Position numbers and translations under genes: made by a program
Assembly: GCA_020444175.1 (NCBI GenBank)
Contig: JAHLLM010000004.1
Location: forward strand, 122,588 to 186,587
Length of the DNA stretch: 64,000 nucleotides
Direction of reading: 5' to 3'
From: Desulfobulbaceae bacterium
GTDB lineage: Bacteria > Desulfobacterota > Desulfobulbia > Desulfobulbales > SURF-16
Shown: positions 1-64,000 of the stretch, one piece after another
Position numbering within the stretch: the first letter of the stretch is position 1
Layout: each line of letters starts with the position of its first letter
Notes under the pieces: model-generated
Seen by the model: only the letters and a program-made list of their open reading frames with translations
Told to the model about the DNA's origin: nothing
Database searches by the model: none

Positions 1-1863
1 GCTTCGTGTGCCAAAGAGCTGCTGGTTCATGGGCAGCTGAGCCGGGAGATGCTGGTCGCTTTGGCGTTTGTTGCCATCAGCCTTGCGGTGGCAGCAGTTC
101 CAACCGCTCTTCCGGCTGTTGTTACCATTGCTCTCAGTATCGGTGTAAAACGATTACTGAAGCGCAAGGCTCTGGTGCGCAAACTGTCCTCGGTTGAAAC
201 ACTGGGAAGCTGTGATGTCATCTGTACGGATAAAACCGGCACTCTGACTCAAAACCAGATGACCGTGCGTTATGCCTGGACTGCTGATGGAGAGATTTCC
301 TTTCAGGGAGTCGGCTATAAGCCGGAACCCCTTTTAGACAGTAAAGTTGATCCATTGCTTTTTGAGGCCGGAATTATCTGTAATAATTCCTCTCTGAATT
401 GTGAAAATGATGCATGGAGCATTAACGGCAACCCCACAGAAGGAGCGCTGCTCGTCAGTGCCAGGAAGGCTGGGTGCTGCGACAATGACAGGCGTGAAGG
501 TGAGATCCCCTTTGATTCCTGCCGAAAATGCATGAGTGTTCTGGCCCGCACCGGGGAGCAACTCATGGTGTACACAAAGGGGGCTCCTGATGCAATTCTC
601 GGAAAATGCAGCCATATGTACAAGAAAGGCAAGCAAATTCCCTTGGACGAAAATGACCGGACTGAAATCATGGCCAGAAACGATCAGTATGCCTCCTGCG
701 CCATGCGGGTGCTGGCTTTTGCCTGTAAGCCGGTGGCCGGCAAAAAGGAGTTTACAGAAGAAGGTCTTGTCTTTATCGGCCTGCAGGCAATGATTGATCC
801 TCCCCGGCTTGAGGTCATGGAGGCCATAAAGACTACAGGCAGGGCGGGCATCAGGGTCATTATGATTACCGGAGATTATGCGGAGACCGCAAGGGCCATA
901 GGCCGCGAAATCGGCATTGAATCGGATGTGCTGACCGGTCAGGATATGGGTGAGCTGGACGATGATGCCCTGCGCCGCGCCCTTGACGGCGGAATAAATA
1001 TTTTTGCCCGTGTGGTGCCCGAGCATAAGCAGCGAATTGTCACGGCCCTGCAGGAATCAGGTCATGTGGTGGCCATGACAGGCGATGGTGTTAATGATGC
1101 TCCGGCCCTGAAAAAAGCAAATATCGGTATTGCCGTGGGCAGCGGCACCGAGGTAGCCAAGGAGGCCAGCGATTTTGTCCTGCTTGATGACAGCTTTGCC
1201 CACATTGTCAGCGCCATAGAGGAGGGAAGGGGGATTTATGATAATATTCAGAAATCCATCATGCTCCTGTTGTCTGGCAATCTCGGCGAGGTATTGATCA
1301 TTTTCCTTGCCGTTATTCTGGGTCTCAACCTGCCGCTCACCGCCATTATGCTCCTCTGGATCAATATGGTGACAGACGGTGCGCCGGCCCTGGCTTTCAG
1401 TGTAGATCAATATGGAAAGGATATTATGGAGCGCAGTCCCAAGCCGGGAAATGAGGATATTCTGCCCCGGCCCAAACTGGCCCTGATAGGCATTTTGGGA
1501 GTTGTCGGAACGATCATTGCCCTTCTGCTTTTTTCTCTCTATGGCGGCAATTCCCCGGATGATTCGGAATTGATGCGAGCCCGCACCATGGTCTTTAATT
1601 TTGTCGTCCTCTATGAGGTCATCCTGGTTTTTGTGATCCGCCATGGTTATCAGGTTCCTTTTTTCTCCAATGGTTATGTCTGGCTGTCAGTGGCCCTTTC
1701 CATCGGTTTGCAGGCACTCCTGATGTATACTCCTCTTGACAGCTATTTTAAAGTGACGCCTCTCGGCTTGAACGAATTAGCTATCCTGTTCATTGCGGGT
1801 CTGGTCTTTTATGCCGCATTCCTGGCGTATCACAGATTTTATGTTCAGGCCGTCGGACGATGA
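1..1863 (+). CDS. P-type cation-transporting ATPase (P2A/Ca2+-like), 5'-truncated by window edge
   Basis: Frame 1 is open from base 1. Contains the phosphorylation motif DKTGTLTQNQ, TGDGVNDAPALKKANIGIAVG and C-terminal TM segments. Confidence 0.95.
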   Translation, partial: ASCAKELLVHGQLSREMLVALAFVAISLAVAAVPTALPAVVTIALSIGVKRLLKRKALVRKLSSVETLGSCDVICTDKTGTLTQNQMTVRYAWTADGEISFQGVGYKPEPLLDSKVDPLLFEAGIICNNSSLNCENDAWSINGNPTEGALLVSARKAGCCDNDRREGEIPFDSCRKCMSVLARTGEQLMVYTKGAPDAILGKCSHMYKKGKQIPLDENDRTEIMARNDQYASCAMRVLAFACKPVAGKKEFTEEGLVFIGLQAMIDPPRLEVMEAIKTTGRAGIRVIMITGDYAETARAIGREIGIESDVLTGQDMGELDDDALRRALDGGINIFARVVPEHKQRIVTALQESGHVVAMTGDGVNDAPALKKANIGIAVGSGTEVAKEASDFVLLDDSFAHIVSAIEEGRGIYDNIQKSIMLLLSGNLGEVLIIFLAVILGLNLPLTAIMLLWINMVTDGAPALAFSVDQYGKDIMERSPKPGNEDILPRPKLALIGILGVVGTIIALLLFSLYGGNSPDDSELMRARTMVFNFVVLYEVILVFVIRHGYQVPFFSNGYVWLSVALSIGLQALLMYTPLDSYFKVTPLGLNELAILFIAGLVFYAAFLAYHRFYVQAVGR

Positions 1864-1892
1864 ATTTTTCATAATTTTGCAGGTGATGTGGA

Positions 1893-3005
1893 ATGGCCGA
1901 TGTTCTTTTGCAAAATATATTCAAAGTGTTCCAGGGGATGGATAAGGCCGCCGTGTCAAACGTCGAGGCCAGGATTGATCATGGTGAATTTATCGTGCTT
2001 GTCGGACCTTCAGGTTGCGGCAAATCAACCTTGCTGCGTATGATTGCCGGACTTGAAACCGTTAGTCGCGGGGAAATATCCATAGATGGAACCGTGGTAA
2101 ATGATATGTCGCCCCGGGAGCGTGATATTGCCATGGTTTTCCAAAATTATGCCCTTTATCCGCATATGACTGTTTTTGACAACATGGCCTTTGGGCTCAA
2201 GATGCGTAAATTTTGTAAAGAGGTAATTCGCACCCGGGTCCGGGAAGCAGCGGCAATGCTTGGTCTGGAAGAGTTGCTGCACCGCAGACCCAAGGCCTTG
2301 TCCGGAGGTCAGATGCAGCGCGTTGCCCTGGGCAGGGCAATCGTCAGGCGGCCGAAATTGTTTCTCTTTGATGAGCCGCTCAGTAATCTTGATGCCAAGT
2401 TACGGGGTTCCATGCGCTCTGAAATTATCAAGCTCCATAAGCGTCTCGGCGTTACCATGATTTATGTGACCCATGACCAGCTTGAGGCAATGACCATGGC
2501 CGACCGGCTGCTGGTCATGAGGGATGGCAAGGTCGAGCAGGAGGGCAGGCCTCTCGATGTTTACAATGAGCCGCTTAATCAGTTTGTTGCAGGGTTTCTC
2601 GGCAATCCTCCCATGAATTTTATAAGCTGTTCCATTAGCCATGAAAATAACGACTTGCTGCTCAGCAATGAATCGTTTCGTCTTGTTGCAACAGCAGAAA
2701 TGGCAGAGGTGCTGGCACCCTATGCTCATCAGGGAAGCAGGACTGTCTTAGGTGTCAGGCCGGAGGATATATCTGAGGTGTCCCCTGGCGCATTAACAGA
2801 CACAAAACAATCAGTTGCTGCCCGCATTGACTTTCTTGAACCCATGGGCAATGAGGTCCTGGCCACCTGCCGTTTTGGCTCTGCAGAGGGTGTTGTCCGT
2901 CTGTCCGCGCAAACCAAAGTGAGGGCAGACGGTACGGCTCGTTTTAACATTGATGTGACCAGGGCAAAATTATTTGATCCGCAAAACGGGGAGAGATTCT
3001 TTTGA
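1893..3005 (+). CDS. ABC transporter ATP-binding protein, UgpC/MalK family
   Basis: Walker A GPSGCGKST, signature LSGGQMQRVALGRAIVR, Walker B LFLFDEPLSNLDAKLR, C-terminal TOBE-like region. Confidence 0.95.
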   Translation: MADVLLQNIFKVFQGMDKAAVSNVEARIDHGEFIVLVGPSGCGKSTLLRMIAGLETVSRGEISIDGTVVNDMSPRERDIAMVFQNYALYPHMTVFDNMAFGLKMRKFCKEVIRTRVREAAAMLGLEELLHRRPKALSGGQMQRVALGRAIVRRPKLFLFDEPLSNLDAKLRGSMRSEIIKLHKRLGVTMIYVTHDQLEAMTMADRLLVMRDGKVEQEGRPLDVYNEPLNQFVAGFLGNPPMNFISCSISHENNDLLLSNESFRLVATAEMAEVLAPYAHQGSRTVLGVRPEDISEVSPGALTDTKQSVAARIDFLEPMGNEVLATCRFGSAEGVVRLSAQTKVRADGTARFNIDVTRAKLFDPQNGERFF

Positions 3006-4279
3006 GTCGAAAAATACCAGTAATAATCCTTCTGCTCTTTTGTCTGACCCTTTTTTTGAGCTGTACTTCAGAGCAACAGGAAAGTGACAAGGTCGTCATT
3101 GAGGTATGGTATCATACCGGTCGACCTGAAGAAAAAGCTGTCTTTGAGGACCAGGTGAGCCGGTTCAACCGCAGCCAAAATAAGGTGCGGGTTGCGCTCA
3201 CCCTGATTCCAGAAGGCGACTACAATACCCAGGTCATGGCCGCTGCGGCAGGCGGTAGTCTTCCCGACCTGCTTGATGTTGACGGTCCCTATATGGCCGG
3301 TTATGCCTGGAACGGGCACCTGAGGCCCATTGATGATCTGCTGCCGGAGCCGGTGAAACAGGACCTGCTGCCGTCCATCATTGCTCAGGGAAGCTATAAG
3401 GAACGTCTCTATGCAGTGGGAACCTTTGACTCAGGCCTTGGACTCTATGCCAATAGGGAGAAATTGGCAGCCGTTGCAGCCCGTATTCCGCAAAAGCCTG
3501 AAGAGGCCTGGTCCATTGATGAATTTGAGAGGATACTGGCTGACCTGTCCCGCCAGGATGATGACGGGCAGGTGCTTGACATCCGTCTCGATTACCGGGG
3601 GGAATGGCAGACATACGCCTTTGCCCCCATTTTGCAGTCCGCCGGCGGTGATCTTATAGATCGTCGCACCTATGGCGCCTCCTCGGGCATTCTCAATGGC
3701 CCTGAGTCCGTTGCCGGTCTGCAGCATCTCTCGAAGTGGCTGAAAAACGGCTATATTGATCCAAATATCGACACGGCCGGTTTTACCGGGGGAAAGGTCG
3801 CTCTTTCCTGGTGCGGTCACTGGGAATACCACCGTTACAGGAAGGCCCTGTCCGACAAGTTGCTGGTTTTGCCGCTGCCCGATTTCGGCAGAGGGTCGAA
3901 GACAGGCATGGGCTCCTGGTGCTGGGCTGTTACAAGTAAGACTCAACATCCCCGGGAGGCCATGCAGTTTCTTCTCTTTCTGCTCCGCCCTGCAGAGCTG
4001 TTGGCCATGAGCGAAGCGAACGGGGCGGTCCCTGCAACCATGCAGGCCATTTCCCGATCCTCTCTTTATGGTCCTGGTGGGCCTTTGCATCTTTTTGTCC
4101 TTCAATTGCAGCAAAACGCTGTCCCAAGGCCGCAAACACCGGGCTACCCGGTTATCACCTCGGCATTTCAGCAGGCTTTTCAGGATATCCGTAATGGTGC
4201 GGATGTGAAAACAAGCCTTGACCGCGCTGTGGAGGTGATTGATCAGGATATCCAAGATAATGAGGGGTATGGATTTTGA
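3002..4279 (+). CDS. ABC transporter extracellular solute-binding protein family 1 (lipoprotein)
   Basis: Lipobox-like LFLSCTSE, family 1 solute-binding pattern, overlaps flanking importer genes by 4 nt. Confidence 0.92.
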   Translation: MSRKIPVIILLLFCLTLFLSCTSEQQESDKVVIEVWYHTGRPEEKAVFEDQVSRFNRSQNKVRVALTLIPEGDYNTQVMAAAAGGSLPDLLDVDGPYMAGYAWNGHLRPIDDLLPEPVKQDLLPSIIAQGSYKERLYAVGTFDSGLGLYANREKLAAVAARIPQKPEEAWSIDEFERILADLSRQDDDGQVLDIRLDYRGEWQTYAFAPILQSAGGDLIDRRTYGASSGILNGPESVAGLQHLSKWLKNGYIDPNIDTAGFTGGKVALSWCGHWEYHRYRKALSDKLLVLPLPDFGRGSKTGMGSWCWAVTSKTQHPREAMQFLLFLLRPAELLAMSEANGAVPATMQAISRSSLYGPGGPLHLFVLQLQQNAVPRPQTPGYPVITSAFQQAFQDIRNGADVKTSLDRAVEVIDQDIQDNEGYGF

Positions 4280-5178
4280 GCCTTAGCCGGGAAAAAAGGA
4301 AAACGGAACGGATCGCCTGGTTGATGACCGCGCCGGCCCTGATGGGGCTTGTTCTTTTCCTGGCCATCCCGTTTTTGATTGCCCTTTTTCTCTCCTTTTG
4401 TCAGTACAAACTGGGTTCACCTCTTCCCCTTCGTTTTGTCGCCTTTGAGCAGTTTTCCCGTATTTTCAGTGACACTGCATTCCGGCAGGCCCTGGTTAAT
4501 AACACTCTCTTTGCCCTGATTGTCGTGCCGTTGCAGACAGGGGCGGCCCTGAGCCTCGCCATGCTGCTGAATCGGCCTTTACGCTGCATGTCGTTTTTCC
4601 GCACCATTTTTTTTATGCCGGTTGTTTTTCCCATGGCCCTGGTTTCAGTGGTGTGGGAACTCATTTATGCCCCCGGTCCAAACGGGCTTCTTAATAACCT
4701 GCTCATACACTTGACTTTAGGGGGCTGGGCACCGGTTGATTTTCTCCATCATCCGGCCTATGCCTTGCCGGCAATTATGCTTCTTTCCCTCTGGCAGGGC
4801 GTCGGTTTTCAGATGGTCATTGTGCTGGCCGGCTTGCAGTCCATACCGGCAACCCTCTATGAGGCAGCAGTTCTTGACGGAGCCGGCCCCTGGCAGCGCT
4901 TTGTTCATGTCACTTTGCCCCAGTTGCGCAACACCTTGATTTTTGTCGGTCTGGTAACAACAATTCTTGCCTTCCGGCTTTTTGATCAGATATGGATATT
5001 GACCCAGGGTGGGCCGAAACAGGCAACCACGACCGTTATCTTTGAGGCGGTACGTGCTGTTTTCCGGCGGCAGGACGTGGCCAGGGGAGCGGCCATGAGC
5101 GTGGTCTTTTTTTGTATCGTCCTGGGAATCACCCTGGTGCAGCGTTACCTGCTCAGGCAGGAAAGGGAGATGGACTGA
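4276..5178 (+). CDS. Sugar ABC transporter permease (UgpA/MalF type)
   Basis: Multi-TM protein with EAAVLDGAGPWQRFVHVTLPQL (EAA loop), in operon. Confidence 0.94.
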   Translation: MSLSREKRKTERIAWLMTAPALMGLVLFLAIPFLIALFLSFCQYKLGSPLPLRFVAFEQFSRIFSDTAFRQALVNNTLFALIVVPLQTGAALSLAMLLNRPLRCMSFFRTIFFMPVVFPMALVSVVWELIYAPGPNGLLNNLLIHLTLGGWAPVDFLHHPAYALPAIMLLSLWQGVGFQMVIVLAGLQSIPATLYEAAVLDGAGPWQRFVHVTLPQLRNTLIFVGLVTTILAFRLFDQIWILTQGGPKQATTTVIFEAVRAVFRRQDVARGAAMSVVFFCIVLGITLVQRYLLRQEREMD

Positions 5179-6020
5179 TGGTTGGCGACAAAAGGGTCTA
5201 TGCTGCCGGGGTTTTGAGGTATCTTGCCTTGTCCTTTCTTGCCCTGCTTTATATTGCACCGGTTCTCTATATGGTGATTGGCAGTCTGAAGCCTGATGAG
5301 CGGGTGCTGGGCGATACCGGATCGCTCCTGGCATTTGTGCCTGTGGAAGGTTCTTTGCAGAATTACCGGGATGTCCTGGCCAGGGTTGATTTCTTGCGTT
5401 CCCTGTTTAATTCGGTGTTTATCACCGGACTGATTGTCGGCTCTGGGCTTGTGGTCAACTCCCTGGCCGGTTACGCGCTGGCACGCCTGGAATGGCGCGG
5501 CAGGACTCTTGTGCTCACTCTTGTTCTTGCCCTGCTTGTGCTGCCCTTTGAGAGCATCGCTGTACCGCTTTTTTATCAGATGTGTGTCTTTGGCTGGCGT
5601 GAAAGCTATCATGTGCAGATCGTGCCGTTCATCGCCGATGCCTTTTCCATTTATCTGTTTTATTCTTTTTTTATTGGATTGCCCCGGGAGATAGAGGAGG
5701 CTGCCCGCATTGACGGAGCCGGTCCCTGGCGTATCTATTTCTTTATTGTCCTACCCATGGCACGGCCCGTCTTTGCCACAGTTGCGGTATTGACTTTTCT
5801 CATGCGATGGGGTTCCTATTTATGGCCCCTCATGGTTACCACCGGAGAGAGGTATCGTCCTTTGCCAGTGGCCATGGCCGCTTTTGAGAATCAAGTCAAG
5901 CTCTGGGGAGACATCATGGCCTTCGGAGTGATGATGGTGCTGCCTGTCCTGCTGCTTTTCCTCTTTTGCCAACGTTGGTTTATTCAAGGTATTTCTGCTG
6001 GAAAGGGCAAGCTGCCGTAA
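5178..6020 (+). CDS. Sugar ABC transporter permease (UgpE/MalG type)
   Basis: EAA loop EEAARIDGAGPWRIYFFIVLPMARP. ATG at 5178 overlaps the upstream stop. Confidence 0.93.
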   Translation: MVGDKRVYAAGVLRYLALSFLALLYIAPVLYMVIGSLKPDERVLGDTGSLLAFVPVEGSLQNYRDVLARVDFLRSLFNSVFITGLIVGSGLVVNSLAGYALARLEWRGRTLVLTLVLALLVLPFESIAVPLFYQMCVFGWRESYHVQIVPFIADAFSIYLFYSFFIGLPREIEEAARIDGAGPWRIYFFIVLPMARPVFATVAVLTFLMRWGSYLWPLMVTTGERYRPLPVAMAAFENQVKLWGDIMAFGVMMVLPVLLLFLFCQRWFIQGISAGKGKLP

Positions 6021-6336
6021 ATATGTTTCTGACAAATGACAAGGCCCGAAATCGTTATCTCTGCCTGACTTCTATTTGTCCTCTATAACTTTTGTTATTA
6101 CATGCCAAAGTTTATTTCTATCTCTTTCCTTGTCCAGTAAAGGCTTGCCGGTGATATTTATGGACTATGCCATAACTTATGCCATACCCCTTCAGGGTAG
6201 GCTTTAATTAATTTTCGTTGGCTTATCTGTATGATATTACATAGAAATGCTTGATGTGGTACTCTGTGGCCTTCATCTTGCAATAATTATGTAGCAAGCA
6301 AGTAATCCGTGCTAAAGATGGTTCGACCTGAAACAG

Positions 6337-6420
6337 GGGATTCAAGCTGCTGCACGAAATGAGTGCAAGCGAGTTAGCGCGCCAACCTCAAAATACGGTA
6401 GACGGGCTGCTTGGATCAAT
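6337..6420 (+). promoter_or_regulatory. Possible structured 5' leader (GEMM-like riboswitch not excluded) upstream of the multihaem cytochrome gene
   Basis: gattcaagc ... gcttggatc can pair as a closing helix around tgcac-gaaatga-gtgca and tacggtagacgggctgc. No full consensus match by eye. Confidence 0.25.
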
Positions 6421-7640
6421 TTTTAACCATCATTTTTATTGGAACCTTTATGGACAAGCTCATGACAGACGTATTTTTCTTTTTAGATACAAGGCTCGTT
6501 CTTGTAGTGAAGAGAATTATTGCAATAGGCTTTCTTGTCGTTCTCGCTAACGTGGGGCAGGCCTCTGCTGCTGTGACAGGGAGCTGCAGCAACTGTCACA
6601 CCATGCATAACAGTCAGGATGCCCAAGCCATTGTCCATGCGGGAGAAACACCTGGCAGCCATGCATCCTGGGACGGGGGGAGTCTCACCGGCGGCACGGA
6701 TACCACTCCCCGGAATACATTGCTGATAAGCGATTGTGTCGGCTGTCACTCCAACACGGGCAGCGCGACTATTGTTACCCTCGGCCCCTCCAGGATCCCT
6801 ATTGTCAATAACCTGGATGCGCCGGTCAATCCTCTGGCAGGCGGTAATTTTTATTATGTGGTCACCAATGGTGATTCCTACGGCCATAATGTCCGGGGGA
6901 TTTCCAATGCAGACGCAACCTTGGCTTACGGTCCGGGCCAGAAACTCGGATGTGCCAATAGTTGCCATACTTCCTTGACTCTGACCGACGCCGATACTGT
7001 TGCCCTGATGGATGGTGGCCGTAAAAACGGTTGCCAGGGATGTCATCAGAGCGTCAGGCACCACGGATCCCAAACAGCCGGGCAGCCGGTCACCTCTGAC
7101 GGAGGCTGGTACCGTTTTTTAAGCGCCCCGAGCGGCCATCTGGGTTTCGGTGGTGGTGTTCACGGAATTGAAGATCCGGACTGGGAGCAGAATCCAACCA
7201 GTTCCACCCATAATACGTATTATGGCGGCGATAACACCAATCTGCAGGAAGAGCCGCAATCCATTGGCCGATTTTGTGCCGGTTGTCATTATCAGTTTCA
7301 TTCCCCGGGCGTTGCCTTTGATATGGTGGACAATGGTGGCGGAGTTGACCCCTGGCTGCGCCATCCCGCTAATTTTGTTATTCCCAATGAGTATGAATAT
7401 ACCAGTTATACGGAGTATGATCCCATGGTCCCGGTCGGGAGACCTGAAAAAACAGATATTGCCGATGTTGATCCTACCTCGGTCAGGCCGGGAACAGATA
7501 AAGTGATCTGTCTTTCCTGTCATCGAGCCCACGGCAGTCCGTATCCGGACATGTTGAGGTGGGATTACGATACCTGTGTAACCGGCAATGAAGATGCAAG
7601 TTGTGGCTGTTTTACATGCCACTCCACAAAAGACGAATAA
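6411..7640 (+). CDS. Exported multihaem c-type cytochrome (about 7 haem motifs); start may be 6450 or later
   Basis: Haem motifs CSNCH, CVGCH, CANSCH (CX3CH), CQGCH, CAGCH, CLSCH, CFTCH after an N-terminal hydrophobic segment. Confidence 0.88.
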   Translation: MDQFLTIIFIGTFMDKLMTDVFFFLDTRLVLVVKRIIAIGFLVVLANVGQASAAVTGSCSNCHTMHNSQDAQAIVHAGETPGSHASWDGGSLTGGTDTTPRNTLLISDCVGCHSNTGSATIVTLGPSRIPIVNNLDAPVNPLAGGNFYYVVTNGDSYGHNVRGISNADATLAYGPGQKLGCANSCHTSLTLTDADTVALMDGGRKNGCQGCHQSVRHHGSQTAGQPVTSDGGWYRFLSAPSGHLGFGGGVHGIEDPDWEQNPTSSTHNTYYGGDNTNLQEEPQSIGRFCAGCHYQFHSPGVAFDMVDNGGGVDPWLRHPANFVIPNEYEYTSYTEYDPMVPVGRPEKTDIADVDPTSVRPGTDKVICLSCHRAHGSPYPDMLRWDYDTCVTGNEDASCGCFTCHSTKDE

Positions 7641-7802
7641 TGAGTAAATGACAAATGAGCTTAAGGAAAAAAAGCAAGGTTGATGCCGAGCTGTTCAGAC
7701 CCAAAAAAGGTATCAACCCGCTCCTTTCCGTCTGGAAGGCAGCACTGAAGACAAAAAGCAGCACAAGAGAAAGTAGATTTAAAAACCTTAAGAGGTCATT
7801 TA

Positions 7803-10800
7803 ATGAAAGACAGATTAGCTCATTTTACACTCTCTCCGATTCTTGTTTTCCTCTTTATCTGCTTTTCTCCGCATCTGCTGTTTGCCGACCAGATTAACCT
7901 CAGTTTTGATCTTTGTGCAACTCCCGCCAGTTTCAGCATCGATTCCCCGTCTGCCATTGCCTTTGATGACGAGGAAAATCTCTACGTTGTTAATACCTCT
8001 GCAAACAAGGTTCTTGTTTACAATACAGATGGGATTCTGCTGGATACACTGAGTGGTCTGTCAAAGCCTGTCAGTCTTGCCGTTGACCTGGACGGTTCCA
8101 TTTTTGTTGGAAATGCCAACGGTGATGCGAGAAATGTCGAGGTCTACGATACGAATCTGGATTTCATGTTCAAGCTTGGAACAGGCGACGGCGAATTTAC
8201 CCAGCCCACCGCCATTGCCGTTTCGGATTCGTCGGGGAAAATTTATGTTGTCGACCACAAAGAAGATATCGTCAAGGTCTTCTTGCCGGACGGCTCATAC
8301 GATTTTGCTTTCGGTGAATCCGGCAGTGAGCAGGGACAGTTTAATTCTCCGACTTCAATCGCCATCCAAAACAACCGGGTCTTTGTAACCGATCTGGAGG
8401 TCATTATCGAGCCGGACAGCCCGCCCCACGAAGGGGCCAGGGTACAGGTTTTTACCCTGGACGGTGACTTTGTCAGCAGTTACGGTTCCTACGGACAGGG
8501 CAGCGGTAAAATGATAAAACCGCTTGGAATTGCCGTAGATTCGAATAACATTGCCTATGTAGCTGATTCGTACCAGAATGTCGTCCAGGCCTTTGACAGT
8601 GACGGCACCTTCCTGGCCACAGCCTTTCATCTGGAACAACCCATGCGGACCCCTGTAGACGTGGCAATGGGTCCTGTCTCAGAAAGATTATATGTTGCTG
8701 CTTTAAACAGCAGCAGGGTTGATATCTTCTGCCCTGTTGTCACAATACATGAAAGCGTGACATTTGATGTAAGCACCTCGGTTGTTGGCGCTGGAGGATC
8801 GCTTGCCGTAGATTCCATCACGGTTGGAGCGGATGAGAGCCGTGTCTTTGCTGTAGAAGACCAGCAAAATATTACTTTTTCCATAGCCGCGGTCCAGGAA
8901 AACGGCTATCATATTGATAAACTGCTTGTTGACGGTGTGGATGTATTAGCCGCGGCCGACACAACAATTGTCGAAAGCAACAGCCAGGACTATCCGGTTA
9001 CAGCTCAGTATACCTTGAGCGCTGTCAGTGCTGCCCATAGCGTTGAAGCTTTCTTTGTCCTGAATAGCTATACTGTTGCAGTAACCGCAACTTCATCACC
9101 TGAAAACTGCGGTCAAATTACTCCTGCCGGACCGGTGATGGTAACCCACGGCAACGACCAGGAATTTGTTCTTTCCTATAATGCTGATGATTGCCTCTAT
9201 ACGGATCTGCTCATTGACGGCGTCTCCGTTGGAACCCCGGCCAGTTACACCTTTTCAGCGGTCAGCGATGATCATACCCTGGAGGCAGTTTTTGGAGCGC
9301 TCTCCTATCAGATCGAAGTCTCCTCCTCCAACACTGCCCACGGTATGTCCTATCCTTCCGGAACCATAGTCGCTGATCAGGGAACGGATCATACGGTTTA
9401 CTGCTATCCGTTCGGGGTTTACCAGCTTGACGGTATACTCATCGATAACACAACGTTGGTTACAGAAAACAGCTATACCTTTGTCAATGTCACAGCCGAC
9501 CATACTGCCCGCTGTGAATTCAGTCCGATTACTCATACCCTCGCAGCAACTGTTTCTGCCGGTTCCCAGGGGTGCACCATCACGCCTGCCGGCACGACAA
9601 CAGTTTCTGAAGGGGCGGACCAAACCTACATTGTTTCCGTGGATGAAGGTTACATTGTCGGTGATCTCATCATTGACGGCGTGTCTGTCGGTTCGTATCA
9701 GTCATATACCTTTTACTATATCATTGCGGATCACAACCTGGAAGTGAGCTGTTCCGCAGATTTTACAAACACTGTTCCCGTGGCCGAGGCCGGGCCTGAT
9801 CAGAATAGCGGCTGCCAGGCTGCGGTTACCGTTGTGGGTGAAAACTCCTATGATAATGATGAAGGCGACACGCTTACATTCTTCTGGGAACAGACCTCAG
9901 GGACCTCTGTAACGCTTTCGGATCCCACAGTTGCCAATCCGACATTTACCGCTCCAAGCTGTAATCCTGGAGACGACACAGAGTCGCTCAGGTTCCAATT
10001 GACCGTAACCGACAGTTATGGGGCTGCTGCCAGTGATGCATGTCTTGTCAATGTAGGTTGGCAGAATGTTCCTCCGGAGGCAGATGCCGGTTTTGATCAG
10101 AATGTAGAAGAAAATGACCTGGTTATCCTGGACGGGACAGGCTCCGAGGATAGTGATGGCGTCATCGTATCTTACCTGTGGCAGCAGACCAAGGGGAAGA
10201 CCGTCAGCCTGTCCAGTGATGCAGTCGCTGACCCGGATTTTGTCGCTCCTGATCTTGATTCCGGCTCTGAAACCGAGCAGCTCATTTTCAAATTGACTGT
10301 AACCGATGATTACGGAGCCCTGGCTGAAGATGAGTGTGTTATAAACGTTTCATTTATCAATGAGCCGCCTGTGGCAAAAGCGAATTGCCCTGCCGAAGCG
10401 GTCAAAGCCGGAGATATTGTTTCCCTGGGCGGCACTGAGTCTACTGATGCGGACGGTGATATTGCATCGTATCAATGGCGACAGGCGACAACAGACGGAA
10501 CTGTGCCGGTTGTTTTTTCCAGCACGAAAACAGCGGATACATCTTTTGTAGCCCCTGAAGCTGGTTTTGAAGATGCAATTTTAAGCTTTGAACTGACTGT
10601 TACCGACTTTGACGGCGGTAAGGCAACGGAGACGTGTACCGTCACTTTAAAAGGAGAGGATGATACGGACAGCGACAATGACGGATTGCCGGACAGCCTG
10701 GAGGATGACTCCTGCACCGATGCCCATAACGCTGATACAGACGGTGACGGCATAACCGATGGCAGTGAGGATGCAAACCACAATGGCATGGTGGATGACG

Positions 10801-11378
10801 GTGAAAACGATCCATGTGAATTTGATAACAGAGCTCCTTTCGCCAATGCCGGAATCGATCAGACTGTTTACTCTGAAAGTACTGTCAGTCTTGACGGCTT
10901 CGGTTCATGGGATCCCAATAACAACATTGTTTCTTACAGCTGGAAACAGACAGCCGGGGCGGTGGTCGAACTCTCCGGCGTGCAGACTGCGAGTCCCACG
11001 TTCATTGCTCCTCTGGTTGGGAAAACAAATGAGATACTGCATTTTGAACTGACTGTACGCGATGCCCACGGACTTGAGGCAAAAGATTCGTGTGCAGTCA
11101 TCGTCATGCCGGCCCCACAGGCATTACAAGTCCATATTGAAAAAACAACCAAATTAAGAATAAAGACAGAACAATTAATTCAGAAAACAGAAAAATTAAC
11201 CAAAGAATTGGAAAAACTTGAAGAATACCATTCCAATCATCGATTCATGTGGAGAATCAAAAGGTACGGGAACAAGTACAGAAAGATCAGTCGACAGTAT
11301 CGACGGACTCAAAAAGAGTATCAGGATACTGTTCAGGACTATGAGGAACAATTGGACAAGGTTAACTCATACAAGTAG
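7803..11378 (+). CDS. Secreted NHL-repeat / PKD-domain surface protein
   Basis: Signal peptide; N-terminal NHL/beta-propeller-like repeats (VFVTDLEV, AYVADSYQNVVQAFDSDG); repeated PKD modules (ANAGIDQTVYSESTVSLDGFGSWDPNN...); DxDxDG Ca-binding stretch; C-terminal coiled coil. Confidence 0.85.
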   Translation: MKDRLAHFTLSPILVFLFICFSPHLLFADQINLSFDLCATPASFSIDSPSAIAFDDEENLYVVNTSANKVLVYNTDGILLDTLSGLSKPVSLAVDLDGSIFVGNANGDARNVEVYDTNLDFMFKLGTGDGEFTQPTAIAVSDSSGKIYVVDHKEDIVKVFLPDGSYDFAFGESGSEQGQFNSPTSIAIQNNRVFVTDLEVIIEPDSPPHEGARVQVFTLDGDFVSSYGSYGQGSGKMIKPLGIAVDSNNIAYVADSYQNVVQAFDSDGTFLATAFHLEQPMRTPVDVAMGPVSERLYVAALNSSRVDIFCPVVTIHESVTFDVSTSVVGAGGSLAVDSITVGADESRVFAVEDQQNITFSIAAVQENGYHIDKLLVDGVDVLAAADTTIVESNSQDYPVTAQYTLSAVSAAHSVEAFFVLNSYTVAVTATSSPENCGQITPAGPVMVTHGNDQEFVLSYNADDCLYTDLLIDGVSVGTPASYTFSAVSDDHTLEAVFGALSYQIEVSSSNTAHGMSYPSGTIVADQGTDHTVYCYPFGVYQLDGILIDNTTLVTENSYTFVNVTADHTARCEFSPITHTLAATVSAGSQGCTITPAGTTTVSEGADQTYIVSVDEGYIVGDLIIDGVSVGSYQSYTFYYIIADHNLEVSCSADFTNTVPVAEAGPDQNSGCQAAVTVVGENSYDNDEGDTLTFFWEQTSGTSVTLSDPTVANPTFTAPSCNPGDDTESLRFQLTVTDSYGAAASDACLVNVGWQNVPPEADAGFDQNVEENDLVILDGTGSEDSDGVIVSYLWQQTKGKTVSLSSDAVADPDFVAPDLDSGSETEQLIFKLTVTDDYGALAEDECVINVSFINEPPVAKANCPAEAVKAGDIVSLGGTESTDADGDIASYQWRQATTDGTVPVVFSSTKTADTSFVAPEAGFEDAILSFELTVTDFDGGKATETCTVTLKGEDDTDSDNDGLPDSLEDDSCTDAHNADTDGDGITDGSEDANHNGMVDDGENDPCEFDNRAPFANAGIDQTVYSESTVSLDGFGSWDPNNNIVSYSWKQTAGAVVELSGVQTASPTFIAPLVGKTNEILHFELTVRDAHGLEAKDSCAVIVMPAPQALQVHIEKTTKLRIKTEQLIQKTEKLTKELEKLEEYHSNHRFMWRIKRYGNKYRKISRQYRRTQKEYQDTVQDYEEQLDKVNSYK

Positions 11379-11499
11379 TCAAAGTGAAGTATGATGGGCA
11401 TCAATTTGACAAGACTTATTTGATATGACACTCACTTGAAAGAGAAATGACCGGAGTTCTCTCGGGTGGAGAGATTGCGGGAAGGAATAGAGTAAAAAA

Positions 11500-12192
11500 A
11501 TGACTAATAAAAACAAATGGTTAGGGGTGAATATTCTACAACTGAAAAATGTGTCCCTGGTGTGCGCAATGTTTCTGATTTTTCTGGTTTATATCACAGC
11601 CGGAGAAGGAGACAAGAGAGCATTCGCAGATGCAATGGATTCATCTCAATCTCTTTCCGTTCAACAGAAAAAATCAGTCGAACTGTTTCATGAAGTTTTC
11701 CAGATTACCCTGGAAAATGATAAACAGGCGAATCTCGACAGGATTGCGGAACTCTATTGGCAGATCATTACCACCTGCCCGGATGCTCCCCTGGCCCAGG
11801 AAAGTCATTGGCGGCTCATAGAATCTTACTTTACCGACTATCAGCCTCCGCGTTCAGAGGAGGCTTTGCTTTTGTTTAAGCAGTTCCAAAGCAAGTACCC
11901 CGATTCGCCGCTAATGAAAGTGGTGAGGCATACAATGGCGAGGGGGCTTTACATGAATAAGCTTTGGAGCGATCTGCTTGAGCTGGAAGCAGACGGGTTT
12001 GCAGAATTTTTGGCAACCGGCGAAATGACATCGCCTTTGCCTCTTTTTTACTATTCAGAGGCCAATTTTCACTTGAACGAAATAGACGAAGCAAAAAAAG
12101 GGTATTTGATATTGGTGGAACGTTTTCCCGGTACCCATGTCGCGCAACTGGGAGCCGAAAAATTGGTACAGATCAGTAAAGGCATGAAATGA
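11500..12192 (+). CDS. TPR-like periplasmic/outer-membrane-associated protein
   Basis: N-terminal TM/signal segment; helical repeat pattern (LAQESHWRLIESYF, YYSEANFHLNEIDEAKKGYLILVERFPGT). Confidence 0.65.
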   Translation: MTNKNKWLGVNILQLKNVSLVCAMFLIFLVYITAGEGDKRAFADAMDSSQSLSVQQKKSVELFHEVFQITLENDKQANLDRIAELYWQIITTCPDAPLAQESHWRLIESYFTDYQPPRSEEALLLFKQFQSKYPDSPLMKVVRHTMARGLYMNKLWSDLLELEADGFAEFLATGEMTSPLPLFYYSEANFHLNEIDEAKKGYLILVERFPGTHVAQLGAEKLVQISKGMK

Positions 12193-12274
12193 TATTGGTA
12201 AGAGGCATGTGTGAAAAAAACAATCATCATTTTCTTTACTGTATTCTCATTTTGAAATAAAGGGCTCCGTAACT

Positions 12275-15200
12275 ATGCTGAAAAAAACTTTCCTGATTAC
12301 ATTGGCCCTGTCTCTTCTTAATGCGACTGCCTTTGCCGACGATGCCGGTCTGCATTATCCGCACTACGAAATTAATAATATCGGTTGTCTTTCCTGTCAT
12401 TATCAGGTCACGGATTCCCTGCCGGACTGGTTGACTCACGAGCCCCAGGATATTGATGACACTCCTTACAACAATCTGTGCCGGAGCTGCCATAACGATG
12501 TTATCGCACCCAATGTTAATCCTCATTCAAGCCTGACAACATCCAGTCAATACCATCAGGATGAAGGAGGGTGGGCCATTGAATGCCGGGAGTGTCACTG
12601 GCCTCACCATCAGTTTCAGGTAGTGGCCTATGGTTCAGACAGTTATCTCTATTCCGGCGTCTCAACGGATGTCACGACTACGACCTTGACCGAAACCGGC
12701 GCCGGGTGGAGTGATGATCAGTATAATAACAAAATTCTTGTTCCTAACGTAAACCAGCCCTCCTATAACTATCTGATTACCGACACCACCAGCGATACTC
12801 TGACGGTGGAGATCTCCGGCTCCCATCCCGAACCGATTGATTTAATCAAAACATCGGTGGGCGACACCTTTGCCATTATTTACGGTAATTTGATTCGTTC
12901 TACTATCCCGACCCCTTACAGTGGTTATAAAGAGGTCCGCTTTTTTAACAACAACGGCACCAACTCCTTTGCAGACGGCGATTCAACCCGAGACGGCGTC
13001 TGCGAGGTCTGCCATACCGAGGCTAACCATTTCCGCAACACCGGTGAAATCAATGCCGGTGCCGGCGGTTATGACCATACTGCTGTAGCCGGCACAAACT
13101 GTATCACCTGTCATCCCCATACTTCAGGCTTTGCCCACGGAAACGGCACAGGCAGCGGCGACTGCTGGGAGTGTCATGGCCATGATGAAGGTTACGGCGG
13201 CGCTACCGGTGGTAAGGGCAGTTTTAAGGCCCATTCCACCCATACGGAAAGTGACAGTGACGACCTCAAAGGCCCTAATATCAACTGCGATGAATGCCAC
13301 GACACAAGCAACTTCCCCTACTTCAAATCAGGCACCGACAGTAATGCAGACGGACGTATTACCCTGGATGAGACCGATGTCTGCAATACCTGCCACAGCC
13401 CGAACGGCACCTATGACGGTATAAACGACGCCACAGTGGGAGCAAAGAACAACTGGCACAGCGCAGTCTATGAGGCTGACAGCCTTACCCTGCAGGCCGG
13501 CAAGGAGAAGTGGTGTGCCACATGCCACGATGAGAATCCATCCGTTATTCAGGGAGTTGCCGCCCCTAATATTATTGGCGACGAGGATGGCAGCTATACT
13601 TATGGGACAGGCTGGGGATTTTACAAAACCGGACATGGCCTGGATTCGGGAGAATATTTTCCATCCAGCGGCAATTTGGTTTTAGGTGCCGGCAAAAAAT
13701 GCGGCGACTGCCATGATTACTCACTGGCCCATATCGATGGTGAACCACGCACCTATGATGATGGTGATGCAAAAGGTCTTGATCCTTCCTTCTACAGGCA
13801 GGGGTACCGTTTGCAAATGGTCGGCGGCGAGGAACCGCTGATGATTCCCAAAACAACCAATTCTGGGAACACGGCTGATCATTACCGACTCTGTTTCCAG
13901 GCTGGCTGTCACATTGATTCAGGCCCGTTTACCGATTCAGGCAACATGGATACCAATATGGTGACTGAAGAAATCAACCGCCATGCCTACCATTTGAACT
14001 TCAACAACGATGGCATGTTTGCCAGTGATTGGTCCGGCACGAGGAACAGCCGCATGACCTGTGTCGCTTGTCATAACGTGCACGGTTCGACCCAACTGGC
14101 TATGGTGCGGGACGGCAAGCTTATCGACAAGGAGCCCGGTCAGCAGATTTGGTACAAAAACGACGCCATCACCTACATAAAAAGTATTAGTTCAAATCCG
14201 CCTATACCGGAAGATCTTCCGCTCTCTGCAAGTGACGGCAAGGCATGGATCTCGGCAAGTTCAGGGAACCTCTGCGCTCACTGTCATCCTACCAATGGCT
14301 TTACAGGTTCGAATGACCGCGATCCTTTTCAGGATGTCAACCAGTCTCCGGTTCTGGAGTGGGCAGGCACCAGTGGTCTGACCGACGACGGTGTCGCACC
14401 GGACAGTGGTGCAAGTAACACAATTTTTACCTTCCGGGTTGCATTCAGTGACATCAACAATGACAGCCCGAGCTCCATCGAGGTCTGGGTCGACCTGGAT
14501 GACGATAGCACCTACGACGCCGGTGAAAAACTTACCATGAATGAAGCAGACTTCATGGACACCAACCTGATTGACGGCAAGATATTTACCAAAGAACTCG
14601 CTATCGCCAAGGCCGGCGACGGAGTTCTTAACTACCGTTTTTATGCAAATGACGGAGTTCTTGATGCTTCCGGCGCTCCTACTGGTGAAAAATCACTGAC
14701 AGTCCTTAACAACCCACCGACATTACTCTGGACAGGTGAGGATAATTATGTAGATGACGGCGTTAATCCCGATGTCGGAGGCGATGATAATGACTTTGAA
14801 TTTCGGGTCCTTTATATTGATGCCGACAATGATGCTCCTGTTTCAATCCGGGTCCTGATAGACCACAATGATGACGGGGATTATCTTGATTCCGGGGAAG
14901 TACAGTCCCTGACTAAGGTGGGCTCCACCAGTGACTATGTAAACGGCGAGATATACACCACGACACTGTCCCTTGACCATGATTTGTCAATCGGCGATAC
15001 AATTCATAACTACAAGTTTCAGGCAAACGACGGCACGGACGATGCGGTCGGCGCTTCCACATCAGACAGCACGGTAACCGTTCTGGTCGAGGCCAACAAT
15101 CCGCCGAACCTTGAGTGGATGAGCGGCGCCTGCATAGCCGAGGGTGTGAAACCGGCCTACGGTGCGAAAGATACTGACTTTGAATTCATGGTCACCTATA

Positions 15201-18200
15201 CCGACGTTGACCCGGGTGACGGATGTCCTGCCAGCGATAGCAGCAATATTCAGGTCTGGATAGACGAAGATAATGACGGCTATGAATCAGATGAAAAACA
15301 TAACCTGATTGAAGATGATGCAGGCGACACAGACTGCACTGACGGTAAGGTGTATAAGCTGACAAGACAGCTCTCCACGGTTGGAACCTTTAACTATCGC
15401 TTTTATGGTTTTGACGGCACCGAAACAGCCTTCGGTGAAGCAAGCAGCAACAGTGAAGTCGCGGTTATAGATGCACGTGCCGTCCGAGTCGGATACGGAG
15501 ACACCGGACCACGTTGGTATAATAATATTCAGGACGCCATTGACGCAGTAAACGGTGAACAGACCGTCCTGGTTTACGAAGGAACCTACAATGAAACTAT
15601 AGAACTTAACTCCAGTGCAAACAGTGACACCACCATCCGTTCGGTTTGTGGTCCGGATTTGACCGTCATCAACGGCACCGGCGACGGCACAACGGTCACC
15701 TTCAATCGCAATGGCCGCAGGAACGTGCTTGACGGCTTCCAGGTAACAGGCGGTGAAACCGGTATCTCCGTATTGGGTACGGAAGCGACCATTAACAACT
15801 GTCAGGTTCATGATAACAGCCGTATCGACAGTAGCATCGCCGCCGGCATCTATGTCGGCCAGAACGGTACTTTGCCGACCCTGACCCTGACCAATTCAGA
15901 GATTTACAATAACACCTCGGACAGAGGGGCTGGTGTCCGTATCTGGAGAGGAACCGGGCACAGTATCGACAACACGATCATCCGGAACAATACCACCACA
16001 GGAGACTCCATGGCCGATGGCGGTGGCGGAGTGCATATATTCCAGGTTAACCAAGCCACCATCAGTAATTCGATTATCAGTGACAATGAGAGCATAAATT
16101 ATAGCGGCGGCGGATTATACGTTTCCCAGGTCCCGGACGACTACTCCTTGGACGAGGGGCTTACCATAGAAGACAGCATTATCCGCAACAACACGACGAA
16201 TAAAAATGGCGGCGGTGTTTACAGCGACCTGTCGAAAATCTATTTCGTACGCACAACTATCACCGGCAATACTGCCGAAGATGACGGGCCCTTTCCCTAC
16301 GTGGGCGGGGGAGCATATTCCCAGCCCAGTTATGTAAACTATGCGTCTTTTGTAAACTGTATCGTGGCTGACAACCAGTCCAAGCAGGGGGGTATGGCTT
16401 ACCTCAACGGCGGCGATTTGGACATCATCAATTCGACAATCGCCAACAACCAGGCGACCCTTGTAACCGGCGGTGCAATTTACAGTAATCCAAATACAGA
16501 CCCCTCCGTAATAAATATCCATAACAGCATCCTGTGGGGCAACCAGGCGATCACCCACGGCCACATCGGGAGCTTCAGCAACGGTCCTGTGACCATCACC
16601 GATTCCGTTATCCAGAGTGGTGACGATGGAGACTTTGTCAATGCGCCGTATTTCATTGGTAGTGAGATTCCGACTGTCAGCGGTTTTGCCTCGGAAGACG
16701 ACCCGTGGTTCGTGGGCGACGGCAACTACCATATCGGGGCTTTCTCTCCGGCTGTTGACACTGCAGACGCCACCTATGCCCCAACCGATGATTTTGATGG
16801 CAATGCCAGACCGGCCGGGGCTGGTGATGACATAGGAGCGGATGAGTATGTCGATCCGGAAGAAGGGCTTCTTTTTACATATGCATATCAGGCAAATGCC
16901 GAGCCTTACAGCAATACGGCTATAGCAGTGAGTATGCCTTATAGGGGCGATGACAACAGCAACAACACCTACACGATTGAATACAAACTGAGTTCGAGCT
17001 CCACCTGGCTTTATTGGGGAGCAAACCCGAAGGGGCATACAGCAAGTCCGTATGTTGAAACAATTACCGGGCTTGTCGATGGCGAGACCTGGGACGTACG
17101 CCTGACCTACAACGATACCGACGGTGTCTATGGTTCTCCTGTGCAGTTTTTCACTGTAGAACTTCCGACAGAGGTATCATTCACCTCATCGCATACTTCA
17201 GTGACTGAAGACGGCCCTATTACAATTACTGCGGCGCTCAACCATATCAGTGACCAGGATGTGACGGTGCCGTTTAGCGTGAACGCTTCCAGTACAGCCA
17301 CAGGCGGCGGCATTGACTACAGCATTACCTCAAGCCCGATAACGATCACGGCCGGGAATACCACAGCCGATATCACGGTAACCATTATTGATGACAGCCT
17401 TCTTGAAGCCAGTGAAAACGTGATTGTCGATATGGGTACGCCGACAAATGCAAGCCAGGGGACGACGACCACGCATACAGTGACTATCCTGGACGGAGTT
17501 GCCTACTGGAGTCTTGACGAGACAAGCGGCACCACTGCTGCTGACAGCATCGGCTCCAATGACGGCACGGTAATAAATGCCACCTGGACATCATCCGGTA
17601 TGTTCGACAATGCATTAAGTTTTGACGGGGATGATTATATGGAGGTCCCGGACAGCGAGAGCCTTGACATAACCGAAGAACTAACCATAGAGCTTTGGTT
17701 TCAGCCTTCGGTTACCTATGATGCAACGCTGGCGAATTACGTCGTTCTTGTTGACAGACAGTGGAGTGCCGTCACCGATTCATATTTTCTTGGAATTAAC
17801 GGTGATGGAAAACTTCATCTGGGTTCATACGGTGGCAATATCCAGTCTACTCAGTCAAGCTGGGATGCCGGGACCGGGTATCATGTCGTGGGGACATACA
17901 GGAACGTCGGTGGCGCCTACAGTGGCGAACTTTACATAAACGGAGTTGCCGAGACCTTGTCGGCAAGCAGTCTTGATGCCATGGCCGGCGGCAGTCAAAA
18001 GATAGGAATCGGAGGTTCAGACCGTTTTATTAAATTCAACGGCACTATAGATGAAGTGGTAATCTACAATCGGACTTTGACATCCTCGGAGGTTCAAGAC
18101 CGTTATTCTGGCGGCACCGGAGGCCTGACCAGCCTGACTGCCAACGATAACTCATCAGGCGGCACCGGCATTCAGGCTGGTGATCAGGTAGTTATTCAAT

Positions 18201-20800
18201 TTAATACTGCGACCAATGCTCCGGCCATCGATGCCGACAATATCGATACGGTATTAGCTCTCAATAACGGCCATTCCTGGCTTGATGGTAGCGGTTCCAT
18301 AGACAATGCAGTTTGGAGCTCAACAACAGACACCGATGATACGCTGACTATTACCTTGAGTGATACAACCAGTGAGCCCACAATCGTTGAGGGAGACACC
18401 GTTACACTGGATGGAACCACTATAGAAAACAGTGGCGGCTTTGCAATAATTGACTCTTCCACTATCGGTGGAAGCTTTGGGGAAGATGTATCTCCTACAG
18501 TTACCTTCACCAGCTCCTCCCAGTCAACAGCGGATGAAAGCGGCACGGCCACGATAACCGTAGAGCTGTCAGCCTCAAGCGGCTCCGATGTGACAATTCC
18601 CTTTACTGTCAACGGAGCAAGCACTGCCACAGGAGGCGGGACGGATTACTCCATTACCGCCAGTCCTGTCACCATCACCGCCGGTAACACGTCGGTTGAC
18701 ATCACCGTCACAATAGCAACCGACAGCGATGTCGAAGGCGACGAGACGGTTGTTGTCGATATGGGCAGTCCGACCAACGCAACCCAGGGAGCAACGACTA
18801 CCCACATGCTGACCATCACTGATGACGACGCTGCCCCGCTGCCAACGGTCAGCTTTACCGCTTCGTCCCAATCAACAGCGGATGAAAGCGGTACTGCCAC
18901 GATCACCGTCGAGCTCTCTGCAGTCAGCGGCTCGGATGTGACGATACCTTTTACCATAAACGGCTCAAGCACTGCTGATGGCGGTGCTACGGATTACTCC
19001 ATTACTGCGAGTCCGGTCACCATAACCGCCGGCAATACTTCGGTTGACATCACTGTAACGGTGACAACTGACAGCGACGTTGAGGGTGATGAGACGGTCA
19101 TCATTGACATGGGCAGCCCGACCAATGCCAGCCAGGGTGCAACAACAACCCATACCCTCACCATCACTGATGATGACAGTGCAAGCGGCGCCACCTATAC
19201 TGTCTGTCCTGCAGGTCATGCGGATGCTCCGTGCGATTATGAAACAATAAATGCCGGCATCGACGACGCAGGTGTTGTTGACGGCGACACCCTGCTTGTT
19301 TCCGCCGATACCTATAGCGAAAACATTAATTTTGACGGCAAGGATATCACCATTCAGTCAGCCGGCGGCGCGGCAAGCACGATCATCGAAGGTGACGGCA
19401 GCAATGCACCGGTTGTTGCTTTTGGCAGTGCGGAAACCGCAAGTGCCGTGCTGGACGGTTTTACCATCAATAACCAGAATGACAGCGGTGCAAACCACGG
19501 TAACGGCGGCATTAAAATTACCGCTTCCGCGACACCGACCATCAAGAATTCCATTCTCAAGGGCAATGATCTGAGCGCATGGTCAGCTGATGGTGCCGGT
19601 ATCTATATATCCGGCGGCGGCGTCACTGTCGAGAGCTGTACCATAGGCGTTTCCGGAACTCCCAACATTGCCAGATACGGAGCCGGCATCTATGCCATCA
19701 ATTCAATCTTGGATGTAACAATCACTGGCAGTACCATTACCTACAATCAAGGAGTCAATGCCGGTGGTGGTATCTATATGTCGAACATGACTGGTACCAA
19801 CAGCATTACCAATACCTCTCTGAGTAATAATGACGTAAGCAATGATGCCGGTGGTGGTATCTACATGATGAACATGGCGACAGCCAATACCACTATTAGC
19901 GGTTGTACAATAGATGACAATACCGCCAGCAAAGGTGCGGGTATTCTCAGTTCGGGATCACCTTTCACCATGAGCAACACCTCTGTGAATAACAACATTG
20001 CAAGCAATGAAGGTGGCGGCATACGGCTCGATGGTGACGGAGCGGATGCAGTCATTACCGGTGGATCGGTGAATGGCAACAGCGCCTCCCATGGCGCCGG
20101 TTTCTACCTTCTGAATGGTTCCGACTTAACATATACGAACGGCTCCATCAGCGGCAATATTGGAGTTGGGGCCAGTCTTGGCGGCGGTATTTATGATGGC
20201 CATGCCGGTACGGAACTCATCCTCACCAAGATGTATATACAGGGCAATAAAAGCGTGCAGCATGGTGGCGGCATCAAGCTGGCTGCTGATTCAACCGCAA
20301 CTATTACCAACAGCATTATCACCGGAAATGCGGCCGGTTCAGGTACCTGGGAAGACGGAGGCGGTATTTGTTCTAACGGAACACTGAATGTGTACTCAAG
20401 CACCATAGCTGGCAACTATGCCGGTCAGGGTGGCGGTATTCACATGGCTGCCGGAACTGCTGTCGTTACTAACAGCATCATCTGGGATAACACAGCCGGG
20501 GACGGAACAAGCCATCAGATCTACGGTTCCCCGGCAGTTACTTACTCTGATGTGGAAGGTTCTTATTCGGGTACAGGAAATGTTAACGATGATCCGTTTT
20601 TTACAACTCCTGCTCAGGCCGGTGCCGGAACGCCGACCCAGTCAGGCTTATTCACTCTTGAGGCTGGTTCCGGGGTTATAGATGTGGGAGGCGGTGTGGA
20701 TGATATTGAACCTGATCCGCCGACCGATGATATTGAAGGCAACAGTCGGCCACAGGAGTCAGGGTATGATATGGGTGCTGCTGAATATGCTGCGCCGTAA
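12275..20800 (+). CDS. Giant (2841 aa) exported multihaem cytochrome fused to Ig-like, beta-helix, Calx-beta and LamG-like modules
   Basis: Signal peptide; 12 CxxCH motifs plus CFQAGCH (CX4CH) in the N-terminal region; LamG-like VAYWSLDETSGTTAADSIGSNDGT; Calx-beta repeats (FTSSSQSTADESGTATITVELSA); right-handed beta-helix repeats (GGGIYMSNMTGTNSITNTSLSNNDVSNDAGGGIYM); C-terminal YDMGAAEY. Confidence 0.9.
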   Translation: MLKKTFLITLALSLLNATAFADDAGLHYPHYEINNIGCLSCHYQVTDSLPDWLTHEPQDIDDTPYNNLCRSCHNDVIAPNVNPHSSLTTSSQYHQDEGGWAIECRECHWPHHQFQVVAYGSDSYLYSGVSTDVTTTTLTETGAGWSDDQYNNKILVPNVNQPSYNYLITDTTSDTLTVEISGSHPEPIDLIKTSVGDTFAIIYGNLIRSTIPTPYSGYKEVRFFNNNGTNSFADGDSTRDGVCEVCHTEANHFRNTGEINAGAGGYDHTAVAGTNCITCHPHTSGFAHGNGTGSGDCWECHGHDEGYGGATGGKGSFKAHSTHTESDSDDLKGPNINCDECHDTSNFPYFKSGTDSNADGRITLDETDVCNTCHSPNGTYDGINDATVGAKNNWHSAVYEADSLTLQAGKEKWCATCHDENPSVIQGVAAPNIIGDEDGSYTYGTGWGFYKTGHGLDSGEYFPSSGNLVLGAGKKCGDCHDYSLAHIDGEPRTYDDGDAKGLDPSFYRQGYRLQMVGGEEPLMIPKTTNSGNTADHYRLCFQAGCHIDSGPFTDSGNMDTNMVTEEINRHAYHLNFNNDGMFASDWSGTRNSRMTCVACHNVHGSTQLAMVRDGKLIDKEPGQQIWYKNDAITYIKSISSNPPIPEDLPLSASDGKAWISASSGNLCAHCHPTNGFTGSNDRDPFQDVNQSPVLEWAGTSGLTDDGVAPDSGASNTIFTFRVAFSDINNDSPSSIEVWVDLDDDSTYDAGEKLTMNEADFMDTNLIDGKIFTKELAIAKAGDGVLNYRFYANDGVLDASGAPTGEKSLTVLNNPPTLLWTGEDNYVDDGVNPDVGGDDNDFEFRVLYIDADNDAPVSIRVLIDHNDDGDYLDSGEVQSLTKVGSTSDYVNGEIYTTTLSLDHDLSIGDTIHNYKFQANDGTDDAVGASTSDSTVTVLVEANNPPNLEWMSGACIAEGVKPAYGAKDTDFEFMVTYTDVDPGDGCPASDSSNIQVWIDEDNDGYESDEKHNLIEDDAGDTDCTDGKVYKLTRQLSTVGTFNYRFYGFDGTETAFGEASSNSEVAVIDARAVRVGYGDTGPRWYNNIQDAIDAVNGEQTVLVYEGTYNETIELNSSANSDTTIRSVCGPDLTVINGTGDGTTVTFNRNGRRNVLDGFQVTGGETGISVLGTEATINNCQVHDNSRIDSSIAAGIYVGQNGTLPTLTLTNSEIYNNTSDRGAGVRIWRGTGHSIDNTIIRNNTTTGDSMADGGGGVHIFQVNQATISNSIISDNESINYSGGGLYVSQVPDDYSLDEGLTIEDSIIRNNTTNKNGGGVYSDLSKIYFVRTTITGNTAEDDGPFPYVGGGAYSQPSYVNYASFVNCIVADNQSKQGGMAYLNGGDLDIINSTIANNQATLVTGGAIYSNPNTDPSVINIHNSILWGNQAITHGHIGSFSNGPVTITDSVIQSGDDGDFVNAPYFIGSEIPTVSGFASEDDPWFVGDGNYHIGAFSPAVDTADATYAPTDDFDGNARPAGAGDDIGADEYVDPEEGLLFTYAYQANAEPYSNTAIAVSMPYRGDDNSNNTYTIEYKLSSSSTWLYWGANPKGHTASPYVETITGLVDGETWDVRLTYNDTDGVYGSPVQFFTVELPTEVSFTSSHTSVTEDGPITITAALNHISDQDVTVPFSVNASSTATGGGIDYSITSSPITITAGNTTADITVTIIDDSLLEASENVIVDMGTPTNASQGTTTTHTVTILDGVAYWSLDETSGTTAADSIGSNDGTVINATWTSSGMFDNALSFDGDDYMEVPDSESLDITEELTIELWFQPSVTYDATLANYVVLVDRQWSAVTDSYFLGINGDGKLHLGSYGGNIQSTQSSWDAGTGYHVVGTYRNVGGAYSGELYINGVAETLSASSLDAMAGGSQKIGIGGSDRFIKFNGTIDEVVIYNRTLTSSEVQDRYSGGTGGLTSLTANDNSSGGTGIQAGDQVVIQFNTATNAPAIDADNIDTVLALNNGHSWLDGSGSIDNAVWSSTTDTDDTLTITLSDTTSEPTIVEGDTVTLDGTTIENSGGFAIIDSSTIGGSFGEDVSPTVTFTSSSQSTADESGTATITVELSASSGSDVTIPFTVNGASTATGGGTDYSITASPVTITAGNTSVDITVTIATDSDVEGDETVVVDMGSPTNATQGATTTHMLTITDDDAAPLPTVSFTASSQSTADESGTATITVELSAVSGSDVTIPFTINGSSTADGGATDYSITASPVTITAGNTSVDITVTVTTDSDVEGDETVIIDMGSPTNASQGATTTHTLTITDDDSASGATYTVCPAGHADAPCDYETINAGIDDAGVVDGDTLLVSADTYSENINFDGKDITIQSAGGAASTIIEGDGSNAPVVAFGSAETASAVLDGFTINNQNDSGANHGNGGIKITASATPTIKNSILKGNDLSAWSADGAGIYISGGGVTVESCTIGVSGTPNIARYGAGIYAINSILDVTITGSTITYNQGVNAGGGIYMSNMTGTNSITNTSLSNNDVSNDAGGGIYMMNMATANTTISGCTIDDNTASKGAGILSSGSPFTMSNTSVNNNIASNEGGGIRLDGDGADAVITGGSVNGNSASHGAGFYLLNGSDLTYTNGSISGNIGVGASLGGGIYDGHAGTELILTKMYIQGNKSVQHGGGIKLAADSTATITNSIITGNAAGSGTWEDGGGICSNGTLNVYSSTIAGNYAGQGGGIHMAAGTAVVTNSIIWDNTAGDGTSHQIYGSPAVTYSDVEGSYSGTGNVNDDPFFTTPAQAGAGTPTQSGLFTLEAGSGVIDVGGGVDDIEPDPPTDDIEGNSRPQESGYDMGAAEYAAP
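12707..13185 (+). repeat. 479-bp block identical to 21543-22021 (copy 1)
   Basis: Base-by-base reading shows no mismatch at constant offset 8836, flanked by diverged paralogous sequence. Confidence 0.93.
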
Positions 20801-20817
20801 AAAGGCTTGTAAACAGA

Positions 20818-20864
20818 AAAAAGGGCCTGTTGGGCTTTCAATGACTTTAACAGGCTCTTTTCTT
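20818..20864 (+). terminator. Rho-independent-type terminator after the first giant gene
   Basis: Inverted repeat aagggcctgtt ... aacaggctctttt followed by a T-rich stretch. Confidence 0.65.
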
Positions 20865-20907
20865 AAGGAGATGATAAACGAGCTATTCATACTAAGGATG
20901 AGATCTG

Positions 20908-20956
20908 CCTAAGTATACTTTAGGTATCTTTTAGGTATTGTTAGGTAAATTTACCT
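20908..20956. promoter_or_regulatory. Phased TTAGGTA direct-repeat array with an inverted half-site
   Basis: TTAGGTA at 20920, 20931 and 20941 (10-11 bp spacing), then ttacct forming aggtaaatttacct; CCTAA at about 20908. Confidence 0.45.
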
Positions 20957-21110
20957 GAAGTTTTTGCGATAAAACTTCACAAAGGGCCTAATATTTAATT
21001 CCAAGGTTAAATAAATATATAGTAATTACAATTTGTTGTTAGGGTGGGCGTTCTTTTGGAGGGGAAGAATAATCAACCCTTTTTTTGCTTATTAAAAAGA
21101 GGCATTCATT

Positions 21111-24100
21111 ATGTTAATAAGATCGATTCTTACTTTCTTGTTCTTCTCCTTTTTCAATGCCGTCGTCTTTGCCGATGACGCCGGCCTGCATTATCCCCAT
21201 TACGAGATGAATAATATCGGTTGTCTTTCCTGCCATTATGAGGTTACGGAGGATGTGCCCGACTGGCTGACCCACGAGCCTCAGGATCTTGACGACACTC
21301 CATATAATAATCTCTGCAGAAGCTGCCATAACGACGTTATCGCACCCAATGTTAATCCTCATTCAAGCCAGACAACGTCCAATCGCTACCATCAGGAAGA
21401 CGGCGGCTGGGCCATTGAGTGCCGTGAGTGTCACTGGCCCCATCATCAGCTTCAGGTCGTGGCCTATGGTTCAGACAGTTATCTCTACTCCGGAGTGTCG
21501 ACGGATGTCACGGCAACGACCCTGACTGAAGTCGGCGCCGGCTGGAGTGATGATCAGTATAATAACAAAATTCTTGTTCCTAACGTAAACCAGCCCTCCT
21601 ATAACTATCTGATTACCGACACCACCAGCGATACTCTGACGGTGGAGATCTCCGGCTCCCATCCCGAACCGATTGATTTAATCAAAACATCGGTGGGCGA
21701 CACCTTTGCCATTATTTACGGTAATTTGATTCGTTCTACTATCCCGACCCCTTACAGTGGTTATAAAGAGGTCCGCTTTTTTAACAACAACGGCACCAAC
21801 TCCTTTGCAGACGGCGATTCAACCCGAGACGGCGTCTGCGAGGTCTGCCATACCGAGGCTAACCATTTCCGCAACACCGGTGAAATCAATGCCGGTGCCG
21901 GCGGTTATGACCATACTGCTGTAGCCGGCACAAACTGTATCACCTGTCATCCCCATACTTCAGGCTTTGCCCACGGAAACGGCACAGGCAGCGGCGACTG
22001 CTGGGAGTGTCATGGCCATGACGAAGGTTATGATGATGCAACTTACGGAGTTGTCACAGGGGGCAAAGGCAGCTTCAAGTCCCATTCCACCCACACGGAA
22101 AACGACAGTGACGACATAAAGGGCCCCAATGTTTCCTGTGATGAGTGCCATGACACCGGCAATTTCCCCTATTTTAAATCCGGCACCGACAGCAACAGCG
22201 ACGGACTCATTTCCCTTTCCGAAACAGATGTCTGCAATACCTGCCACAGCCCGGGTGGTACCTATGACGGTGTAAGCGATTCCGTTTTGGGGGCAAAAAA
22301 CAACTGGGACAACTCTATTTATGAAGCTGACAGCGAGACCCTGCAGACAGGTAAGGAAAAATGGTGCGCCACCTGTCATGACGAGGAGGCATCAGTGATC
22401 GGTGGCATAACTGCGCCTAACGTCATCGGTGACGAGGACGGCAGCTATACTTACGGGTCAGGATGGGGGTTTTACAAGACCGGACACGGATTGGCGTCCG
22501 GCGAGGCCTATCCCTACAAAGGCGGCTTGATGGAACCTTCATTGGTCAATGACGCCACCAGACCCGTTACCTGCGATTCCTGTCATGATTTGTCCACTGC
22601 CCATATCGACGGCAATGCCAGGACCTACGACGACGGTGACAGCAGCAGCACCGATCCAAGCGTCTATCGCCAGGCATACCGTCTCGATCTAGTGCCTGTG
22701 AGCCAGGGAACCGGAGTCAGCGGTCGTGAACCGTTGCTGGTACCGTGGCCCACCAATACCGCTAACGCCTTTAATAACTCCCGTCTTTGCTTTGATTGCC
22801 ATGACTCCGGACCTTTCCTGAACTCCAGCGATATGGACACCAACCTGGTGACCGTCGGTGTCAACCGTCATGAATATCATCTGATAATAAATAGCTATCA
22901 ATATCCTGCGGACTGGAGCGGCGGCAATACAAGCCGGATGACCTGTGTGGTCTGCCATAACGTGCACGGTTCCACATGGCTGGCGATGATTCGCGACGGT
23001 TCGCTCACCGGCCGACAACCGGGACTTAAAATCTGGTACAAGAACGACGCAATTACCACCAACATCGGTACCCCCAATCCACCGGTTCCTGAAGACCTGC
23101 CCCTGGCAGCCAGTGACGGTACCGCCTGGATTAATAACACGGTGCACAATCTCTGTGTCGGCTGCCATAGCAACGGCAATCTGGAAGGCGAGGACCGGGC
23201 GCCGTTCCAGGAAAGCAGTCAGGTCCCGACCCTTGACTGGACAGGGCAGACAGGCTACGTGACCGACGGTGCCGATCCTGACAGCGCACCCTCGGGCAGC
23301 ACCTTCATTTTCCGGGTTAAATACACGGATTTCAACAACGATGCACCTGCATCCATCAATTTATTGGTCGATACGGACAATGACGGCAACGTGGACGATA
23401 CCTATCCTATGGCGGAAGCGGATATCGGTGACGTCAATTACATGAACGGTGTCATATACACCAAACCCCTTGTCCTTACCGATGCATCGGGAACGACTAT
23501 AGGCTATAAGTTTGAGGCATCTGATGGAACGGATGCCGCCACAGGCGGGCCGGTAGGCTGGAGTGCGGTGTCCTTGGCCGGCCAGGTCAATCATGCGCCC
23601 GAGCTGGCATGGGTAAGCGATACCTGCCGGTACCAGGGGGTTAGTCCGGTAACTGCCGTGAGCGGAACGGATTTTGAGTTCTACGTCAGCTACACTGACC
23701 AAGACGACCAGTTCGATTCGCTGCAGGTCTGGGTCGATCTGAATGATGACGGTGATTATGACGATACCGATGAAAAGCAGGATATGGTCGTTGACGGTGG
23801 CGACGGTGACTACACGAATGGTGAGAACTTAAGCAAGACGGTTACGCTCAGTTATGCCGGAGACGGCATGCTCAATTACCGTTTTGTCGCCTCCGACGGC
23901 ACCTATGCTGCGGTTGGGAATCCGGCAGGCGTACAGTCGGTAACGGTTATTGATTCAGGTGTGACACCTGTCACCGTCTGTGCTTCCGGATGTGATGAGA
24001 CAACCATCCAGGCTGGCATCGATGCCGCACTGAGTGGTGATAGAATTACCCTGGTTTCCGCGGGTACCTATAATGAGAACCTCAGTCTGACGTCTTCTTC

Positions 24101-27100
24101 CTGGAACAATTCAAAATTTCATGCAGTCTGCGGTCCGGATGAAACCACAATCAGCAGCACCGGCGATATTGTCTTCCTCCAGAACGTCAGCGGCGTGCAC
24201 ATCGACGGTTTTGAAATCACCGGCGGCACCAGGGGTGTCTACTCCAACGGTGCCCCCGCTACCATTAACAACTGTAAGATCCATGACAACAACAATACCG
24301 AAGAAGGCGGCGCCGGCCTGTATTCAATCAATGCTGCCCAGACCGTTACCAATTCGGAAATCTATTCCAACACCAGCTCCGGAAACGGCGGCGGCGTTAG
24401 CTTACCTAGCGTTGCCGGCCATTCGTTTGTCAACACGATTATCCGCGACAACGAATCCACGGCCGGCGGTGGCGGTGCGGTATTCACCCAGAACGGCAGC
24501 ACCACTTTCACCGACGTTACCATTAAGGACAACACCTCTGCCACCGTGGGCGGCGGGGTGTATGCCAACAGTTCCGACACCACATTCAGCCGCTGCACCA
24601 TCACCGGTAATACCGCAACCAGCAGCTTAGGCGGGGCTTTGTACAACTCCAACAGCGGTTGCGATGCGGTCTTTGAAAACTGTATCATCGCCGGCAACAG
24701 CGCAGCCAATGCCGGTGCCGTCAATGTAAACCAGGGAACGCTCTCCATCGTTAATTCAACCCTGGCCGATAACCAGGCGACAGCCGGCGATGGGGGCGCA
24801 ATTAAAACGAATACCGGAACCACAACGATCCGCAACTCAATCCTGTGGGGCAACAGTGCATCCGGCTCCGGACACATTGCCTATAACACCGGATCCATGA
24901 CCATCACTGATACGGTTATTGCCAGCGGCAGCGACGGAGTGCCCTCCAATGCTCCCTATATTGCAGGCACTGTCACGCCGACGGTGAGCGGTTACGTATC
25001 GGAAAACGATCCTCTGTTTGTCGATAGCGCAAATAATAACTACCACATCAAATCGACATCGGATGCCATTGATAACGCCAATGCAACCTATGCGCCTGAT
25101 GATGATATTGACGGAGACACGAGGCCCCAGTCTGCAGCGGACGATATTGGTGCCGACGAATATCTCGCAACCATTAACGCTCCGGAGCTCTCCTGGACGG
25201 GTGAGACAGGCTACACGGCCGACGGCGTCGATCCAAACAGCGGCACCAGCGGCAGCACATTCACCTTTGAGGTTGATTATACCGATGCCGACAATAACAG
25301 TCCGACTATTATTCAGGTCTGGATTGATGAAGATGACGACGGTGCGTACGGCAGCAATGAGAAATATGACATGACCGGCACCGACGGCGGCGACACGGAC
25401 TATACCGACGGGAAACGTTATGCAAAAGCCGTTGTCTTGACGTATGCGGGAGACGGGGGCCTTACGTATCTGTTTTACGCCTCTGACGGAATTTTCGGGG
25501 CAACAGGCGATCCCACGGCAAACAGCGTGTTGACCGTAACCAACAACGTGCCGACCCTGGCCTGGACCGGTGAAACGAATTACACGGCCGACGGCGTCAA
25601 CCCGAACAGCGGCACGGGCGGCGATACCTTTACCTTCCGGGTCGACTACACGGATGCGGATAATAGTGCACCTTCATCCATTCAGGTCTGGGTGGACGAA
25701 GACGACAGCGAAACGTATGAGGCGAATGAAAAACACGACCTGACCGCAGTCGACGGCGGTGATTCCGACTACACCGACGGCAAGCGCTACAGCACGGATC
25801 TGATGCTTCTTTCCAGTGGTGACGGCGTTCTGAATTATCGCTTCTATGCCACTGACGGCTCGGATTCCGCCACCGGCAACCCGACCTCGGACGCCGCGGT
25901 ATCCGTGGCCAACAGCGTGCCGACTCTGGCCTGGACAGGTGAAGCCGACTACACCACCGACGGTGTCGATCCCGACAGCGACGGTGACGGCAGCACCTTT
26001 ACCTTCCGGATTGATTACACCGATGCGGACAATACCGCACCTGCGACCATCCAGGTCTGGGTGGATGAGGACGACAGCGGCGATTACGAAGCGGATGAGA
26101 AATACGACATGACCGTAGTCGATGGTGGTGATTCCGACTATACGGACGGCAAACGCTATACCAAAGACATGGCCCTTGCCTACACCAGTGACGGTGCCTA
26201 TCCGTATCGTTTCTACGCCACTGACGGCGCAATTGCAGCCACGGGCGACCCGACGGCGGACAGCACGGTGACCGTTACTTTTGTGCCGAATGAGGCGCCG
26301 ACCCTTGACTGGACAGGCGAGAGCAACTACACCACAGACGGCGTTGATCCGGAAAGCGATCTGGCCGACAGCACCTTCACCTTCCGGGTGAAATATACAG
26401 ACTCGAACAACGATTCACCAACCTCCATCCAGGTCTGGATCGATGAAGACGACAACAGCTCCTATGAGGAGGATGAAAAATACGACATGACCGAAGTCGA
26501 TGCAGGCGACATCCTCTATACGGACGGCAAGCTGTATACCGTGGATCGCGCCGTGGGCTATGCCGGTGATGGTGTTCTGCACTACCGCTTCCATGCCAAT
26601 GACGGTGAGGCGGATGCTACTGCCAACGACCCGGTGACCACCACCAGCGCCACCCTGACCATTATCAACCCGATTACCGTATGCGCAAGCGGCGCGGATT
26701 TCACCAGTATACAGACAGCCATTGACGATGGCGGCACCTCCAGCGGCGATTACATCCGGGTTTGCAACGGTACCTACAGCGAGAACATCAATTTCAACGG
26801 CAAGAATGTCATTGTTTATTCCATGAACGGCGCAGCAGCAACGACCATTCAAGGATCCGGCGCAAACAGTCCGGTGCTTACCTTCTCAAACGGTGAAACT
26901 GCAAGTGCCGTGCTTGATGGCTTTACCATCGACAACCAGAATTCCGGGGGTGCCGGTGCCTATGGAATCAAAATAACCAGCAGCTCGGCCCCGACTATCA
27001 AGAATTCGGTGATCAAGGGGAACGTGCCTGCCAGCTATGTCAACGGAGCGGGTATCTATATCGACGGCGGCGCTGCCACCATTGAGGACTGTACCATCGG

Positions 27101-30100
27101 CGATGCGACAGATCAAAATCAATGCCGCTACGGATCGGCGATCTATGCCATAAACGGCGGCGATGATCTTACGGTCACCGGTTCAACTCTGCTTTCTAAT
27201 GTCGCAGCCAATGAAGGCGGGGCGATCTATTTGAGCGGCAGGACCTCAACAACGACCTTGACTGATACCACGGTGTCTGGCAACTCTGCCGGACAGCACG
27301 GCGGGGCGATTCGTTGCGTCAATTCAGCTTTGGTGCTCAACAACAGCACCATTGATAGTAACACGGGAATCGCAAGCTACGGTGTGGGAGGCGGAATTTA
27401 TGTCAGCGGCGCCTCGGCGATACTGTCGACTACCAGCGGCACGACGATCAGCAATAACGATGCGAAGGTCGGCGGCGGAATTCAGGCAAGCGGTGGTGCT
27501 CAGCTGACAATCAGCGGGACCATTATCGAAGAAAACACTGCCCGCGGCGGCACGGGCGGTGGCTTGAATATCGCTGATGCGGCAACAGTGGTCGATATCT
27601 TTAAGACCTGGATCAGGGGAAATACCGCCATGACCTATGGTGGCGGTATCTATAACAGTACGGCAACAACGACTCTGACCAACTGTATGGTAACCGGCAA
27701 CCTGGCCGAGGGAGTCTCCTATAATGACGGCGGTGGTATAAACAACGCCGGTACCATGTATGTCTACAGCTCCAGCATCGTTGGGAACCGGACAGGCCGC
27801 AACGGCGGCGGCTGGAGCGGCGGCGGTACCATCACGAACAGTATTGTCTGGGGTAACTCCGCAGGCGGCACGGGCCAACAGATCAACGGGTCGCCCACGG
27901 TCACCTATTCAGATGTTGCCGGTGGTTTCACGGGTACCGGCAATATCGACAGTGATCCGTGTTTCGTTGACCTGCAGATCGCTTCCGCAGGCAATCCGAC
28001 CACGGCAGGCAACTTTCATATCTGCAATGATGTCGATGATCCGGTTGCCGGTTGCACCGGCACCTCGGGTGTCATCGATGTCGGTACCTCGACCGATGCC
28101 CCGGCGGATGATTTTGACGGCGATTCCAGACCGCAGGTGAGTGGTTATGACATGGGTGCGGACGAGTATGAGTCGGCAGAGATCACCGTGTCTTTCACAA
28201 GTGCTTCCCAGGCAACGGCTGACGAGAGCGGTGCGGTAACCATTACGGCCGAGCTTTCTGCGGTGAGCGGCAGTGACGTGACGATACCGTTTACCGTAAA
28301 CGGTGCCAGCACTGCCTCCAGCAGCGGCACTGACTACAGCATCACGGTAAGCCCGGTAACCATCACCGCCGGCAATACCACCGCGGATATAACGGTAACC
28401 ATCGCCACAGACGGGCTTGATGAGGATAATGAAACCGTTATCGTTGACATGGGCACACCCACCAACGCAAGTCAGGGGGGGCCGACCACCCATACCGTGA
28501 CCATTACCGATGATGACGCAACCCCGACCGTTACCTTTACCAGTGCCTCCCAGGCAACCGCAAATGAAAGCGGCACGGCAACGATCACGGCAGAGCTTTC
28601 TGCGGCCAGCGGCAGGGATGTGACGGTGCCCTTTACCGTAAACGGTTCAAGCACTGCCACCGGCGGTGATACGGATTATTCCATCACTGCAAGTCCGCTG
28701 ACAATGAGCGCCGGCAATACCACGGCGGAGATTACGGTAACCATTGCCTCAGACGATTTTGATGAGGATAATGAGACCGTTATTGTCGACATGGGAATAC
28801 CGACTAATGCTAGTCAGGGTGCAACAACGATCCATACGGTGACAATCACCGATGACGATGCCGCACCGAGTGTCACCTTTACCAGCGCTTCCCAGGCTAC
28901 TGCCGATGAAAGCGGTATAGCCACTATTACTGCAGAGCTTTCCGCGGTAAGCGGCAGGGATGTGACGATGCCCTTTATCGTTAACGGCACAAGCACGGCC
29001 GACGGCGGCGGTACGGATTACTCTATCTCATCAAGTCCGCTGACCATTACAGCGGGTAATACTTCAGCCGATATTACGGTTACCATTGCCACTGACAGCG
29101 ATATTGAAGGGGATGAGACGGTCATCGTCAATATGGGCACGCCTTCCAATGCAACTCAGGGTGTAACAACAACCCATACGGTGACCATCACGGATGATGA
29201 TGCAGCATTGCCCACAGTGACCTTTAGCAGCGCGTCCCAGTCAACAGTGGACGAAAGCGGCGTGGCCACGATCACCGTAGAACTCTCTGCAGTAAGCGGC
29301 TCGGATGTGACGGTGCCTTTTACCGTCAACGGAGCAAGTACTGCCACAGGAGGCGGTACGGATTACTCCATTACCGCAAGCCCGGCTACTATAACAGCCG
29401 GCAACACATCGGTTGACATCACTGTAACGGTGACAACGGACAGCGATGATGAAGGTGATGAGACGGTTATCGTTGATATGGGCAGTCCTACCAACGCAAC
29501 TCAGGGGGCGACAACGACCCATACGCTGACCATCACAGACGATGACAGCGCCAGTGGCAGTACATATACCGTCTGCCCGGCCGGACATGCGGATGCTCCG
29601 TGCGATTATGAAACCATAAACGCCGGTATCGACGACGCAGGTGTTATTGACGGCGACACCCTGCTTGTATCCGCCGATACCTACAGTGAAAACATCAACT
29701 TTGACGGTAAGGATATTACCATCAGATCAGCTGGCGGCGCGGCAAGTACGACAATCCAGGGCGACGGCTCCAATGCACCGGTTGTCAGTTTCGGCACCAG
29801 CGAAACGACAGACGCCGTTTTGGACGGTTTTACCATTGATAATCAGACGGCAAGTTCATCCACCCGCGGTGTCTATATTTATGGCGCCTCACCCACTGTG
29901 AAAAACTGCACCATCCAGAATAATGCAGCCAACAATTCCAGTGTGGACGGCGTTAATGTCGGCGGCGGCGGTATTTTCGTCAAAAACGGCGCACCGACAA
30001 TCGATAACTGTGCCATCAGCGGCAATACCAGTGAAAACAGAAACGGGGCCGGTATTTATTGTGCCGGCACAACGGACGGCACCATCATCCAAAACAGCAC

Positions 30101-31007
30101 CGTTTCCTCAAATAATGCCAAACAGTATGGTGGCGGTATTTACGCGGATGTCGGTCTGACTCTGATCAATACGGATATTTCAGCCAATGTCGTTGCTTCC
30201 TACGGCTACGGAGGCGGAATGTATCTGACCGGCACGGATAAGGTAACAACGTATACCGGCGGTTCGTTGAGCGGTCTGACCGCCCAAAACGGTGGCGGTG
30301 TCTATATTTCCGGTGGTGCTGATTTGACCATTGACGGCGGCGCGGTCATCAGCGGCAACACCGCTTCCAACGGCAGCGGCACCGGTACGGGTGGTGGTGT
30401 TTATATTAACGGCACCGGTTCCACCCTCACCTGTTCCAAGGCATTCCTCAAGGGCAATGATGCGGACCAGTATGGCGGCGCCGTTTACAATAACGGCGGC
30501 GGACTCACCATGACCAACTGCAACGTCACCGGCAACACCGCCGACGGGCAGACATACGGACGGGGCGGCGGCATCTACACAACCGGTACAGCCACGGTGG
30601 ATATCTACAGCAGCACCATTGCCGGCAACTACGCCTACTATGCCGGAGGCGGCCTCTATCATAATGGCGGTATCACGACAGCCACAAACAGCATATTCTG
30701 GGACAATACCACGGATGACAGGGATCCGGAAATTTACGGCACGATAACCGCTACCTATAGCGATATTGAGGGTGGCTATTCCGGAACAGGCAATATTAAC
30801 CTTGACCCGAACTTTGTCACTCCGGCTGCGGCTGCGAACGGCATTCCGACAATAGATGGCAACTTCCTGCTGCAAGCCGGATCGAACGTCATCGATGTAG
30901 GCGGCGGTGTGGATGATATTGAGCCTGATCCGCCAACCGATGATATTGAAGGGAACAGTCGGCCCCAGGGCTCAGGATATGATATGGGGGCCGATGAATA
31001 TATGTAG
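21111..31007 (+). CDS. Giant (3298 aa) exported multihaem cytochrome/surface protein, paralogue of 12275-20800
   Basis: Signal peptide; 13 CxxCH motifs; about six Ig-like/'WTGETxYTxDGVDPxS' repeats; beta-helix blocks; four Calx-beta modules; C-terminal SRPQGSGYDMGADEYM. Confidence 0.9.
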   Translation: MLIRSILTFLFFSFFNAVVFADDAGLHYPHYEMNNIGCLSCHYEVTEDVPDWLTHEPQDLDDTPYNNLCRSCHNDVIAPNVNPHSSQTTSNRYHQEDGGWAIECRECHWPHHQLQVVAYGSDSYLYSGVSTDVTATTLTEVGAGWSDDQYNNKILVPNVNQPSYNYLITDTTSDTLTVEISGSHPEPIDLIKTSVGDTFAIIYGNLIRSTIPTPYSGYKEVRFFNNNGTNSFADGDSTRDGVCEVCHTEANHFRNTGEINAGAGGYDHTAVAGTNCITCHPHTSGFAHGNGTGSGDCWECHGHDEGYDDATYGVVTGGKGSFKSHSTHTENDSDDIKGPNVSCDECHDTGNFPYFKSGTDSNSDGLISLSETDVCNTCHSPGGTYDGVSDSVLGAKNNWDNSIYEADSETLQTGKEKWCATCHDEEASVIGGITAPNVIGDEDGSYTYGSGWGFYKTGHGLASGEAYPYKGGLMEPSLVNDATRPVTCDSCHDLSTAHIDGNARTYDDGDSSSTDPSVYRQAYRLDLVPVSQGTGVSGREPLLVPWPTNTANAFNNSRLCFDCHDSGPFLNSSDMDTNLVTVGVNRHEYHLIINSYQYPADWSGGNTSRMTCVVCHNVHGSTWLAMIRDGSLTGRQPGLKIWYKNDAITTNIGTPNPPVPEDLPLAASDGTAWINNTVHNLCVGCHSNGNLEGEDRAPFQESSQVPTLDWTGQTGYVTDGADPDSAPSGSTFIFRVKYTDFNNDAPASINLLVDTDNDGNVDDTYPMAEADIGDVNYMNGVIYTKPLVLTDASGTTIGYKFEASDGTDAATGGPVGWSAVSLAGQVNHAPELAWVSDTCRYQGVSPVTAVSGTDFEFYVSYTDQDDQFDSLQVWVDLNDDGDYDDTDEKQDMVVDGGDGDYTNGENLSKTVTLSYAGDGMLNYRFVASDGTYAAVGNPAGVQSVTVIDSGVTPVTVCASGCDETTIQAGIDAALSGDRITLVSAGTYNENLSLTSSSWNNSKFHAVCGPDETTISSTGDIVFLQNVSGVHIDGFEITGGTRGVYSNGAPATINNCKIHDNNNTEEGGAGLYSINAAQTVTNSEIYSNTSSGNGGGVSLPSVAGHSFVNTIIRDNESTAGGGGAVFTQNGSTTFTDVTIKDNTSATVGGGVYANSSDTTFSRCTITGNTATSSLGGALYNSNSGCDAVFENCIIAGNSAANAGAVNVNQGTLSIVNSTLADNQATAGDGGAIKTNTGTTTIRNSILWGNSASGSGHIAYNTGSMTITDTVIASGSDGVPSNAPYIAGTVTPTVSGYVSENDPLFVDSANNNYHIKSTSDAIDNANATYAPDDDIDGDTRPQSAADDIGADEYLATINAPELSWTGETGYTADGVDPNSGTSGSTFTFEVDYTDADNNSPTIIQVWIDEDDDGAYGSNEKYDMTGTDGGDTDYTDGKRYAKAVVLTYAGDGGLTYLFYASDGIFGATGDPTANSVLTVTNNVPTLAWTGETNYTADGVNPNSGTGGDTFTFRVDYTDADNSAPSSIQVWVDEDDSETYEANEKHDLTAVDGGDSDYTDGKRYSTDLMLLSSGDGVLNYRFYATDGSDSATGNPTSDAAVSVANSVPTLAWTGEADYTTDGVDPDSDGDGSTFTFRIDYTDADNTAPATIQVWVDEDDSGDYEADEKYDMTVVDGGDSDYTDGKRYTKDMALAYTSDGAYPYRFYATDGAIAATGDPTADSTVTVTFVPNEAPTLDWTGESNYTTDGVDPESDLADSTFTFRVKYTDSNNDSPTSIQVWIDEDDNSSYEEDEKYDMTEVDAGDILYTDGKLYTVDRAVGYAGDGVLHYRFHANDGEADATANDPVTTTSATLTIINPITVCASGADFTSIQTAIDDGGTSSGDYIRVCNGTYSENINFNGKNVIVYSMNGAAATTIQGSGANSPVLTFSNGETASAVLDGFTIDNQNSGGAGAYGIKITSSSAPTIKNSVIKGNVPASYVNGAGIYIDGGAATIEDCTIGDATDQNQCRYGSAIYAINGGDDLTVTGSTLLSNVAANEGGAIYLSGRTSTTTLTDTTVSGNSAGQHGGAIRCVNSALVLNNSTIDSNTGIASYGVGGGIYVSGASAILSTTSGTTISNNDAKVGGGIQASGGAQLTISGTIIEENTARGGTGGGLNIADAATVVDIFKTWIRGNTAMTYGGGIYNSTATTTLTNCMVTGNLAEGVSYNDGGGINNAGTMYVYSSSIVGNRTGRNGGGWSGGGTITNSIVWGNSAGGTGQQINGSPTVTYSDVAGGFTGTGNIDSDPCFVDLQIASAGNPTTAGNFHICNDVDDPVAGCTGTSGVIDVGTSTDAPADDFDGDSRPQVSGYDMGADEYESAEITVSFTSASQATADESGAVTITAELSAVSGSDVTIPFTVNGASTASSSGTDYSITVSPVTITAGNTTADITVTIATDGLDEDNETVIVDMGTPTNASQGGPTTHTVTITDDDATPTVTFTSASQATANESGTATITAELSAASGRDVTVPFTVNGSSTATGGDTDYSITASPLTMSAGNTTAEITVTIASDDFDEDNETVIVDMGIPTNASQGATTIHTVTITDDDAAPSVTFTSASQATADESGIATITAELSAVSGRDVTMPFIVNGTSTADGGGTDYSISSSPLTITAGNTSADITVTIATDSDIEGDETVIVNMGTPSNATQGVTTTHTVTITDDDAALPTVTFSSASQSTVDESGVATITVELSAVSGSDVTVPFTVNGASTATGGGTDYSITASPATITAGNTSVDITVTVTTDSDDEGDETVIVDMGSPTNATQGATTTHTLTITDDDSASGSTYTVCPAGHADAPCDYETINAGIDDAGVIDGDTLLVSADTYSENINFDGKDITIRSAGGAASTTIQGDGSNAPVVSFGTSETTDAVLDGFTIDNQTASSSTRGVYIYGASPTVKNCTIQNNAANNSSVDGVNVGGGGIFVKNGAPTIDNCAISGNTSENRNGAGIYCAGTTDGTIIQNSTVSSNNAKQYGGGIYADVGLTLINTDISANVVASYGYGGGMYLTGTDKVTTYTGGSLSGLTAQNGGGVYISGGADLTIDGGAVISGNTASNGSGTGTGGGVYINGTGSTLTCSKAFLKGNDADQYGGAVYNNGGGLTMTNCNVTGNTADGQTYGRGGGIYTTGTATVDIYSSTIAGNYAYYAGGGLYHNGGITTATNSIFWDNTTDDRDPEIYGTITATYSDIEGGYSGTGNINLDPNFVTPAAAANGIPTIDGNFLLQAGSNVIDVGGGVDDIEPDPPTDDIEGNSRPQGSGYDMGADEYM
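21543..22021 (+). repeat. 479-bp block identical to 12707-13185 (copy 2)
   Basis: See copy 1. Confidence 0.93.
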
Positions 31008-31087
31008 AGTGCGACGGGAATGGTCCACTTCCCTGCGCGTGCAGTTTAAAGACGAAACCGTTAAAATGAATAAAGTTGTTAATGTTA

Positions 31088-31129
31088 AGCATGAAGAATC
31101 CATCCTCTTTGGAATGGATTCTTCATGCT
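31088..31129. terminator. Perfect 16-bp hairpin downstream of the giant gene, possible transcription end
   Basis: agcatgaagaatccat / atggattcttcatgct with a 10-nt loop; no clear U-tract. Confidence 0.5.
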
Positions 31130-31283
31130 GAGATTAATTCCCACCAGATTTTCCGCTTTCTTCACCATCACCCAAGCCGCTTAAAAATAAGCAATAAAAA
31201 CATATTTTATTGCTTGGCATCACTCGTGTCCGGTGAAGAAATTGCAGTAAGAAATGTGACCTTCCTGTGGTATATTGTCCCTC

Positions 31284-31364
31284 GTTCCCACGGTCCACCG
31301 TGGGAATGCATATCAATTTACCCCTGGAGATTTATGTATAGGTTCCCACGGAGACCATGGGAAC
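31284..31364. repeat. REP-like paired palindromes
   Basis: gttcccacggtccaccgtgggaat and ggttcccacggagaccatgggaacc. Confidence 0.6.
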
Positions 31365-31478
31365 CAGAAGTTTAAACTCCCGAGATACTGCTGCAAAATT
31401 CTAACCGGACATTGCTGGCTTGGCATTAAATATTCTCAATTTTTTTATGATTACCACTCATTCTCAGCCTTTTTATAC

Positions 31479-31550
31479 GTCATTCCCGCGAAGGCGGGAA
31501 TCTAGGCGGACTAGCCAACTACTCTGGATTCCCGCTTTCGCGGGAATGAC
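31479..31550. repeat. REP/MITE-like inverted repeat
   Basis: gtcattcccgcgaaggcgggaatc ... ggattcccgctttcgcgggaatgac, with near-complementary ends. Confidence 0.65.
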
Positions 31551-31711
31551 TTTTGTGTAGACAGTATTTTTTTGAATTATTAATGCATTACACTACCTGC
31601 TGCAAGACTGGCTGAGTTTCAGTGGTAATCACAATTTTTTTTGAACTTAATTAACCATGGGGAGTCATTTAAAAGCAGGTAGTATTAATTTTTATTGAAC
31701 GACATTTTGAC

Positions 31712-31810
31712 AATCTCGCAAAAAGTCCTGTAGCTGACCATCCGCCGGCGCAATATCAACAAGTTACACACGTTCCGGCGGCGGTTGAGAGGGTTTTTAC
31801 GAAACCGTCA
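31712..31810 (-). repeat. Dispersed ~99-bp repeat, copy A (inverse of 40854-40952)
   Basis: Reverse complement tgacggtttcgtaaaaaccctctcaaccgccgcc...gtgtaacttgttgatattgcg..ggcggatggtcagct matches copy B with no visible gap. Confidence 0.88.
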
Positions 31811-31828
31811 CATTTTTATACTTTTAAA

Positions 31829-32272
31829 ATGAAGATGAAATCAAATCATCGTAAATATAAAACACTGACGCTGATTATATTGCTAATAGCATACCTCTGC
31901 AGTTTTCCTGGGTTGGGAAATGCTGCTGTTGTTTGCTTTGGAGACGACGGACACGTTTCAATCAAGTCAATAGCTACCAATTTGCGGGTTCAGCACGCTA
32001 CATCAACAGATCACAGTTTTGAAATAGAGAAAGAAAGCCATTGTGAAGATGAGTGCAGATCCTGCGTCGATTATCCGCTGTCATACACCACGACACATCA
32101 AAACATTTTACAATACAAGTATGCATTTAAACTTCTGAAAAATACACTGCACCAATCTGGAGCAGAGTTTCTACATCTTGCCACACCCATTGGCAACCGA
32201 CCTCCCTCAGTGATAAATGTCTCTGCCGACAACACTATCACGTCACTTCGTACGATTATCCTTCTTATTTGA
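31829..32272 (+). CDS. Small exported Cys-containing protein of unknown function, first gene before the metal-efflux operon
   Basis: Signal peptide; CEDECRSCVD motif; adjacent to CzcCBA-type genes. Confidence 0.55.
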   Translation: MKMKSNHRKYKTLTLIILLIAYLCSFPGLGNAAVVCFGDDGHVSIKSIATNLRVQHATSTDHSFEIEKESHCEDECRSCVDYPLSYTTTHQNILQYKYAFKLLKNTLHQSGAEFLHLATPIGNRPPSVINVSADNTITSLRTIILLI

Positions 32273-32501
32273 TACCTGTTTTTTCTAAACAATCTCTCAA
32301 TCTTTTAAACTTGTAGACGCTTCAACAGTGAGTTGAGGTGAAGGAAACGAAATTGCCGGTATTGGCCTTTGGCATTTTTGCATGGTCAATATGCAAGCTT
32401 AACTGATGAACCAGTCCGAATTGTTTCTAATAGCAACTGCTTGAAATAATAAGATTTTTTTGAGTTCACAAAAAAGATAAAGAATAAAAACGAGGATTAT
32501 C

Positions 32502-32924
32502 ATGTCAAATCGAAATATATATACTCTTCCCACCTTACTTATAGTTGCTGTTATGACAATGTTTGCAAGCGGGTGCAGCACAATTGACCATAATTTAACT
32601 CAAGAAAAGGGTGTAAAAATAAAAATCTTAGATGTAAGTAACAGTATTTACGTCAGTTCTGCCAATGTTCATGAGAAGAACAATAAAGTTGTCATATCCG
32701 GATTTATAAAAAAAACATCTCCCAGCAGTGGAAGGATCAGGGGCCATGTTGACATTAACGTCATAGATCCTGACGGTAAAATTATTGCAGAAAAAACTGT
32801 CTTGCCCTACCCAGGAAATTCTCAACCAAATGCGAGGATTTCTCGATTTTCAGCATTTCTGGATATGACCCCGCCTCCAGGGTCAGTGGTTTTGGTGGCC
32901 GCACATAAAGGAAGTCATTCTTGA
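32502..32924 (+). CDS. Predicted lipoprotein of unknown function
   Basis: Lipobox MFASGCSTID; beta-rich sequence; adjacent to the efflux operon. Confidence 0.6.
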   Translation: MSNRNIYTLPTLLIVAVMTMFASGCSTIDHNLTQEKGVKIKILDVSNSIYVSSANVHEKNNKVVISGFIKKTSPSSGRIRGHVDINVIDPDGKIIAEKTVLPYPGNSQPNARISRFSAFLDMTPPPGSVVLVAAHKGSHS

Positions 32925-32989
32925 TGCGTCCAATATCCACAGCCTATTCATACTGAATAATTTTCAGCATAAAACAGGAGGGGGTCATT

Positions 32990-34333
32990 ATGAAATTGGC
33001 CGGTTTTTATTTAGTACTCTTGTTGCTCTTATTTTCTCTTTCAATGAGTTCTGCGTCAGCAGAGGAAGGCGCATCAAGAGCAACGTCCAAAGTGTTTATC
33101 GAGCCAGCTGCGAAGCTTACTCTACAGGATGCCATCCAGGCTGCGCTCGCTAATAACCATGATGTTTCAGCAGCACTCCATGAAATTAATGCGCGTGAAA
33201 GTGCCGCGTCCCAGGAGGGACTTCTCCGCAACCCTACATTTTTTAGTGAATTCGAGGAGTTCGGAGGTACGGGAGATTTTTCCGGTGATGATGTTCTTGG
33301 CACGACTGTTGGAATCAGCCAGGAAATACAACTTGCCGGTAAAAGGACGAAACGACGTCATGTTGCCGAGCATGAAACACGTATCGCCAGATTAGAGCTG
33401 CAGGCAAAAATCTTGAGCTTGACCAGCGATGTGAAGAAAAAATTTCTACGCGTTCATTTTCTCGAACAGGGCTTGCTCCTTGAAAAAGAAAACATCGCTC
33501 TTCTCCAGGATGCTTTGAATGTCGTTTCCAGACAAATATCCCTGGGAGATATCTCTCCGCTTGACGAAAGAAAGGCAATTGTAGAACTCGCCCTTGCGAA
33601 AGCGTCATTGGCCAGATCCCAAAGAGAACTGGACATGGCCCGTGTTGAGCTGGCATCGAGTTGGGGCAGCACGGAGGTTTCTTTTGATCAGGTTGAATTT
33701 GTTGACCAAAAAGTACAGCCCCTTCCTTCCATCAACGACCTTTGGCAGACAGCCCTGAATCATCCGGAAATACAAATAAGGCGTACTCAGGTTGAGCGTT
33801 TGAAAGCGTCATATGCTTTAGCTAAGGCTGAAGCCGTTCCCGACCTGGAGATAGAGGGAGGGGTTCAATATTTTAATGAGTCCGATGATCATGCCTTTTT
33901 TGTAGGGATCAGTATACCTATACCGGTTTTTGATCAAAACAGAGGTGGCATTCGTGAAGCCTCAGCGAATATAAAAGTTGGAGAGAAAGAGCTTGACAGC
34001 AATACTCTCAGCATCCGGACTGAACTCTCGATGCTCCTTGGTCGTCTGCAAATCCTTGAGGCTGAAAGGGCCACAACAGAAACAACTCTTATTCCCGCAG
34101 CCTTTGATGCCTACGAAGCTCTGAAGAGAGCCTATCAAGCAGGAGAAAAGGAGTATCTTGAACTCCTTGACTCCCAGCGAACTCTTCTTGAGGTGCGGAG
34201 AGGAAACCTGCTTTTGGAAATGGAGTACCATGAAACCATAACAGACCTCGAAAAAATTGCAGGCATTCATTTCAAATCATTTTCCCAGAATTATTCCGGG
34301 TTAGGTGAACAAGGAGTACACAATGAAAAATAA
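32990..34333 (+). CDS. TolC-family outer membrane efflux protein (CusC/CzcC type)
   Basis: Signal peptide, TolC-like coiled-coil repeats, operon context. Confidence 0.88.
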   Translation: MKLAGFYLVLLLLLFSLSMSSASAEEGASRATSKVFIEPAAKLTLQDAIQAALANNHDVSAALHEINARESAASQEGLLRNPTFFSEFEEFGGTGDFSGDDVLGTTVGISQEIQLAGKRTKRRHVAEHETRIARLELQAKILSLTSDVKKKFLRVHFLEQGLLLEKENIALLQDALNVVSRQISLGDISPLDERKAIVELALAKASLARSQRELDMARVELASSWGSTEVSFDQVEFVDQKVQPLPSINDLWQTALNHPEIQIRRTQVERLKASYALAKAEAVPDLEIEGGVQYFNESDDHAFFVGISIPIPVFDQNRGGIREASANIKVGEKELDSNTLSIRTELSMLLGRLQILEAERATTETTLIPAAFDAYEALKRAYQAGEKEYLELLDSQRTLLEVRRGNLLLEMEYHETITDLEKIAGIHFKSFSQNYSGLGEQGVHNEK

Positions 34334-35699
34334 AGGTATTGTTTTTTTATGTGTCGCATTTCTGGTTGGAATATTCATATCGTTCCCTCTTGTTTCAGGG
34401 AATGAAAAGGGTGAACACAGAGCAGACCATGATGAAATTTCCCGGATTCCCAGAGAGTTGAGTGAGCACCTTGACCATGAGGAACATGGAGACCACGATG
34501 AGCACGATGAAGAGATTCATGATGATCGAGATATGCATGAAAAACATGATGAGCATGACAATCATGAAGCAGATCATGAAGACGAAGCTGAAGAGGGTGA
34601 TGACCATGAAGAAGGAGAGCTTGAACTTACAGATGAACAAAAAAAATCTATAGGTATTGAATTAAAGCCAGTCTCCTCGGGAAAGCTTCATACCGAACTC
34701 ACCTTGACCGGAGTGCTCATGCTGAACGAGGATGCCGTCGCCCATATCATTCCCAGGGTAAATGGCGTTGCCGTGGCAGTTAACTACACAGTTGGCGACA
34801 GAGTTAAAAAAAGCGATGTTCTGGCAGTACTTGAAAGTGCGGAACTTGGCGAATCGTTTGCCGAATATATGGTGAGCCGCAAAACCTATGAGCGTAAACG
34901 GCAACTCTATGAAGAAAAAATAGCCAGTCAGAATGATTACCTTGAAGCTCTCAACCGTTTTGAGCAGGTGACAGCCGATCTTTATATAAAGCTCGGTAAA
35001 GAAAAATATTTTGCGGCAGCAAAAATGTATGAGGCACGTTACGCTCCCAAAACAAAAAAACAGACAGAAGCCCTTCCGCTGGCGGACAGCCTTGCTTATG
35101 TGGAAAACACGACACGATATGAAATTACAGCACCCATAAGTGGAACGGTCATCGAAAAACATATAACCCGTGGAGAAAAAATCGGCGACGATACGAATGT
35201 CTATACCATTGCCGATCTTGGTACTGTCTGGGTCAATCTGAAGGTGCCTGCCCGTGACATAGGCCTTATTCATCCCGGCATGGGTGTTGTTGTCGAGTCA
35301 CACGACAGTATTAAAGTTGAAGGAAAAGTCAGCATGGTCAGCCCCATTGTGGATATTGAAACACGTGCTGCCACAGTCAGGGTTATCATTGATAACACCA
35401 ATGGGGAGTGGATGCCTGGTGCCTTTGTAACAGGGGCGATTCGTATTTCCGATAAAAATATGCCCCTCGTCATACCGCGAAGCGCTGTCCAGAATTTTGA
35501 AGGCCGTGACATTGTCTTCCTGGCTGATGATCATGGCTACCGACAAGTTCCGGTGGTCACTGGCCGTCATGACCGCGAGAACGTTGAAATCCTTTCAGGG
35601 CTCAATTCCGGACAGCATATTGTCACCCAGGGAGCGTTTGAACTGAAGGCAATCCTTTTAACCAGCGGTATGGATTCCCATGCCGGCCACGGACATTAA
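34323..35699 (+). CDS. RND periplasmic adaptor (CusB/CzcB type) with a His/Asp/Glu-rich N-terminal segment
   Basis: HEEHGDHDEHDEEIHDDRDMHEKHDEHDNHEADHED segment; membrane-fusion-protein core (AHIIPRVNGVAVAVNYTVGDRVKKSDVLAVLES). Confidence 0.9.
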   Translation: MKNKGIVFLCVAFLVGIFISFPLVSGNEKGEHRADHDEISRIPRELSEHLDHEEHGDHDEHDEEIHDDRDMHEKHDEHDNHEADHEDEAEEGDDHEEGELELTDEQKKSIGIELKPVSSGKLHTELTLTGVLMLNEDAVAHIIPRVNGVAVAVNYTVGDRVKKSDVLAVLESAELGESFAEYMVSRKTYERKRQLYEEKIASQNDYLEALNRFEQVTADLYIKLGKEKYFAAAKMYEARYAPKTKKQTEALPLADSLAYVENTTRYEITAPISGTVIEKHITRGEKIGDDTNVYTIADLGTVWVNLKVPARDIGLIHPGMGVVVESHDSIKVEGKVSMVSPIVDIETRAATVRVIIDNTNGEWMPGAFVTGAIRISDKNMPLVIPRSAVQNFEGRDIVFLADDHGYRQVPVVTGRHDRENVEILSGLNSGQHIVTQGAFELKAILLTSGMDSHAGHGH

Positions 35700-35711
35700 G
35701 AGGGGGGCGAC

Positions 35712-38700
35712 ATGATTAATAAACTTGTGGAGTCTGCCCTGAAATTTCCCGGGCTGGTCATCGTTACCCTTGTTGCCGTAATTGCCTTTGGCACATATAA
35801 GTACCAGCATATGCCGGTTGATGCCTTCCCGGATATCTCGCCTGTCATGGTTCCGGTTTTTGCGGAAGGTCACGGCATGGCGCCGGAGGAAATTGAACGA
35901 CTGATTACCTACCCGATAGAGTCGGCCATGAACGGTCTGCCCAAGGTCAAACAGATCAAGTCAACATCAGCCTTTGGCATGGCGGTCGTGTATGTCTATT
36001 TCGAGGATGATGTTGATATCTATTTTGCCCGCCGGCTTGTTTCAGAACGTCTTGCCGGCGCTATGGCTGAATTACCGGAAATGGATGAGCCGCCAACACT
36101 CGGACCAATTTCCACGGGCCTTGGTCAAATTTTTATTTATTACCTTACTGCTGATCCTGAAAAAATAAACACTGGGGGTAAGCAGATTAACACCTGGCTG
36201 CGAGAGTTGAACGACTGGGTGGTAAAATTCCAGTTGCAGACAGTTCCGGGTGTGACGGATGTGCTGTCCATGGGCGGACATGTTCTGCAGTATCAGGTTA
36301 AAGTCAATCCTAATTTATTACGTCAGTATGGGTTGGCCCTTGAGGAGCTGGTCAACGCCATCAGGGAGAATAACAGGAATGTTGGTGGACAATTTCTGGT
36401 GCTTGGTTCCGAAGAACACCTGGTGCGTGGTGTGGGGCTCATTGAACAACTTGAGGAAATTCAAAATATTCCTGTCAAGGTAAGCGGTGGAACACCTGTA
36501 TACCTGAAGGATATAGCTGACATTGATTACGGCAATGAAATCCGACGAGGCGTTGTCACCTTTAACGGTGAAAAGGAAGTTGTTTCCGGCATAGTGATGA
36601 AGCTTTATGGTGAGAACACCTCCGATGTCATCGAAAGACTCTATGCAAAAGTTGCTGAAGTGCAGAAGACGCTGCCGGAAGGGGTTGAGTTGGTGCCTTA
36701 CTATGAACAGTCAGAGTTGGTTGATAAGGCAACCGGCACAGTCAAGATGGCCTTACTCCAGGGAGGCACTCTGGTTTTACTGGTTCTGCTTTTTTTTCTC
36801 GGTAACTGGCGGACGGCTTTTATCGTTGCCTTTGCTCTTCCTGTCTGCGCACTTGTTGCCGTCATCTGCATGGACTTAAAGGATATATCAGCCAATCTCA
36901 TGTCTCTTGGCGGTATTGCCATAGCAATCGGTATGCTTGGAGACGGTGCCATTGTTATGGTGGAAAACATATACCGCCATATGGGCGAGAGCAAGGAACT
37001 GGATCAACCAAAATCACGAGTTATTCTGAGAGCGGCCCGAGAAGTCAGCAGGCCGATAGTCTTTTCCATAGCAATTATTATCGTGGTTTTTTTGCCGATT
37101 TTCACCCTGGAAGGTGTGGAAGGCAAGATGTTTTCTCCTCTTGCTTTTACGATTTCTTTTGCCTTGCTTGGATCGATATTTGTCGCCCTTCTTGTGGCTC
37201 CGGTTCTGTCTCTTTTTCTTATTCGCCACAGTGAGAAAAAAGAGTTCCAACTTGTCACCTGGATGAAAAAGATTTACCGCCCTCTTCTCGAAACAGCACT
37301 GCGATTCAAAAAGACAGTGGTTGCCCTTTCCGTCAGCTGCTTTTTAGTAAGCCTTTTTTCTCTCCAATATCTGGGGACAGAGTTTATCCCTACCCTTGAA
37401 GAGGGATCTATAATGATAGGCGTTGCCATGGCTCCTTCAATCTCTCTGGAAAAAGGCACTGAAACAGTCATGGAGATTGAGCGCACTATTCTGAAATTTA
37501 AAGAAGTATCTGAAACCGTTTCACGGGTGGGACGCCCCGAAGCCGGTAGTCATCCGCACCCGGTAAATTACGCAGAAGTGCATATATCTTTGAAGCCATA
37601 CAGCCAGTGGCAGGATTTTACCTCCAAGGAAGAATTGATCGGAGCCCTCAACAGGAAACTTGCAAAAATTCCCGGCATTCAGCTGAATTTTACCCAGCCT
37701 ATCCAGAATGCTTTTGACGAGCTGCTTTCCGGTATCAAGGCTCAACTTGCGGTTAAACTTTATGGCGAAGATTTAAATATCCTGCGTGAAAAAGCGGGTG
37801 AAATCAAAAACACAATAGACAATATCCCCGGACTTGTTGATCTTTCTGTTGAGCAGAGTTTCGGCCAGCCCCAGGTTCAGGTTGTCGCAGATCGTGCAGC
37901 CTGTGCCAGATACGGAGTCAGCGTCAGCCAGATCCTGGAAATGGTTGAAATGGCAGTCGGTGGCGAGGTTATCGACAACATCTACCTGAACACTCGTCGT
38001 TTTGGTATCCATTTGCGCTACCAGGAAAAGTTCCGCAATGATCCCCAGGAAATACGCAATATTCTGCTCGCAACAGCAGAAAACAACCTGATTCCTCTGG
38101 GTCAGGTTGCCGATGTCAAGCAGGTTATCGGCCCTATCCAGATAAACAGGGAAAAAAATCAGCGCCGCTGGATCATTCAGGGTAATATTCGCGGTCGTGA
38201 TTTAGGAAGTGTTGTAGCCGATATTCAAGAGAGAATTGATCAAAACATTACACTGCCACCGGGATACTCCATCGAATATGGCGGACAGTTTGAGAATCAG
38301 CAGCGTGCTATGGCCCGGCTGACTCTGATAGTGCCTATTGTCATAGGCAGTGTCTTTCTCATGCTCTGGATGGCGTTCGGCACATTCCGACACGCTTTTA
38401 TCATTATCCTTAATGTTCCACTTTCACTTGTGGGAGGCGTGATTGGCCTTTTTGTCATGAATGAATATCTTTCTGTCCCCGCCTCAGTTGGATTCATCGC
38501 TCTTTTTGGTATTGCCGTGCAGAACGGTATGGTGCTGGTGAGTTACTTTAATGATTTACGAGACAGAGGAAATGAAGTGCGTGAGGCTGTTGTGAATGGG
38601 GCACTACTCCGTTTGAGGCCTGTTCTGATGACCGCGGCGACGACTGTTCTTGGCCTCTTACCACTCCTTGTTGCCAGAGGAATTGGGGCAGAAGTGCAGC

Positions 38701-38822
38701 GTCCACTTGCCTCGGTAGTCATTTTTGGCTTGATCACATCAACCGTACTGACTCTTTTTGTCATACCTGCTGTATATAGCTGGATAGAAGGCAGCAGTGA
38801 AAAGTGGAGGGAAATCTCATGA
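35712..38822 (+). CDS. Heavy-metal efflux RND transporter (CusA/CzcA family)
   Basis: 1036 aa; VDAFPDISPVMVPVFAEGHGMAPEEIERLITYPIE; LSVPASVGFIALFGIAVQNGMVLVSYFNDLR. Confidence 0.95.
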   Translation: MINKLVESALKFPGLVIVTLVAVIAFGTYKYQHMPVDAFPDISPVMVPVFAEGHGMAPEEIERLITYPIESAMNGLPKVKQIKSTSAFGMAVVYVYFEDDVDIYFARRLVSERLAGAMAELPEMDEPPTLGPISTGLGQIFIYYLTADPEKINTGGKQINTWLRELNDWVVKFQLQTVPGVTDVLSMGGHVLQYQVKVNPNLLRQYGLALEELVNAIRENNRNVGGQFLVLGSEEHLVRGVGLIEQLEEIQNIPVKVSGGTPVYLKDIADIDYGNEIRRGVVTFNGEKEVVSGIVMKLYGENTSDVIERLYAKVAEVQKTLPEGVELVPYYEQSELVDKATGTVKMALLQGGTLVLLVLLFFLGNWRTAFIVAFALPVCALVAVICMDLKDISANLMSLGGIAIAIGMLGDGAIVMVENIYRHMGESKELDQPKSRVILRAAREVSRPIVFSIAIIIVVFLPIFTLEGVEGKMFSPLAFTISFALLGSIFVALLVAPVLSLFLIRHSEKKEFQLVTWMKKIYRPLLETALRFKKTVVALSVSCFLVSLFSLQYLGTEFIPTLEEGSIMIGVAMAPSISLEKGTETVMEIERTILKFKEVSETVSRVGRPEAGSHPHPVNYAEVHISLKPYSQWQDFTSKEELIGALNRKLAKIPGIQLNFTQPIQNAFDELLSGIKAQLAVKLYGEDLNILREKAGEIKNTIDNIPGLVDLSVEQSFGQPQVQVVADRAACARYGVSVSQILEMVEMAVGGEVIDNIYLNTRRFGIHLRYQEKFRNDPQEIRNILLATAENNLIPLGQVADVKQVIGPIQINREKNQRRWIIQGNIRGRDLGSVVADIQERIDQNITLPPGYSIEYGGQFENQQRAMARLTLIVPIVIGSVFLMLWMAFGTFRHAFIIILNVPLSLVGGVIGLFVMNEYLSVPASVGFIALFGIAVQNGMVLVSYFNDLRDRGNEVREAVVNGALLRLRPVLMTAATTVLGLLPLLVARGIGAEVQRPLASVVIFGLITSTVLTLFVIPAVYSWIEGSSEKWREIS

Positions 38823-39160
38823 AAAGAATCGTTGCTGTAATCAAACCCAATATGCTTGATGATGTGATTTTTGCTCTGCATAAAATCGAAAATTTCCCAG
38901 GTGCGACCATGAGTGAAGTACGGGGTATGGGCCGCGGCTTTAGAAAACGCGTTAGTGAAAAACTTCATTACTCTCCTTTCGGCTATCCTGAGCAGATACG
39001 CATTGAAATTGTCTGCCTTGACGATCAAACTGAAGAAATTATCAGTACAATTGAAGAAAGTGCCCGTACCGGAAAGTCAGGAGACGGCAAGATATTTATT
39101 TCCGATGTGAAAGAGGTGGTGCGTATCAGCACTGGCCAGAGAGGCGGTGAAGGAGTATAA
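38819..39160 (+). CDS. P-II-like regulator coupled to metal efflux
   Basis: MKRIVAVIKPNMLDDVIFALHKIENFPGATMSEVRGMGRG ... GDGKIFISDVKEVVRISTGQRG; ATG overlaps the RND gene stop. Confidence 0.85.
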   Translation: MKRIVAVIKPNMLDDVIFALHKIENFPGATMSEVRGMGRGFRKRVSEKLHYSPFGYPEQIRIEIVCLDDQTEEIISTIEESARTGKSGDGKIFISDVKEVVRISTGQRGGEGV

Positions 39161-39167
39161 AGCCATG

Positions 39168-39227
39168 AAATTCAGCACTTCACAACACACTGTTCTAAAG
39201 CTTCCTGAGAAGTGCTGAATTTTTTTG
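39168..39227 (+). terminator. Rho-independent terminator after the efflux operon
   Basis: aaattcagcactt ... aagtgctgaatttttttg. Confidence 0.75.
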
Positions 39228-39331
39228 TTTGTTGCCAACCTCTTTAAATGATTATTATAGATAGGTGGTAATCTAATGAATGAAAAATTTCTCACCAATC
39301 ATTTCAGCATGAGTCAATTAAGGTATTCTAG

Positions 39332-39733
39332 ATGCAATTAATGCGTAAGATAAGCGGAGCCTTTACGGGTGGAGCTTTAGGTGCTCTTCTCGACAGTTTT
39401 AACATCTGGGGCATGGGCAAGATCGGCATGTCAGATTTCATTGGTATCGCCATGAAACCGGAATTCACAGCGCCATGGGCATACAAAAGAATGATATGGG
39501 GAGGAATATGGATGCTTCTTCTTCTCCTGCCGATCATGAAAAATCGGGTCGTATTGCGAGGAATGCTTCTTAGCCTTGCTCCTTCTGCCATGATGCTTTT
39601 CATGGTGCTTCCTTCCATGGGAAAAGGCATGTTTGGCCTTGGATTTGGCAACCTCATGCCTGTAGTCGTTGTGGGACTTAATTTCATCTATGGAATTTTT
39701 GCTTCATTCTGGTATTCGCAAACGATAAAATGA
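39332..39733 (+). CDS. Small integral membrane protein of unknown function
   Basis: 133 aa with several hydrophobic segments (WGGIWMLLLLLPIM, FGNLMPVVVVGLNFIYGIFASF). Confidence 0.55.
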   Translation: MQLMRKISGAFTGGALGALLDSFNIWGMGKIGMSDFIGIAMKPEFTAPWAYKRMIWGGIWMLLLLLPIMKNRVVLRGMLLSLAPSAMMLFMVLPSMGKGMFGLGFGNLMPVVVVGLNFIYGIFASFWYSQTIK

Positions 39734-40044
39734 GATGATTATTGAGGGCATTTTGCGTGTGGGACAATAATCCCTGAAGCCAAGATGAGGAGGTACAAGA
39801 TCGCTTTATTGTTATTTAACCTTGCCAATGCGAAGTTCTTAGCGTTGGCAAACTGCCCGCTGGTGACATTCTCTGCGAGTTTTAGGCATACAGCTAAAAA
39901 AGAATCACTTGGAGTCATCTCGAAAAAATGATTATATTATGGAATAATTTGAGATCAGAAGGATTGAAAAAATAAATTTTGCTTTTGGAAAGGGAGATTC
40001 TCAGCTGGTCTTTCGCAAATTATAATTTTCCATAAGGAGTTACG

Positions 40045-40269
40045 ATGAGTTCTAAAACAATTTCTATATTCAACCTTAGTCCTCCGGAAAAGCTGCAATT
40101 GGTGGAAGATTTATGGGATGATTTGGCTGCCTCGCCGTCCGAGATACCTATACATGAGTGGCAAAAAAAAGAATTGTCACGTCGTAAAACCAACTTGATG
40201 AACGCTCCGGCTTCAGGACTTTCCTGGGATGAGGTTAAACTCAGGGTACGAAGTCATTATGGCCGTTGA
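40045..40269 (+). CDS. Addiction-module antitoxin component (short helical 'addiction module protein' family)
   Basis: LSPPEKLQLVEDLWDDLA...PIHEWQKKELSRR; overlaps toxin gene. Confidence 0.85.
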   Translation: MSSKTISIFNLSPPEKLQLVEDLWDDLAASPSEIPIHEWQKKELSRRKTNLMNAPASGLSWDEVKLRVRSHYGR

Positions 40270-40558
40270 ATTGATTGTTGCTCCCGAAGCACAGCAAGAT
40301 ATTGAAGAAGCATATGGCTGGTATGAACAACGCAGACCTGGTTTAGGAGAAGATTTTCTCAGTTGCGTGGATGCCGGCATCCAAACAATTTGTCGACTCC
40401 CACTCTCTTATCCTCAAATTTACGAAGAATACCGTCGGGCTTTGGTTCGAAGATTTCCATTTGCCGTTTTTTATGAATATACAAGTGGGGTCGTGTATAT
40501 ATACAGTATTTTCCACACATCTCAAAATCCTGACAAGTGGCGCATTCGCTTGATATAG
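40259..40558 (+). CDS. RelE/ParE-family toxin
   Basis: MAVELIVAPEAQQDIEEAYGWYEQRRPGLGEDFLSCVDAGIQTI. Confidence 0.88.
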   Translation: MAVELIVAPEAQQDIEEAYGWYEQRRPGLGEDFLSCVDAGIQTICRLPLSYPQIYEEYRRALVRRFPFAVFYEYTSGVVYIYSIFHTSQNPDKWRIRLI

Positions 40559-40754
40559 ATTGAAGGCTTAATCTGGGTATTACGAAGGTTCTGGCGTTGA
40601 CAAACTGCTGGAACTTAACCTTCTCCGCGACTCCTGAGACCGGTTTATCATACAGATTTTTTCAGCAATGTGTTTGCCCATACCAAGTTTTGCGTTATAT
40701 TATAATTTCTGGAAACGCAACAGTCTACTTCGCAAACATGAAGAGGGTAACCTT

Positions 40755-41089
40755 ATGGCTTTATTAGAAAAAATTGAACAAGATGCTCTTTCTCTTTCCT
40801 GACAGGAGAGAGCTTTTTTGGCAGATCGGTTATTGAGTTCTCTTGACGATAATTGACGGTTTCGTAAAAACCCCCTCAACCGCCGCCGACAAGTATGTAA
40901 CTTGTTGATATTGCGTTGGCGGATGGTCAGCTTGAGAGCTTTTGGCGAGACCATCATAATTCCTTAAGTGATATCGATTCGGCTTGGATTGCAGAGGCCG
41001 AACAGCGTTACCAGGAGTATAAAGCTGGGAAGCGCCCAGGCATAGAAGCTCAAGAAGTTTTTGCAGAAGCCGACCAAAGGCTGAAATGA
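40755..41089 (+). pseudogene. Disrupted addiction-module antitoxin: in-frame TGA plus ~100-bp repeat insertion
   Basis: MALLEKIEQDALSLS*QERAFLADRLLSSLDDN then repeat B, then LSDIDSAWIAEAEQRYQEYKAGKRPGIEAQEVFAEADQRLK*. Confidence 0.85.
40854..40952 (+). repeat. Dispersed ~99-bp repeat, copy B, inserted in the antitoxin
   Basis: tgacggtttcgtaaaaaccccctcaaccgccgcc...gtaacttgttgatattgcg..ggcggatggtcagct matches inverse of copy A. Confidence 0.88.
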
Positions 41090-41424
41090 CAAGTCTGATT
41101 TTTGACCCCGGTGCACGGCATGAATTTCTGGAAGCTGTTTCTTATTATGAAAAATGTAGCGTCGGCCTTGGAAAACGTTTTCGTGATGATGTAGAGTCTG
41201 CGTCAAAAAGTATCGTTGAAACTCCTTTCAGGTACCGTATTCTGTCTGCTCCTTTTCGCGGATGTTTAATTTCTAAATTCCCATACGCCATTATCTATAC
41301 CATTGAGCCTGATCATATCAGGATTATCACATTTTTCCTTGAAGCTATTGGCTGGGATGATTTCTTGCCATCAAGACATTTGGCGGCAGTGAAGTCCTTT
41401 CAGAAAAAGTCAAAATTCCGGTAA
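41086..41424 (+). CDS. RelE/ParE-family toxin with disrupted cognate antitoxin
   Basis: MTSLIFDPGARHEFLEAVSYYEKCSVGLGKRFRDDVESASKSI; ATGA overlap with the antitoxin stop. Confidence 0.87.
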   Translation: MTSLIFDPGARHEFLEAVSYYEKCSVGLGKRFRDDVESASKSIVETPFRYRILSAPFRGCLISKFPYAIIYTIEPDHIRIITFFLEAIGWDDFLPSRHLAAVKSFQKKSKFR

Positions 41425-41846
41425 TCTGGTTCATTTTTCCGGAATTTTGATTTGGTTCACATATAAGACAAAACGGGCAATTTACCCTAAACTACTGTAT
41501 ATCCGCTCATTTTACACCTATCTTGCTTTAGGAGCTTTCCGGTATATTTTTTGCATCTCAAAACACAAGTTTGTCTGCTGCGGCAAAAGTAAATATCGGC
41601 GTTACAATTGGTTGCCACACTATCAACCTGACCACCGGTAATGGAAAGCAGCCCTTTACGCACGTTTGGGGTGAAATTTATTTTTCTGTATATTCGCAGC
41701 GTTACGATATGTGTTACGTCGCAGGAGTGCTTAAATTGTTGAGGTTGGCAATATAAGGTTCATGTGATAGTCACACTTGATTTTGTTCTGACGCCAAATT
41801 TTATGATATTAACAACGCTATATTAAGCAGTTGTAAGGAGGATAAC

Positions 41847-42524
41847 ATGAAGAAAAGAGTTTTAAGTTTTATGGGCTTTGTCCTGATCTTGGGCTTGGCT
41901 GCCGATGCATCGGCTTTTCAGTGGCCTGATACAGGACAGACGAAACGGTATGATAATTCTCAGGAGATTGGTTGCCCGGAGCCGGGAGAGCCCTTCTATG
42001 GGCAGGACGCTGATTATGCCGGGCCTGATCCGGGAGGGCAGAAATTTGACGCGGATGGCAACGAGCTGCTCTGGGATGCTGCAGAGTGGGCCATTCTCCT
42101 GCATAGTGGCACCGGGCTCATGTGGGAGATGAAAACCAATGACGGCACCATCCATGACCGGGATAACAAATACACCTGGTGTGACACCAATCCTGAAACC
42201 AATGGCGGGTATGCAGGGACCTGCGGCAACGGCACGGATACGGAAGATTTTATTCAGGCCTTGAACGACGCTCAATTCGGCGGTTACAATGATTGGAGGC
42301 TGCCAACCATCAAGGAGCTTTCCACCCTTGTAGACGCAGATATGGTCGGCAACACCATTGATCTTGACAAATTCCCTGACAATCAGGCGTATTACTACTG
42401 GTCGTCCTCCACCTATGCCGCTAGTACCGGCAACGCATGGAACGTCTATTTCGGCTACGGTTACGTGAACTACTACAGTAAGCTCAATAGTTTTTACGTT
42501 CGCGCCGTGCGCGGCGGACAGTGA
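41847..42524 (+). CDS. DGR target (variable) protein: secreted DUF1566/C-type-lectin-fold protein
   Basis: Signal peptide MKKRVLSFMGFVLILGLAADASA; GYNDWRLPTIKELSTLVD; C-terminal VR ending FYVRAVRGGQ. Confidence 0.95.
   Translation: MKKRVLSFMGFVLILGLAADASAFQWPDTGQTKRYDNSQEIGCPEPGEPFYGQDADYAGPDPGGQKFDADGNELLWDAAEWAILLHSGTGLMWEMKTNDGTIHDRDNKYTWCDTNPETNGGYAGTCGNGTDTEDFIQALNDAQFGGYNDWRLPTIKELSTLVDADMVGNTIDLDKFPDNQAYYYWSSSTYAASTGNAWNVYFGYGYVNYYSKLNSFYVRAVRGGQ
42384..42523 (+). repeat. DGR variable repeat (VR)
   Basis: Ungapped alignment to TR 43071-43210 (offset 687): 16 mismatches, all at TR adenines. Confidence 0.97.
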
Positions 42525-42564
42525 TTGATAATTTGGTTATTTGGACATTTGATAATTAAAGATA

Positions 42565-42987
42565 ATGGCACGCTACGAGCATTTACCCATTTATAAAAAG
42601 GCCATGGAACTTGCGGTTTATCTGCAGAATGTGGTCAGAAATTTTTCCCGCTATGACAAGTATTCCATAGGGGCTGATCTCCGCGACCTTTCCCGTCGGT
42701 CTTTAATGCTGATAATCAGGGCCAATAATGCGGTGAACAAGACGGATGTGCTCAGGGAGCTTGTAGAGTGTTGTGAAATGTTGAAAACAATGTTGTTTTT
42801 TGCCAAGGAGGTCAAGGCCTTTGCAAATTTCAAGAGTTTTCAGCATGCCGCAAGTCTTGCGGTTGTGGTGAGCAAACAGAGCGAGGGATGGCTGAAAAGC
42901 AGTAAAAATGGCCGGAATTCTGAGTCGGTTGCCCCACAGCCGGTTCAGGAGCGAGCCCATACACACTGTGCGCCTTCCCCGCCATAA
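42565..42987 (+). CDS. avd: DGR accessory variability determinant, four-helix-bundle (Avd-like)
   Basis: MARYEHLPIYKKAMELAVYLQNVVRNFSRYDKYSIGADLRDLSRRSLMLIIRANN; lies between VR and TR. Confidence 0.9.
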   Translation: MARYEHLPIYKKAMELAVYLQNVVRNFSRYDKYSIGADLRDLSRRSLMLIIRANNAVNKTDVLRELVECCEMLKTMLFFAKEVKAFANFKSFQHAASLAVVVSKQSEGWLKSSKNGRNSESVAPQPVQERAHTHCAPSPP

Positions 42988-43058
42988 TTTATGGCATAAT
43001 CATACAGGCTGCCGAGTTATCGGCTGCCGGTGGGCCGCTAAGGCCTTTAAGAGGGAAG

Positions 43059-44714
43059 GTGAGGTGGGGCCAGGCGTATTACTACTGGTCGTCCTCCACC
43101 AATGCCGATAATACAAGCAACGCATGGAACGTCAATTTCAACAACGGTAACGTGAACAACAACAATAAGAACAATAGTTTTTACGTTCGCGCCGTGCGCG
43201 GCGGAAAGTGTGAGCTGCTTTCCTGGGCGTCGGTCTATCAGGCCTATCTTGACTGCCGCCGCAGGAAGCGAAGTACGATAAATGCGCTTAAATTCGAGGC
43301 GAATCTCTTGGAGAATCTCTTTGATCTGGCGCTTGAGCTTCAAAACGGTACGTACCGGCCATCCCGCTCTGTCTGCTTTGTCACCACCCGGCCGAAAAAC
43401 AGGGAAATTTTTGCGGCCGATTTTCGTGACCGTATTGTCCACCACCTGGTCGTGCGTCCCCTGGAAAAAATCTGGGAACCGAGATTTATTCATGACTCGT
43501 ACGCCTCCAGACCTGGAAAAGGAATTCATGCCGCAACGCAGCGCCTGAGAAAATTTATGGTCAAGGTAACCGGAAATCGCAGGAAGACTGCCTGGTATAT
43601 GCAGCTTGATATCCGTTCTTTCTTTATGAGTATCGATAAAAATATACTCTTCAACCTTCTGGGAAAAGGGATGGTGAAATCTGACGACAAAACGGCAAAC
43701 ACCCTGCTTTATCTGCTTGAACGGATAATATTTCACGACTGCACCCAAGATTATTATTTTAAGGGAAACCGGGCGTTGCTTGGCACTGTTCCGGCCCACA
43801 AGTCACTTTTTGCGTTGCCGGACAATGTCGGTCTGCCGATTGGCAATCTGACTTCACAGTTTTTTGCCAATGTCTACCTCAACTCATTGGATCAGTTTGT
43901 CAAACATGTCCTCAATTGCCGCTATTATCTCCGCTATGTTGATGATTTTGTGCTGCTTAATGAAGATAAAGAGCAACTTGCAACATGGCAGCAAAGAATA
44001 TGCAATTTTCTTGAATCGCGCCTCAAGCTCCAGCTTAAAGACAAAGGCAGGTTGCGCAGGGTCTCTGATGGGGCGGACTTTCTCGGCTACATTGTACGTC
44101 CTGACTATGTCCTTGTGCGCAACAGGGTGGTGGGAAACCTGAAAGCAAGGCTCCGGGAATTTGAAAACAAGCTTGTCTCTTTCAGCTTTGCCGGAAAGCA
44201 AAAACGTGTGTTCTTTAATTTCTGTCCGGATATTCTTGACAAATTGAGGCAGGTTCTCGCCTCCTATCTTGGCCATTTTAAACACGCTGACAGTCACCGG
44301 CTTATCAAAAGTATTTTTTTGAAATTTAAGTGGCTGGAGGAATTCTTTGAGATGAAAGACGGCAGATTGAGAGAAAAATATACGCCCCCCAGGACTTTTA
44401 GAAAACTTGCCTGCCAGTATCATTTTTTCAAAAAAATTGCTGCTGACGCCCTGCTTCTCTTCAGGATTGGTGAATTTTATGAGATGTACGATGGGGATGC
44501 TTTACGGGCTGCAGAACGGCTCAACCTGCGGACAAGTAAAATAAACAGGCGTGGGATGGGACTTGCGGCAGGATTTCCATACCGGCGATTACGTCATTAC
44601 ATTGAAAAGGCTTTGACATCGTTTAAAGTGATTGTCGTAGTTGAGGAAAAAGAACAGCAGGGCCGTTTCCTGCGTGACAGATATGTAAACACTATATACA
44701 GAGTTTGCTGTTAA
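43059..44714 (+). CDS. DGR reverse transcriptase with C-terminal MutS-domain-I-like extension; true start uncertain
   Basis: RT motifs MQLDIRSFFMSID, GLPIGNLTSQFFANVYLN, YLRYVDDFVLL, GADFLGYIVRPDY; C-terminus ADALLLFRIGEFYEMYDGDALRAAERLNL...GLAAGFPYRRLRHYIEKAL..VIVVVEE. ORF begins at GTG 43059 and reads through the TR. Confidence 0.93.
   Translation: MRWGQAYYYWSSSTNADNTSNAWNVNFNNGNVNNNNKNNSFYVRAVRGGKCELLSWASVYQAYLDCRRRKRSTINALKFEANLLENLFDLALELQNGTYRPSRSVCFVTTRPKNREIFAADFRDRIVHHLVVRPLEKIWEPRFIHDSYASRPGKGIHAATQRLRKFMVKVTGNRRKTAWYMQLDIRSFFMSIDKNILFNLLGKGMVKSDDKTANTLLYLLERIIFHDCTQDYYFKGNRALLGTVPAHKSLFALPDNVGLPIGNLTSQFFANVYLNSLDQFVKHVLNCRYYLRYVDDFVLLNEDKEQLATWQQRICNFLESRLKLQLKDKGRLRRVSDGADFLGYIVRPDYVLVRNRVVGNLKARLREFENKLVSFSFAGKQKRVFFNFCPDILDKLRQVLASYLGHFKHADSHRLIKSIFLKFKWLEEFFEMKDGRLREKYTPPRTFRKLACQYHFFKKIAADALLLFRIGEFYEMYDGDALRAAERLNLRTSKINRRGMGLAAGFPYRRLRHYIEKALTSFKVIVVVEEKEQQGRFLRDRYVNTIYRVCC
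43071..43210 (+). repeat. DGR template repeat (TR)
   Basis: 140 nt, dense in AAC/AAT codons (14 AAY in the VR reading frame); only A positions differ from VR. Confidence 0.97.
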
Positions 44715-44731
44715 ACAGAAGAAGTGGAGAA

Positions 44732-47700
44732 ATGATGAAAAAGGATAGTCGCAGAATTTTAGCAGCATTGATTTTTTGTTTGCTGGCTGCTGTGTCGACA
44801 GCGCAGGCGGAAATCATCTATAACGGCAATAACACGGTCACAGATACGGAAACCGGCTTGATCTGGCATACTGAATCATTTGGGCCGTACACATGGCAGC
44901 AGGCTCTGGAGGCATGTGAAACCGAAAACTGGGAAGGGTTTGCTGATTGGCGTCTGCCGAACCGCAATGAACTGCAATCCCTGGTAGATTATTCCACCCA
45001 CACCCCCTCTATTGACTCTTATCTGTCTTCGGCTACCTACTCAAATTATTACTGGACTTCCACCACCAACCGGGCCAATCCGGCTGTGGCCTGGCTGGTC
45101 AGTTTTCAGTACGGCAACGTCACCTATGACACCAAAACCAAAGGTTTCTATATTCGTCCGGTGCGGGGAGGCGAGGCCGTGCCAAACAGTAAATTTGATT
45201 GCCCAACTGACTTTGTTGATAATGGTGACGGCACTGTTACCGATATAAATACCGGTCTTACCTGGCTGCAATCGAGCCTTGGGCCGTTCACCTGGCAGCA
45301 GGCTCTGGCCGAGGCTGAACGTTTAGTGCAGGGAGAAAAAACCGACTGGCGTCTGCCAAACCGTAATGAGCTGCAGTCCATTGTATTTTATTCTCGACAT
45401 ACCCCTGCCATTGATAACACGGTTTTTGACAATACTCAATCAAGTGGCTACTGGACCTCCACCACCAACCGGGCCAATCCGGCTGCGGCCTGGCTGGTCA
45501 ATTTTCAGTACGGCAATGTCACCTATGACACCAAAACCAAAGGTTTTTATATCCGTCCGGTGCATGGAGGCGATGTAACACCTTCCGGCCAATGTAACTC
45601 CAGCCTGGCGGATAACGGCAATGGCACGGTGACTGATACTGCAACCGGCTTGATGTGGCATCAGGATGGTTTTTCCGCGCGCACCTGGGAAGAAGCACTG
45701 GCTACATGCGAAAACCTTTACTATGCAGGCCATAACGACTGGCGCCTACCGGATCGAAACGAACTGCAATCGCTGGTTTTTTATGCCAGACATACTCCGG
45801 CGATTGATCCGGTAGGTTTTCCGATTACCCAGTCCGCAGGGTACTGGACCTCCACAACCAATACGGCCAATCCGGCTGCGGCCTGGCTGGTCAATTTTCA
45901 GTACGGCAATGTCACCTATGACACGAAGACCGATAATTATTATGTACGGCCTGTACGTGGCCAACAGAATGACGATATGGTCGGCACTATCAGTTTTTCT
46001 TTGCCTGAAGGTGCGGCAACTTTGCAAACCGGTCAGCAATTTTCAATCACATTCAATAGTATGGCAAGAATGGACCATTATGAATGGGATCTGAACAACG
46101 ACGGTGTTACAGATGTTACAAGCCGGGATAACTTTATTTCGTTCTGGTATAATGAGCCCGGCACCTATATGGTCAGGGCTGTGGCTGTTGCCCTTGACGG
46201 TAGCCGCATTGTAGCTTGGGGGCTCATTGAGGTTGAAGGTGTGGGGGAACTTTCTGAAGATTTTTCATTTGTGCCATGGTATCCGAAAACTGACAACATT
46301 GCTTCGGAAGTAATGCGAGGCGGCAGGGCAATTCGTCATTACCGTCTTGTCGATGGCAGCGGCCAGCCGATTCTTTACAAAAAATTATTTTATCGTTTCA
46401 GTGGGTATTCTCAAATTAATGAAGCCCTGTCAGATGATATGGGCTTTGTGAAAATAGTCACTCCTGCTTTGAGTGCATCCGGCCAGACATTTTATCTCAA
46501 TGTAACAGATTCGACTGGAAATGCGTCCTCAATGAGCGTGACTGATCCTCCTCACTTTTCTGTTGATGTCGGCGAGAGGACATTCAGTGAAGAATATGAG
46601 CTGCTGCTCAGTGTCGGAGGCAGTATCGGCAAGGGGCTGGGGGTGAAGCTCGGCCCTCTTGAATTGAAAGCTCTCAAAGCAACTGTGGGCGCAAGTAATA
46701 GTGTTGCCTCAAGATTTGTCTATGAAAACAGGGAAGAGGATGCAGACTTTTTCATCCAGTCCACATTGGGTGAATCGTTGGAGACGGAACTGGCAGCTGG
46801 ATTATATGGCCGGGTTTTCAAGACAAAAACCTTGCCAAAAGTTGAGGCTGGAATTGAAGTCGAGGCTCAGGTGGCCAATGAAATCATGACTGAGTATGAC
46901 TTTCCCTCCCTTGTCATCAATAACGAGATAAATGATAATTCCCAGGCTTTGAGGGCCGGTATTGCACTTTTGGAGAGTGGCATAAATTCCGGCAAACAGG
47001 TTGCTGTGGGGATGGATCGACTCCTTCTTGGCCTGATTGATAAATATGTTGAACAATATACCGGAATCACTGCTGATGTTACCGGAAATACCGTCACTTT
47101 GTCTGGAGAAGCTTCCATCGGCGCTTCACTCACCTTAAAAAATCCCATCGGCGCTTCTGCCGGAAGTGAGTGGGGCGTGTCGGGGGAGGCTTTTGAAGGC
47201 TCCTATGCATATTCCCTGGGAATTCTTCAGCAGGAAGACAGCTCCGCCATGTCCGTTACCCAGAGTGTTGTTGCCGGCATGGATTTCGGTAAGTTCAGCC
47301 TCATCTATGGACAGAAATTTGCGGGAGATAAAAGGCGAAACAACACCCCTAAATTTGAAATTCCCTGGTTTACCAATTCACTGGTAAGCATTGAAGGGGA
47401 GCAGGGTGTGACCGCAACCCATAGATCTGACGGTAGTACAGAGCTTGAATATCGCCATCTGCTTGATCGCGATGATTCAGGATTTTTCATTGTCGGCAGC
47501 ACGGTAGTTGAAAAGAATATGTATTTACGCACCGATAAAGAAGCGGTCATTAGTGAAATTGCTGGAGTATCTGAAATGGCGGGCCAGATGTGTTTTCTTG
47601 ACCCGGAAGAAAATTTTGATTTCTACTTTTCACCCACTCATTACAATGATCTGCGGGATGGTTTTCTTGATGTAAGTGCCGGCAGCGTCAATTGGGAGGA

Positions 47701-49405
47701 AGTAATAACTGAGAGGGATATGATTTCCATTCCTCTGGATTTTGAAGTCAGCCTTGGCGTGTCACTTGGTCTTGACCTGTCAGCAACGGCCTTGAAGGAG
47801 GTTAACTTTGTGGGCAGCAGGGGTATGATTGATGATGGGGCCCAGTTTGCCACGGAATTCTATGAAAAAGACAGCTATATATTTAATAATATCAAACAAT
47901 ATCAACCTTTCATGAATGCAGCCCGGGATGCTGTGCGAGAGATAGCTTCTCAAGTGATTGAGACAATTGAAGGTTGGGTCGTAGAAGGTACTGAACTTGT
48001 TGTTGAAATTGGCGTTAATGTGACTGCCGGAGTAAAAAGTGTAGCAGATACATTTGTCGCCGGCAGCAGGATTGTCATTTCAAAACTGGAGCCACTTCAG
48101 GAATCTTACACCGTTAAATCATTGACCTCCAAAGGTATTGAGGGAACAGCCTCTACAATTGGCGATGTCTATATTGTCAATGTTCTTGATGAGGCGGGTG
48201 TGGCACTGGAAACCTTTGCTACACCTCTTGAGCTGACTATTGGTTACACTGAAGAGATGTTGATTGCTGCCGGCTATATACTGGCAGATGCTTCAGCCTT
48301 ACGAATTTACAGATGGGACGGGGTTTCCGGTTATTACATCTTCGTGGGAGGTACAGTTGATGAAATTGCAAAGACCGTGACTGCCGCTATAAGTCAACCC
48401 GGTCAGTACTTGCTCGCGATTGACGGCCAAGCGCCGATGGTCCAGGATTTTTACGTGTCGGACGGGACGCCGACGGCATCATTTACAATCCGTGTCAGTG
48501 ACGCATTCAGCGGCCTTGATCCTGAGTCGATCATTTTTTCCATTGACGACATTGAAATGGTTAATGCAGAAAATCAGGCGGATTATTTCAATGCAATTTC
48601 AGGAGAACTATACTTTCAGCCGTTTTCAGCTCTCGCCGGAGGTGATCATCTGGCGGAATTGACTGTCTGTGACAATCTGGCTAATTGTGATACTTTCAGC
48701 TGGATGTTTGCGGTGAATGACTCTCCTCCGTTGGTGATTCATGAGCAGATCAGTGAAAGCGTCTCCTTTGAGCCGTTACAGGTTACGGCAGAGGCAAGTG
48801 ATGATGAAGGACAACCGGCCGTCTTTCTGTATTTCAGGGCATTAAAAGACAACATGGATTTCCTGGTTGTTGAGATGATCTATAATGATATTTCCGGTCA
48901 GTTTGAGGCTGAGATTCCAACGAGTTATCTTACTTCTTTCGGCGTACGCTACTTCCTGAGCGCAATCGATACTTCAGGGAATGTAACTGAAACGGAGCTT
49001 TTTGATATAGCAATTGATGATACAACCGGACCGGATATTCCTGGAGGGGTAAAGGTTTTTCCTCTGACTGGCTTTTTTGAGTTTGAATGGGATGCTTCTC
49101 CTGATATAGACACAATGGGGTATCGTTTTTATCTTGGGGATAATCCTGATAATATGTTTTTTTATGAGGAAATTGGTCTTTCCGGCTGGACGCAACTTGC
49201 TGACAGCTTCAATAGATCATTTTTTGCGGTTACAGGCTTTGATGCAGCAGGAAATGAAGGTATTGCTGTCGGGCCGCGACCAGTTCAACTCGAATATGAT
49301 ACAGATATGGACCTGGATGTGGATGGAGCTGATCTTGCCGCTGCTGTTGCAACAGGTGGCATTGATATAGAACGTTTTGCTGTAGAGTTTGGTGGGGCAT
49401 GGTGA
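44732..49405 (+). CDS. Giant secreted protein: three N-terminal DUF1566 modules, PKD-like region, large beta-rich body, dockerin/EF-hand-like C-terminus
   Basis: Signal peptide; DWRLPNRNELQSLV repeated three times, each followed by YWTSTTN..NPAxAWLVxFQYGNVTYDTKT; C-terminal DTDMDLDVDGADLAAAVA. Confidence 0.85.
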   Translation: MMKKDSRRILAALIFCLLAAVSTAQAEIIYNGNNTVTDTETGLIWHTESFGPYTWQQALEACETENWEGFADWRLPNRNELQSLVDYSTHTPSIDSYLSSATYSNYYWTSTTNRANPAVAWLVSFQYGNVTYDTKTKGFYIRPVRGGEAVPNSKFDCPTDFVDNGDGTVTDINTGLTWLQSSLGPFTWQQALAEAERLVQGEKTDWRLPNRNELQSIVFYSRHTPAIDNTVFDNTQSSGYWTSTTNRANPAAAWLVNFQYGNVTYDTKTKGFYIRPVHGGDVTPSGQCNSSLADNGNGTVTDTATGLMWHQDGFSARTWEEALATCENLYYAGHNDWRLPDRNELQSLVFYARHTPAIDPVGFPITQSAGYWTSTTNTANPAAAWLVNFQYGNVTYDTKTDNYYVRPVRGQQNDDMVGTISFSLPEGAATLQTGQQFSITFNSMARMDHYEWDLNNDGVTDVTSRDNFISFWYNEPGTYMVRAVAVALDGSRIVAWGLIEVEGVGELSEDFSFVPWYPKTDNIASEVMRGGRAIRHYRLVDGSGQPILYKKLFYRFSGYSQINEALSDDMGFVKIVTPALSASGQTFYLNVTDSTGNASSMSVTDPPHFSVDVGERTFSEEYELLLSVGGSIGKGLGVKLGPLELKALKATVGASNSVASRFVYENREEDADFFIQSTLGESLETELAAGLYGRVFKTKTLPKVEAGIEVEAQVANEIMTEYDFPSLVINNEINDNSQALRAGIALLESGINSGKQVAVGMDRLLLGLIDKYVEQYTGITADVTGNTVTLSGEASIGASLTLKNPIGASAGSEWGVSGEAFEGSYAYSLGILQQEDSSAMSVTQSVVAGMDFGKFSLIYGQKFAGDKRRNNTPKFEIPWFTNSLVSIEGEQGVTATHRSDGSTELEYRHLLDRDDSGFFIVGSTVVEKNMYLRTDKEAVISEIAGVSEMAGQMCFLDPEENFDFYFSPTHYNDLRDGFLDVSAGSVNWEEVITERDMISIPLDFEVSLGVSLGLDLSATALKEVNFVGSRGMIDDGAQFATEFYEKDSYIFNNIKQYQPFMNAARDAVREIASQVIETIEGWVVEGTELVVEIGVNVTAGVKSVADTFVAGSRIVISKLEPLQESYTVKSLTSKGIEGTASTIGDVYIVNVLDEAGVALETFATPLELTIGYTEEMLIAAGYILADASALRIYRWDGVSGYYIFVGGTVDEIAKTVTAAISQPGQYLLAIDGQAPMVQDFYVSDGTPTASFTIRVSDAFSGLDPESIIFSIDDIEMVNAENQADYFNAISGELYFQPFSALAGGDHLAELTVCDNLANCDTFSWMFAVNDSPPLVIHEQISESVSFEPLQVTAEASDDEGQPAVFLYFRALKDNMDFLVVEMIYNDISGQFEAEIPTSYLTSFGVRYFLSAIDTSGNVTETELFDIAIDDTTGPDIPGGVKVFPLTGFFEFEWDASPDIDTMGYRFYLGDNPDNMFFYEEIGLSGWTQLADSFNRSFFAVTGFDAAGNEGIAVGPRPVQLEYDTDMDLDVDGADLAAAVATGGIDIERFAVEFGGAW

Positions 49406-50238
49406 TAAGGATACAACTATTAGCTTTGTTGCTGTTGTTGAGCAAACCTTTTGCAGGTCATGCCGCCACGATCTTTACAGGCATCGGCAATGACGGGTTT
49501 TTCAGCGACGTTATTGGGATTTTTTCCACGATGCAGACAAGTCCGTCACTGAAAAAAATATCTGACCAATATCTGCATGAGGATTTATCAGGTTCCAGTA
49601 TTGCTTCTTCAATTTCCTCTTTACAGTCTGTTCTTCAGCCCAATGATACCTTGATATGGTATTATTCAGGGCATGGCGGCTGGGAATATGACGGCAGCGA
49701 TCATGACGAAACAGCAACAGGCTCATTTGCTGAGGATAATTATGATGAAACAATAGGGCTGCTTTACGGCAGTGACCCAATCTCTGACGATGAATTGGGC
49801 CAGGCTTTTCTCTCTTTATCATCGACAGGCAGCCGCATCGTTACTATATTTGACGCCTGTTATGCCGGTGGCTTCATTGGTGGAGCTAATGACCTGAACA
49901 TGGTGCCTGGCTTGACTTTTCTCGGGTCAAGCGGTGAGCTGGAAGATTCATACAGCTATGATGATCAGCCATACAGCATCTTTACCCAGGGTTTGATTGA
50001 CGGTTTGACTGGTTTTTCGGCTGACTTTGACGGCGACGGCCTGCTTATGGCCAGTGAGTGGTTTGAGTTTGCTTCTGATTATACCCTGGCCGGCGTCGGC
50101 AATCAGCACCCGGTTTTCTGGGGTGACGATGTATTAATTGCTGATGTTGCAGCGGTGCCGTTGCCGGGAGCTTTCTGGCTGCTTGGAGGCGGACTTGCTG
50201 GATTATTTTCTTTAAAGAGAAAATCAACTTATTTTTAA
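49399..50238 (+). CDS. Secreted caspase-like (C14) peptidase with PEP-CTERM-type C-terminal sorting signal
   Basis: IWYYSGHGGWEYDG and TIFDACYAGGF (His/Cys dyad); C-terminal VPLPGAFWLLGGGLAGLFSLKRKS. Confidence 0.87.
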   Translation: MVIRIQLLALLLLLSKPFAGHAATIFTGIGNDGFFSDVIGIFSTMQTSPSLKKISDQYLHEDLSGSSIASSISSLQSVLQPNDTLIWYYSGHGGWEYDGSDHDETATGSFAEDNYDETIGLLYGSDPISDDELGQAFLSLSSTGSRIVTIFDACYAGGFIGGANDLNMVPGLTFLGSSGELEDSYSYDDQPYSIFTQGLIDGLTGFSADFDGDGLLMASEWFEFASDYTLAGVGNQHPVFWGDDVLIADVAAVPLPGAFWLLGGGLAGLFSLKRKSTYF

Positions 50239-50256
50239 AATACCAGTGGTGACACA

Positions 50257-50543
50257 TTGACAAATGATGTTGAAAAAATCGAATTTAACAGGCTGGTCGC
50301 CTTATTCGAGCAGACCCACACCGAGCTCCAGAGACAGGCAGCTCGTTCTGTGGACATTTCATTGGTGGTGCGCAACTGGCTTTTGGGCTGGTATATCGTA
50401 GAATATGAAAGCAGTGGCGCAGAGAGAGCCGAGTTATACGGGAAAAAATTAATTGAAAGGCTTGCCTCAACTCTCTCTTCAGCAGGAACCAAAGGTGTTC
50501 CTGCAGCCAATTTGAGAAAGTCCCGGGAATTTTATTTGGCCTA
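50257..50543 (+). pseudogene. DUF1016 N-terminal fragment (YhcG-like), truncated by IS insertion
   Basis: SVDISLVVRNWLLGWYIVEYESSGAERAELYGKKLIERLASTLSS...LRKSREFYLAYKG ends at the IS left end; nuclease half not found downstream. Confidence 0.78.
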
Positions 50544-51863
50544 TAAGGGATATAGAATTTACGAATCTACCGTTTTAGGGGCGATGTTTATATCCCACCA
50601 GCGCAGAACTGGCGACCGCTGCAGTCGTTGCTCAAGGGCTGATTTTTTTCATTGCCGCAAACCTTAACACCTTTCTTGTATGGCACATCCAACAACTTCG
50701 TCACTGCCTGCATCCCCTTCCAGAAAAAATTGCCGGCTCGTTTTAAAACGGTCTCGACGGTATCCAGCAAATATCCGTTCCATGACTTCTCCAACCCAGC
50801 CCAATAGCGCTCAATTGCATTGTATTTGCTGTGATAGGGCGGGTAGTAAATGATTCGGACATAAAGACCGGTCATGTCCGCGAATTCTGTCAAGCGCAAT
50901 AAAAATTGAGTGCGGCGTCCGCTGCATTCTGGTCCGTTATCTGCATTAATGACAAGCTGTTTCAGACCGCAAAGTTCCTGTTTTCTGGCCTCCCACCAAA
51001 GTAGAAGACCGTCAACAATGAAGTCACTGGTTTTATAACTGGTCCCGAAAAACAAAAAAGCCTTCCCGGTAACCGCCTCCAGGATACCACCAGGTACCAA
51101 TTTTTCCTTGGGACACATATCATGATCCAACGCTTTAACCGCCTCAAGACCACGCGACCGTCCACCCCTGGAGTATTCACCAACATTGACGGTTGCCTTT
51201 GTGTCTATGCTGATTCTCATGGTTTCAGGATCTGCATCCGCCTGAGCGTTCATTTCCCAGACGTTTTCAAAGATTTCGTCAGTTTCCGCCGTTTTTTTTG
51301 AACCTTTGTTTTGGCCACGGTGCGTAATCGGTAGTCCTGACGCATCAAGATGTTGGAAATCGTGCGCACGCTTGGCAATGATTCCGCCGTCCACCCTTTC
51401 TCTATAAGTGCATCGTATACAGCTTGGGCAGTCATGTTTGTGTACAGCAAGGTTGTACGCAGGTGAGATTCAGTTTCAGTATGGGGTTCCATGATCGCTC
51501 GTATCTCAGCAAGGAGTTCGGGATTCTTCTCTTCCGTTTTCAACTTGCGCCTTGAGGATATGTCGTTAACACACGAAATGCCGGTTTGAATTTCTTTGAT
51601 TCCAACCTCCACCGCAGAACGACCCCAGCCAAATACATCCTCGGCAACACGATGTTTGCCGTCCAGCAATGACAATGTCACATCACCCATGGCACGCCGT
51701 CTTGCCGGCCAGGAAATCAAATCAACTAAACGCGCAATCAAGCCCACCAGTTCTGCTGAAACTCCATTCCTAACCAAAGTCGATGTCTTCATACGCAGCC
51801 CCTCCTTTTTGGCTGTATGAAAACATTATAAACGGTAATTTAGTATTTTCCAAGTCCCTTATA
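50542..51863 (-). mobile_element. ISAzo13-like insertion sequence with ~37-bp imperfect TIRs
   Basis: TATAAGGGATATAGAATTTACGAATCTACCGTTTTAG (left) vs reverse complement of right TATAAGGGACTTGGAAAATACTAAATTACCGTTTATA; possible TA target duplication. Confidence 0.82.
50588..51792 (-). CDS. ISAzo13-family DDE transposase in two overlapping frames (frameshift at A8)
   Basis: ORF 51792-51250 (N-terminal part) and ORF 51394-50588 (ADADPETMRISIDTKATVNVGEYSRGG..., INADNGPECSGRRTQFLLRL, YYPPYHSKYNAIERYWAGLE). Confidence 0.85.
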
Positions 51864-52020
51864 ACAGATATAGTAGCTGTCAATGGAAACATCAAAGTTA
51901 AAGATTTTTCTTAAACTTGTATATGTTCTGCGATTTACACAACGCAACAGTTAGTAAAACCTACTCAAAGTTTGCAAACTTCCACTGGCATTGTATCCTT
52001 CAATTAAAGTGGCACAAAAG

Positions 52021-52063
52021 AAATTATTATGGCGCAATTTTTGAAATTGCGTCATAATAATTT
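52021..52063. promoter_or_regulatory. 43-bp palindrome just upstream of the likely Fic start (candidate operator)
   Basis: aaattattatggcgcaattt-ttg-aaattgcgtcataataattt, one mismatch. Confidence 0.6.
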
Positions 52064-52067
52064 TATT

Positions 52068-53462
52068 ATGCCAAAACATATTCCCCAAGATGAACTTGAT
52101 AAAATACAAAATGTAGTTGCTGGTTTTCCTGAGGGTGCAGGTGTTGAAGAAATTAGCCAAGCCTTAACAATCAGGATCTCTCGTCGCACTTTGCAACGCC
52201 GGTTGGCACTGCTTGTCGAACAGAAAAAGATAATAGTCCAGGGCCGTGCTCGGGCAAGCCGCTATCGGTTGCCTGTTCTCGCAGAATATGGACATGCTGA
52301 GCAAAATTACCAGAAGGCAACAGGTGTTGACGAAGTCTATGTGCCACTTTCAAATGAGGGGATGGCAATCAGAGAGGCCATTCGCAAACCGATTCAGGCC
52401 CGCCATCCGGTAGGATACAATAGGTCTTTTCTTGACTCATACCGACCGAACGAAACCTTCTATCTCTTGCCAGAACTCCGACAACGTTTATATGAAATGG
52501 CGGGGGCTCCAGAATACCAGAATCCAGCTGGAACTTATGCACGACATATTTTTAATCGACTGCTGATTGATCTCTCCTGGAATTCCAGTCGCCTGGAAGG
52601 CAATACGTATTCACTGCTCGAAACTGAGCTATTGTTGGAGTTTGGGGAGGCTGCTGAAGGAAAAAATGCGCTGGAAGCACAGATGATCCTCAACCATAAG
52701 GCTGCTATAAAACTTTTGGTGGAGCAGGCTGGTGAGGTTGGATTAAATAAATTTACCATCCTCAACCTGCATGCCTTACTAGCTGATAATCTTCTTGCAG
52801 ACTCACAAGCGTGTGGACGTTTGAGAGCTATTCCCGTTGGAATAGCCGGGACGGTTTATTTCCCACTGGAAGTACCGCAGTTGATCGACGAATATTTTCG
52901 GCAGATTCTCGCTATTGTGTCCGAGATTGAAGATCCATTTGAGCAGTCATTCTTTGTTATGGTTCACTTACCTTATCTTCAGCCATTCGAGGATGTAAAC
53001 AAGCGTGTTTCTCGTCTTACAGCTAACATTCCGCTGATTCGAAGTAACCTCTCGCCTCTCTCATTCGTGGACGTACCCGACCGAGCATATATTGACGCGA
53101 CCCTGGCTGTTTACGAACTCAATCGTATCGAATTACTGCGTGATGTCTTTGTCTGGGCCTACCAACGTTCCTGCGCTCGCTATTCCGCTGTTCGCCAATC
53201 CCTTGGTGAGCCCGATCCTTTCAGGTTGAAATACCGGATACAGATAAGAAATTTTGTAGCCAAGGTAGTGCAGAAATGTTTCGATAAGCGTGCGGCAGTG
53301 GGCTGGATTGCAAGAAAATCAGTGGAAGAAATTCCAGTTGATAATCGTGCTCGCTTTATCGAAATAATTGAAACTGAGCTTGGGGCTCTACATGAGGGCA
53401 ATATTGCACGCTACAACCTGAGCCCCAAAGAATTAAAAAAATGGCAAAGGAGTTGGATCTGA
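52068..53462 (+). CDS. Fic-family protein with N-terminal winged-helix-like region and divergent Fic motif
   Basis: Fic core SSRLEGNTYSLLETELLLEFG and MVHLPYLQPFEDVNKRVSRLTANIPLI; HTH-like SRRTLQRRLALLVEQKKI. In-frame ATG at 52029 also possible. Confidence 0.82.
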   Translation: MPKHIPQDELDKIQNVVAGFPEGAGVEEISQALTIRISRRTLQRRLALLVEQKKIIVQGRARASRYRLPVLAEYGHAEQNYQKATGVDEVYVPLSNEGMAIREAIRKPIQARHPVGYNRSFLDSYRPNETFYLLPELRQRLYEMAGAPEYQNPAGTYARHIFNRLLIDLSWNSSRLEGNTYSLLETELLLEFGEAAEGKNALEAQMILNHKAAIKLLVEQAGEVGLNKFTILNLHALLADNLLADSQACGRLRAIPVGIAGTVYFPLEVPQLIDEYFRQILAIVSEIEDPFEQSFFVMVHLPYLQPFEDVNKRVSRLTANIPLIRSNLSPLSFVDVPDRAYIDATLAVYELNRIELLRDVFVWAYQRSCARYSAVRQSLGEPDPFRLKYRIQIRNFVAKVVQKCFDKRAAVGWIARKSVEEIPVDNRARFIEIIETELGALHEGNIARYNLSPKELKKWQRSWI

Positions 53463-53854
53463 AAAAACGGTCCCTGAGCATAAACATAGTTCAGGTAATT
53501 TTATTGCCAGAGGCAAGATTTAATCTCTGTCAACCGGCACAAGCTTAACCTTCTCTGCGAACTATGCATCTTAATGATGCAGGTAAATTATTGAGAATTG
53601 CCTGCATCTCTTATTTTGTTTAATCTGTCAATTTTAACAATTTGCGCCTTTCCCAGTCTTAATAGTTTTTTTGATTCTGTCCTACCGCCACCGAAAAGCT
53701 TCGTCATCTTAAATACTGAGGGTTAATCCCCAGAAAATCAATACATTGTATCCTCTTTGTGCTCTTCTCTTCAGATTCTCAAAGAAATCCCCTTGAAGAA
53801 TATCAAATTCAGGCCTATATTTAATATAAAATTCACACCTAATGAGGGGCAAAC

Positions 53855-54136
53855 ATGAAATCTATTCAAGTATCAGAAGATATAGTTTCGTTGTCTGATT
53901 TTAAAAATCATGCATCGAAAATGTTACGCCAGACCCAAATTTCACGCAGGCCAATTATAATAACCCAAAATGGTAAACCAGCAGGGGTACTCATTTCTCC
54001 GGCTGAGTTTGATCACCTTTCCGAACAAAATCGCTTTATCAATGCCGTGAAAAGCGGCTTGGATGATATCGAGCTTGGTCGTATATTAACTGATGAAGAA
54101 TTGGACAGGGCTCTGGATGAAACTGCAATGGACTGA
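53855..54136 (+). CDS. Phd/YefM-family antitoxin
   Basis: VSLSDFKNHASKMLRQTQISRRPIIITQNGKPAGVLISPAEFD. Confidence 0.92.
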   Translation: MKSIQVSEDIVSLSDFKNHASKMLRQTQISRRPIIITQNGKPAGVLISPAEFDHLSEQNRFINAVKSGLDDIELGRILTDEELDRALDETAMD

Positions 54137-54416
54137 AACTTCCAAAAATGATTTGATAGCAATCCGAAATTTCATTGCCGAAGATAATCCGACGGCCGCA
54201 AGAAAATGGATTGACCATCTTAGGGAAAAAGCCAGAAATATTGTCCACCAGCCTTTGTCTGGTAGAAAAGTACCTGAATTATCACGTGATGATATAAGAG
54301 AAGTTGTCGAGAGGAATTATCGGATCGTGTATCAGGTACACCCTGACAGAATATCTATCCTGACGGTGTTTGAATCTCATAGACTTTTTCCGCGCCACAA
54401 AATTTCATCACCTTAA
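54117..54416 (+). CDS. RelE/ParE-family toxin
   Basis: MKLQWTETSKNDLIAIRNFIAEDNPTAARKWIDHLREKARNI...REVVERNYRIVYQVHPDRISILTVFESHRLFP. Confidence 0.92.
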   Translation: MKLQWTETSKNDLIAIRNFIAEDNPTAARKWIDHLREKARNIVHQPLSGRKVPELSRDDIREVVERNYRIVYQVHPDRISILTVFESHRLFPRHKISSP

Positions 54417-54639
54417 GTGATTTTGGTTTTAATTCTTTACGCATAAAATAATTGGATTGCCAGATAATCATCTTGTCGCAATGCTTCGATTTTATCCATG
54501 CTTGGCCTGAAGATGCCGATGGCGAAGGAACGCCGTTCTCCACCTCCGGCACAGGAACTGTAATGAACCTATAAACTCCGTAAGAAAATTGAATTTACCA
54601 TTTTTTTTGAGGCGAAAACTATTCTGACACATAGGGTCT

Positions 54640-54901
54640 GATAGCGGAGATCCAGCACATATTGCAATGCCCGGAGTTCATAGAATTGCAGCACTGCTGA
54701 AGAGAGTTTTATTAAGCACACATCAAGGTGCAAGTCCGAGGTAAGCATCTTGATTACTACCTTGATGAATACACTTTTAGGTTTAACCGTAGGACCTCAA
54801 GATCGCGTGGATTACTTTTCTACCGGCTAATGGAGCAAGCGGTTGAAACCGAGGTAAGCATTTATCGAAATATTAAAGGTGCCGGGCCTGACGCAAAGTA
54901 A
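54640..54901 (+). pseudogene. IS1595-like transposase C-terminal remnant (frameshifted)
   Basis: RVLLSTHQGA in one frame, then KHLDYYLDEYTFRFNRRTSRSRGLLFYRLMEQAVETE (54743-54901) in another. Confidence 0.75.
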
Positions 54902-55229
54902 AGAACTTGCGCTAAGTTGATACCCCTTTGATGATTATTCAAATTCAAAGTCTAAAGAATCAGATATCGAGAACATTGCAGGAAATTTTGGCAATTAAAT
55001 AAGCTGTATTTTTACGGTGATTTTGTGGCGGTCCCTTAATCTTGGCATTGCAATGATATTACTGGTGACAACCTATCGAATGTTGATCTGTTCTGCGATA
55101 ATCTCTGGCTTGAAGATGGCAGGTGATTTACTCCGGTCGTCTGCCTCTGATTTAAGGACTTCGATTTGCCAATCTTAACCGGCGAGGGGCCTTCCCCAAC
55201 TTTATTTTCCTGCTGTTATCCCGACGTTT

Positions 55230-56423
55230 TTAGAAATAGAAAATCGCTTCAATCTTGATGAAATCGTCATTTTGAAGGGCAAAAAACGGGTCTTTTTCTG
55301 GCATTTTCTGGAAGAATACGGCGTTTATCTTAAGCTTTATCCTTTCACCGAAACGCCGACTTCCTTCCAGGGAAAACAGCATTGAGGAGGAGTTGATATC
55401 TCGGGCAAGTCCAGCGAGCAGCTCAGAACCGTCAACATCATTCAGCGTCCACCTGAGACCTGACATCATGTCATTGTCATAGGGTGTCTGCAGTTCTCCA
55501 TCGCGGCCATCAGATATGTATTCCCCAAGAAGTCCAAGATCCGTCGAAGAACCAAAAATATTGTAGAAAGTATATTCAAAGCCGAATGTTGCAGCTGAAA
55601 AATCATGTCCCTGGCCGTGCCGATAGAGGGCTTCTCCTTTCCAGAGCCAGTTTCCGGCCACAAGTTGCAGATCAAGCCCTGTCTGCTTTATCTGGGGATA
55701 AAAGGGAGAGAGTACATCATCCCCGGATGAATTGGTTTTCTTCAAGAGTGTTGGTTCCCGCGTTGTGCCGATAAACTGGGAAAGACCAAAATCAAGATCT
55801 CCAATTGTCTGACTGTAGCGCAGGGCAAAATCCGTATGGTACTCCGCGGCTCCGCTCTCATAAACAGCCTTGTCGGTATCAACGATAAGGGGAAAGCGCA
55901 GCCGCCCCTTACGGCCGGGAAAGGTGCGTTCACGGAAAAAGGGAAGGATAAATCCATCCAAAACTCCCCAAACACGGCTCAGGGAAAGATGGAGCATGGG
56001 CTGGCCCAGTTTTTCCTCTCCGTTGATGTCCTCAACAAGATCAGTTTGATTGATAATGTCGATAAGGTGCACAAACTCCGTTGCTCCCCAGAATACCTTT
56101 GAGATGCCAATTTTCATTTCCCAGTCATCGGCAAGATGGAGGTAATTGAGCTCCCTGAGATCAGCGTGCGTTCTCTGGGAGTCGTATCGGTCAAGTCTGA
56201 TAAAGGGGGCGGCCGTGAAACTCGATCCTGTGGCGAATTCTTGATAATACTCGCAGTTCAGGGCAATGGATGCGTCATGGTCATTCTGGCCGGCATATTG
56301 GGCTCCGTGAAAAAAAAGGCTGCCTTCCAGGCTGACTGAACCTGTCAGTTCAGATGCGGCTGCACTCTGAGCTGACAAGGCGAATACAAAAAATGCGAAA
56401 AGGTACTTTGACGTAAGGGTCAT
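55230..56423 (-). CDS. Outer membrane beta-barrel-like protein (DUF1302-like)
   Basis: Signal peptide, alternating beta pattern, adjacent to LolA-like and MMPL genes. Confidence 0.65.
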   Translation of the reverse strand: MTLTSKYLFAFFVFALSAQSAAASELTGSVSLEGSLFFHGAQYAGQNDHDASIALNCEYYQEFATGSSFTAAPFIRLDRYDSQRTHADLRELNYLHLADDWEMKIGISKVFWGATEFVHLIDIINQTDLVEDINGEEKLGQPMLHLSLSRVWGVLDGFILPFFRERTFPGRKGRLRFPLIVDTDKAVYESGAAEYHTDFALRYSQTIGDLDFGLSQFIGTTREPTLLKKTNSSGDDVLSPFYPQIKQTGLDLQLVAGNWLWKGEALYRHGQGHDFSAATFGFEYTFYNIFGSSTDLGLLGEYISDGRDGELQTPYDNDMMSGLRWTLNDVDGSELLAGLARDINSSSMLFSLEGSRRFGERIKLKINAVFFQKMPEKDPFFALQNDDFIKIEAIFYF

Positions 56424-57205
56424 TTAGCTCGTTTTAAGCTGTTTTTGTTAAAGTCATTTTCCGACAAACCAGTACGGAAGGTAAAATTCGACCATATCAG
56501 GTCGGTCTCTTTGCCATTCTGGTGATTAGCCATCTTCATGGTGTGTGCTCGCCAGATTGTTTGAATGTAGAGTTTATAGTCAGTCAGGGTCAGTGTTTTG
56601 AGCAGTCTGTTTTTCTTGTCATAATACTCTTCCTTCCATGTCCTGTATTCTTTTCTGTCCAACCATGAGATAATACGGCTGTAGCCTGAATTTTTTTTGT
56701 CATTCGGGGAGAGTTCAATCACAAAGCATTGCATATTATTGAGATTTTCTTCACCCATATATTTGTAGGTGTATTTCTCGATCTCCCGGCTGCCGAGATC
56801 CTCATAGGAAAATTCACTTCCCATGAATGCTCCTGATTTGTTTCGAGAACTGATGCGTTTGACTCTTTTTAATGCCGGCAAGTACAACCATTGGTCATCA
56901 TCTTCTGTCTTATGGGCATGGGTCAGCAGTGCCGTGCCCTTGATGTCCCTGGGAGTATTAAAAAGGGTGAGGCTCAGATCTCCGTCATCAGCGGTTTCCA
57001 TACCACTGACCTCTATCTGTCGATGGCTCTCCCGGCCCTTTCTGTTGCGCAGTATCATCTGCATCTGTGCTGTGAAATCACCATAGCCTGAGGCGCGTCT
57101 GTCTGCTTCAACAGCAATTTCCAAGCCTCTGTCCGCAGCGTTGTCCGCAAAGCAACTGATGCATGAAAGCACTATGTTTACAATGATGAGCAGAAAGATT
57201 TTCAT
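56420..57205 (-). CDS. Outer membrane lipoprotein-sorting (LolA-like) protein
   Basis: Signal peptide MKIFLLIIVNIVLSCISCFA; KGTALLTHAHKTEDDDQWLYLPALKRVKRISSRNKSGAFMGSEFSYEDL. Confidence 0.85.
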   Translation of the reverse strand: MKIFLLIIVNIVLSCISCFADNAADRGLEIAVEADRRASGYGDFTAQMQMILRNRKGRESHRQIEVSGMETADDGDLSLTLFNTPRDIKGTALLTHAHKTEDDDQWLYLPALKRVKRISSRNKSGAFMGSEFSYEDLGSREIEKYTYKYMGEENLNNMQCFVIELSPNDKKNSGYSRIISWLDRKEYRTWKEEYYDKKNRLLKTLTLTDYKLYIQTIWRAHTMKMANHQNGKETDLIWSNFTFRTGLSENDFNKNSLKRAK

Positions 57206-57242
57206 GTGTGACCTCCGAAAAAATCTATGAACAGAATTTCCA

Positions 57243-59612
57243 TCATGTTGATGTCTGTTTTTTCTTATAAACAAGAGACAAAATTGCCGGCGCCAGAAAA
57301 AAATCAGCAATAAGTGCTACCAGAATTGTTGATGCAATAAGAAAGCCTGAATTTTTATTTATTGTCAACTCGGCAAGCAGATCGCAAAGAAATCCACCGG
57401 CCAGAACAAACGAAGTCACCAGCATTGCCCGTCCCACGGTATGCAAAGTTGTCTTCGTCGCCTGGAGCGGATCGCCGGATTCATCGTAATATCTGCCGAA
57501 ATTATGCAGGAAATGGATGGTGTCATCGACCACGAGGCCTATGGTAATGCTGCCGACGAGTATGGTCCCAAAGTCCAGCGGAATGCCGCACCAGCCCATG
57601 AGGCCCATGGTCATAAAAATGGGAAAGAGATTGGGAATCATGCTGAGAAGTCCCATGCGCAATTTGCCAAGCATAATGACCATGAGTACGGAGATGAGCA
57701 GGAGGGCGATGGTGTAACTGCGTGACATGGTAGTCATGACATTATTGAGAATTTCGACAAAGAGTGCGTTGACGCCGGTGGTTTTAATCCGGCAATGAGG
57801 GAAGTGGGCAGCCAGGTCTTTCTGGACATATGCAACCATTTTTTTATAACGCGAGGTGTCTCGATAGGGGACATGCATGGTAAAGCGAGTCTTGCTGAAC
57901 TGCTGGTCCACCAGTTTTTCCAGATCATCGGAACCGCTTAACTGAAAAAGAAAAAGCTCCTGGGCAATGAGCTCCCGGTTGTCCGGAAGGACGTAAAAAT
58001 TCTGATCATTACCATGCAGGGCGCGATTTGTCTCCTTGAGCACTGTTGTCAGTCCCAGCACCTTGCCGACGAATAAATCTTCTGTATCGTAATTGCCGAA
58101 TTTTACGATCGACGCTTCAAGGGCGTTGATAAAATCCGGGTCATACAAACCGTCTACTTTGCCGGTGTCAATGACCACATCAAAAGAAACGGTTCCCCGC
58201 ATTTCCCGGTCAATCTTTTCGGTGGCAAGTCGAATGTGTGAGTCACTGGGAAACCATTTTAAGGCGTTGTGTTCAAAACGCAATTTGGCTGCACCGCTTA
58301 TGGCAACGATGAGCAAAAGTAAAAAAACTCCTATTACCAGAACCTGTTTTTTACAGGTAAACTCGGCAATTGCATCAAAGATTTTATCAGCAAACTGCTC
58401 TCTCTTCTTATGGTTAATTTTCTTTTTAACCGGGAAAACAGCAAGCAGGGCAGGCAGCAGGAAAATCGTGTAAAAGAGGGCGAGAAGGACTCCCACAGGA
58501 GTGACTATGCCCAAATCGGCAATCGGTGCGATCTCTGCGGCTGTAAAAGAGATCAGTCCGCCTGCCGTGGTGATCGATGTCATCAGTATTGCCAGGCCGG
58601 AGTGCTGCATGGCTGCGGTAATTGCCTTTTTACGATCGCCGCAATTCTGAAAAGAGGGATAAAACAGTGCCAGGATGTGGACTGCATCGCTTATGCTGAC
58701 CACCAGCATGAAGGAGGGAAGAATGGTCGTGATGTTCGTCATGGGAATACCTAATACGGCCATGACTCCGAGGGACGATAAAAGGGCGAGAGTAAAAATC
58801 AGCACAGGATAAACCACGCCGGTTATTCTTCGAAACAGCAGCCCCAGAAAGATGATGACCATCAGAAAAATCATGGGGATGATGATGGCCAGGTCCTTTT
58901 CAATGGTGAGGTTGAGATATTCAATGACCACCGGCATGCCGGACATCAGTATGGTGAAATTTTCCGTGTTGTACCGAGCTACGAGCTGGTCAATGGCGGC
59001 AACCATTTCCCGGTTCTGCTTGTTTGTCATGGGCTGGCAGGTTCCTTCGTCAAGGAGCATCTCCTCCAGGTCGGGGTTGCATGCCAGGGGTTTGATGACA
59101 ATGGCAGTCATGGTGTCATCTTCATTCAATATATAATTCCGATACAGACTGTTTGCATCGGCCCGTTTCTTTAATGTGTCAAGATCGGCCTGGTTTTCCG
59201 GCCATTTCGTCAAAAAATCCTCGACAATCAGTTCGTCTCCCTCTCCCCTTGTATTTCTGATGTTTACAAGGCTTTTGATTTCATCGAGATAAGGGACATT
59301 TTGTTCAAGATCCTGATGCAGGTCGCGGAGCCTTTCTAAAAAATCGAGGTTAAATATCTCCGGGCCGCTTATGGCGATAACGATGAATTCGTCCTTGCCG
59401 AACTGGTTTCGAAATTCATTGTAGTCGATGAGGACTTTGTCGTCGGGTCGGAAAAAAGATTCATTGCTTGTGTCCATTGTCAATTTCGGAATCTGGGCAA
59501 CAAGCGGCAGGAAAATTGTCATTACAAGGGCTATTGCCCACCAGCGATGGCGGAACGACCAGTCGGCTATTCCCCCAAAAGCAATCTCACATCCTTTTTT
59601 CAAGGTATTCAT
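57243..59612 (-). CDS. MMPL/RND-superfamily transporter
   Basis: Two RND halves with TM clusters; FGTILVGSITIGLVVDDTIHFLHNF and SISDAVHILALFYPSF. Confidence 0.9.
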   Translation of the reverse strand: MNTLKKGCEIAFGGIADWSFRHRWWAIALVMTIFLPLVAQIPKLTMDTSNESFFRPDDKVLIDYNEFRNQFGKDEFIVIAISGPEIFNLDFLERLRDLHQDLEQNVPYLDEIKSLVNIRNTRGEGDELIVEDFLTKWPENQADLDTLKKRADANSLYRNYILNEDDTMTAIVIKPLACNPDLEEMLLDEGTCQPMTNKQNREMVAAIDQLVARYNTENFTILMSGMPVVIEYLNLTIEKDLAIIIPMIFLMVIIFLGLLFRRITGVVYPVLIFTLALLSSLGVMAVLGIPMTNITTILPSFMLVVSISDAVHILALFYPSFQNCGDRKKAITAAMQHSGLAILMTSITTAGGLISFTAAEIAPIADLGIVTPVGVLLALFYTIFLLPALLAVFPVKKKINHKKREQFADKIFDAIAEFTCKKQVLVIGVFLLLLIVAISGAAKLRFEHNALKWFPSDSHIRLATEKIDREMRGTVSFDVVIDTGKVDGLYDPDFINALEASIVKFGNYDTEDLFVGKVLGLTTVLKETNRALHGNDQNFYVLPDNRELIAQELFLFQLSGSDDLEKLVDQQFSKTRFTMHVPYRDTSRYKKMVAYVQKDLAAHFPHCRIKTTGVNALFVEILNNVMTTMSRSYTIALLLISVLMVIMLGKLRMGLLSMIPNLFPIFMTMGLMGWCGIPLDFGTILVGSITIGLVVDDTIHFLHNFGRYYDESGDPLQATKTTLHTVGRAMLVTSFVLAGGFLCDLLAELTINKNSGFLIASTILVALIADFFLAPAILSLVYKKKQTST

Positions 59613-59837
59613 GATATCTCCCTTTTGTGTTTTAAGTGACCGTGCCCATATTAATAGGCTGAGGGGGAAAGTCAAGCTTTAAGTGGGCGCGGTCATTTAA
59701 AGCGGTGCCCAGGAAAAGCAATCCTGGCAGCAACTGAGGCGACAGAAGCAGGCTGGGGAATTCTGAAATCAGACAGGTAACTGGGGTAAAAATAAGAGAC
59801 AGGCTGGCAGAAATGGAGCGCATGATCCGGGGTGGAG

Positions 59838-60068
59838 TTACTTCTTCGGCTCTGGAAAATGAAGATAATGATGCCGATTAGGACGATGGCGGTGCCATCC
59901 CTTTAAAACATGCTGGAACTGGCATTGGATCTCCTGGGGCAATTTGGACAGTGTGATATCCGGGGTGCCGAGCATTAAATCTATATAGCAGTCATCGCAA
60001 AGCATCATTCCCTTGAATTCATATGTCGATCCTTCCGCTACGTGATCCCCGCATTTACGGCAGTTCAT
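59838..60068 (-). CDS. Small zinc-ribbon/LIM-like Cys-rich protein
   Basis: MNCRKCGDHVAEGSTYEFKGMMLCDDCYIDLML. Confidence 0.65.
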   Translation of the reverse strand: MNCRKCGDHVAEGSTYEFKGMMLCDDCYIDLMLGTPDITLSKLPQEIQCQFQHVLKGWHRHRPNRHHYLHFPEPKK

Positions 60069-60098
60069 AGTTGGCTCCTGTGTTTTTTTTCACTCATG

Positions 60099-61445
60099 TC
60101 ATGAGTATTTTTGCATCTCGCCAAGATAGAGGGAGGAATAATCAAAACTGCATTTTAAACGGTACATCAATGCACGGTGGCCAAGCAGGGTTCTGTTGCT
60201 CCAGTTATAAAAAGGATCCAGTCTGGTGTAGCCTTTCCTGAAAGATTCTCTGAGGAGCTTAGCCCCATGCTCAACATATTCTTTGCCGGCAAAATCAAAG
60301 GGGCCTCTTGCCGTTATCGGGGCGATAATCCATTTCATCTGACGCAAAAACAGGTCAACCCACTCGGGGTCGAGAGCTTCAGGATGGCTATGCATGGCTA
60401 ATTTTGTCAGAAAATGCATCAGTTTTTCCTGGTCATCTTGAAACATGGCGGTTTCACCATCAATTTGCAGCTTCCAGCGTTCTTCATCAAATTGCCTGTA
60501 ACAGCCAAAATCTATAAACCCTAAGCGGCCGTCATCCATGAGGACATAATTGCCGGGGTGGAGATCTGCATAGACAGTTCGCAAGCTAAACCAGGAATGA
60601 ACAAGCGAATATGAAATCAGTTCACCAAAGTGATTACGCTTAGCAATTCCCGGCTTTTGGGCAAGAAAATTGTGCACGTGTTTTCCCGGCAGGTATTCCA
60701 TGGTCAGTATTCGCCTGGTGCAAAGTTCAGGATAATGGACAGGGACCACTATCTGGGTTCCAATAAACAATTTTCTATTTTTTTCCATGAAAGAAGCTTC
60801 TGATCGATAATCAACTTCTTTGAGAAAAACATTTCTTGCATCCTGAACATGTGCGTGCAGATATTGAAAATCCTTTTTGAAGCGCATGGATTGTAATAAA
60901 AGACTTAATGCTTTCATGTCAGCATTTATGGTTTCGGCAATACTGGGATATTGGATCTTGACCGCCACCTCTTTGCCGTTGCGCAATCTTGCCCGGTGAA
61001 CCTGGCCCAGGGAGGCCGCCGCAAAAGCTCTTTTGTCAAACCGGCTAAATATTTCTTCAGGCTCCTTGCCAAGTTCGTCAAGAAACACCTCCCGAATGAG
61101 TGAATAATGCATGGGAGGCGCTTCGAATTGCAGAGACTCGAAAACCTCGACAAGTTCATGGGGCAGAAGCTGCGGCATGTTGGCCAGCAGTTGTCCCATT
61201 TTCATAATGGCGCCGCGCAGATATCCCATGGTACCCAGAAGCTGCAGGGCTGATTTTAAATGAAAATGGTTTTGCAGCTCTTTTTTTCGGTCTTTTGAAA
61301 CAAACTGTTTTTGAGCAGCATAGGCAAAATAGCGGGCAGCGATTCTGGCCTGGCTGCTGCCCAGAGACCACATGCGCATAAAGGAGCTTACCGGTATCTT
61401 TTTGGTCTGTTCCGTGGTCAGTATGAACTGGGTATTTTCATTCAT
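60099..61445 (-). CDS. ABC1/UbiB (AarF)-family atypical kinase
   Basis: LGTMGYLRGAIMKMGQLLANMPQLLPHELVEVFESLQFEAPPM; FAAASLGQVHRARLRNGKEVAVKIQYP; VYADLHPGNYVLMDDGRLGFIDFG. Confidence 0.92.
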   Translation of the reverse strand: MNENTQFILTTEQTKKIPVSSFMRMWSLGSSQARIAARYFAYAAQKQFVSKDRKKELQNHFHLKSALQLLGTMGYLRGAIMKMGQLLANMPQLLPHELVEVFESLQFEAPPMHYSLIREVFLDELGKEPEEIFSRFDKRAFAAASLGQVHRARLRNGKEVAVKIQYPSIAETINADMKALSLLLQSMRFKKDFQYLHAHVQDARNVFLKEVDYRSEASFMEKNRKLFIGTQIVVPVHYPELCTRRILTMEYLPGKHVHNFLAQKPGIAKRNHFGELISYSLVHSWFSLRTVYADLHPGNYVLMDDGRLGFIDFGCYRQFDEERWKLQIDGETAMFQDDQEKLMHFLTKLAMHSHPEALDPEWVDLFLRQMKWIIAPITARGPFDFAGKEYVEHGAKLLRESFRKGYTRLDPFYNWSNRTLLGHRALMYRLKCSFDYSSLYLGEMQKYS

Positions 61446-62061
61446 TGCCGGCGGCTTCCCGCAATTGCAAATTGGCTGATATCGTATTGACAAAGGTCTG
61501 CATGGAATAGTCGATCATGGCCAGGGTCTCCACCTGATTTTCGGAGGTATCGTTGGACCAGAAGGCCAGAATACCGAGGTAAAGCGACCAGTAAAGGGTA
61601 ACCGGAATTGAGTTGGGCACCATCTCAAAACCATGTGCGTCCAGGATAGACGCAACAGTTTCCATGTGGGCCAGGCGGACCTCTTCGCCGGCAGGACAGA
61701 TGGATTTTTTTGAAAAGACGGACATGCCGCTCTCAAGAACCGGACCGATATAATCCCGATAAGGACGCAGGGCACGAAGTTCCGATGCCACGAGCAGAAA
61801 AAGCTCTTCAACAAGACTTTCCCGGCCCGATTTGCGGCGCAGATAGTTTTTCCGGCCTTTGTCCATGGCCTGGGCCACCAGCGTCATGGCCAGGGTTTCT
61901 TTGCTTTTAAAGTAATTAAACAAAGTCCCCTTGGCCATGCCACAGGACTCGGATATATCCCTGGTTGTTGTCTGCTCGTAGCCTTTTCGTGTAAAAAGCT
62001 TTTCTGCAACGCGCAGGATTTTTTTTCTGTTTTCCTTTTTTGCTTCCTGGGTAATACGCAT
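61438..62061 (-). CDS. TetR-family transcriptional regulator
   Basis: NRKKILRVAEKLFTRKGYEQTTTRDISESCGMAKGTLFNYFKSKETL. Confidence 0.94.
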   Translation of the reverse strand: MRITQEAKKENRKKILRVAEKLFTRKGYEQTTTRDISESCGMAKGTLFNYFKSKETLAMTLVAQAMDKGRKNYLRRKSGRESLVEELFLLVASELRALRPYRDYIGPVLESGMSVFSKKSICPAGEEVRLAHMETVASILDAHGFEMVPNSIPVTLYWSLYLGILAFWSNDTSENQVETLAMIDYSMQTFVNTISANLQLREAAGNE

Positions 62062-62073
62062 GAGAGTGACCTG

Positions 62074-62101
62074 TGTTAATGTGACCTTGGTCACATTAAC
62101 A
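62074..62101. promoter_or_regulatory. Perfect palindromic operator candidate for the TetR regulator
   Basis: tgttaatgtgacc-tt-ggtcacattaaca (13-bp half-sites) just upstream of the regulator start. Confidence 0.8.
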
Positions 62102-62520
62102 TAATGCTGTCCACTGATAAAATCAAAAAAAATGTGAAAAAAAATCACTCACAAAATCAGGAATCACCTTACTCTTTTTTCCGCTTTATAGGACCGGATT
62201 CCGGGAATTGGGAATTTGTAATTTCCCATTATCTGAGCAACGTGCTGAAATTAAAGAAAAAGGTAGAAATGGTTTTTGGCTTTTTTTTTGCATGATACAC
62301 ATAAGGTCAAAACCTCCTCCTTGAATTGTGATACCCCTGTAAAAGGATTCCAGGATATCTTGAGCTCATTTTTTCTGACGTTTTCGGCTCTTTTTGGCGG
62401 GAACATTTAGTCTTCCAGGATCACTTCTGGTGTCACGTGGCTCCGGCCCGTGGAAATGAGCACTTCCTTTTTGATCCTTGAAAAAAGGAGGGTCTGTGTT
62501 CCTTTGTCCGGGAGAGCAAT

Positions 62521-64000
62521 ATGCGGCTAAAGAATTGGCCTGGTCTGCGTTTCATTTTTGTCATCCTCATTTTTTTCTTCTGTCTGGTCCGATCTGCCGA
62601 GGCGGACACTCCTGTTTTCGGACTGATAGAAACAGATACCGTTTTCAACCTTGCCAATAGTCCCTACCTTATCACCTCTACCATAACCGTTGCTGAAGGA
62701 GCCACCCTCACGGTGGAAGCCGGAGTCAGCGTGCTCTTTGACTCCGGCACCGGTCTGGTGATCAACGGCGTTCTTCTTTCCCAAGGCAGCGAAGAAAACC
62801 CCATCGTCTACACCCGATCAGGCCCTAATTCATGGACCGGGATCACTTTAAATGCCAGCGAGCTCTCCCGTCTGGATCATGTCGCAATCTCCCACGCCTC
62901 CACAGGTCTTTCCATTTCCAACTGTAATCCGGAACTGGGCAACCTGGAGTTCTTTAACAGCTCCAACGGTCTCTATCTCAACAACAGCTCTCCGGAAATT
63001 GACGATTTTCTCTTCCAGGACAACAGCAACGCCATCTATATGTCCAACAGTTCTCCCCACATCCACAACTGCCGTTTCCTTGACAATGCCAATGGAATCT
63101 GGGCAGACGGAATCTGTCTTTCCGAAATCGACAACAACTGGTTTTCCGGCTCGACCTCCCACGCCCTTTACTATAATGGCGGCATGCCCTCGAGCGTGGG
63201 AGAAATCAGCATCAGAAACAACGTTTTTACCGCCGGACAGAACGGCATCACTATCTCCTTCTCTTCGGACACACTGAAACGGACAGTGGCCTATAACACC
63301 TTCATGGGTAACAGCGGCTATGCCATTTCCCTCACCAGCCCCTGGACCGAGTACCTCAGCCCCACTGAAATCACGGCAAATATTGTCGTGGCTAACGAAC
63401 GAGGCATTATATCCGACAACAACCTGACCCTCTCCGGAGGTTATAACAATATCTATGGCAACAATACCTTCTATGAAAATTTCCAGGCTTATGCCACGGA
63501 TTTCAGCAGTCACCCACTTTTTGATTATGAAACCGCCTATGACTTTCGTCTGAAACCAGAATCCCCCTGCCGCACGGCCGGGCCGGACAGCGGTGAGATC
63601 GGCGCTTACGGCAACAACGGAAATCCAGAGGGAGTCAACACGGCCTGGCGGACCGAGATGACCTCCGAGGGAACCCTGCCCGGTAACGAACGGTGGAGCG
63701 GTACCGTGACTATCACCACCTCGGTTACCGTGCCCTCCGCCCATATGCTGTTCATCGAACCAGGCACGGAGCTGCTCATTGCCTCAGGGGCAACGATCAC
63801 CGGAAACGGCATTGTTATTGCCGAGGGTACGGAATCCTATCCCATTACCCTTACCCGCGCAAACGACAGCGGAGGCTGGGGGACCCTCTCTATCCAGGGT
63901 GCATTGGGCAACCTCTCCAGCCTCTCCAATTTGCACTTCTCCCATGCCTCCACAGGCCTTTCCATTTCCAACTGCAATCCGGAATTGAATGGCCTGGAGT
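62521..64000 (+). CDS. Large exported right-handed beta-helix protein, truncated by window edge (not in supplied ORF track)
   Basis: Translation from ATG 62521 is open to 64000: signal peptide, then LSRLDHVAISHASTGLSISNCNPELGNLEFFNSSNGLYLNNSSPEIDDFLFQDNSNAIYMSNSSPHIHNC. Confidence 0.88.
   Translation, partial: MRLKNWPGLRFIFVILIFFFCLVRSAEADTPVFGLIETDTVFNLANSPYLITSTITVAEGATLTVEAGVSVLFDSGTGLVINGVLLSQGSEENPIVYTRSGPNSWTGITLNASELSRLDHVAISHASTGLSISNCNPELGNLEFFNSSNGLYLNNSSPEIDDFLFQDNSNAIYMSNSSPHIHNCRFLDNANGIWADGICLSEIDNNWFSGSTSHALYYNGGMPSSVGEISIRNNVFTAGQNGITISFSSDTLKRTVAYNTFMGNSGYAISLTSPWTEYLSPTEITANIVVANERGIISDNNLTLSGGYNNIYGNNTFYENFQAYATDFSSHPLFDYETAYDFRLKPESPCRTAGPDSGEIGAYGNNGNPEGVNTAWRTEMTSEGTLPGNERWSGTVTITTSVTVPSAHMLFIEPGTELLIASGATITGNGIVIAEGTESYPITLTRANDSGGWGTLSIQGALGNLSSLSNLHFSHASTGLSISNCNPELNGLE

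Follow-up and report, generated by a model that had tools for sequence, protein, structure and literature searches.

The locus described here lies in a 64,000-nt stretch of a Desulfobulbaceae genome (hereafter the window; contig JAHLLM010000004.1, positions 122,588 to 186,587) and belongs to an already known kind of gene-diversifying element, the diversity-generating retroelements (DGRs). Within this element a long-range covarying helix, P0, joins a structured RNA domain 5′ of TR to the bases directly 3′ of TR, and a phased octamer repeat follows VR. We think it probable that this is a DGR of the Avd + RT-MSL group in which the P0-clamped RNA would set the start and the end of the cDNA, while the octamer and IMH would together mark VR. 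The coordinates of all features are collected in Table 1.

Table 1. Features of the DGR locus, in positions of the window
Feature	Position	Strand	Description
Target (variable) protein	41847–42524	+	Signal peptide and Lcl_C (PF07603, DUF1566-type); VR at 3′ end
VR	42384–42523	+	Repeat finder, alignment; 3′ end is ...GGACAGTGA (Q-stop)
Phased octamer direct repeat (NNATTTGR)n	42531–42560	+	3′ of VR; exact triple at 42531–42552, ATTTGGTTATTTGGACATTTGA
avd (bAvd PF22296)	42565–42987	+	Final codons double as the 5′ strands of helices P0 and P1
Structured RNA (model R1 match)	42961–43065	+	Helix P1 encloses hairpins P2, P3 and P4
P0 5′ strand (CACACT)	42962–42967	+	Pairs with 43207–43212
P1 5′ strand (GCCTTCCC)	42972–42979	+	Pairs with 43053–43060
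P2 hairpin	42981–42995	+	Alignment pairing, fold
P3 hairpin	43007–43028	+	One mismatch in this sequence
P4 hairpin	43032–43046	+	Predicted in single folds
P1 3′ strand (GGGAAGGT)	43053–43060	+	Ends 10 nt before TR; Shine-Dalgarno-like, is the P1 partner strand
RT ORF	43059–44714	+	From GTG 43059 through TR; RT homology from 43212; RVT_1 43401–44093; LPIGNLTSQ; YVDD
TR	43071–43210	+	Repeat finder, alignment
TR base A43206	43206	+	Fixed IMH/IMH* difference from VR, as judged from relatives; directly 5′ of P0 3′ strand
P0 3′ strand (AGTGTG)	43207–43212	+	Directly past the part of TR taken to be reverse transcribed, at RT start
MutS_I domain ('MSL' accessory)	44415–44660	+	RT C terminus

By all sequence criteria tested, the locus is a complete DGR, as an earlier sequence-only reading of this DNA had claimed: adenine-specific VR/TR divergence, a bAvd gene, a DGR-type RT and an Lcl_C target with a signal peptide are all present, in the order target with VR, avd, TR, RT that had been given. 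The recomputed alignment of VR and TR reproduced the coordinates proposed there and extends over 140 nt without gaps; the same pair was also returned by the repeat finder. There are 16 differences (seven A>T, five A>G and four A>C) and the template base is A in all 16, with no difference at a non-adenine base. With adenine at 45 of the 140 TR positions, the chance of all 16 differences falling on A is ∼1.5e-9. Ten of the 14 AAY codons of TR are altered in VR and no stop is created. Both statements of the earlier reading hold, although the second carries little weight, since AAY codons mutated only at A cannot give a stop and the absence of stops is thus mostly built in. A whole-genome search with TR matched only TR itself and this one VR. 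To these features we add the MutS_I domain of the RT, the RNA 5′ of TR, the P0 clamp, the lack of a TR–RT spacer and the octamer past VR.

Comparison was made with about 20 related DGR loci, from genomes of the same order and phylum and from public genomes including Desulfobacterota and proteobacteria. In these clade loci the differences likewise fall at TR adenines, and several loci have two VRs mutated from a single TR. No comparable RT was found in the other genome of the genus (one genome searched), and viral contigs held no close relative of the RT of this locus. One genome, G235, has two different clade members (L053 and L061), each with its own RNA, TR and VR. Another, G588, holds decayed DGRs (L073, L074), consisting of avd, RNA and a truncated TR without RT, together with an orphan copy of the RNA.

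The Lcl_C domain of the target (PF07603) was matched with E = 3e-31, and the N terminus is signal-peptide-like, in agreement with the signal peptide that had been proposed. The AlphaFold model of the target (pLDDT 37) is too poor for judging a C-type-lectin-like fold; by sequence, the family is Lcl_C/DUF1566. The part of this exported protein that is diversified would be the C-terminal Lcl_C face. The gene that had been called avd-like matched both bAvd PF22296 (E = 4.5e-11) and PHROG 3206, 'Avd protein of DGR' (E = 2.7e-21). Just upstream of the target there are two ParE-like toxin genes (40229–40558 and 41086–41424), the second scoring under the family cut-off. The gene that comes immediately after the RT, at 44735–49405, encodes a large exported protein with three Lcl_C repeats. 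We rejected it as a second target, as there is no TR-like VR within it. Several relatives (L005, L006 and L040) have a second VR-bearing target at the equivalent place, and the protein may be a former or static target. A secreted caspase-like protein (Peptidase_C14) with a PEP-CTERM motif (49399–50238) adjoins the DGR region.

The RT is that of a DGR, with its catalytic motifs intact (RVT_1 with YVDD, and LPIGNLTSQ as the DGR-type SQ motif). It matched the PHROG RT with E = 3.5e-110, and its best PDB match by sequence was 8ub7, named 'Reverse transcriptase', which we take to be the RT of BPP-1. Residues 453–534 of the RT ORF matched MutS_I (PF01624, E = 5.4e-14), which makes this an MSL-type DGR.

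Between avd and TR, the clade loci are conserved in both sequence and fold. In 13 sequences, 94.6% of the cells in helices P1–P3 are paired, compared with 72.9% in shuffled and 31–53% in slid alignments, and double substitutions are seen in 20 of the 24 pairs; this covariation test covered P1, P2 and P3. RNAalifold yielded the same fold without being given it, and the copy in the window has a folding z of −3.67. The alignment and the structure come from the same sequences, so that part of the fit arises by construction; independent loci and a test of own against cross pairings served as guards. The covariance model of this RNA, R1, matched all the assembled clade loci except L058, with E-values from 1e-22 to 1e-11, and gave no match in BPP-1 or other DGRs. 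When 396 genomes of the phylum were searched, R1 matched in nine. The matches outside the training set are DGRs, with the order avd–RNA–TR–RT start in G378, VR–avd–RNA–TR in G600 and avd–RNA–truncated TR in G588.

Searching the window with the Rfam 15 families gave chance matches only. Neither RT-15 (RF03018) nor Phage_DGR (RF03022) matched the window, and RT-15 had no match in the clade loci either. The literature searched, which did not extend to the 2018 survey of DGR accessory proteins or the paper defining RT-15, held no description of the RNA, of P0 or of the octamer. As judged against Rfam 15 and this literature, the RNA domain 5′ of TR is previously uncatalogued.

Both ends of TR have fixed neighbours. 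TR homology begins within about 10 nt of the end of the RNA, and in every clade locus with a mapped TR the TR ends 1–13 nt before RT homology; the TR–RT distance in other DGRs of the same order is about 200 nt. It is across this TR that P0 forms, pairing bases just upstream of P1 with the bases directly 3′ of TR. The helix was found at the equivalent place in 19 loci, with 5–10 bp; in L058 it was not found. Pairings within a locus scored 17.6, compared with 12.3 between loci, and the observed total was reached by none of 20 000 permutations. In ten distinct sequences, 66 of the 70 P0 cells are paired, compared with 45.4 in shuffled (0 of 50 000 reaching the observed value) and 20–37 in slid alignments, with double changes in all seven columns.

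An RNA that sits 5′ to RT might also be a cis-regulator of avd and RT expression, such as an attenuator or a translational control element, in an otherwise ordinary DGR, and would then have no role in making cDNA. The purine strand of P1 is Shine-Dalgarno-like, and an in-frame start codon adjoins it in six of the seven loci in which TR is in frame with RT. We consider this distinctly unlikely, given that P0 spans the entire TR to pair with its immediate 3′ flank, with every column covarying, and that P1 and P0 coincide with the two borders of TR in each locus. The decayed locus in G588, moreover, retains avd, RNA and TR without RT.

The same two helices bear on the start of the RT ORF, which is ambiguous. 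An ORF of 551 aa runs from GTG 43059, in the VR reading frame, through TR and into RT. The in-frame starts available in the window are this GTG, two further GTGs within TR and, past TR, only CTG 43215; there is no ATG, GTG or TTG between the TR end and RT homology. TR is likewise open in the VR frame into RT, with no ATG, GTG or TTG after TR, in 7 of 18 clade loci, this one included, and in L034 and L047 a strong Shine-Dalgarno-like sequence precedes an in-frame start. TR might then be translated, with RT beginning at GTG 43059 and TR acting as both template and N-terminal coding segment of the RT. We regard this as possible but doubtful. Base pairing accounts for the Shine-Dalgarno-like purines before TR, which form the 3′ strand of P1, and for this reason their strength was dropped as proof of translation. 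Pairing in P0 similarly accounts for the terminal TGA of TR having become TGT or TGG, or having been displaced, in many loci. An open VR frame is needed by TR in any case, a stop lies just before TR in L035, and most of the in-frame loci offer a CTG at the RT border. The first RT codons showed no significant synonymous constraint, and on this ground we also rejected a spacer-like RNA inside the RT gene. Pairing in P0 and P1 is thus the simpler reading of the apparent translation of TR.

The sequence-only reading had noted that the last VR/TR mismatch, at A43206, might mark IMH/IMH* divergence. IMH at VR and IMH* at TR share a G+C-rich 3′ end, and in 23 of the 24 clade VRs there is a TR/VR difference within two bases of the P0 strand. 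At the site equivalent to 43206, C predominates in VR, and TR carries A, G or T. Because the relatives differ at this site even where the TR base is G or T, the mismatch at A43206 is, on this comparison of sequences, a fixed IMH/IMH* difference and not a product of mutagenesis, as had been suspected. This leaves 15 differences as mutagenic.

The exact triple octamer that follows VR occurs once in the 5.4-Mb genome. Within 70 nt of the 24 VRs, the prevailing repeat distances are 8 (23 counts) and 16 (10 counts), and across 20 genomes a degenerate triple octamer was seen four times, each time beside a VR. The octamer is missing after TR. It is also absent in three loci where the target continues past VR (L036, L038 and L057). 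The repeat is T-rich and often lies past the target stop codon, as might be expected if it were a transcription terminator or some other mRNA 3′ feature of the target gene instead of a retrohoming element. This is unlikely, as the octamer also follows VRs that lie inside longer ORFs (L056 at 7748 and, weakly, L054 at 3829), has a strict 8-nt phase with no G+C hairpin and is confined to VRs across the 20 genomes. We read the octamer as a putative mark of the recipient site.

In BPP-1 (avd–TR–Sp–brt, RF03022 Phage_DGR), RT and Avd are recruited by the spacer past TR, and this spacer also contains the adenine from which the cDNA is primed at IMH* (PMC12875486). BPP-1 and the present locus have in common a target with VR at its 3′ end, Avd, TR, a DGR-type RT, adenine-specific mutation and an RNA adjoining TR. 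They differ in how these are arranged. The BPP-1 RNA occupies a 144-nt spacer 3′ of TR, between TR and brt, whereas here the RNA lies 5′ of TR and the short gap between TR and RT homology leaves no structured spacer of the BPP-1 type. VR is followed in BPP-1 by a G+C inverted repeat and here by phased octamers. Unlike BPP-1, this locus has P0 joining the RNA to the TR 3′ flank, an RT with MutS_I and an RNA model that finds no match in the other system. A counterpart to the adenosine that primes in BPP-1 was not identified. The template-RNA scaffold of this locus looks like a circular permutation.

From this anatomy the following scheme can be proposed. The avd–RNA–TR–RT transcript would fold so that the P1-enclosed domain (P2–P4) is clamped by P0 to the bases directly 3′ of TR. 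The clamp would put the RNA domain at the TR 3′ end, the place occupied in BPP-1 by the downstream spacer (Sp). There the RNA domain would be bound by RT-MSL and Avd, and the cDNA would be initiated at the IMH* bases next to P0. Errors would arise opposite A, and the cDNA would end at P1. It would then replace VR, recognised by IMH together with the phased octamer, which is present past VR and not past TR and may serve in this recognition.

We take the element to be probably active in this strain. The presence of a single VR in the genome would also fit an inactive relic, an element that has ceased to function and whose VR diverged long ago. That is very improbable, however, as the RT, Avd and target ORFs are intact, the catalytic motifs are kept, and helices P0 to P3 all pair in this sequence with only one mismatch, in P3.

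Five RT-15 phage DGRs (RF03018) resemble this locus in having an RNA between avd and TR and a TR near RT. Their RTs are about 40–46% identical to this RT over the aligned part, with the match stopping before the MutS_I region. The RT tree, whose deepest fork is weakly supported, puts them on the side of this clade. A P0-like helix is seen in 53 closely related RT-15 loci, with 7–9 of 9 pairs formed, 3 of the 9 being fixed by the anchoring of the site; 8-nt-phased repeats past VR are also present, as judged by eye. The RNAs themselves have diverged in sequence and fold, and neither the Rfam RT-15 model nor R1 matches the RNA of the other group. On these sequence comparisons, homology of the RT-15 RNA and the RNA of this clade is plausible. 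We give an even chance to the broader proposal that MSL-type DGRs and RT-15 phages share a circularly permuted template RNA, with an RNP-recruiting domain 5′ of TR that P0 closes onto the TR 3′ end. In this proposal P0 and P1 set the borders of the mutagenic cDNA, and the octamer replaces the BPP-1 hairpin as the mark by which the target and not the template becomes the recipient.

Association of the RT with the MutS domain I family PF01624, the MSL (MutS-like) accessory, is noted in a passage of PMC10053308 that cites its ref. 12. DGRs of this type are like the present locus in having an RT with MutS domain I; their RNA and VR-flank elements are without description in the literature searched, to which the primary survey did not belong. 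A further likeness is to the structural group 3 DGRs of PMC3521204, in which TR overlaps the 5′ end of the annotated RT ORF, as TR overlaps the RT frame here. That survey took spatial order as irrelevant, and TR and RT as separately transcribed, whereas in this clade the order appears to be fixed throughout by P0/P1 pairing.

How the start and end of the cDNA are chosen, and why information flows one way from TR to VR, is known mainly from one phage. The present clade offers what may be an independent design, with two covarying helices as borders and a simple repeat as the target mark. If the proposed scheme is true, the BPP-1 spacer would be one arrangement of a more general scaffold, and targeted mutagenesis systems could be found and engineered by sequence rules. 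It would also account for the lack of a clear start codon in many DGR RT genes and for their overlap with TR.

Two observations were made apart from these. In G049, the L062 locus has a 765-aa frame (4271–6568, RT-strand coordinates) that runs from RT into a VR-bearing protein with no stop between; a fusion of RT and target was rejected as read-through, the target having its own ATG and signal peptide. Elsewhere in the window, 12275–31007 encodes two very long and closely similar multiheme cytochrome-like exported proteins, of 2841 and 3298 aa, which contain repeats.
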